From contig NZ_JAALJI010000042.1 in the NCBI RefSeq assembly GCF_011064595.1, positions 1 through 34,198 on the forward strand: a DNA stretch of 34,198 bases. The letters are read 5' to 3'. The notes beneath the pieces were generated by a model that saw only the letters and a program-made list of their open reading frames with translations, was not told the DNA's origin and searched no databases. Below are positions 1-34,198 of the stretch, in pieces. Both the position numbers and the translations under genes were made by a program. Numbering within the stretch: position 1 is the first letter of the stretch; each line of letters begins with the position of its first letter. Source of the DNA: Paludisphaera soli. GTDB taxonomy: Bacteria; Planctomycetota; Planctomycetia; Isosphaerales; Isosphaeraceae.

Positions 1-1
1 T

Positions 2-226
2 GACTTCATCATGACCGCCGAGGAGGTGCAGACGGTCTTGCGGGCCCTCCGCAAGTCGGGCATCCATATCGTGGCCTTGCACAACCACATGGTGGGCGAG
101 AAGCCCGCCTTCTACTTCACGCATTTCTGGGGCAAAGGCTCAGCCAAGGAGCTGGCCCAGGGGGTCAAAGCCGCGTTGGACGCCCAGGCACAGGCGTCGA
201 GGGGTGCGGAGGCGAGCCACCGTTAA
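2..226 (+). CDS. DUF1259-like protein, C-terminal fragment (5' end outside window)
   Basis: The frame is open from base 2 (D-F-I-M-T-A-E-E-V) to the TAA at 224-226, so this is the 3' end of a gene that starts upstream, not a 71-aa protein starting at the ATG at 11. The residues HIVALHNHMVGEKP followed by FYFTHFWGKG and an ELAQGVKAALD helix match the conserved C-terminus of the DUF1259 (LpqO/LppY-like) family as I remember it. The family is of unknown biochemical function and is often secreted. A GC-rich imperfect hairpin at 250-278 lies just downstream and may end its transcript. Family assignment is by motif memory only. Confidence 0.7.
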   Translation, partial: DFIMTAEEVQTVLRALRKSGIHIVALHNHMVGEKPAFYFTHFWGKGSAKELAQGVKAALDAQAQASRGAEASHR

Positions 227-249
227 GTCGCGTCCCTTCGGGATTGAGG

Positions 250-278
250 CGGACTGCCGTGACTCTCGCGGCGGTCCG
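250..278 (+). terminator. possible terminator hairpin after the DUF1259-like gene
   Basis: CGGACTGCCG (250-259) pairs with CGGCGGTCCG (269-278) over 10 bp with one G-T pair and a 9-nt loop, 24 nt after the stop codon. There is no U tract, so it could be a weak or factor-assisted terminator, or chance in GC-rich DNA. Confidence 0.35.
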
Positions 279-644
279 TTCCTGCCGCTGGTTTTGTGCA
301 GGATAACCCCCTTTCTTATGCACAACCGCTTGTCTCAAAAACGCTCCATTTCGGGTTTGCCATCCGGTGATGAAAATAGTGCCAGATTTCGACACTTCTC
401 GCTGAGCCCGACAGCCGCCGGGCTTTGCCGGGGCTCGGAATCAGCCTCGGCGTAGCAGGGTATGGGTTCCCCGACCACCACCGACTCGAGTCTGATGGTG
501 AAATCGCCTTCAACCCATTGGCTCATTAGGCCTTAGGTCGAAACCATGTCGGGATGAGCGAAAAGTGTTCAGTTTTCTGTTGCGGTACGACGTATTTCCC
601 AATCCAATAACGTCTTCGCCTCAGGTGTACGAAAGGAAGGAGCT
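279..644. other. intergenic region upstream of the RHS gene
   Basis: I see no convincing gene here. Short open frames on both strands lack recognisable motifs or a good start. The stretch is less GC-rich than its surroundings around 540-620 and must contain the promoter of the RHS gene, but I cannot point to a clear -35/-10 pair. Confidence 0.5.
633..642 (+). promoter_or_regulatory. ribosome binding site deciding the RHS start
   Basis: AAGGAAGGAG lies directly before the GTG at 645 with short spacing. It supports GTG 645 as the start of the RHS gene rather than a later ATG such as that of the in-frame M at residue 45. Confidence 0.6.
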
Positions 645-3600
645 GTGGGAAAGTCGAAGCGCGATCGACATGCTTCCACCAGGGGCGGCCCCATTCGTCC
701 CGATGATCGGACGCCCAACGATGGACCGGGCCCGGGAATTCGGGCAGGGAGACCGTCTCGATTGGATCGCCCTGAAATGGAACCGGTGGCTTTGGCCGGC
801 CGAGGTCCGGGTTGGGATGACACGAACATTGGATCGGCCTTCGACCCTGTCAACCGGCGTGGTCGCAGCCCGGTCGCCGTCCTCGCCGCCACGCACACCG
901 CGCTTCGGTCCGGCAGGACTGCCCCCCCTGGCGATCGCACAGCTGGCGCCGGCAATAGCAGCTTTTACGTCGCAATCCCGGTCGTCCGCCTCACGGGCCG
1001 CGGCCTCGATCTCTCGCTCGATCTCCATTACAACTCTCTCCTTTGGAATCAGACGCCCGGCGCGCTCGGCATCACAAGGATGGTCTTTGATCCGGATGAC
1101 GACTGGCCCGCCCCCGGCTGGTCGCTCGGCTTTGGGAAGCTGATCGTCACGAAGGATTTTGAGGCCATCCTGATCGACGCCGACGGCACACGGCATCCAT
1201 CGACGGCCACGGAGACAAAGGACCTGGGCGGCGGGACACTCGAGAGCCTCTATCACACGACGGACGGATCACTCATCGACTTTACGCTTGTGTCATCGCT
1301 GCAGGCACTCGTCAGCGCCGTGGTGAACTATGCGGATGGAAGAGTCGCGCTCTTCAAGTCGGTCTCGGATCGCACGTTGTATCCCACGAGCATCATTGAT
1401 GTTAATGGCAATGTTATCATAATCGACTATGTAGCAGGCCAAGGGCCTCGCCTGGAAACCGTCACGGACACGCTTGGGAGAGTGATCTCTTTCCATTACA
1501 GCCCCTCGGATGATTTGACGGCCGTGACCGGCCCTGGGCTCAACGGGGCAATGAGGGAGTTTGTCCGCCTGCACTACGGGACGCTGCCGATTCGACATTC
1601 GTATGACGCCCGGACGACTCCCGCCGACGTGAAGGTCATCGACGCTATCTTCTACCCTGGCAACGGGTCTGGATACTGGTTCGGCGACGGCACCTCCTAC
1701 TCGTCCTATGGCATGCTGAGAGTTGTCAGCGAGCAGCGAGCCATGGGATTCTCGGCGACATCTCCGACGGATCAAGGAGCCGTCTCGTCCGGGTCTATGA
1801 CTCGCATGCGGACGTACAATTATCCAATCACACCGGATCCAGCAATCAAGCGAGCCGCTCCCACCTACACCCAGCTCGTGGAGGATTGGGCCAAGGGGGG
1901 TCCGACAAACCAGGCAGTTACCAACTTCGAGATCAGAAGGAACGGAAACGAAACGACAGTCGTGATGACTCGTCCTGACGGGACTCGCACGACTCAGATT
2001 ACCAATGAAGTTGGATTGCCCACTGAGCTGACAGTCCAGGATGCGCAGGGCAACCAGTTGCAGTCGATCTCGACGAAATGGTCCGCAGTCAATGACCCGG
2101 CCGCATACGTCTCCTGGATTCCCCAGCGCATCGAGCGAACCCAGGAGCGATTGCCGAAAACAGCCACCGATTTCCGATACGATCAGAGTGCGTACCGGCG
2201 CGTCATCGAAGTGCTCGACTACGGATTCGAGTACGGATTGCAGCGTACCGACGTGCTGAAGCGAGTGAACACCGAGTATGTTACTGACGATCAGTACGTC
2301 AAGGATCGGCACATCCTCAGCCTTCCCAGGATCGTCCGGGTCTTCGAGGGCACATCGAACGTCCCCCTCTCACGCACGGATTTCATCTATGATGGCCAGC
2401 CTTTGGAGCCCGCTCCGAACGCTCTGCAGCACGCCCCGTGGCTGAGCGCTTCACGCGGCAATGTCACAGAGATCCGGAGTTATGCAGACGCGTCCAAAGG
2501 CACCAGCCCGGTTGTGCGTCAAAATCGATACGACATCACGGGCAACCTCGTTACGACACTTGGAGGATGCTGCAAGCAGGCATTCCGTTACTCGTTAGCG
2601 ACGCAGTATGCCTTCCCGGAGAAGCAGGAGTTCCGCCCGATCCAGGAACCGGCGCCTCCGGGCCAGGGAGAGGCCCCGGCACTGATGGCCACTTCGACTC
2701 GGTACGACCTTTCCTCGGGCCTGCCGCTCGAGACGACCGACCTGAACGGCCGAACGACTCGCTTTGATTACGACCCCGCGTCGCTGCGGCTCGCGAAGGT
2801 CCGCGCAGCGAATGGGGTAGCGACTTTCTTCGAGTACAACGACGCCGACATGAGAGTCCGCGAGTTGACCTATGGTGGCTCGCTGGGTCTCTCCGATGGA
2901 TTTGACCCACTTCGTTTCATCGGCCAGAAGGACCGGTACAACTGCGCGAGCTTCGCCAGCCAGGCAGAGGCCCAGGCCGTCCTGTGGGCCGATCCGCGCG
3001 ATCCCAACCGGCTCGACGGCGATCGCGACGGGGTGGCCTGCGACCGGAAGCGCGGCCCTCGAGCCTCGAAGTCGTCCCCAGAATTCGCCTCCCGGATCCT
3101 CTGGTACAACGGGAGGGGCCAGGTGCGTCGCACCGCCAGGCTCGCTCCGGGCGGGTGGGATGTCGTCGACGTTGAGTATGACTCGTTGGGACGGTCCACC
3201 AGGGTTTCATCGCCGAGACGGAAGGGGCCAATCCCGGAGCAGTGGACTGAGGAGCCAGTCACCGCGTGGAATACTGTGACTTACGACGCACTGAGTCGCA
3301 TCGTGAACCTTCGATCGCCCGACGGCAGCGAAACGCGCAGCTTCTTCAACGAGGCCAGCCGCCCTGGCCAGGCCTCGACCGAGGCGGGCTCGACCGTCCG
3401 TGTCAGGGATCCCTGGGGGCGAGAGCGATGGTCGCGTTCGAATGCACTGGGGCAGTTGGTCGAGGTTGTCGATCCCAATCCTGATGGAACCGGCGAAGTC
3501 TACAGTCCCGGTCATCTCGTCACACGGTATCGCTACGACGCCCTCGGCCGGCTGCTTGGGGTCGATCAGGGGGTGCAGAAACGTGAGTTTGTCTACGATG

Positions 3601-5954
3601 GGCTGGGACGACTCAGGCTTCAAGCGTTGGCGGAGAAAGACCGGACCATCGATGTGCGGGGCAACTACGTCGCCGATGATCCGATGGCAGTTCCCTGGTC
3701 TGATGTGTTCTCCTACGACAATCTCTCGAACCTGACAAATCACGTGGATGCCCGGGGCGTCGGAACGCTCTACGACTACAGCGGCGACCCGCTCAACCGC
3801 ATCCAGCGCATTCAGTATCATCTTCCGGACCCAATGACCGATGCGCAGCAACAGAACCCGGTCCAGTCGGCTCCTGCAGTTCGCTTCGAGTATATGAAGA
3901 CGGGCGATCTGAGACGGCCTCGCCTGAACACCATCGATGGCGTGGGCACCGAGGGATTCGCCTATGACCAGGAGGGACGGCTCGCCAGAATCACCATGAC
4001 TCTTCTGAGCCGGCCGGGCCGCCCGCAAGTCACCGACTACACCTATGACGGGCTCGGGAGACTGCGGGCCGTTCGACTGCCCGCCGAGGACTGGCTCGCC
4101 GGGGCGCCTCGCCGCCTCATCGAGTATGAGCTGGACGAGGTGGGCCGGCCCCGAGTCATGAAAGTAGACGGTGAGCTATACGCCTCTGAGATCGAATACA
4201 ACCCGGAGGGAAGGGTCGTCTCGCTGAAGATCGGTCCATCCGGCCCCAACCAGGTCACGGAGACCTACAAGTATGATTCAGCAGGCTACCTTATGGGCCA
4301 GAAGGTGCAGAGAGCAGGCACATTACTGCTAGATCTGTCATATGACTACTCGCTGGGATTGATGACCCCCTGGCGAACCGGCCAGTTGAATGGGATCACC
4401 AACAACCTTCAGCCGGAACGTAGCCTGTTTTACAATTACGATGCACTGGGACGGATAAAGCGTGTGTTCGGCGGCGCGCTGGGCACCCCGCTCTGGAAGC
4501 AGGAATACCAATACGATAGATACGGAAACCGTCTGTCCATCGCATTGACGGTGAATCACCGTCCTGCCACGGTTCCCGTGGATGGCTACGCGAACCTCAC
4601 CTACGACGAGCGGACCAATCGGCTGAAAACCCCGGATGGGGACTACCTGTACGACGAGGCCGGGAACCTGGCGGCGGTTCAGGAGGGCCAGGGCCAGTTT
4701 CGACGATACCGATACGACGCCGCGGGCCGGCTTGCCTTGGTTCTCGCGGCCGATGGATCGGTGATCGAAGCATACACCTACGGCTCCGATCGGCGCCGGC
4801 TCATGACCGCACACGGCGATGCAGCCAGCCCGCGGACGTATCACATCTGGATCGGAGACACTGTGGTGGCCGACCACCTCCGATCGGGCCACCCGGCGGA
4901 CGCCTGGCTCGAGGCGCGGAGCTACGTTCACCTCGGTAGCCGCCTCCTCGCGACCCGCGTGGTCGTCCCTAATGCCCCTGTCGCCGATTGGCTGCACCAT
5001 CCGGACCGCCTCGGGACTCGACTCACTTCAAGCTCCACCCGACCACAGATTCAGCACCACGAGGCGCTCCCGTTCGGAACGTGGCTCGGAGAGCAGGCTC
5101 CAATCAGCAATCGCCCCTTCACCACCTACGAGCGAAGCGCGGCCACGGGCTTGGACTACGCGATCAACCGATTCTACGACGCACGCCAGGGACGGTTTAT
5201 CCAAGCCGACCCTTTGGCCTCATTGAACGTAAGCGGCAGATCTGCCGCAATTTCGGTCCGCAATCTTTACCAATATTCAAAGAATGATCCTATTAACTTC
5301 GTCGACCCTCTCGGTCTTTTGGAGAAGCAAATCAGACTCCACTGCGTATGGAATTATCAGAAAGGCGATTATGATTGCGTGGATCTGGGGCCAGAAGGGT
5401 CGATAGGCGGAGGCGCCGGCCTGTTGCCTAATGAGCGCAGTGTTGGTCATGCTGGGGGAAACGGAGCAAAGCATCAAATTCATGACTACGCAGACCTTGC
5501 CATTGAGAGCTCTCCCAATTGCAATTCGCCCCACCTGGTGAACGCAATATCGGCATTCGGTCAATTTTACCCTTCGACAGGTACTGATCTCGGCGATGCA
5601 TCCACTTATCTGCTTACTGGGAATGTCCTTGCTATTGGTGAGAAGTTCTCATTGGTTGGTTTCGCAAATGTATTTGCTCTTGCAGTTCCAGTCGCTTTAG
5701 ATGTGCTTTCCTTATTTCCACGCGCTTTTTCAGCCATTCACCAATGGGGTTTGGAAGATGCTCGATTCCTTACACCTCAGGTACAGAACGGCTTTAACGG
5801 GGTCTACTCTGATTTGTGGGAACATCTCACTCATGCACCGGAAGTTGCTGCGGTTTATGGACTAGCGGCCAGCGTCACGCAGGATGCTCGTTGCATGTCA
5901 GCGGCTGCCACGAAGATGGTAAAAGCAAGCGTGGGTCCTAAATTGCCGCCATGA
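645..5954 (+). CDS. RHS/YD-repeat protein with excalibur-type insert
   Basis: This 1769-aa protein is built mainly of YD repeats (YDxxGRL, for example YDALGRL near 3535, YDGLGRL near 3590 and 4045), which fold into a beta-sheet shell in the RHS/teneurin family. It contains the GCC motif near residue 645 seen in related proteins. The RHS core ends in [15 protein letters not shown] (about residue 1509) and DPLGL (1554-1558). After that comes a 211-aa tip with no match I recognise, containing one hydrophobic stretch. Residues 765-800 (YNCASF ... [11 protein letters not shown]) look like an excalibur Ca-binding domain inserted within the repeats. Start GTG has a strong RBS. No clear signal peptide is visible. 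From about 5215 the DNA is AT-richer, as expected for an exchangeable RHS C-terminal module; toxin activity is only an inference. Confidence 0.85.
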
Positions 5955-6035
5955 TGGAAGCCGAACTCGCCAAGATAAATTTTAAATTAATTGCATTTAG
6001 GTTCATAACTGCACTTTCCGGAATTCCTTATAGCC
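5951..6035 (+). pseudogene. 5' remnant of a gene overlapping the RHS stop (possible partner/immunity gene)
   Basis: ATGATG at 5951 overlaps the RHS stop codon (TGA 5952-5954), the typical spacing of a co-translated partner. The first about 28 codons are AT-rich like the RHS tip ([14 protein letters not shown]). At about 6035 the base composition jumps to the GC-rich style of the next region and the frame turns into low-quality sequence antisense to another gene. I read this as a truncated gene. Its role as an immunity gene is inferred only from position. Confidence 0.35.
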
Positions 6036-6063
6036 ACGCTGGCCGCGGAGTCCCTCGTCCCGG

Positions 6064-6351
6064 TCACTTGACCGGTTCCGACGGCACCCCGCCGCATGCC
6101 GCCGCCAGCCCCGAGGCGAGCCGCCGTAGCACCTCGTCGTCTTCGGCACCATTACACCCCGCGGACAGCCCGATCGCGGGGGGCGATGTGGTGACTTCGA
6201 CGTGGACCGGCCGCCCGTCGATCCGGATGTTCCACGCCCGGCCCCGGCGCGTTCGTTCCACTTGTTCGGCGGCAGCGGCCAGGAAGGCGTCGGCCGCATC
6301 GAGCACCGTGGGCCCGTCGGACTCGAGCATCACCTCGCACGTCGGGCCCAT
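6064..6351 (-). CDS. hypothetical protein, 95 aa
   Basis: The ATG at 6351 is preceded by a GAGG Shine-Dalgarno element about 9 nt upstream on the minus strand. The protein has a regular alpha/beta pattern: a strand, then a helix (LDAADAFLAAAAEQVERTRR), then a strand with the substrate-like phrase NIRIDGRPVHVEV, then a C-terminal helix EDDEVLRRLASGLAAA. Codon use is that of a real planctomycete gene. I do not recognise a family. It sits between the broken RHS partner gene and a decayed transposase, transcribed opposite to both. It may be cargo or a passenger of the mobile zone. Confidence 0.55.
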   Translation of the reverse strand: MGPTCEVMLESDGPTVLDAADAFLAAAAEQVERTRRGRAWNIRIDGRPVHVEVTTSPPAIGLSAGCNGAEDDEVLRRLASGLAAACGGVPSEPVK

Positions 6352-6451
6352 GTCCGTACCTCAGCCGAGCGGGTAACGAATGGACGGATGCCGGCCCGTC
6401 CGGGACGATGGCGGTTGCCACACCGGACCATCACCCCGGACGGAGCCAGCC

Positions 6452-7466
6452 ATGACATCTTCGCACCGGACGCCCGCGCCGTGCCAGTGGTTCGACCGAC
6501 TCGCTTCCGCCCTCGACAAGCGGTTCGCGGCACGCCTCGCCCTCTTGTTCCTCGGGGCCGTGCTGGCGCGCGGCCGCCGTACCGTCACGACCTGGATCCG
6601 CGCCGCCGGGCTGAGCGAGTAGTTCCGCCCCTGCTACACGGCCGTGGCCGCGACGGGCAAGAAGGCCGAGACGGTCGCCGCATACCTCGTGCTGTGGGTG
6701 ATCAAGCCGCTGGCGGTTGGGGCCGGGCGGCTGACGCTCGCCATCGACGACACCCCGACCCGGCGCTACGGGCCGCACGTCCAGGGTGCCGGCGTGCACC
6801 ACAACCCGACCCCCGGCCCGGCCGGATCCCCCCACGTCTACGGCCACGTCTTCGTCGTCCTCGGCCTGTTGCTCGCCCACCCGGCTTGGGGCGTGGTGGC
6901 GCTGCCGCTGTTGTCCCGGCTGTACGTCCGCGAGAAGGACCTGCCCGGGATCGGCCCGAAGCACCGCCCGGAGTTCCGCACCAAGCTGGAGCTGGCCGTC
7001 GAGCTGCTGCGGTGGGCCAAGCCTTTGCTGAGGTCGTGGGGCCAGGCGCTGTGGGTGGTCGCCGACGGGGCCTACGCCAAGAAGGAGTTCCTCAGGCCGG
7101 CGATCGCGCTGGGGCTGACGGTGGTGAGCCGGTTGCGGTGCGACGCCGCGCTGCGGTCGCTGCCGCCGGAGATCCCGGAGGGCCGACGGGGGCGCGGTCG
7201 GCCGAGGACCTACGGCCCCGACCGGATCAGCCTGGCCAAGCGGGGCGGGCAGCGGCGCGGCTGGACGGCCGGCGAGTTCACGCTGTACGGCGAGAGCGCG
7301 ACCAAGCGGTACAAGACGTTCCTGGCGACATGGCGGCCGGCCGGGGGCGTGATCCGGGTGGTCCTGGTGGTTGAGCCGACGGGGTGGCGTGCCTTCTTCT
7401 GCACCGACCCGTCGGCCTCGGTCGCGGACATCCTGACGACCGTGGCGGACCGGTTCTCGCTGGAGA
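6452..7466 (+). pseudogene. DDE transposase (IS701-like/DDE_5 type), amber codon and lost 3' end
   Basis: From the ATG at 6452 the frame reads MTSSHRTPAPCQWFDRLASA, stops at TAG 6620-6622, and then continues in the same frame with FRPCYTAVAATGKK through the DDE core: LAIDDTPTRRYGPHVQGAG (first Asp), VVADGAYAKKEFL (second Asp), then a region ending ADRFSLE. Relatives as I recall them carry Gln at the TAG position, so one C-to-T change (CAG to TAG) would explain it. After SLE (about 7466) the sequence no longer resembles the family, and some 80-100 C-terminal residues are missing. The break coincides with the start of a serine-recombinase module. Family name is from memory of related planctomycete transposases; IS4-like superfamily is the alternative. 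Confidence 0.75.
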
Positions 7467-7600
7467 AGGACCAACCGCACTACACCTCAAGGCACAGGTG
7501 GTGCGGAGCCCGCACGCCCGATTATCATCGGCGTCGCGGCGTTGCTTGAACTCGCCGCATCGTGCCGACAACTCCTGACGGGACAGCCTGGAGCCATCGC

Positions 7601-7794
7601 ATGCCCATCGACGCCCACCCCACCGCTCCCCCCCGCGCCTGACCGGCCGCAAGGCGCCGGTCTCGCCCTCGAGCCCGGCCATCCTCTGGGCCCGGCTGCC
7701 GACCGACAGGAGGCGGCAGCTCCGCGACCTGCTGGGCGGGCTGCTCGTCCGGCTCCACGAGGCGAGTCGCCTCGAGGAGGTCGGCCGTGAATGA
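7601..7794 (+). CDS. small ORF of recombinase module 1, possibly joined by frameshift at a C7 run
   Basis: ATG 7601 opens a 13-codon frame ending in P-P-R-A and TGA at 7640. The C7 run at 7628-7634 allows a -1 shift (or one extra C in the transcript) into the frame that reads RLTGRKAPVSPSSPAILWAR ... RDLLGGLLVRLHEASRLEEV and stops at TGA 7792-7794, overlapping the recombinase GTG at 7787. The second frame has no ATG or GTG of its own. The helical part resembles short accessory ORFs placed just upstream of recombinases in the other two modules here. Function unknown. It could also be a plain decayed gene. Confidence 0.45.
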
Positions 7795-8230
7795 CACGCC
7801 GCGATCTCCCAAGCTCAGGCCCTGGCATCTCGACCGCGACGCCGTCGTCTACATCCGCCAGTCCACCCCGCAGCAGGTCGTCGATCATCAGGAGTCGACC
7901 GCCCGCCAGTACGCCCTCGCCGATCGCGCGGAGGAACTCGGTTGGACTCGGGGACGCGTCTCCGTCATCGACGACGACCTGGGCCGGAGCGGCCAGTCCG
8001 TCGAGGGCCGGCCCGGGTTCCAGCGGCTGCTCGCCGAGGTGGCGCTGGACCGCGTCGGCCTGATCCTCGGCCTCGAGATGAGCCGGTTGGCCCGCTCCTG
8101 CAAGGACTGGCACCAGCTGCTTGAGCTGTGCGCCCGCTTCCACACCCTTCTGGCCGACGCCGACGGTCTCTACGACCCGACCGACCACAACGACAGGCTC
8201 CTTCTCGGCCTGCAGAGCTCCACGAGATAA
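7787..8230 (+). pseudogene. serine recombinase module 1, N-terminal catalytic domain only
   Basis: GTG 7787 starts a resolvase/invertase catalytic domain: VVYIRQSTPQQVVDHQEST with the nucleophile Ser in RQST, VIDDDLGRSGQS, the LEMSRLARSCKDWHQLLELC helix and YDPTDHNDRLLLGL. It then ends within five codons (QSSTR, stop at 8228-8230). Intact large serine recombinases continue with KGTxSEAEL, the recombinase domain and a zinc ribbon; all that is missing. The break lies at base 8210, exactly where an imperfect inverted repeat shared with 10523-10550 begins. Alone it has the catalytic residues but no DNA-binding part, so it is probably inactive. Confidence 0.8.
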
Positions 8231-8237
8231 AGCACAG
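8210..8237 (+). repeat. left imperfect inverted repeat of recombinase element 2
   Basis: CTGCAGAGC, then CGAGATA and CACAG. It pairs with 10523-10550 on the other strand (19/28 identities). The first nine bases also encode the last recombinase-like residues of module 1. Confidence 0.45.
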
Positions 8238-8253
8238 GGGATTACATTTCGCC

Positions 8254-10113
8254 TTACGACCTCTTCGCCGTCGACCGGCCCCAGCCGCGGCTGCGGGCCA
8301 CGTAGCCCACCGAGTATACGTCGAACTTCAGACCCTTCGCCGTATGGAACCCCTCCGACTCAAGGATCTCTGCGATTTTCACGTATTCATTATCCGGAAG
8401 GAGCGCGCGGATGCGCTCGACCGCGGCCGCGGGCGTCTTCGGAGCCCACGCACCGACCGCCGGCCGCGGCACCGTGACCTTCGTCCGCGCCCCGGTTTGC
8501 CACTCCACCTCGATCCGGATCTGCCCGGCCTCGGTCACCCCGTCCAGGTATACCCGGTGGACCAGGAAGCGCAGCAGTTCCTTCCGGTCCTCCATCCCCG
8601 TCGTCGCCGCGTGCCACACCTTCCCGAGGTCGGCCGCCATCTCCCGCACCCGCCGCCGCTCGGCCGCCCCCAGCGGGCTGGCCGAACGCCGGTCCAACTC
8701 CTCAGCCTCCCGCCTGAGGCGCTCCCGCTCCCGCAGCGCCTGCTCCCAACGCGCCTCCAGTTCGGCCGCGACCAGGCGGTTGGCCGGGTCGATCGCCTCG
8801 TACCGCCTGCGGGCGATCTCGACCTCGTAGTCCGCCCGCTGAACCTGCATCTGCCGCTGCCTGCGGGCCTCGGCCCGCTCGGCCTCGTACGCGTCCAGGG
8901 CCCGCAGCGCCACGTCCACCTGCGCCGGGGTGACGGCCGCGAGGAACAGCTCGGCCACGGCCGCGTCGACCGGGGCCGAGCTCATCATCTGGCACGTCGC
9001 CCCGCCGTCCACGTACCCCGCGACACACCCATAACCCGGGGCCCGCTTCTCCTTCGTCGAGTAGTAGAACACGCTCATCCGGGCCCCGCACCGGCCGCAC
9101 CGGGCGACCCCCTGGAGCAGCGCCCGCCCGCGGCGCGGGGCACCGCGGGTGCCGGCCCGGAACCAGTTCTCACGGAGCGTCTGCTGATTCCGCAGGAACT
9201 CGTCCCACGTCAGGTAGGCCGGGTAGACGCCCCGCACGCACACCGGCCAGTCGGCCATCTGCCGGGCCGTCGTCTTGGCCTTGCCGGTGACAGGGGAGCG
9301 GTCGAACGGGTCGTACTCCTTCTGCCCGTAAGCGTACGTACCGGCATATGCAGGGTTGTGCAAAATTCTAATGACGGCCCCGAACGTCGGCACCTTCCAG
9401 CGCACCTCCCCGTGCCCAGGGCCGCCCCACGCCTGGGCAGGGATCTGGAGCTTCTCCCGCCGCAGCCGGGCGACCACCCGGCGGGCCACCCGCAGCTCGG
9501 CGAACAGCTCGAAGACGTACCGCAGCCGGGCCTGCACCTGGCGGTCGGGGTGCTCGGCCACGCCGCCGGCCTCGGTCCGGACGTACCCGACCGGCAGCGG
9601 TTTGGCCATCTCGCCGCGGCGGGCCTTGCTCCACCGCCCGTCGTGGAGCCGACACCGGATGGTCATCAGCTCCGCCTCGCTCAGGGTCCCCTTCACTCCG
9701 AGCAAGAGCCTGTCGTTGGGGTCCCGTGGGTCGTACACGGCCGACTCGTCGGCCAGGAGCGTCTTGGTGATGCCGCAGATCTCGACCAGGCGGTGCCAGT
9801 CGACCGACGAGCGGGCCAGCCGGGACGCCTCCAGGGCCAGGACCAACCCGACCTGGCCGGCCCCGATCTCGGCCAGGAGCCTCTTGAACCCGTCCCGGTG
9901 GTCGGAGCGGGCCCCGGACCGGCCCTGGTCCTCGTCGATCGTCTGCACGGCCGCGGCCGGCCACCCCAGCGCCCTGGCGCGGTCGGTCAGGGCGTACTGG
10001 CGTGCGGTGCTCTCGCGGTTGTCGCGGACCTGGCGCGGGGTCGACTGGCGGACGTAGACGACGGCCTGACGGCGGAGGTGGTCGGTGCGGATCTTGGCGT
10101 CGGTCGGCATCAC
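8254..10113 (-). CDS. large serine recombinase (site-specific integrase), apparently intact
   Basis: This is the only complete recombinase of the three. Start is GTG 10113 or the adjacent ATG 10110, in TGATG overlap with the upstream small ORF, giving about 619 aa. In order: catalytic domain with Ser in VVYVRQSTPRQVRDN (residues 18-32), DQGRSGARSDHRDGF, LEASRLARSS and YDPRDPNDRLLLGVKGTLSEAEL; a recombinase DNA-binding domain (about 175-290, including ILHNPAYAGTYAYG); a Cys-rich zinc ribbon (ARCGRCGARM ... YGCVAGYVDGGATCQ, about 345-375); a charged coiled coil (about 395-480); and a C-terminal basic helical domain. It would cut and rejoin DNA at short att sites through a Ser-DNA intermediate. 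Length and order fit the large serine integrase family. Confidence 0.92.
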   Translation of the reverse strand: MMPTDAKIRTDHLRRQAVVYVRQSTPRQVRDNRESTARQYALTDRARALGWPAAAVQTIDEDQGRSGARSDHRDGFKRLLAEIGAGQVGLVLALEASRLARSSVDWHRLVEICGITKTLLADESAVYDPRDPNDRLLLGVKGTLSEAELMTIRCRLHDGRWSKARRGEMAKPLPVGYVRTEAGGVAEHPDRQVQARLRYVFELFAELRVARRVVARLRREKLQIPAQAWGGPGHGEVRWKVPTFGAVIRILHNPAYAGTYAYGQKEYDPFDRSPVTGKAKTTARQMADWPVCVRGVYPAYLTWDEFLRNQQTLRENWFRAGTRGAPRRGRALLQGVARCGRCGARMSVFYYSTKEKRAPGYGCVAGYVDGGATCQMMSSAPVDAAVAELFLAAVTPAQVDVALRALDAYEAERAEARRQRQMQVQRADYEVEIARRRYEAIDPANRLVAAELEARWEQALRERERLRREAEELDRRSASPLGAAERRRVREMAADLGKVWHAATTGMEDRKELLRFLVHRVYLDGVTEAGQIRIEVEWQTGARTKVTVPRPAVGAWAPKTPAAAVERIRALLPDNEYVKIAEILESEGFHTAKGLKFDVYSVGYVARSRGWGRSTAKRS

Positions 10114-10229
10114 CCGTCCTCCTCGGTGTCGTGGGTGCGGACGGCCCGGAGCACGAGGCGGGTCAGCCGCAGGCCGAACCGCTCGCGGTCGGCCGCCGGG
10201 AGCAGGGCCCAGAACGCGTCGGGCGTCAC
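10110..10229 (-). CDS. small accessory ORF of recombinase element 2 (39 aa)
   Basis: GTG 10229 overlaps the stop of the upstream gene (GTGA) and its own TGA overlaps the recombinase start (TGATG). It reads MTPDAFWALLPAADRERF then a helical GLRLTRLVLRAV. The pattern (short Trp-containing start, -LLP-DR--- and a helix) parallels the small ORFs in modules 1 and 3. Function unknown; tight coupling suggests co-expression with the recombinase. The same frame is open upstream, so an earlier non-canonical start cannot be excluded. Confidence 0.6.
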   Translation of the reverse strand: MTPDAFWALLPAADRERFGLRLTRLVLRAVRTHDTEEDG

Positions 10230-10540
10230 GCCGACGGTCGGCGGCGGGTCGATCGTGCGCTCCGGAGTCGCTGGCAGAGCCGGGACATCGGCGGCAGGGC
10301 GTGGGCCAGCAGGGGCGGGAGATCCCGGGTCTGCGGGAAGGAATCGTCGGGCAGGTCGGTCCAGGAGGCCGGTGCGGCCGACCGCCGTCCGTCGGGCAGT
10401 TGCAGGACGAGCCATGGTGAGTCCTCCCTCCAGAAGTAGTCCGTCACGGTGGCGAACAGGTCGCCGACGTCGCGGCGGTGGCGCTCGAGGATACCGACTC
10501 GTAGACCGCCGATGTGAAATGACTGTGGGGTATGTCGCAC
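10226..10540 (-). CDS. DUF5372-like accessory protein of recombinase element 2
   Basis: Starting at GTG 10540 the 104-aa product contains LRVGILERHRR, VTDYFWREDSPWLVLQLPDG and PASWTDLPDD, followed by a C-terminal helix PPMSRLCQRLRS. The ASWTDL box and length resemble the DUF5372 (Y4bD/Y4pK-type) family that I recall lying next to recombinase and transposase genes. It is the first gene of a three-gene operon with overlaps at both later junctions. Its start lies inside the right terminal repeat of the element. Molecular role unknown. Confidence 0.55.
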   Translation of the reverse strand: MRHTPQSFHIGGLRVGILERHRRDVGDLFATVTDYFWREDSPWLVLQLPDGRRSAAPASWTDLPDDSFPQTRDLPPLLAHALPPMSRLCQRLRSARSTRRRPSA

Positions 10541-10550
10541 CGCTCCGCAG
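10523..10550 (-). repeat. right imperfect inverted repeat of recombinase element 2
   Basis: Read on the minus strand it is CTGCGGAGC, then CGACATA and CACAG, matching 8210-8237. It marks the point where module 3's recombinase frame leaves the family. Confidence 0.45.
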
Positions 10551-10985
10551 CCCCAGCAACATTCGGTCGTTCGGATCGGTCGGGTCGTACACGCCGTCGG
10601 CGTCCGCGAGCAGGACCTGGAACAGGCCGCACAGCTCCAGCAGTTGATACCAGTCCTTGCACGACCGCGACAGCCGGCTCATCTCGCGGCCGAACACGAC
10701 GCCGACGTGCCCGAGCGACACCTCGGCGAGCAGCCGCTGGAACCCCGGCCGGTTCTCGACGGACGCGCCGCTGATCCCCTGGTCGTCGTCGATCACCAGG
10801 ACCCGGTCGTCGGCCCAGCCCAGGGCGACGGCCCGTCGTCGCAGTTGGTATTGCAGGTCGGCCGATTCGCGGTCCCCGGCGACCTGCTGCGGGGTGGACT
10901 GGCGGACGTAGACGACGGCGAGGCGGTCGCAGTGCCGGGGCCGGATCTTGTGGGCGAACGGCGAGGCGGCGTCAATGCGGCTCAT
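10545..10985 (-). pseudogene. serine recombinase module 3, N-terminal catalytic domain only
   Basis: ATG 10985 opens a second truncated recombinase: VVYVRQSTPQQVAGDRESAD with the catalytic Ser, VIDDDQGISGASVENRPGF, REMSRLSRSCKDWYQLLELC and YDPTDPNDRMLLGL. It breaks at the same motif as module 1 and then reads straight on, in frame, through the start of element 2 down to the small-ORF stop at 10110 (291 codons in all). The recombinase domain and zinc ribbon are absent. Sequence differs clearly from module 1 and element 2, so it is not a recent copy of either. Confidence 0.8.
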
Positions 10986-11153
10986 GCGTCCCCTCCGCTG
11001 GTGCGTCGGGGCCGGCGAGTCGCTCCGCGAGCATCAGACCGAGTCGCCGGAGCAGCTCCTCCCGATGGCCGGACGGCAGGTCCTGCCACCGAGGCCCGGT
11101 CGGTCGGGGCGGGTTCAGGCGCGGGGGGGGACGGGGATGGGTCGGTCGGGCAT
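10972..11153 (-). CDS. small ORF of recombinase module 3, possibly joined by frameshift at a C8 run
   Basis: ATG 11153 opens MPDRPIPVPPRA and stops at 11115-11117. The C8 run (G8 at 11123-11130 on the plus strand) sits just before the stop. A -1 shift, or one extra C, leads into RLNPPRPTGPRWQDLPSG, a helix HREELLRRLGLMLAERLAGP, and a stop at 10972-10974 that overlaps the recombinase ATG at 10985. The arrangement is the same as in module 1 (leader ending P-P-R-A-stop, C run, same shift direction). It could still be decay. Confidence 0.45.
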
Positions 11154-11264
11154 AGTGCAGCTCCTTCGGCGCTGGCGTGATGCTCCTGACAGAAGCGGGC
11201 CAGGTCGAGCAAGGCCCACGGACACGCGACTACCTCCGTTGTATCCTCGCCGACAACGTCTTTG

Positions 11265-11999
11265 TCGATAGGTGGTCGTCCTCCGCTCCTTTTTCAAGCT
11301 CGCGAAGAAGCTCTCCATCGGCGCGTCGTCCCAGCAGTTGGCCCTCCGGCTCATGCTGCAGGCGATCCCGTGGCCGGCCAAGAGCCGCCGGTAGTGCTCG
11401 CTGGCGTACTGGCTGCCCCGGTCCGAATGGGCCACCAGGCCGGCGCCCGGCAGCCGCCGGGAGACGGCCATCTCCAAGGCGTCGACGACCAGCCGGCTGT
11501 CGATCCGCTCGCCCATCGACCAGCCGACGATCCGCCGGGAGTGCAGGTCCTCCACCGCCGCCAGGTACAGCCAGCCCTCGCGGGTCGGGATGTAGGTGAT
11601 GTCGGCCGTCCAGACCCGGTCCGGCGCCGCCGGCTCGAACTGGCGGTCCACGACGTTGTCGGCCACCGGGCGGTCGTGGTTCGAGTCGGTCGTGCACCGG
11701 AACTTCCGCTTGGTCTTGGCGGCGACCCCGTGCTCGCGCATCAGCTTGGCCACCGTGTTGACGCAGCACGCCTCGCCCCGAGCCGCCAACTCGGCGTGGA
11801 TGCGCGGGCTGCCGTAGCGGGCCTTCACCTCGGCATGGATGGCCTTGATCGAGATCACCAGGGCCTCGCTCCGCCTCGTCCTGCCGCTCGTCGGCCTTCC
11901 CCGCCAGTCGTAGTAGCCGCCGGGGGAGAGGGCCAGGACCCGGCACATCAGCCGGACCGGCCACCGGTCCCGGTGGGCCTCGACGAAGTCGTACCTCAT
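11265..11999 (-). pseudogene. IS3-family OrfB (transposase catalytic part), truncated C-terminus
   Basis: ATG 11999 overlaps the OrfA stop; the functional product would come from a -1 shift in OrfA. The HTH_21 region (MRYDFVEAHRDRWPVRLMCR, RYGSPRIHAEL) and the integrase core are present: DDE residues in VWTADITYIP, VAHSDRGSQYAS and PMESFFASLKKE. After KKER the sequence diverges (about 11265-11290). The usual tail with YNxxRxHSALGYLSP is missing, and the frame runs into the recombinase module. Removal of the last 30-40 residues probably inactivates it. Confidence 0.8.
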
Positions 12000-12292
12000 G
12001 ACGACTCCCTGGCGAAGAAGGCCGTCGCTTTTTTCAGGATGTCGCGCTCCATCGTCAGCCGCTTGTTCTCGGCCCGGAGGCGGCGCAGCTCCTCCTCGAG
12101 GGCCGGTGGGTTGCCGTTGCCGGGGAAGGCCTGAGCGCCGCCCGCGGCCAGCGCCGTCTTCCAACTCCGCAGCAGGCTCTCTCCCAGGCCGAGGTCGCGT
12201 GCGACCTCAGCGATACTCCTGCCCTGCTCGGTGACGAGCTTGACCGCCTGTACCTTGAACTCGGGGGTGAACGTCCGTCGCGCCTTCGCCAT
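11996..12292 (-). CDS. IS3-family OrfA (HTH DNA-binding protein)
   Basis: I start it at ATG 12292 because AGGAGG lies about 8 nt upstream; the 103-aa form from 12307 has no such site. The 98-aa product reads MAKARRTFTPEFKVQAVKLV with a Tnp_1 helix-turn-helix (GRSIAEVARDLGLGESLLRSW) and a leucine-zipper-like C-terminus (LEEELRRLRAENKRLTMERD). It would bind the element ends and, by -1 frameshift at the A6G motif (T6 at 12029-12034), be fused to OrfB. Confidence 0.88.
   Translation of the reverse strand: MAKARRTFTPEFKVQAVKLVTEQGRSIAEVARDLGLGESLLRSWKTALAAGGAQAFPGNGNPPALEEELRRLRAENKRLTMERDILKKATAFFARESS
12028..12034 (-). promoter_or_regulatory. programmed -1 frameshift site of the IS3-family element
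   Basis: The minus strand reads A-AAA-AAG within the codons for I-L-K-K-A, close to the OrfA end. This is the standard slippery heptamer type of the IS3 family, producing the OrfAB transposase. Confidence 0.65.
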
Positions 12293-12355
12293 CACTGTCC
12301 TCCTCACGTGAGCTTACGCTCTTGTCGGAGCGCTCGCCAATCGTGGGGAAGTCCA

Positions 12356-12409
12356 GACCTCAGCCTGGACAAGAAGATGCTCCAGGACGTCCTGTCAAAA
12401 AAAGTCTGA
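12356..12409 (+). pseudogene. IS3-family OrfA, last 17 codons only
   Basis: The frame D-L-S-L-D-K-K-M-L-Q-D-V-L-S-K-K-V ends at TGA 12407-12409. This is the typical C-terminus of OrfA in IS407/IS2-like members. Everything upstream is gone, replaced at about 12340-12355 by sequence next to the divergent IS3-family element. The A7 run at 12397-12403 is the remaining frameshift site into OrfB. Confidence 0.7.
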
Positions 12410-13263
12410 CCCCGGCCAGGCGACGCGAGGTGGCGGAGCGTCTGAAGGCGGCCTACGGGGCGAGCGAACGCCGCACGTGCGCGGCGTTGCGCTTCCCGCG
12501 GGCGAGCCTGCGGTACGTCAGCCGTCGCGACCCGCAGGACGCCCTGCGGGTCCGCCTCCGCGACCTGGCCGGGGCCAGGTTCCGCTACGGCTATCGGCGG
12601 CTGCACGTCCTGCTGCGTCGCGAGGGCTGGGAGGTCAACCACAAGCGGACGTATCGCCTCTACGCCGAGGAAGGGCTGGCGATGCGGGCCAAGACGCCCC
12701 GTCGCCACGCCAGCTCTCAGGTCCGCACGACGCGGCCGGCCGCTGAGGCGGCCAACCGCGTCTGGGCGATGGACTTCATGAGCGACGCCCTCTCGGATGG
12801 GAGACGCTTCCGCGTCCTGACGATCGTCGACGCGTACACCCGCGAGGGCCTGGCGGCCCTCGCGGACCTCCGCTTCACGGGCGACCAGGTCGTCCGGGCG
12901 TTGGAGGGGGTCGTCGCCGAGCGTGGCTCGCCCGCGAGCATCCGGGTGGACAACGGCCCGGAGTTCGCCGGCAGGTCGCTGGACCTGTGGGCGTACTTCA
13001 GCGGCGTGACGCTGGATTTCAGCCGCCCGGGCAAGCCGACCGACAACGCCTTCATCGAGGCGTTCAACGGCCGGCTGCGGCAGGAGTGCCTGGACCCGAA
13101 CTGGTTCTTGTGCCTGGACGACGCCCGGGCGAAGATCGAGGCGTGGCGGTCGCGCTACAATCGCGAGCATCCGCACAGCTCCCTGGGCTACCTGGCCCCC
13201 GAGGAGTTCGCATCAAAGAAGGCCGGGGAGGACGGGCCGATCACCGCCGCCGAAGTCTCATAA
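12397..13263 (+). CDS. IS3-family (IS407-like) OrfB transposase, needs frameshift; start lost with OrfA
   Basis: The frame is open from the A7 slippery run and reads KKSLTPARRREVAERLKAAY, an HTH_21 part (RFRYGYRRLHVLLRREGW), and a complete rve integrase core with DDE residues in VWAMDFMSD, IRVDNGPEF and NAFIEAFNGRLRQECL. The C-terminal NREHPHSSLGYLAPEEF is intact. It stops at TAA 13261. OrfB of this group is normally made as an OrfAB fusion. With OrfA missing, no good start codon or RBS is visible, so it is probably not expressed. Length (289 codons from the slip site) is normal. Confidence 0.85.
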   Translation, partial: KKSLTPARRREVAERLKAAYGASERRTCAALRFPRASLRYVSRRDPQDALRVRLRDLAGARFRYGYRRLHVLLRREGWEVNHKRTYRLYAEEGLAMRAKTPRRHASSQVRTTRPAAEAANRVWAMDFMSDALSDGRRFRVLTIVDAYTREGLAALADLRFTGDQVVRALEGVVAERGSPASIRVDNGPEFAGRSLDLWAYFSGVTLDFSRPGKPTDNAFIEAFNGRLRQECLDPNWFLCLDDARAKIEAWRSRYNREHPHSSLGYLAPEEFASKKAGEDGPITAAEVS

Positions 13264-14025
13264 TCCCTGGACTCGAAGAGGGGGCAAGCGCAACCGTCTC
13301 GGGCGGGGACGTCCGCCGCCCGTCGGTCCTCCGCCGGCCGAGGACCATTGACGTGGACGTGTCGCGCACGCGTGCTGCACAGCCGACGTCCGATCGACGA
13401 TCGAGTCGGGCGAGGTCGTCGAGCCGGCCGCGCCCGGCACCCGGCCTGACTCCCGACCGTCCCCGCCTCGGTCGGACGCAGGGTCGGAATCTCGTCGGCG
13501 TGCCGATCCGGACGCTCGTCGCAACGGGGCCGCCCGACGCCGAGGGATCCCCACGCTTCGAGGCGGAGCAGGGGGCTCGATCCTCCGGCGGATCGGAGCG
13601 AACAGTCGCTGGAGTCCTCCGCCCTCGAGCCGTCGCGTACGCGACGCCCGTTCGCATCGATTGAATCCCGGGATTCAGGACGCTCGGGCCGCTCGTCCGA
13701 CGCTCGAGCCGGCGTAGGGGCCGCGACCGTCCATGTCGCGCCCTCCCCGGGACGACCCGCCGACGTCCGACGTCGCGCGGCCCGAGCCGCCCGCGTCGGA
13801 GATCGCTGGCGACGTCCCAGGAGGCGAGCCCGTCGAGATGGATCCGCCCCTTCATCTCGCGGGAGCTAAAAAAGAACCGACCCCCGGGCAGGGCCTGCGA
13901 GCCCGCCGTCCCCCCGGCCGCCGCTCGACGCCCGGCCGTCGAACTCGAGGGGGACGGTCGGGCTGGGATGGATCCGGCCGCCGCGGGCCGACGCCTCGCG
14001 GGCCGAGGACGGACGGCCCTGCAGG
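13264..14025. other. 762 bp without a supportable gene
   Basis: Long open frames cross it on both strands, as expected from high GC, but they are Arg/Pro/Ser-rich and show no domain. The only clear structure is the perfect 16-bp palindrome at 13662-13677. The section after it (13740-13880) could hold control signals but shows no clear promoter. Confidence 0.5.
13662..13677. repeat. perfect 16-bp palindrome
   Basis: TGAATCCCGGGATTCA is its own reverse complement. It could be an operator, a transposon-end remnant or a hairpin seed. No gene start lies close by. Confidence 0.6.
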
Positions 14026-14754
14026 TCAGGACCGGGCCGGCGGGCGCGACGGCCTGTCGAAGCAGATGCGGCAGCGTTCGCAGCTGATCGGCGGGCAGGA
14101 CCTCGGGACGGCCTGCTCGTACGGGCAGACCAGCACGCAGTTGGCCCGCTTGAGCGGCCCGGACCGGCGGACGCGGAAGGCCAGGTCGGCCGACGCCGGC
14201 ACCGATCCGGGCGGCTCGCCCGGCCCGATCATCCAGGCCGTCCGGACGCCCGGGTCGCGGGGCGGGGGGCCGGAGTCGCGGTCGCCGGAATACCACAGCC
14301 GCACGTTGGGGAGGCCGGCGAAGTCCGCCAACGCCCCGCGGATCTCCGGGGCCCTCCAGGACCTCGTGTAGGCGAAGAAGACGGTCGAGCGGCAGATCCG
14401 CGCGGCCTCGGCCCAGAGGCCGACGTAGCCCGCCGAGTGGAAGTCGCCCGAGCCGTGGACGCGGACCACGCGGACGAAGTCGCGGCGGACCTGATCGACC
14501 AGGTCGGCGACGAACCCGGGGCCCTCGGCCCGGGCCAGGTTCCGGGCGTGGCGAGTCTTCACGGATGGGAAGGCGAAGCGGCCCGAGCGCGCGTAGCAGG
14601 ACGCCCGGCACGCCGGAGTGGCCCCGGGGCAGGCGGCGACCGCAGGGGTCGAGAAGGTCCAGATCAGCTCCCGCCCCAGCTTCGAATTCCCCCGGCAGAG
14701 CAGCGGGGGGCGTGTGCCGGGGGCGGGCGCGAGGAGTTCGAGGCGATTCGACAT
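14026..14754 (-). CDS. Gp88-like protein (phage-type, function unknown)
   Basis: I start it at ATG 14754, preceded by CCAGGAG about 7 nt upstream; the frame is open much further (to 15381) but that part is Arg/Pro-rich and unlike a protein. The 242-aa product starts MSNRLELLAPAPGTRPPLL and has the family-like phrase NSKLGRELIWTFSTPAVAAC, then CPGATPACRASCYA, VRVHGSGDFHSAGYV, FFAYTRSW, and a C-terminal Cys cluster (LVCPYEQ ... CERCRICF). Seven or more cysteines suggest metal binding. This matches the Gp88 family known from phages and mobile DNA, whose role is unknown. It stands alone between gene-poor stretches. Confidence 0.75.
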   Translation of the reverse strand: MSNRLELLAPAPGTRPPLLCRGNSKLGRELIWTFSTPAVAACPGATPACRASCYARSGRFAFPSVKTRHARNLARAEGPGFVADLVDQVRRDFVRVVRVHGSGDFHSAGYVGLWAEAARICRSTVFFAYTRSWRAPEIRGALADFAGLPNVRLWYSGDRDSGPPPRDPGVRTAWMIGPGEPPGSVPASADLAFRVRRSGPLKRANCVLVCPYEQAVPRSCPPISCERCRICFDRPSRPPARS

Positions 14755-16428
14755 GGGGCGGCTCCTGGAAGTCGGCCCGGTCCGGTCCCGGGCCGGCGGC
14801 CCGGCGTGCGTCCGGGCTCGTGCGGGTCGGTCGGTGACGCGCGAGGACTCGCCGGGGCCGAGGTGCCGGCCGGCGAGTCCTCGCCCGAGAGGCTCGGGGG
14901 TGCGGAGGTCGAGTCGCGGGGCCGCGTCGGGCGACCTTCGCGAATCCGAGGTGGGGGAGGGGCCGACCGCCACGCCGTGCGGCCCCCGGACGCACGCAGC
15001 CCCAGGCGGCGGGGAACGCCGCGAAGCGGGGCCGGCCCGCCCGAGCCGCGAGCACCGGCCGGGGACGCCCGACCCCTCGGCGATTCCGACGCGGGAAGGA
15101 GGGACCTCGTCCCTGAGCTCCCTTTCCTCCCGAGTCCATGGTCGGCGATTTACCCCGACCACGCGGCGTTCGGGCTGCGGATGCCGTCGCGAAGCAGGTC
15201 GAGGGTCTAACGGGCCCCGTCTCTCGATGACGCGATTCCACCGCGGATTAAGCGGAGACGAGGAGGGGGGCGGCCCACAGGGGCCGCTCGGGCGGGATAA
15301 ACTCCTCTGACTCTCTACCGACCTCCCCGATCTTCGGGGCGGGCCCCCGTCTCGGATCGTCCGGATCCGACGTTCGGGCACGTTTGCGAGGTCGAGTGCA
15401 GGCGTCGCAGGCCGAACCGACCACGGCCCCGCTCAGGTCCAGCTCATGCGACACCTCCTCTCGCGTCCTGCGGAGTCGCACGGCCGGCGTGGGAAGCCGA
15501 AGAGCGATCGGCCAGACCGGGTCGGCTACGCTGGAATCGATGCTGCTCCTCGCCGAACCGGTCCTCCCTCCACCGGAAGGGGAGCGTCGTCCGCCCCTGG
15601 GTTCTGGGCCTCGGTGAGCTCGCCTGCCTTCCGATCGGAGCGAATGACGTCGTCGCCGGGCACGGCCGCGGACGCACCGTCCTCCGGGACGTCACCCTTC
15701 GCCGAGACGGCCCCATCGCCGCGGCGGCCCCGTCCCCGGACGTGAGCAGCCGAACTGAGGCTCACCCTCGCGCCCGGAGGAACTGGCCATGCGGATGCGG
15801 ACACGCGACATCCCGCCGGGACTCGCCGGGACGAGAAGACGGACGACCGATCCTCCAGCCCCATGCCGGGTGTTGTCGGGCCGCTCGGAATCCATTCAGC
15901 GGAACCGTGACAAGGACACTATTTCCGACGCCCGCGACGAGCACTCCCGGCTTCCAAGCCCACTCGCCGGCGAACACGTGCCAGCAGCTCGGATCTTCGA
16001 AGTCCCCGTCCAGTTCGTGCATCGGGACGCTTCGCCACGCTGTCTCCCCCCGCTCGATCGAAGGCGGCTCGGACGCGACGAGAGAGACCCTACGATGACG
16101 GGAGATCCGGATGTTCGGTGGTGAAGGAGGACGACGCTCGCTTCCCCGCCGACAAGCTCATCCAGGACGCAGTTACGCTGGGCCGGCACGTCGGCGTATT
16201 CGTCCCGATTCTTGGGATAACGCTTCGATCCGGGCGGGCTGTGGAAGCTCCCTCATCGCGCCGCGAAGGCCGCCCCAAGTCGATGCGACACCGGCTCGCA
16301 GCCGGGGAACTAGGTGGACCAGTCGTCGAGCATTCGAGGCACCAACCCGAGGCCAGACGGTTCCCGCCCCAGATGACGGCGCCTGGTCATCGGTCCGGGC
16401 ACAGGACCTGGACGCCCCCGTTCAACAC
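14755..16428. other. about 1.67 kb without a supportable gene
   Basis: All six frames were considered. Open frames exist but are Arg/Ser/Pro-rich shadows. Two short stretches look slightly more protein-like and may be gene remnants: minus strand 15890-16022 (MHELDGDFEDPSCWHVF then GEWAWKPGVLVAGVGNSVLV) and plus strand 16118-16210 (VKEDDARFPADKLIQD then AVTLGRHVGVFVPILG). Neither has a family I know or a convincing end. Confidence 0.5.
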
Positions 16429-16430
16429 TA

Positions 16431-16461
16431 CTGACTCCAGCATGGCCAAAGTGACACCGGT
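16431..16461 (+). repeat. IS630 left terminal inverted repeat
   Basis: CTGACTCCAGCATGGCCAAA and the following GTGACAC correspond to the right end read on the minus strand (CTGACTCCAGTATAGTCAAA then GGAACAC). The first ten bases are identical. Confidence 0.85.
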
Positions 16462-17492
16462 CACAAGCGGAGCGGGATCTCGGCGTGGCGGATGAACGAG
16501 GCCAGGAGTTCGGGCCGTCGTCGCAGGTCCGACAACTCCCGGCACAGCCGCAATCTCAGTTCGGCGGTGTCTTCGGGGGCGTAGTTGGGCAGGCGGTGGT
16601 ACTTGGTCCAGCCCCACACCCCCTCGTCCGGGTTCGCCTCCGGGGCGTAGCCGGGGAAGTCCTCGGCGACGATCTCCGGATGCTTCGCCAGGTAGGCCTT
16701 CACGAGGCCCGACCGGCCGTGGATCCGGCTCCGATCCCAGAGGATCGTCATCGGCCCGCCGAGGCGGGACTTCAGGCCCTTCAGGAAGGCGACGGAGTCC
16801 TCGCCCCGGGCGTTGGCGTCGTCGGGCAGGAGGCGGAAGTAGAGGTTGGGCCTGCGTCGCTTCGGGCTGACGGTCACGGCGCTGATCGCCGAGATCCGCC
16901 CCTTGCGATGCCACGCCTCGACGAGCGGCGTGCGGCCCCTCGGGGCGTACGTGCGACGGACCACCGGCGTGAGCTGGAAGCCCGACTCGTCAAGAAAGAC
17001 CAGGTGGGCTCGCCGCTCGCGAGCCTCTTCGAGGATCCGAGGGAGCTCCTCGGCCCTTCAGTGGGCGGTCCGCTCTTCATCCCGCTGCCGGGCCTTCTTC
17101 TGCGGCCGCTGGCTGCTCCAACGCAGCCGCCGCCGGAGGATCTTGCGGACGTGTTCGACGTGGTACTCGACGCCGAAGCGACGACGGACGAGTTCGGCGA
17201 CCCGGCCGGCGCTCCACAGATCGTTGGGCCAGCCGTGGGCCCGGGCGCCTTCCAGCAGCAGGCGCTCCAGCTCCCGAAGCCGCTCGTCGGCCAGCCGGGG
17301 CCGGGGGCCGGGATGGGGCCTGGCGGCCAGGGCCTCGGGGGACTTCTCGGCCAGGGCGAGCCAGCGATACAGCGACGTGCGGCCGACGCCGAGGATGCGG
17401 GCGACGACGGTGGGCGACTCCCCCCGCCGCATCAGTTCCACGGCGTGGCGACGGCGACGTTCCAGTTCCTGCGCGGTTCCAACGGGTCTCAT
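16461..17492 (-). pseudogene. IS630 transposase with one in-frame opal codon
   Basis: ATG 17492 starts MRPVGTAQELERRRRHAVEL, a helix-turn-helix (GESPTVVARILGVGRTSLYRW) and the HTH_29/33 linker (RLADERLRELERLL, WSAGRVAELVRRRFGVEYHV). At 17058-17060 a TGA follows E-R-T-A-H; the same frame goes on with RAEELPRILEEARERRAHLV, the first Asp in VFLDESGFQ, second in ILWDRSRIHG and the Glu/Asp motif in APEANPDEGVWGW, to the stop at 16461. The TGA sits where relatives usually have Trp (TGG), so one G-to-A change on the coding strand would break it. Otherwise it is full length (about 343 codons). Confidence 0.85.
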
Positions 17493-17515
17493 GCCCTTAC
17501 TACGACGAAAGCCGC

Positions 17516-17546
17516 ACGAGTGTTCCTTTGACTATACTGGAGTCAG
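17516..17546 (-). repeat. IS630 right terminal inverted repeat
   Basis: Minus strand starts CTGACTCCAG at 17546 and matches the left end. TA at 17547-17548 completes the target duplication. Confidence 0.85.
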
Positions 17547-17548
17547 TA

Positions 17549-18026
17549 AGGCCTTGCGATTTCTGTAGTTCATAGTGCGGTGACCGGCTGTACGACGATG
17601 TAATCGCGCCGCTTCCTTTTCACCCCTTCCGGGACTCGTCGGGGGCCGGCCGCTGCGGCGTCTCCGGCTACCAGTCGTGGCACCGTCACCCTGCGAAGTG
17701 AGCCGGGCGTGGATGTCGGTCGCGTCCTCGGGGTTGTCGCCGGTGCCGCCCGTCGACGCGGTCGTTCCGCCGCGCCTCTCCCGCCCTGCCTGGCGATGGG
17801 GCCCGCGGCCGGGATGGTCGCGGTCGGGGGGGCCCGTCCGCCGCGCCGTCTCGGGACGCGCGCCGAGGCCGCCGTTCGCGAAGTCCAGGCTGCCCTCCGG
17901 TCGGTCGGAGTTCGCCGCGGAGGCCGACGTCGGCTCGCACCATGGAACGGCCGCACCTTAGGCGGAGGCCGCGAACCTGGAGGACTGCTCTACGTGCATT
18001 TCGGGGCGTCCCCCTACAAAGGGGCC
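17549..18026. other. 478 bp without a supportable gene
   Basis: Arg-rich open frames cross it on both strands. The only sign of function is near its right end, where CAAAGGGG (about 18017-18024) serves as the likely RBS of the DUF1580-like gene. Confidence 0.45.
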
Positions 18027-18362
18027 ATGGCCGCCGCGCATCGCGGGGGCCGAGCCGAGGAGGAACTTGAAGTGGCCGAGCCCGAAGCCCCCCTGACGGT
18101 CGCCCAGGCGGCCAAGCTCTACCCCCGCGGGACTCATGTCAGCACGGTCATCCGGCACATCACCAAGGGCGTGAGGACGCCCGGGGGCGTGGTGAGGTTG
18201 GAGGCCTCCAGGATGGGCGGCCGCTGGACGACGACGGCCGCCGCGGTGGAACGTTTCCGGTCGGCGTGCACCACGGCCCGGATGCCGACCTCGCCGCCTT
18301 CCGCCCGGACGACGACCCAGGCGCAAGTGGCGGCGCACCTGGATGCCATCGGCTTCGGGTAG
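18027..18362 (+). CDS. DUF1580-like helix-turn-helix protein (111 aa)
   Basis: I choose ATG 18027 because an AAAGGGG element lies just upstream; the longer frame from 17709 is Arg-rich without a domain. The protein has PLTVAQAAKLYPRG, HVSTVIRHITKGV, VVRLEASRMGGRW and TTAAAVERFRSAC, the order expected of an excisionase-like winged helix in which a shape-reading helix is followed by a strand and a final helix. This resembles the planctomycete DUF1580 family as I recall it, often found beside integrases. It lies between two IS630 elements with no integrase directly adjacent, so it may be orphaned from the fragment at 19960-20302. Confidence 0.6.
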   Translation: MAAAHRGGRAEEELEVAEPEAPLTVAQAAKLYPRGTHVSTVIRHITKGVRTPGGVVRLEASRMGGRWTTTAAAVERFRSACTTARMPTSPPSARTTTQAQVAAHLDAIGFG

Positions 18363-18428
18363 AGCTCTGCCGCTCATCCTGGCGAACTTCCGCGAAAGGT
18401 CGTTGTACGCTTTTCATAGACCTGACAT

Positions 18429-18979
18429 CTAGCCTCCTATGCTCAGTAAGATGCACCCCGGCATCCGAAATGACATCGCAATCTTCGACGACCTTTGGGC
18501 GTGAACGCGTCGATCGAGCTGCCTCCAGAGGCCCTCGACGGTCCACTCGTCGGCCTTCCGCAGCAGGGCCTCGAGCTTGAAGGAGGCCTGCTCGATCGGG
18601 TTCGGATCGGGGCTGCACAGCGGTATATGCAGGAGCCGACAGCCCGCCTCCTCGATCGCCTCGCGGACGCATCGCCGCTTGTAGCACGACAGGTTGTCCA
18701 TGGCCACGACATCGCCGGGCAGCAGGGCCGGCCGGGTCGAGTCGCTGGGGCACGTAGGCCGCGAACGACTCTCCATTGATCGCCCCGTCGACCACGACCG
18801 GGGCGATCACCGCCGTCGGCCCGCAGGCCGGCGACGAACGTGGTCGTCTTCCAACGCCCGTGCGGTACGGCCACGACCGGCCGCACGACGCCGGGGGCCC
18901 GGCTCCGAGTCCGGCTCATGTTCGTGCTCGCCCAGGTCTCGTCGACGAACGCCAGGCGATTCGGGTCCAGCCCCGGCAT
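18429..18979 (-). pseudogene. IS630-type OrfB (DDE domain) with two frameshifts
   Basis: The first piece has MPGLDPNRLAFVDETWASTN (first Asp) and GRWKTTTFVAGLRADG. Near 18812 one extra base shifts to the frame with VIAPVVVDGAINGESFAAYV. Near 18745 a further shift leads to PALLPGDVVAMDNLSCYK (second Asp) and SPDPNPIEQASFKLEALLRK (catalytic Glu), ending at 18429. Put together these give a normal DDE_3 domain. Substitutions in otherwise conserved spots (for example SPDPNPIEQAS) also point to decay. Confidence 0.8.
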
Positions 18980-19028
18980 GGCCTCCCGGCAACGGTCGCG
19001 GGCCTGAAGGACGTCGGGGCGGTCCGGC

Positions 19029-19373
19029 TCAGCGGCCCTCAGAACTTTTTTGGGTCACGCCCAGGGCGTGGAAGGCCAGCCAGAGCGTGGAGATCCCAAG
19101 GTCCAGCCCGAGGCGGCGGCGGTGCTCCTCGAGCGTGGCCCGAGGGGCCTCGCGGGCTGAGACGCGGATGGCCTCGGCGTGCCCGGCACAATTCGGCGCC
19201 CGGCCGTACTTCTGCGCCCGCGGGGCGACCTCGCCGGTCTCGCGGCGACGCTGCTTCAGGCGGCGGGCCCAGTTGGGGCTGACGCCGTACTTGGAAGCCA
19301 TCTCGGCGGTCGGCAATCCGGCGTCGCAATCGGTGAGCACGCGCTTGCGGAGGTCGGCGGAGTAGGCTCTCAC
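19029..19373 (-). CDS. IS630-type OrfA (HTH part), fused to OrfB by -1 frameshift in the original element
   Basis: The likely start is GTG 19373 (V-R-A-Y-S-A-D-L-R-K-R-V-L). The helix-turn-helix is LPTAEMASKYGVSPNWARRL, followed by KQRRRETGEVAPRAQKYG and a second HTH (TLEEHRRRLGLDLGISTLWL). The stop at 19029 follows the slippery A6G at 19051-19045; the -1 frame continues K-K-V-L-R-A-A-E-P-D into OrfB. Confidence 0.7.
   Translation of the reverse strand: MRAYSADLRKRVLTDCDAGLPTAEMASKYGVSPNWARRLKQRRRETGEVAPRAQKYGRAPNCAGHAEAIRVSAREAPRATLEEHRRRLGLDLGISTLWLAFHALGVTQKSSEGR
19045..19051 (-). promoter_or_regulatory. -1 frameshift site of the second IS630-type element
   Basis: The minus strand reads CCAAAAAAGTT. 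Slipping one base back takes the ribosome from OrfA (Q-K-S-S-E-G-R-stop) into the OrfB frame. Confidence 0.6.
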
Positions 19374-19473
19374 GGCATGGCCCTCGGGTCGGCGATACCG
19401 CGAGATTGCCCGTCCCGTCAACAGGACGCTAGACCTTCGGGCAAATCGCTCTAAAGTTTGTAGCAGGGTCTAG

Positions 19474-19959
19474 ATGCGTCCGCAGGCTCCTCGCAAGGCC
19501 GTTCAAATGGTCGCGGAGTGACGCAAGTCGTCGCGGCGGCGTCTATCGGCCGTTTGGCAGCAATCCTGCACGAATCTGGTCGCCGGGCGAGGCTGTTGGT
19601 AGAGGCGGAGGATTGGCGGGTGGGGCGACCCGATAGAGGATCCCCCTCGCATCAACACGATCCGCCCCCCCCGGCAGGACGGCGAACGCCAGGGTCGGTC
19701 CGCCTTCGCCGCGAGGACTGCAGACGGCTACCGCTCGAGGCCGCCGTGAAGAATGGCGTTTGGAGCAGGCCGTCGCGCCCTCGACCCGGCCCCGGACGGC
19801 GGCCGTATCGATCAGGACCCTGGCCGTCATGTTGAAGAGGTTTACATATCCGGTTGGCGGAATAATCCTCGGGGCAGGGGGCGGAGCGACCTGGGTGGAA
19901 GACGGTATGGAAGCGGCCTATCTGGCTCACGTACCGGGCCTACAGGCTCACCGACTCTC
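19474..19959. other. 486 bp without a supportable gene
   Basis: A minus-strand frame at 19543-19830 starts MTARVLIDTAAVRGRVEGAT but has no domain or good end. The rest is composition-driven open frame. I see no gene here. Confidence 0.45.
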
Positions 19960-20302
19960 TTGGGCGGTGGGCGGCTCGATCAATTTTTTGGGCTCGGCGT
20001 CCCGGCTGGGCACGACGACCCGTCCGGCCTTGCGAAGCCCACGACCGTGCCGGTGCGTCGCCGTAGGCGAGGACGACTTCGGCGACGGATCGATCGCCGG
20101 GGTCGTCCCCCGACTGAGGCCCGGGCCGGTGGATCCTCCGGCCGCTGGACAACCCTTCCGCCACGAGCCGATCGTATTCGCCGCGTCTCTCGGGGGAGCC
20201 GTGGCGTCCCAGGTAGAAATCTCGACCCGAAAGGGTGACGACGGCCTGGCCGGACGGCCGGTGGAGGCGATAGGTGGGCGTTCGAATGCGGGCTCTCGAC
20301 AC
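19960..20302 (-). pseudogene. tyrosine-type integrase, N-terminal fragment
   Basis: GTG 20302 starts M-S-R-A-R-I-R-T-P-T-Y-R-L-H-R-P-S-G-Q-A followed by VVTLSGRDFYLGRHGSPERR, EYDRLVAEGL and SVAEVVLAY. This is the arm-binding N-terminus of a common planctomycete phage-type integrase. After about residue 80 the sequence loses the family pattern, and the core-binding and catalytic domains (R...HxxR...Y) are missing. It is a relic of an integrative element. Confidence 0.7.
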
Positions 20303-20432
20303 GGCGAGATCTTCTGAATCCGATAACTACCGGCTTTCGGATCAGTCAGGCCGCACCACCCCAGGTGGGGCGGGTATCCGTAAGTACGAATTCAGGAGGT
20401 GCTTGAGCGAGTGGCTGGGGTGGGGCTCGAAT

Positions 20433-20732
20433 TCACGACCGACGCATTAACCTGACCTGAAGCGTCGGGTGAAAGCCTTTGACGTGGACTACCTCGTCGG
20501 GATCGAGCTGGATGCGGTCGTGCCGCCGAGGCCCCGGCCCCCCCCCTCGCTGGCGACCCGAGGGCTTGCACGGCAGCGCCGGCCTCGGATGCAGCGGATC
20601 GCTCGACGACGGCCGCGACGAGTTCGACGAGCTCCGATTCAGGCGAGCTTTCAGCTCGGCGATCCGGGCGTCCTGCGACGCGATACGGGCCTCGAACGCG
20701 GCGACAACCGCGTCCAAGGCGGCCTGGGCCAC
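20433..20732 (-). pseudogene. IS66-type transposase (TnpC) N-terminal fragment
   Basis: The minus-strand frame has a coiled-coil start (VVAAFEARIASQDARIAEL), LNRSSSNSSRPSSSDPLH and PSGRQRGGGPGPRRHDRIQL, the IS66 N-terminal/zinc-finger linker region (normally SSNSSKPPSSD ... GxRGGQPGHKG). The zinc-finger cysteines and DDE core are absent. Upstream of its start, stops appear in frame. Confidence 0.72.
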
Positions 20733-21173
20733 CGGCCGGATCGCGACCTATGTCGCCTACTGCGTGCACTGCGGACACTTCATGTCTCGAAGATGCTCAG
20801 GCCGACCATGGCCGGTCAAATAGCAGCCCGTGAACGGGTACCTTCGAAAGGCGAGACGAAAAGCTGCTTTATTGGTCATTTGCGACCCGCGGCGGGGCCG
20901 CCCATCACACGCTCGCCGTGAATCCCCAGGGCAGAAAACCGAGATCCATATGCGAGGAGCTATCGGGAGGTAAGTCCCGGCCTGTTCTCAAGCGATTGAC
21001 AAATGACGCGAAGACTCGTGAAAAGAGCCGTTAGGACCTGGCGTAATGCTTGGTGTCAATGTACGATGGCCGCCTCAATGTAGCCAGGTGCGCACCCCGA
21101 CGAAGGGGTGGGCGAGGGACGGCCAACCCACCGGGCTGCCTCCCCTTACAATCACCGAAGCAGGACCCCCCCG
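20733..21173. other. intergenic region upstream of the giant gene
   Basis: No gene is seen. The stretch is less GC-rich than its surroundings and includes a TTGACA at 20996-21001. It is the likely site of the promoter and 5' leader of the giant gene. Confidence 0.5.
20996..21024 (+). promoter_or_regulatory. possible promoter of the giant gene
   Basis: A perfect TTGACA (20996-21001) is followed after 17 bp by TGAAAA (21019-21024), a poor -10. It lies about 150 nt before the start codon. Weak evidence. Confidence 0.2.
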
Positions 21174-24100
21174 ATGCCGGGTACTCCCGAAAGAGACGGT
21201 CTGTCTAGCGATCGACGTCGGCATCCGGGCCGCCCCAGGAAGTCGTGGAGGTCCCGTCGCCTCAAAATGGGGGCCGAGCCGCTCGAAAGGCGGGTCCTGC
21301 TGCACCAGTCCCCCTGGACACGGTGGGGGGACCCCGCGCCCGAGCTCGCGGCATGGGTCGAGGCTCGCAAGGCTCCGGCCGAAATCGGAGCGTCGCCGGC
21401 CATCCGCTGGCGGCCCCGGTCCGGGCCGGTCGGCGAGGCGTCCCGGGTGCCGGGTGAAGCGGGCTCGACGACCTCCACCACCTTCACTCTGATGGCGCGC
21501 CGGACGTCGTCCCGTAACGAGGTCGGCCTGTTCCTCGTCGACGACGCGAGCGGGCGGATCGGCGGCTTGCGGCCCGGCGACCGGGGCTACGCCGCCGCGG
21601 CGCTGGCCCGCGGGCAGGTCCTCTTCGGACGCAGTCAGGACGCGGGTGCCGTCGCCCAGCTTGAGCTGCCCGGCGGCTCTTACTTCGGGACGTACCTGGT
21701 CCGGGACGGGAGTCGGGAGGCGTACCTGGCCCGGGGCGGAGGGCGCCGCACGGGCCGGAAGCCGATGGTCTTCCTGTCGTTCGCGGCCGCCAACCCGGAC
21801 CGCTTTGCTCATGTGCGCCGGCCCGCCGCCGACGTGCTCGCCATGGAGGACCGGTGGCGGGGCGGGGATCGGGACTTCGACGACGCAGTGATTCGGATGG
21901 CCTTCGCGGTCCGGCCCGGGGGCGGTGACGGGCCCGAAAGCCCCGGGACGAACCTGGCTCCCGTAATCCGGATCGAGGGCCCGGCCGATGGTGGGGCGTT
22001 CAACCGGAACTTCACGATTGCCGGAACCGCGCGCGATGATGGCGAGCTGAGGGCGGTCGACGGCAGGCTGATCGGCCCCGCCGGGGAGGCGACGCCCGTG
22101 CTCGCCTCCCTGGATGCAGCGACAGGCGCGTTTTCCATAGCGACCTCGTTCCGCACCGACGGCACCGAGGACGGCCGTTACACGGCGAGGCTGATCGCGA
22201 GGGATGACCGAGGTCTGGAATCGCCCCCCGCCGAACTCGGCTTCACGCTCGACACCCTGGCCCCGGTGCTGTCCCTCACGCAGTCCCCCGGCCCTTCGCC
22301 GGTCGGGGTGCCTCCTATCTTCACGGGGATAGCGACCGACGGCCTTTCGGGCGTGCGACGCGTGCAGGTACAGCTCGACGGCGGCGAGCCCCGGGACCTC
22401 CCGATCGATTCGACGGGGCGGTTCTCCTATGAGCCGGCCCTTCGCCTCGACGGCGGGGATGATGGGCTACACTGGGTCCGCTTCATCGCCACCGACGCGG
22501 CCGGCAACGATTCCCTCCCGATCGACGGCTCGTTCACCCTGATCGCGGCCCCCTCGGGAACGGTGCAGGTCGGGCTCGCCCCCAGCTCCGACTCGGGGGT
22601 CGTCGGGGATCTCAGGACGACTTACGGCCGCGTGCTTCTCGTCGGACGCGCTTCGCCGACCTCGCGAGTGCGCCTGCCGAACCTCGATCGGGAGACGGTC
22701 GCGGACGCCGCCGGCGTCTTCCGCTTCCCGGACGTCTCGCTCTTACCCGGCGAGAATCGATTCGTCTTCGTGGCGCACAGCTCCGCCGGGGACGGCTCGA
22801 CCGTCGCCGTCACCATCGTCCGCGAGCCGACGAGCGGCCCGCCCCAGGCCGATCCGGTCGTCCTCTGGAACCGCATCACGCTCGAGGCCATCGCGGCCGA
22901 AGCTGTGAGCCCCCCAGTCGCCTCGCGAGCTTTGGCGATGGTGCAGGCGGCCGTCCTGGACGCGGTGAACGCCGTGGACGGCGTGCGCGGGGAGTACGTC
23001 ACCCTCCAGCCAACGGGCGAGACCTCGGTGGCGGCGGCCGTCTCGGGCGCGGCACACCGGATCCTCGAGCATCTATTCCCGGCACGCATCGCGACATTCG
23101 ACGCGACCCTGGCGGCTTCGCTGGCGGACCTTCCCAACGGCCCCGGCAAGGCCAACGGGCTGGCCGTCGGCCGGTCGGTCGCCGACGCGATCGTCGCTTG
23201 GCGGTCCGAGGACGGCGCGACTCGCTACGTCGAGGCTCCTTCGGACGACACGTTGGGCCGTTGGCGACCGACCCTGCCGGCTTTCGTCGAGGCGGTGACC
23301 CCCCAGTGGGGCCGGCTCGAGCCGTTCGTCTTGACGACCGCGGATCAAGTCCAACTCCCAGGACCGCCCGACCTCGCCTCGTCTCGCTACGCGGCCGACA
23401 TCCTCCAGGTTCAGGAACTGGGCCGGATCGACAGCGCCACGCGCACGGCCGAGCAGACCGAGATCGCCCGGTTCTGGGCCGACCCGCTCGGCACCTATAC
23501 GCCGCCCGGCCGGTGGAACCAGATCGCGCAGGAGGTGGCCCTGGCCCAGGGCAACAGCATCTCGGCGAACGCCAGGCTGTTCGCGATGCTGGGGATTGCC
23601 CTGGCGGACGCGGCGATCGCGTGCTGGGACGTGAAGTACGAGACGAGCTTCTGGCGGCCGATCACCGCGATCCGCGAGGCCGACGTGGACGGCAATCCGC
23701 TGACCACGGCCGACCCGGGCTGGGCTCCCCTCATCACGACGCCGGCCTTCCCGGAATACGTCTCGGGCCACAGCGCGTTCAGCGCCGCGGCGGCGACGAT
23801 CCTCACGTCCGCGCTGGGCGGCGTCGGCTTCGCGACGACGTCCCCAAGCCTCACGGGGGTCCGGCGCTCGTACGCCGACTTCTGGGACGCGGCCGACGAG
23901 GCGGCCAGCAGCCGGATCTACGGCGGGATCCACTATGCCTTCTCGGTCGAGGACGGCCTGACGCTCGGCCGCCAGATCGGGGATTACGCGCTGGAGCAGT
24001 TCACCACGGACGACCGGCAGCCGCCACGCCTGCTGGTCGACGGCCCCGCCTCGGGCGCCGTCTTCCGCGACGCCCCGATCCTGACCGGCCGGGTGAACGA

Positions 24101-27100
24101 CGCGGTCAGCGGCCCGGCCTCGCTCGCCGCGTCGGTCGACGGCGCGGCCCCTGCGCCCGTGCCGTTCGACCCAATCACGGGATCATTCCGATTCCAGGCG
24201 GCGTTTGTCGCGGGAGGTGCCGCCGACGGTGCGCATACGATCCGCCTGGTCGCAGCCGACCATGCGGGCAACACCTCCGCGCCGCTGGAGTGGCGGTTCG
24301 TCCTCGACACGCTCGCCCCCGCGATCAGCCTGACGTCTCCGGCCCACGGCTCGGAGGTCCAGGGCTCGATCCGCCTGACCGGCGTCGCAGACCCGCAAGG
24401 GTCCAGCCTGGTGCAACTCGCCTACTCGCTCGACGGCGGCACCTCGACGGCCGTACCCTTCGCCGCCGCGACGGGCGCGTTCGACGCGACGATCGACCTC
24501 CAGCGCCTCTCCGCCGGCGCCCACACGCTCGAACTGCGCGGCGTGGACGCCGCGGGGAACGTCTCCACGCGTGTCGTGCCGCTGACCGTCACGCGGGCGT
24601 CGACCCCCACCGTGGCCCGGGCCGAGCCCCAGGGCGGCTCCGTCGACGTGGGGACGACGTTCCGGCCCAGGGTGACCTTCAATCGGCCGATCGACGCGAC
24701 GACCCTGAGCGAGGCGAACTTCTACGCCTCCTACAGCGGCCGTAAGCTCCCCATGACGATCGTCCCGGCGAGCGACGGCTCGTTCGCCTGGCTCTTCCCC
24801 CGCGAGCCGATGCCGGGCTCGGCCTCCATCACGCTGACGGTCGACGGCTCGACGATTCGGGCGTCCGACGGCGCCCTCCTCGACGCCGCGGGCAGCGGCC
24901 AGCCGGGCAGCCGCCTCGAACTCCGGTTCACCACCGTCTCGAGGACGAACGTCCCCGGCACGGTGATCGCCGGCGTCGTGGTCGATCCGGGACCCGACCG
25001 GGCACCGATGACCCTCGACGACACCCGCCCGGGCCCGGACGGCCTGCTCGGGACCGGCGACGACGTCTACCTCCGGCCGATCGCCGGCGCCTCGGTGTTC
25101 ATCCTGGGGCGGGAGGACGTGGTAGTCCTCACCGACGCTCAGGGCCGCTTCCGCTTTGACGCGGTGCCGGTCGGCAGCGTCAAGCTGGCCATCGACGGCC
25201 GCACCGCCACCAACGTCCCGGCCGGGGTGTTCTTCCCGGAGATGGTGATGGACCTGGTCGTCCAGCCCGGCCGGGTGAACACCGTGATGGGCACGATGGG
25301 CGACTCGACCCGCGCCGCCGCGCTGGCCGACGTCACGGGCGTGTACCTCCCCCGCCTGTTCCAGAGCATCCTCCAGCCGGTCGGCGGCACCGCGCCGGTC
25401 ACGATCGGGGCGATCGCCGCCGCTGCCCCGGAACTGACGCCCGAGCAGCGGTCGAACCTCCGCCTGGTGGTCCCGCCTGACAGCCTGATCGGCCTCGACG
25501 GCCGCAAGCTCGCCTCCGCCCAGATCGGGATCAGCACCGTCCCGGCCGAGTTGGTGCGCGACATGCTGCCCCCGGGCGTGCTCCAGCACACCTTCGACGT
25601 GACGATCCAGGCCCCCGGGGTCAGCACGTTCGCTGCGCCGGTGCCGATCACATTCCCGAACGTCTTCAACGCCCCCCCCGGCACGAAGCTCAACTTCCTG
25701 AGCTTCGACCACACCACCGGCCGCCTCGTGATCGAAGGGACCGTCACCGTCTCGCCCGACGGCAAGAGCGCCACTACCGACCCGGGCATGGGCGTCATCC
25801 ATCCCGGTTGGCACGGGATGGGTGCGGAGGGGAGCGAAGGAGATGGCGGGGACGATGACGGCGGGGGGTGCAAATGCGGAGGCGGAGGTAACAGCGGCGG
25901 CGGAGGTAACAGCGGCGACGAGGAGGCACCTCCCTTTGTCAAAGAGAGCCTCCCTCTTATTTCCGGGTTGGTCCCTTCCTGGAAAGCCAAGCAGTTTGCC
26001 ATCCTCGAAGATGGGACCACCCACGTCGGCGACCAGGCCGGTGCTTTCACGGTCCTCGTCCAACCACCTCCCAGGGACCAGGGCGACGGCTCGGGCGGCG
26101 CACCCGAGTGTCCGCCTGACGACCCGACGCCGCGAGTCGTCAGGCGGATCTTGGAAGTGGATGCTTCCGGCCCGCTCGGTGATTTCCTGGAAATCGACGG
26201 GCCATACCCCTTCAAGGACCGGATCCAAATCGAGGTGAGCGTGGGCAAGGACCCGGTCAAGTACTCCCTCAAACCTCTATCCCTTGGGGAGATGCGCGCC
26301 CGTCGGGGCCGACATTGGGAGGAGAACACGCTCTACGGGGGGACGCTCCGCATCAAGATCAAGGACGAGATGTCCGACGGGTCGACCCAGACTTTGTTCG
26401 ATAACGAGGAATATTTCTATCGGTTCGTGGAGGCGACGGACGACGATCCCGGCGATCATCTCGTCAATTTCCCCAAGGCGGTGGCCGGGGTTCAAAGGCG
26501 AATTCCTTTCGACATCGTGGCAGACAAAAGCAGCAACCCGATTTTTCTGCCTGTAGGACCTTTCGGCTTGGAGAACGACTTTGACTTTGTCGTCTCTTTG
26601 AACCCCACCGGGACCACCAATGACGGAATGCTGGAGTTCTACGGCGCCGACGGTGTCAGGATAGGTCTGGAAAGCCTCAGGCAGATTGGCGCGCAACCTC
26701 TGCGTGTTGGCATCGACATCTCGCAACTCGCTCGGGAGCTTGAGGATGCAAAACTGATCGATCTCGGAGTCAATTATACGCAGCTCTCAAACGACATCAT
26801 CTCAACCGTCAAGAGTATCCTCGGGACCATCCCAGGGTCGTCGCAGATCGTTCAAATCGTGCCGGCCGGTACGGGGGGGCGGGACTTAACGTTTTCCCGG
26901 ACGCTCGGACAAGAGGGCTCTACGGGGATCACGAACCCGCTCGCCGCCTTACGGCTGATCCAGCAGCGGAGCAATACCCAGAGCAAATACGCCTCCATCT
27001 TCGCCATGAGCAAGGTCATCGGGCCCGAGCTCTCGGGGGAGATTGTCATCGACATTGGAAAGGTTCTGCAAACGCTACGATCGCCATTCGGCGACCCATT

Positions 27101-30100
27101 CGGGGGCTCGGATTCAATCCGAGCCTACACGAGCAAAGTCATCACTCACGAGATTGGTCATGCTCTAGGAGTTTTCGGGCATCCAACAGTCAACTCCATC
27201 GACGACATCATGCGGTCTGCGTCCGTGCAGACGGCCACGGAGCCGGGATTCTTCTACGTCGCAGGCTCGACCATCCAGGTGAGCGCCGGGGGCTGGTGGT
27301 CGCTCGACGCGGCCCTTCGGGGCTTCAAGTACGCGCTCACTGTGGACCCTATGAAAGGTTACGACACCGACGAGGCCCCCCCCCAACCCATCTTTCCAGA
27401 GGGCCTCCCATTCCTCGACGAGGTGAATGGCGTCCCCTCCCCGACCCGACTAGATCTCGGGCGGATCGATCGCGACGCCCCCCAGTCGATCGCCCTGAGC
27501 GTGAGCAACCTGGGCAGGACCTCGATCAAGGACCTGCGGGTTTCTTTGGTGACGCGCGACGGGAATCGACTCGGAGAGATCGAGCCGGGCGCGATCACCA
27601 TCGACGTGGGAGGCACGGCGAATTTGTCGCTCTCGTTCGCGACCCAAGTCCTGGGGACCACCGAAGCCGTCCTGCGGGTGGGATCCGCCGCAGCGGGCGT
27701 GTTGGCTGAGGTCGACATCCGATTCACGGCAGTCTCCCGGGCGTCCTCGCTCGAGTTCGAGTTGGTCGACAACAACCTTGGGGGCGTCTTGACAGGCAGG
27801 CGCTCTCGCGAAGTTGTCGTCGGATATCTCGTCAACCACGGCGACTCGCCGATCTCCATCACCGACTCCGGCCTGATCACCCCTGCCAACGGGTTCGGCT
27901 TTTCCTTCGACCGGGTCAACCCCTTGGACGGCCCGCTCGTCATCCAGCCTGGCGGACGCTTGGGCGTGAAAGCGTTGTTCGCCCCCGAGCGCGAGGGGCT
28001 GACAAGGACGCAGGTTCGATTCGTCTCCGACGCCGCGATCAACTCCACGATTTCCGTGACGTTGGTCGGGACGGGCCTCCCGGCGATGGGCGGACCACAA
28101 TGGGGCGCCGACTACGTGGCGTTCGTCACCCCTGATCTCGCCAATTCCGTCACGCTTCGGACGACTAGCGACGCCGCCGGCAACTTCCGACTCTTCGTGC
28201 CGGCGAGCCAGCGGTTCGAACTCTCCGTCTTCGACCTCGAGACTGGACTGCTCGGGCTGAACTACGGGAGGACGGCGCAATCCGGCGTACCCACACGCCT
28301 GACGGCCGGCATCGTCTTCGCCGCCAGCACCGCGCCCGACTCCGACTTCGATGGCCTGCCCGACGACGTCGAGTTCGCCGTCGGCACGCTGCGCGGCAAG
28401 GCCGACAGCGACGGCGACGGGCTCGACGACTTCGCCGAGATCATCCAAGGGCTCGACCGCACCGGCTCGTCCGGGGCGCTCCCGACCGGCGTGGTGGCAG
28501 GGCTCTCGCTCGCCGGCGAGGCGCGCGAGGTGGTCGTCGCGGGCGGCACGGTCGACACGCGACAGATCACCGGCTACGTCGCCACCGGCTCGTACGGCCT
28601 GGCGGTCGTGGACCTGACACAGTTCCGCAAGCCGGTCTTGCTTGGGGACGTCGATCTGGCTGGCGACGCCGTGGACGTGGCCGTCGACGCCTCGACGAAC
28701 GTCGCGGTCGTCGCGTCGGGCGAGGGCGGGCTCCACTTCATCGACGTCTCCGACCCGCGCAATCCGAGGCTCCTCCGCACCCGGCCGATCGACGCCCGTC
28801 AGGTGGAGATCGTCCGCGGCGTCGCCTACGTCGCCGACGGGGACACCGTCCGCGCCTACGACCCCACCAATGGCGAGGAACTCGCCGCTTCCGCGAGCCC
28901 CCAGGAGGCCGAAGTCACCGGCCTGGCCGCCGAGGGTGGCTTCCTCTACGCAATGGACGCCGGTCGGCATCTTCAGGTCTACGATCTGGCCGGGTTCGGG
29001 TTGAAGTCCCGCGGAATGGTGCAGATGCCGCAGGGGGCCGCTCGGATCTGGGTCAGCAACGGCATCGTCTACGCGGGCGCCGCCGGCTCGCACCCGCAGG
29101 GAGGCTACGCGACCGCCGACGTCTCGGACCCGGACCGGCCCGTCGTGGTCAGCGACAGGGACGTACCCGAGGGGTTCGCGGTGCCCGGCCTGGCGCTCAT
29201 CGAGAACGGCGCGGGCCGCGGCCTGCTGATCGGCAGGGAAGGGGGCACCGGGCTCGCGGCGGTCTACCTCATGAATACGGGCGACCCGGAATCCACCTAC
29301 AACGTCGCGACACGCTTTCCGCTCCCTTCGGAGCCGGGCGGCGGGGCCATCGCTGCGGGGGTGGGCTTCATCGCCGGCGGCGCCTCGGGCCTCCATGTGG
29401 TCAACTACCTGCCGGCGGATGCCGGGAGCATTCCGCCCCAAGTCGTCGTCGCGACCTCGGCGATCGACCTCGACCCCGAGAGGCCGGGCATCCAGGTCCC
29501 GGAGGGCAGCCCGATCTTGTTACCGGTGACGATCCGCGACGACGTTCAGGTGCGATCCGTCGAGGTGCTGGTCAACGGGAAGGTCGTGAGCAACGACGTC
29601 TCCGCGCCGTGGGACCTCCGGGTCGTCCTGCCCACGCGGGCCGAGGCCGCCACGGCGACCGTGCAGGTCCGGGCCACCGACACCGGCATGAACGCGACGC
29701 TGTCCACCCCGATCGTCTTCGAACTCCTCGCCGAACGAACCGCGCCGACCTTCCTCGGCTCGACCCCAGGGGAGGGCGGCACCGTGGTCCGGTCGAGCCC
29801 GGTTTCGCTCCGCTTCGACGAGGGGCTCGCCCCGGGCTCGATCGTGCCGAGCGGTTTCCGCCTCACTTGGCTCGGTCCCGACGGGCGGCCCGGCGGCGGG
29901 GACGATGCGGTCTTGCCCCCGGTCGCGATCTCGTTCCCTTACCTCCACACCATGATGATCGCCGCCGCGGACCCGCTGCCCGTCGGCAATTTCGAGTTGG
30001 TCGTGGAGCCCGGCGCGGTTGCCGACCTGGCGGGCAACCCGCTCGGCTCCCGCATCACGTTGCACTTCGCCAACGCCGAGTTGGAGCCCGGCGCGGTCGG

Positions 30101-32804
30101 ATGGATCTCGAACGCCAGCGGCGACTGGAATGACGCGGCGAACTGGAGCACCGGCCGCGTGCCTGGGCCGCTGGACGACGTCGTGATCGACCGGCCGGGG
30201 GTCGCGATCACTGTGACGCACGGCTCCGGCGAGACGCACGTGCGCAGCCTCCGCGTCGCCGAGGCGTTCGTCCTGACGGGAGGCCGCATCAAGGTGACCG
30301 GCCGCTCCGAGATCCGTGGCGCCCTGACGATTCGCAACGCCACCTTGGAAGCCTCGGGCCCCGACGCCTCCCTCGTGCTGCCCGCGTCCGGGCAGTTCGC
30401 GTCCGCGGTCCTGTGGGCCAGGAACGGTGGGGTGATCGACGGGAGCGCCATCACGGCCATCCAGGGCAGCCCCAATTTTGTGGCGTCGGGCGAGGGCAGC
30501 GTCATCAACCTCCGACGGCTCGCGAGCTTCACGAACGCGCTCTTCGACGCGTATGGCGTACCCGGAGCTGGGATCGCCTCCGGGGTCGACGGCGACGTCG
30601 GCGGCCAGATCATCATGCCGTCGCTCACGACGCTTGAAGGGGTGAGATTGAGCCTTCGCGGCCCGATCGATGCCGGTCGTCTCACCTCCTTCACGAAGGG
30701 CTATCTAAATGTCGGGGGTGATCGACCATGGGTGTTCCCCGAGCTGAGCGATATCACAGATAGTTCGATTCGCCTTGACTTCGATGCGATGCTGAGCCTG
30801 CCCGCGGTCAGGGAGGTGCACAGCCATCTTGCCTATCTTTCCTGGGACGCCTCGGGAGGTGCGCTCGATGTCCCCAACCTTGTGAGTTTGACGTACGACA
30901 ACGACTCCTGGCCGTTTCGCTTGTCCGCATCGTACGGGGGCCAACTGAAGCTGCCGCGGCTTCGGGAGATCCGCGGGTTCGTCGAGGTCTACGCCGGCAG
31001 GTTTCAAGGAGACCTTTCCGACGGAAGCGAGATCGACCTCTCCGGACTCACCTCGATCGCTCCGCCCGACGCCTCGGAGGCTTTCGCCAGACGACCGACC
31101 ATCTACGTAACCGGTCGACTCCGCGTTCCCTCGCTGACGGCCCTCGAAAGCGTGGACTTGTCCATCCTTAGTGGCGCCACGATTGACACCGCCCAGATCA
31201 CCTCGTTTCGCAACGGCAAGCTCACGCTCGAGGCCTCGGTCGATTTCCCCTCGCTCGCGAACATCGACGGCGCGACGCTGGATGTGGGCCCGGGCCAGAG
31301 CCTAAGCCTCCCGTCGATCACGCAAATGCGGAACACGAGGGCCGGCGGCTTCGTCGTCCGCGGGGGCTACCTCGCGCTGCCGAGGCTGGAGAGCATCGAC
31401 GGCCCCGTGTCCGTGAGCGCAGGCCGCTCCTCGAGCGATCTGCCGGCCGAGATCGACCTCTCCGCTTTGAGGTCGATCAGCAACTCTCACGGCAAGATCG
31501 CTGCTGGCGACGGTCGCATCCGCATGCCTCTGCTCACCTCACTGGATGGATTCGAGCTTGCGGTCACCGAGGCCACGGACACGGCCCAGCTCACCGCTGT
31601 CACGAACGGGGTGATTTCCTTCTCGGGTCATAATCCCCCCGATCTTTCGGGGATCACGAACGCCGATGGCTCGCAAATTTACGTATTTGGAGGTGTTCTC
31701 CGTCTGCCCGGCCTCAGATCCTTGAAAACCGGACCACACCCCGGGAGCCTGGGGTCGATCTACGTCGCCGCAGGTGCCCACCTGGACATGTCGAACATGA
31801 AATCGATCGACCTGCCCAGTGCCCAAGTGGGAGTGCCCTTGATTCGCATCTCACGGGGCGGCCTGCTTGAGATTTCCCGCGAGACCGTCAGCTGGAACGG
31901 CGGAGTGGTTATCGCCGACGGCACGCTCCGCGCCGGCAGACTTCTGCTGGAAGGTCGGTCCGAACTCACGGGAGACGGCACGGTCCAGGCGACGGTGCAG
32001 GTCCAGGGGACCCTGGCTCTCAACTCCGCAACGATCGACGGCGACTTGGTTGTGGATGATGGGGGTCGCATAGAGGCCTTGCTCGGGGTCAATTCGCAGT
32101 TCGGTTATGTGAGCCGCCTTGTCGTGACCGGGACGGCCTACCTGGGGGGCGTCCTATCGGCCTCGATCTACGGCGCCTTCCCGTTGCGGGTCGGCAACTC
32201 GCACGAAATCCTGGCGTACGGGTCGAGAGTGGGAGAGTTCCGGGCCACTGAGGGGTTGAAGGCGTACGAGAGCTTCGGCTTCGTCCTCCGGCCGGTCTAC
32301 GGTGCCAGCGGCTTGGCGTTGCAGGTCGGTCGGCCCCTCATGGCCGCTTCGGTCGGATCGTCCCGGGAGCCGGGGGCAGGCCCTTCGGACGCGGACCTGC
32401 AACGGACTTTCGACGCCGCGCTCGAGCGATGGGGGGCCGTCTTGGGTCGCCCCATCCGGCCCCTGCTCGACGAAGTCGACGTCTCGCTGGACGACCTCGC
32501 GGATGGAGTGCTGGGGGTGGCCATGCCTGGCCGAATCGCCCTCGACCGCGACGCCGCCGGCCACGGCTGGTTCATCGACGATTCTCCGTGGGACGACGCG
32601 GAGTTTTCGGCGGAGACCGGACGCCAAATGGGAGAACCCGAGCGGATCGACTTGCTGACGGTCATACTGCACGAGGTGGGGCATCTTCTCGGCTACGATC
32701 ACGAGGATGACTCGGCTACCGGACCGATGTCGCCGACTCTAGCGGGCGGGACCCGGCGAACTCTCCCGTCGGGGGTCGTGAAATATCTCGTGGACAAGCC
32801 ATGA
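21174..32804 (+). CDS. giant LEPR-XLL surface protein with vanadium haloperoxidase and two metzincin motifs (3876 aa)
   Basis: I start at ATG 21174; GTG 21108 in the same frame has no better RBS. Residues 32-43 (MGAEPLERRVLL) form the planctomycete LEPR-XLL sorting-type motif; no classic signal peptide is seen. Then Ig-like domains (about 260-550); a vanadium-dependent haloperoxidase domain (560-943) with K821, R828, S864-G865-H866, R914 and H920; more Ig-like and SbsA-type domains (to about 1270); a carboxypeptidase-like beta domain; a Gly/Asp-rich linker with CKC (1548-1585); a metzincin motif HEIGHALGVFGH (1992-2003); an ASPM/Hydin-like pair; Asp-rich Ca-binding repeats (from 2389); an LVIVD-like propeller (about 2443-2746); an SbsA-type domain; a W-x-W-type repeat (from 2976); beta-solenoid repeats (about 3026-3650); and a C-terminal matrixin motif HEVGHLLGYDHE (3833-3844). 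It is probably cell-surface or secreted. Confidence 0.88.
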   Translation: MPGTPERDGLSSDRRRHPGRPRKSWRSRRLKMGAEPLERRVLLHQSPWTRWGDPAPELAAWVEARKAPAEIGASPAIRWRPRSGPVGEASRVPGEAGSTTSTTFTLMARRTSSRNEVGLFLVDDASGRIGGLRPGDRGYAAAALARGQVLFGRSQDAGAVAQLELPGGSYFGTYLVRDGSREAYLARGGGRRTGRKPMVFLSFAAANPDRFAHVRRPAADVLAMEDRWRGGDRDFDDAVIRMAFAVRPGGGDGPESPGTNLAPVIRIEGPADGGAFNRNFTIAGTARDDGELRAVDGRLIGPAGEATPVLASLDAATGAFSIATSFRTDGTEDGRYTARLIARDDRGLESPPAELGFTLDTLAPVLSLTQSPGPSPVGVPPIFTGIATDGLSGVRRVQVQLDGGEPRDLPIDSTGRFSYEPALRLDGGDDGLHWVRFIATDAAGNDSLPIDGSFTLIAAPSGTVQVGLAPSSDSGVVGDLRTTYGRVLLVGRASPTSRVRLPNLDRETVADAAGVFRFPDVSLLPGENRFVFVAHSSAGDGSTVAVTIVREPTSGPPQADPVVLWNRITLEAIAAEAVSPPVASRALAMVQAAVLDAVNAVDGVRGEYVTLQPTGETSVAAAVSGAAHRILEHLFPARIATFDATLAASLADLPNGPGKANGLAVGRSVADAIVAWRSEDGATRYVEAPSDDTLGRWRPTLPAFVEAVTPQWGRLEPFVLTTADQVQLPGPPDLASSRYAADILQVQELGRIDSATRTAEQTEIARFWADPLGTYTPPGRWNQIAQEVALAQGNSISANARLFAMLGIALADAAIACWDVKYETSFWRPITAIREADVDGNPLTTADPGWAPLITTPAFPEYVSGHSAFSAAAATILTSALGGVGFATTSPSLTGVRRSYADFWDAADEAASSRIYGGIHYAFSVEDGLTLGRQIGDYALEQFTTDDRQPPRLLVDGPASGAVFRDAPILTGRVNDAVSGPASLAASVDGAAPAPVPFDPITGSFRFQAAFVAGGAADGAHTIRLVAADHAGNTSAPLEWRFVLDTLAPAISLTSPAHGSEVQGSIRLTGVADPQGSSLVQLAYSLDGGTSTAVPFAAATGAFDATIDLQRLSAGAHTLELRGVDAAGNVSTRVVPLTVTRASTPTVARAEPQGGSVDVGTTFRPRVTFNRPIDATTLSEANFYASYSGRKLPMTIVPASDGSFAWLFPREPMPGSASITLTVDGSTIRASDGALLDAAGSGQPGSRLELRFTTVSRTNVPGTVIAGVVVDPGPDRAPMTLDDTRPGPDGLLGTGDDVYLRPIAGASVFILGREDVVVLTDAQGRFRFDAVPVGSVKLAIDGRTATNVPAGVFFPEMVMDLVVQPGRVNTVMGTMGDSTRAAALADVTGVYLPRLFQSILQPVGGTAPVTIGAIAAAAPELTPEQRSNLRLVVPPDSLIGLDGRKLASAQIGISTVPAELVRDMLPPGVLQHTFDVTIQAPGVSTFAAPVPITFPNVFNAPPGTKLNFLSFDHTTGRLVIEGTVTVSPDGKSATTDPGMGVIHPGWHGMGAEGSEGDGGDDDGGGCKCGGGGNSGGGGNSGDEEAPPFVKESLPLISGLVPSWKAKQFAILEDGTTHVGDQAGAFTVLVQPPPRDQGDGSGGAPECPPDDPTPRVVRRILEVDASGPLGDFLEIDGPYPFKDRIQIEVSVGKDPVKYSLKPLSLGEMRARRGRHWEENTLYGGTLRIKIKDEMSDGSTQTLFDNEEYFYRFVEATDDDPGDHLVNFPKAVAGVQRRIPFDIVADKSSNPIFLPVGPFGLENDFDFVVSLNPTGTTNDGMLEFYGADGVRIGLESLRQIGAQPLRVGIDISQLARELEDAKLIDLGVNYTQLSNDIISTVKSILGTIPGSSQIVQIVPAGTGGRDLTFSRTLGQEGSTGITNPLAALRLIQQRSNTQSKYASIFAMSKVIGPELSGEIVIDIGKVLQTLRSPFGDPFGGSDSIRAYTSKVITHEIGHALGVFGHPTVNSIDDIMRSASVQTATEPGFFYVAGSTIQVSAGGWWSLDAALRGFKYALTVDPMKGYDTDEAPPQPIFPEGLPFLDEVNGVPSPTRLDLGRIDRDAPQSIALSVSNLGRTSIKDLRVSLVTRDGNRLGEIEPGAITIDVGGTANLSLSFATQVLGTTEAVLRVGSAAAGVLAEVDIRFTAVSRASSLEFELVDNNLGGVLTGRRSREVVVGYLVNHGDSPISITDSGLITPANGFGFSFDRVNPLDGPLVIQPGGRLGVKALFAPEREGLTRTQVRFVSDAAINSTISVTLVGTGLPAMGGPQWGADYVAFVTPDLANSVTLRTTSDAAGNFRLFVPASQRFELSVFDLETGLLGLNYGRTAQSGVPTRLTAGIVFAASTAPDSDFDGLPDDVEFAVGTLRGKADSDGDGLDDFAEIIQGLDRTGSSGALPTGVVAGLSLAGEAREVVVAGGTVDTRQITGYVATGSYGLAVVDLTQFRKPVLLGDVDLAGDAVDVAVDASTNVAVVASGEGGLHFIDVSDPRNPRLLRTRPIDARQVEIVRGVAYVADGDTVRAYDPTNGEELAASASPQEAEVTGLAAEGGFLYAMDAGRHLQVYDLAGFGLKSRGMVQMPQGAARIWVSNGIVYAGAAGSHPQGGYATADVSDPDRPVVVSDRDVPEGFAVPGLALIENGAGRGLLIGREGGTGLAAVYLMNTGDPESTYNVATRFPLPSEPGGGAIAAGVGFIAGGASGLHVVNYLPADAGSIPPQVVVATSAIDLDPERPGIQVPEGSPILLPVTIRDDVQVRSVEVLVNGKVVSNDVSAPWDLRVVLPTRAEAATATVQVRATDTGMNATLSTPIVFELLAERTAPTFLGSTPGEGGTVVRSSPVSLRFDEGLAPGSIVPSGFRLTWLGPDGRPGGGDDAVLPPVAISFPYLHTMMIAAADPLPVGNFELVVEPGAVADLAGNPLGSRITLHFANAELEPGAVGWISNASGDWNDAANWSTGRVPGPLDDVVIDRPGVAITVTHGSGETHVRSLRVAEAFVLTGGRIKVTGRSEIRGALTIRNATLEASGPDASLVLPASGQFASAVLWARNGGVIDGSAITAIQGSPNFVASGEGSVINLRRLASFTNALFDAYGVPGAGIASGVDGDVGGQIIMPSLTTLEGVRLSLRGPIDAGRLTSFTKGYLNVGGDRPWVFPELSDITDSSIRLDFDAMLSLPAVREVHSHLAYLSWDASGGALDVPNLVSLTYDNDSWPFRLSASYGGQLKLPRLREIRGFVEVYAGRFQGDLSDGSEIDLSGLTSIAPPDASEAFARRPTIYVTGRLRVPSLTALESVDLSILSGATIDTAQITSFRNGKLTLEASVDFPSLANIDGATLDVGPGQSLSLPSITQMRNTRAGGFVVRGGYLALPRLESIDGPVSVSAGRSSSDLPAEIDLSALRSISNSHGKIAAGDGRIRMPLLTSLDGFELAVTEATDTAQLTAVTNGVISFSGHNPPDLSGITNADGSQIYVFGGVLRLPGLRSLKTGPHPGSLGSIYVAAGAHLDMSNMKSIDLPSAQVGVPLIRISRGGLLEISRETVSWNGGVVIADGTLRAGRLLLEGRSELTGDGTVQATVQVQGTLALNSATIDGDLVVDDGGRIEALLGVNSQFGYVSRLVVTGTAYLGGVLSASIYGAFPLRVGNSHEILAYGSRVGEFRATEGLKAYESFGFVLRPVYGASGLALQVGRPLMAASVGSSREPGAGPSDADLQRTFDAALERWGAVLGRPIRPLLDEVDVSLDDLADGVLGVAMPGRIALDRDAAGHGWFIDDSPWDDAEFSAETGRQMGEPERIDLLTVILHEVGHLLGYDHEDDSATGPMSPTLAGGTRRTLPSGVVKYLVDKP
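22851..24002 (+). other. vanadium haloperoxidase domain within the giant protein
   Basis: Encodes residues 560-943. The vanadate pocket is complete by spacing: Lys and Arg seven apart in KYETSFWR, SGHS in EYVSGHSAFS, and Arg and His six apart in SRIYGGIHY. These equal the K353/R360, S402-H404 and R490/H496 pattern of the fungal vanadium chloroperoxidase. Bacterial proteins of this PAP2-like family oxidise halides or act as phosphatases; which applies here cannot be told from the sequence. Confidence 0.85.
25815..25928 (+). other. Gly/Asp-rich linker with CKC motif and GGGGNS repeats in the giant protein
   Basis: The frame reads acidic Gly/Asp residues, then GGGCKCGGGGNSGGGGNSGD. It separates the haloperoxidase-containing half from the first metzincin-containing part. 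It contains two of the very few cysteines in the protein, within a flexible hinge. Confidence 0.7.
27060..27260 (+). other. internal metzincin-type zinc protease motif in the giant protein
   Basis: HEIGHALGVFGHP at residues 1992-2004 fits HExxHxxGxxH with the catalytic Glu. It is followed by DDIMRS, which may supply the Met-turn. The surrounding domain (about 1850-2060) is not one I recognise. Confidence 0.7.
30250..32130 (+). repeat. beta-solenoid-like repeat region in the giant protein
   Basis: Residues about 3026-3652 carry many short units with the look LPxLxxIxGxxLxVxxG (for example FPSLANIDGATLDVGPG, LPRLESIDGPVSVSAG, MPLLTSLDGFELAV). Unit length is about 20-30 residues and irregular. 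The pattern suggests a right-handed beta-solenoid or LRR-like stalk. Confidence 0.65.
32655..32735 (+). other. C-terminal matrixin-type zinc protease motif in the giant protein
   Basis: HEVGHLLGYDHE at residues 3833-3844 has the HExxHxxGxxH form. Upstream are GRIALDRDAAGHGWFIDD and, downstream, GPMSPTL as a likely Met-turn. This C-terminal arrangement is familiar from other planctomycete surface proteins. Confidence 0.75.
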
Positions 32805-32990
32805 TTTCATAGCCTGGTTGACGGCTCAAGATAGCCGAAGCCGTTGAGGATCATGACGAGCTTGACCTTGGCCAAGAGATCGGCTACGGGCTTCTTGTAA
32901 GCACGGTCGGATGCGCCGCGGAGCGACGGGAGCTTCCTCCCGGCGTTCCGCCTTCCCTCCTTCTCCGCCGAGTCGTCAAGGTCCGTCAGC
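32805..32990. other. short intergenic stretch after the giant gene
   Basis: No gene is seen. A minus-strand open frame (32807-33025) has no family and lies antisense to the AlkD-like remnant in part. No strong terminator is visible. Confidence 0.4.
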
Positions 32991-33285
32991 ACGGGCTGGC
33001 ACTTCACGGGCGGCCGCATGGACAAGGGCGCCGACGGCCTCGACCTGCCCGCAGTGCTCGATCACATCGAGGAAGAGATGCCGAGGGCAATGTCGGAAGT
33101 CCAGTGGACGATGAACAATACGCTCGCCGCGATGGGCATCCACCACGCGGGGCACCGAGAGCGTACGGTCGCCATCCACGCGGGGATCGGGCTGTATCGA
33201 GACCGGCCGGTTTCCAGGGGCTGCATTCCCCCTACGTGCCGGTGTGGGTCGAGGCCATAGCGAACAAGCAGGGCAGAAGAAAGAT
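32990..33285 (+). pseudogene. AlkD-like DNA alkylation repair protein, C-terminal remnant with frameshift
   Basis: The frame around ATG 33018 reads LDLPAVLDHIEEEM, then VQWTMNNTLAAMGIHHAGHR, AIHAGIGLYRDRPVSRGC. These match the C-terminal part of the AlkD-like/COG4912 family, where VQWxMNxTLxxIGI and DxPxxKGCTSxYAPxWI are typical. The end of that motif (PYVPVWVEAIANKQ) lies in another frame, so a single-base change at 33227-33230 broke it. The N-terminal HEAT-like repeats are gone. Confidence 0.6.
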
Positions 33286-33520
33286 GAACATGTCGACCGA
33301 CGTGATCCCGAAATGGCGGCGCTCCACCGGCTGGGTGCGCCCCGGCGTCCTCGCCGTCCCGTTCCTCCCCTGCGCCTGCTTCAAGATCGCACAGCCCCAA
33401 GGGTTCCTCGAGGAGGAGATCAAGACCTACCCTCGGGTTCAGCCCTGCCGCTCGGGGTGATCGAGCTGACGGTGTTCGTGCTCTACCTCGTCTTGAGGAC
33501 CGCTACCTTGAAGGCTTCTC
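33286..33520. other. 235 bp without a clear gene
   Basis: The shifted frame of the AlkD-like remnant stays open to 33460 (KMNMSTDVIPKWRRSTGWV) but I see no family in it. Probably decayed sequence. Confidence 0.35.
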
Positions 33521-33673
33521 ATGCTCGCCTACCAAGGCGGCGCGGCGGCCAACCACGTACAAACCAACGACGACATGTTCTACGTGCCGGGCAGGATCGG
33601 TGCCATTGCGTGGATCGGGCTGTATCTGCACAACCCCAAGCCCCGCTCGCGTGTCCCGCTGGTGGCCGAGTAA
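33521..33673 (+). CDS. hypothetical small ORF or gene remnant (50 aa)
   Basis: ATG 33521 to TAA 33671-33673 reads MLAYQGGAAANHVQTNDDMF, YVPGRIGAIAWIGLYLHNPK and ends SRVPLVAE. The composition is protein-like, with a short hydrophobic segment. No good RBS is visible and no family is recognised. Lying between decayed fragments, it is more likely a gene tail than a full gene. Confidence 0.3.
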   Translation: MLAYQGGAAANHVQTNDDMFYVPGRIGAIAWIGLYLHNPKPRSRVPLVAE

Positions 33674-33709
33674 GGACGACGGTATCCCGGCCTAACCCCC
33701 CGTCGGCCG

Positions 33710-33808
33710 TCACTTGACGCGGAATTCGCCCCGCTGGAACCGGGCCACCAGACCAGGGAGGTCCACCGGCTTGGTCACCACAATCACCTCATCGAACTTG
33801 GTCCCGCC
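33710..33808 (-). pseudogene. C-terminal remnant of an unknown gene
   Basis: The minus strand reads GGTKFDEVIVVTKPVDLPGL then VARFQRGEFRVK and TGA. This looks like a genuine protein end, but sequence upstream (33811-33950) is AT-richer and no longer protein-like. Family unknown. Confidence 0.3.
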
Positions 33809-33955
33809 TTGTACCGTTGGTACCGTTTTGGACCCCGTGTACCGCCAAATCGCGAGACGTCTTGCATCGAATTACACCGTCTTGCAAATGTCCCTCGCTC
33901 GATGTAAATTGGTAGGGCACTGATACCTCTTTGCAATTCGGCGAGACGCTCGGGC

Positions 33956-34002
33956 CACGGTTCGGGTCCGTGAGGCCGGAGGTTCAAATCCTCTCGCCCC
34001 GA
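33956..34002 (+). tRNA. tRNA-Pro(CGG) 3' half, likely attachment-site remnant
   Basis: Anticodon stem CACGG (33956-33960), loop TTCGGGT with anticodon CGG (33963-33965), stem CCGTG, variable AGGCC, T stem GGAGG, loop TTCAAAT, stem CCTCT, acceptor strand CGCCCCG and discriminator A (34002). The 5' acceptor CGGGGCG is absent on this strand upstream. A D-loop-like GGTAGGGCAC at 33911-33920 is present but too far away. So it is a partial tRNA gene, as left by integration at a tRNA 3' end. Confidence 0.75.
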
Positions 34003-34022
34003 TTGGCAGGATGCTGATATAA

Positions 34023-34056
34023 CCCCTTGGGCGGAATGCCAGTTCCGCCCAAGGGG
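34023..34056 (+). terminator. perfect 14-bp hairpin after the tRNA fragment
   Basis: CCCCTTGGGCGGAA (34023-34036) pairs fully with TTCCGCCCAAGGGG (34043-34056) around a 6-nt loop. No U tract follows. It could end transcripts, insulate the integrase gene, or be part of the attachment site. Confidence 0.7.
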
Positions 34057-34089
34057 ACGCGCTACCCAGAAGCCCTCTCGCAAGGCTCC

Positions 34090-34113
34090 CAGGGAAACGT
34101 TTCAGGGAAACGT
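34090..34113 (+). repeat. tandem 11-bp direct repeat before the integrase gene
   Basis: CAGGGAAACGT occurs at 34090-34100 and 34103-34113, 20 nt before the integrase start. Spacing of 13 bp could suit arm-type binding sites or an operator. Confidence 0.55.
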
Positions 34114-34132
34114 CTTTCGGGAGGAGCCTCTC

Positions 34133-34198
34133 ATGCCTCGACCCCCCAAGCCGTGGTACGCCCGCGGCGCGTGGTACACCGACTTCGGCCGCCGCAAC
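34133..34198 (+). CDS. site-specific integrase, N-terminal 22 codons (runs off the window)
   Basis: ATG 34133 follows GGGAGGAG with good spacing. The product starts MPRPPKPWYARGAWYTDFGR, the short Pro/Trp-rich beginning common to planctomycete tyrosine-type integrases (which continue with an arm-binding domain of the form xWYVxxxGxxxxLG). Its place 130 bp after a tRNA 3' fragment and a hairpin is the classic layout of an integrative element. The catalytic part lies outside the window. Confidence 0.6.
   Translation, partial: MPRPPKPWYARGAWYTDFGRRN

Follow-up and report, generated by a model that had tools for sequence, protein, structure and literature searches.

A predicted vanadium haloperoxidase module in a giant modular protein of Paludisphaera soli, and the probable horizontal spread of the whole gene

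Introduction

Can a vanadium haloperoxidase (VHPO) be a working part of a giant multi-modular protein, and is such a protein the product of a one-off fusion or a member of a wider family? As far as we know, those bacterial VHPOs that have been characterised occur as stand-alone enzymes. The question is raised by a 34,198-nucleotide stretch of DNA from Paludisphaera soli (hereafter the window), in which an open reading frame (ORF) of 3876 amino acids, counted from ATG, occupies 21174..32804 on the forward strand (ORF list and Pfam), with GTG at 21108 as an alternative start that would add 22 residues. An earlier note, made from the letters of the DNA, had proposed that this ORF encodes a surface protein with a complete VHPO active site. 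VHPOs oxidise halides with hydrogen peroxide (PMC11871015), and giant genes of more than 5 kb, many of them annotated as cell-surface proteins, have been described in planctomycetes and elsewhere (PMC5352709).

Architecture of the giant open reading frame

The VHPO is indeed one module among several, as the ORF also carries Ig-like, carb, propeller and matrixin-like parts, all on the forward strand. Near the N-terminus, residues 37-43 (21282..21302) read LERRVLL, which resembles what we take to be the LEPR-XLL sorting motif. This motif is the sole basis for calling the product an LEPR-XLL protein, as the earlier note did; the profile search did not bear the name out, with no NCBIfam match at E<=1 for the first 109 residues. 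NF012209, which we had presumed to be the LEPR-XLL model, proved to be LEPR-8K and was dropped. A DUF4114 domain follows at 21666..21905 (Pfam), a feature also found N-terminally in the giant of Pseudanabaena (L064), and then an Ig-like or repeat region at 21957..22814 (domain and alignment searches) with an OmpL47-type match at residues 387-449.

Behind the VHPO domain (residues 557-946, 22842..24011; phmmer, AlphaFold2 and structure comparison) lie Big_7, Big_13 and Big_5 Ig-like domains (24012..25013; Pfam), which distance matrices indicate were inherited together with it. Next comes a conserved module of 278 amino acids at residues 1281-1558 (25014..25847), delimited by our own searches and here termed carb, with a CarboxypepD_reg-like start and a beta-rich remainder. 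Against the PDB it had no match at E<=0.001; pilin, carboxypeptidase D, teneurin and UNC5b came up weakly and were set aside. A metzincin-like motif, HEIGHALGVFGH, is seen in the sequence at residues 1992-2003 (27147..27182), followed by a TSP3-like, LVIVD propeller and Big region at residues 2185-2965 (27726..30068; Pfam and alignment), whose LVIVD score is below the cut-off in the window giant and above it in the homologue L049. The protein ends in a matrixin-like module at residues 3721-3876 (32334..32801; Pfam and alignment) with the canonical motif HEVGHLLGYDH.

Predicted fold and pocket of the VHPO domain

The earlier note had suggested overlaying a predicted structure of the domain on the fungal chloroperoxidase (VCPO). 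The AlphaFold2 model (45 sequences; pLDDT 93.1, pTM 0.92), in which model residues 10-399 correspond to protein residues 557-946, has helices at model residues 14-130 that make up a first bundle and at 163-397 that make up a second, a division read off the helix list. VIA-align 2 superposed it on the fungal structure 1idu with Z 36.4 and an rmsd of 2.4 over 382 residues, and on 4usz, the Zobellia iodoperoxidase, with Z 48.8, an rmsd of 2.3 over 380 residues and 30% identity; Foldseek agreed with VIA-align 2 on a VHPO fold. As described in PMC4859513, VHPOs have N- and C-terminal helix bundles with the vanadate site in the C-terminal one, which is the arrangement of the model, and PAP2 acid phosphatases have a single five-helix bundle, from which the model departs by an extra N-terminal bundle that matches VHPO structures. 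We conclude that residues 557-946 are predicted to form a complete two-bundle VHPO fold.

The sequence pointed to the same relatives. In a phmmer search of the PDB with the domain, the Zobellia galactanivorans vanadium iodoperoxidase 4cit was matched at E 2.3e-45 over 376 query residues (19-394) and the fungal VCPO at E 1.5e-14. All seven pocket residues align with 4cit; the K, R and S-G-H residues align with VCPO, and for the last R and H the only counterpart came from a second alignment piece whose score was not significant. By alignment, K821 (23634..23636) faces what we take to be VCPO K353, R828 (23655..23657) faces R360, S864-G865-H866 (23763..23771) face S402-G403-H404, R914 (23913..23915) faces presumably R490, and H920 (23931..23933), by analogy the vanadate ligand, faces H496, with R360 and H404 also named in PDB entry titles. 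The site proposed at 22851-24002 (residues 560-943) thus falls inside the domain with all seven residues in place. The claim that they are spaced as in the fungal enzyme stood within the motifs (K-x6-R, S-G-H and R-x5-H) and failed between them, where R to the H of SGH spans 38 residues in the window domain versus 44 in VCPO (R360, H404) and the H of SGH to the last H spans 54 versus 92 (H496). The isolated domain reached 30.3 bits with the PAP2 profile (cut-off 27.2) and stayed below the cut-offs of the curated VCPO_N (25.0 versus 29.3 bits) and VCPO_2nd profiles (24.8 versus 27 bits); in the whole ORF, PAP2 at residues 809-932 scored 24.6 bits, under its cut-off, and VCPO_N and VCPO_2nd were weak. 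The domain is the single VHPO match in its own genome.

Since the pocket motifs are common to VHPOs and acid phosphatases, for which a kinship has been proposed (PMC4859513), pocket residues alone are no proof of halide oxidation. A surface phosphatase of the PAP2 superfamily that scavenges phosphate and merely keeps a VHPO-like fold would agree with the PAP2 profile match and with 3bb0, a structure of the VCPO apoenzyme titled as catalysing dephosphorylation. We nevertheless regard it as unlikely, because the two-bundle match to VHPOs extends over 380 residues at the Z of 48.8 given above, versus Z at most 15.7 over about 190 residues for the acid phosphatases listed, and because 125 of 130 aligned relatives have Trp and 107 of 130 Phe at the positions that we take to be VCPO W350 and F397, respectively.

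Occurrence and pocket conservation of VHPO relatives

At E<=1e-10, VHPO matches were found in 14 of 45 genomes of the family (the search by taxonomic order covered the same 45) and in at least 67 of 393 genomes of the phylum with a completeness of at least 90%, where the best four first-look candidates at most were scored per genome. Most of the matches listed come from ORFs with the length usual for an enzyme, about 400-770 amino acids, and the longest ORFs among them are those of G001 (6922), G250 (5260), the window (3906) and G421 (2571 amino acids).

Loss of the pocket residues in homologues would, according to the earlier note, speak against an active site. All seven are kept in 122 of 130 aligned domains (126 different, window included), a set in which 81 rows came from a genome-collection scan with the pattern SR[IV]Y[GL]GIH[FWY], which forces the last R and H; of the 49 rows picked up by similarity of the whole domain instead, 42 have the complete set, 6 show substitutions and 1 has a gap. 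By class, the residues are complete in 21/21 domains fused to a carb-bearing giant (a count that takes in the window, one contig of G421 twice, as L095 and as L049, and the cyanobacterial L058, L065 and L077, which match carb weakly and over part of its length), in 7/7 that neighbour such a giant, in 13/15 in other long ORFs and in 81/87 standing alone. These figures bear on the reading that the domain is a structural spacer, with fold and residues inherited and the enzyme inactive in the giant, where vanadate would not be loaded or hydrogen peroxide would not reach the site. The six losses in the motif-independent set, all outside the fused group, fit such decay, but every fused and neighbour row is intact at about 43-54% identity to the window domain, and even with the pattern selection of the 81 rows in mind we consider an inert spacer quite improbable.

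The changed planctomycete relatives (L012, L016, L055, L037, L052 and L054), whose substitutions include V or Q for the Lys, D or A for the Gly and N for the last His, may be inactive or have taken on another role. Further variants turned up in the same survey. A planctomycete ORF of 1412 amino acids (L050 5470-9705, G220) joins a VHPO-like domain to a full-length animal-type haem peroxidase domain (E 5.8e-173), placing two unrelated peroxidase chemistries within a single protein, and tandem double VHPO domains occur in single ORFs of 910 (L056, G102 C11) and 1098 amino acids (G449 C38), with a third copy nearby on the opposite strand in G102.

Fused giants in distant bacteria

The domain order, for which the earlier note had suggested a search, was found in other planctomycetes and beyond that phylum. 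It runs Ig, VHPO, Ig, carb, a metzincin-like motif in 8 of 17 giants, and propeller region. The window protein, from residues 327-430 to 1549-1558 and thus through the VHPO, aligns with those of G001 (48%), G250 (49%) and G421 (43%), and from 430 to 1549-1562 at 46-48% with three Rhizobium giants, which gives six giants collinear with it over 1,127-1,251 residues at 43-49% identity; that of G016, cut by a contig end, aligns with residues 353-1304 at 44%. Further on, residues from 2185-2400 to 2965 align at 33-38% in G001, G250 and G421, while the matrixin-like end module has counterparts near the C-terminus of G001 and G250. The carb module is 53-65% identical in the core fused giants.

The genome-collection scan, which yielded 80 loci, extended this range with giants of the order VHPO, Ig, carb (and propeller where the contig reaches) in metagenome-assembled genomes (MAGs) of Planctomycetota, Phycisphaerales, Rhodospirillales, Rhodocyclaceae, Burkholderiaceae and Sphingomonadales, in the isolates Ramlibacter cellulosilyticus USB13, Ramlibacter paludis XY19 and Asticcacaulis biprosthecium C19, and, in diverged form, in Pseudanabaena cinerea. 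The fused order therefore spans Planctomycetota and Alpha- and Betaproteobacteria, with a diverged version in cyanobacteria. With L081 left out, where the VHPO is split over two frames, the 79 classified loci comprise 17 fused, 7 with a neighbouring carb giant, 7 long without carb and 48 alone.

The metzincin-like module is the variable part of the order. The HExxH..G motif lies between carb and propeller in 8 of the 14 giants with both modules, window included, and is missing from the three Rhizobium giants examined, which gives the 8 of 17 above. As the interval between carb and propeller exceeds 600 residues in all eight giants with the motif and is below 460 in the six without it, the whole module seems to come and go. 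Its activity may also vary among giants, given that three of the eight giants read HELAH and replace the third His by D or E and that in the window the third His comes one residue later than in HExxHxxGxxH.

Co-inheritance of the modules

We used the carb module as an independent test of the association. In the family search at E<=1e-10, it was found in 3 of 45 genomes (window, G001 and G016), the same three that have a giant VHPO, with the two modules of G016 on two contig ends because the gene is cut. At least 18 of 393 phylum genomes gave a carb match when the best six first-look candidates at most were scored per genome. Among the matches scored, those at 58% or more came from the window, G250 and G421, with a VHPO in the same ORF in 3/3, and weaker ones (28-46%) from 15 further planctomycete genomes, with no listed VHPO match in the same ORF or within 100 kb. 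One exception is a strong carb module in an ORF of 3447 amino acids without VHPO (G449 C113).

Distances between VHPO domains correlated with those between the following Ig-like regions (r 0.87) and carb modules (r 0.68; both 19 giants) and between propeller regions (r 0.72; 16 giants), each at p 0.001 by permutation and after removal of the cyanobacterial giants L058 and L064; the organism history common to the modules contributes to these values. That common surface modules were shuffled convergently and a VHPO dropped in by chance is highly improbable: Ig-like modules are indeed common, ORFs of ordinary enzyme size form the majority of VHPO matches and a distinct group of cyanobacterial fusions carries a carb module that has diverged, but the collinearity of the six giants, the matrix correlations and the nearly constant company of a VHPO with a strong carb module (G449 C113 excepted) speak against it.

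Trees were less uniform. In a careful tree of 50 hand-chosen rows of the 130, the window and 17 core rows, picked from an earlier quick tree, fell on one side of a branch with support 88/93 (not starred), and the 17 core rows alone had support 82/81; in the quick tree of all 130 rows, the window joined stand-alone enzymes away from the core, and no starred branch supported this placement. The fusions of Pseudanabaena and Oculatella grouped apart from the core fusion. Because the careful tree unites window and core and the quick tree does not, a single origin of the core fusion is favoured rather than shown.

VHPO genes beside separate giants

A carb-bearing giant ORF lies near the VHPO in 7 of 62 non-fused loci, namely in Oscillatoria PCC 10802, a Gemmataceae MAG, Roseiconus nitratireducens, three Verrucomicrobia MAGs and a MAG titled Pedosphaera. 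The two frames are adjacent on the same strand, overlapping or within about 240 bases, in L078, L088, L106 and L111, adjacent on opposite strands in L099, and 3-6 kb apart in L059 and L107. For the 885 kb of non-fused flanks, chance would give 0.01, 0.12 or 0.44 such neighbours at 0.013, 0.13 or 0.5 carb modules per Mb, densities that are rough, the first two being estimated from searches (the first at a stricter E-value) and the third set arbitrarily as an upper limit. The Oscillatoria genome has three carb matches, each within 10 kb of a VHPO match, this genome having been chosen through one of them. In Oscillatoria and Verrucomicrobia, then, the VHPO and a giant akin to the fused ones can be encoded side by side in two genes.

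Plasmids and genomic surroundings

VHPO matches occur in 89 of 72,556 plasmid records and carb matches in 4 of the same 72,556, all from Rhizobium; these four are also the top four VHPO records, with both matches in the same gene, and three of them are typed conjugative. Since the four copies are labelled only 'Ig-like domain-containing protein', their annotation hides the enzyme. Three of the four records were examined and have a single CDS with VHPO and carb; the R. etli giant is annotated as two overlapping genes, and the C-terminal part of the R. beringeri giant is a separate CDS. In R. phaseoli (L156 6094-10032) and R. etli (L157 6515-10150), the giant VHPO gene is found near a large DUF4347 gene and genes for calcium-binding proteins. 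Mobilizable Nostoc plasmids carry shorter VHPO genes (L159 and L160), annotated only as CARDB- or spondin-domain proteins.

In the window, the region upstream of the giant gene (6644-19421) is dense with resolvase, integrase-core and DDE transposase ORFs, several of them fragmentary; of the ten ORFs searched between 6.6 and 19.4 kb, three have resolvase domains, two integrase cores, three DDE domains and two transposase-type HTH domains. A composition scan found no clear island border at the giant gene. Among five congeners, none has a carb match and one (G030) has a distant VHPO relative. The other contig end holds a 1769-amino-acid RHS-repeat protein with an Excalibur domain (645-5954), whose G+C content of 57-62% lies below the 71-74% of the DNA that follows.

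Proposed function

From the complete predicted fold, the full set of pocket residues and the collinear, co-inherited architecture, all of them observed, we infer an enzyme activity, and we think it probable that the gene encodes a secreted giant modular protein with a functional VHPO and that horizontal transfer moves the gene in its entirety rather than the domain by itself. In favour of mobility are the copies on conjugative plasmids, the flank rich in transposase and resolvase ORFs, and the five congeners of five that gave no carb match. With one layout found in bacteria far apart and on plasmids of rhizobia, the giant looks like a real, shared device and no one-off fusion. The VHPO module would bind vanadate and take hydrogen peroxide and a halide, most likely iodide or bromide given that the Zobellia iodoperoxidase is the closest solved relative in sequence and fold, and would release hypohalous acid where the giant is displayed, outside the cell. 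The Ig, propeller and matrixin-like parts would serve as a scaffold or stalk that offers surfaces for binding, and between carb and propeller part of the family would add the second, metzincin-like module. Because the oxidant is short-lived, tying its source to such a scaffold would limit oxidation to what lies close by, be it a neighbouring cell, a matrix polymer or a signal. The protein may be the surface-tethered oxidant producer that the earlier note had envisaged.

Defence, signal quenching and modification of the cell's own matrix all fit, and the data do not choose among them. In a diatom, N-acyl homoserine lactones are inactivated by a natural haloperoxidase system (PMC3917277), and an iodine-accumulating Arenibacter has at least five homologues of the Zobellia enzyme gene (PMC5064120). 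More tentatively, and as a possibility rather than an expectation, the giants may form an unnamed, horizontally mobile family of contact-range oxidant devices, built as one gene or as adjacent genes by lineage, that halogenate or cross-link their own scaffold or a neighbour's surface. Through its conserved attachment to a giant scaffold, a group of VHPOs is assigned a place and a partner, and the culturable hosts of the fused gene (Rhizobium etli, R. phaseoli, Ramlibacter and Asticcacaulis) make its role open to genetic study.

Comparison with known systems

The closest solved relative, the Zobellia iodoperoxidase (4cit, 4usz), has the pocket segment FPEY-x-SGHS in common with the window domain, whereas its 458-residue chain is without the Ig, propeller and protease modules of the giant, and in an alignment by eye its residue that we take to be Y263 is replaced by L772. 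The chloroperoxidase of Curvularia inaequalis (1vnc, 1idu) has the same two-bundle fold and pocket residues, in a 609-residue chain with longer spacing between motifs, and is a less close relative than the iodoperoxidase. Stand-alone VHPOs of planctomycetes, Verrucomicrobia and cyanobacteria are about 29-56% identical to the window domain with mostly the same pocket, but are mostly ORFs of ordinary size without a giant scaffold, a minority lying near one. In size class the window ORF is like the giant genes of PMC5352709, in the text of which the word 'haloperoxidase' has no occurrence, and no title or abstract opening among the open-licence PMC papers listed deals with giant VHPO proteins or a link to giant neighbours. 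The kind of enzyme is known; the giant VHPO family, and the link of VHPOs to giant neighbours, appear to be new.
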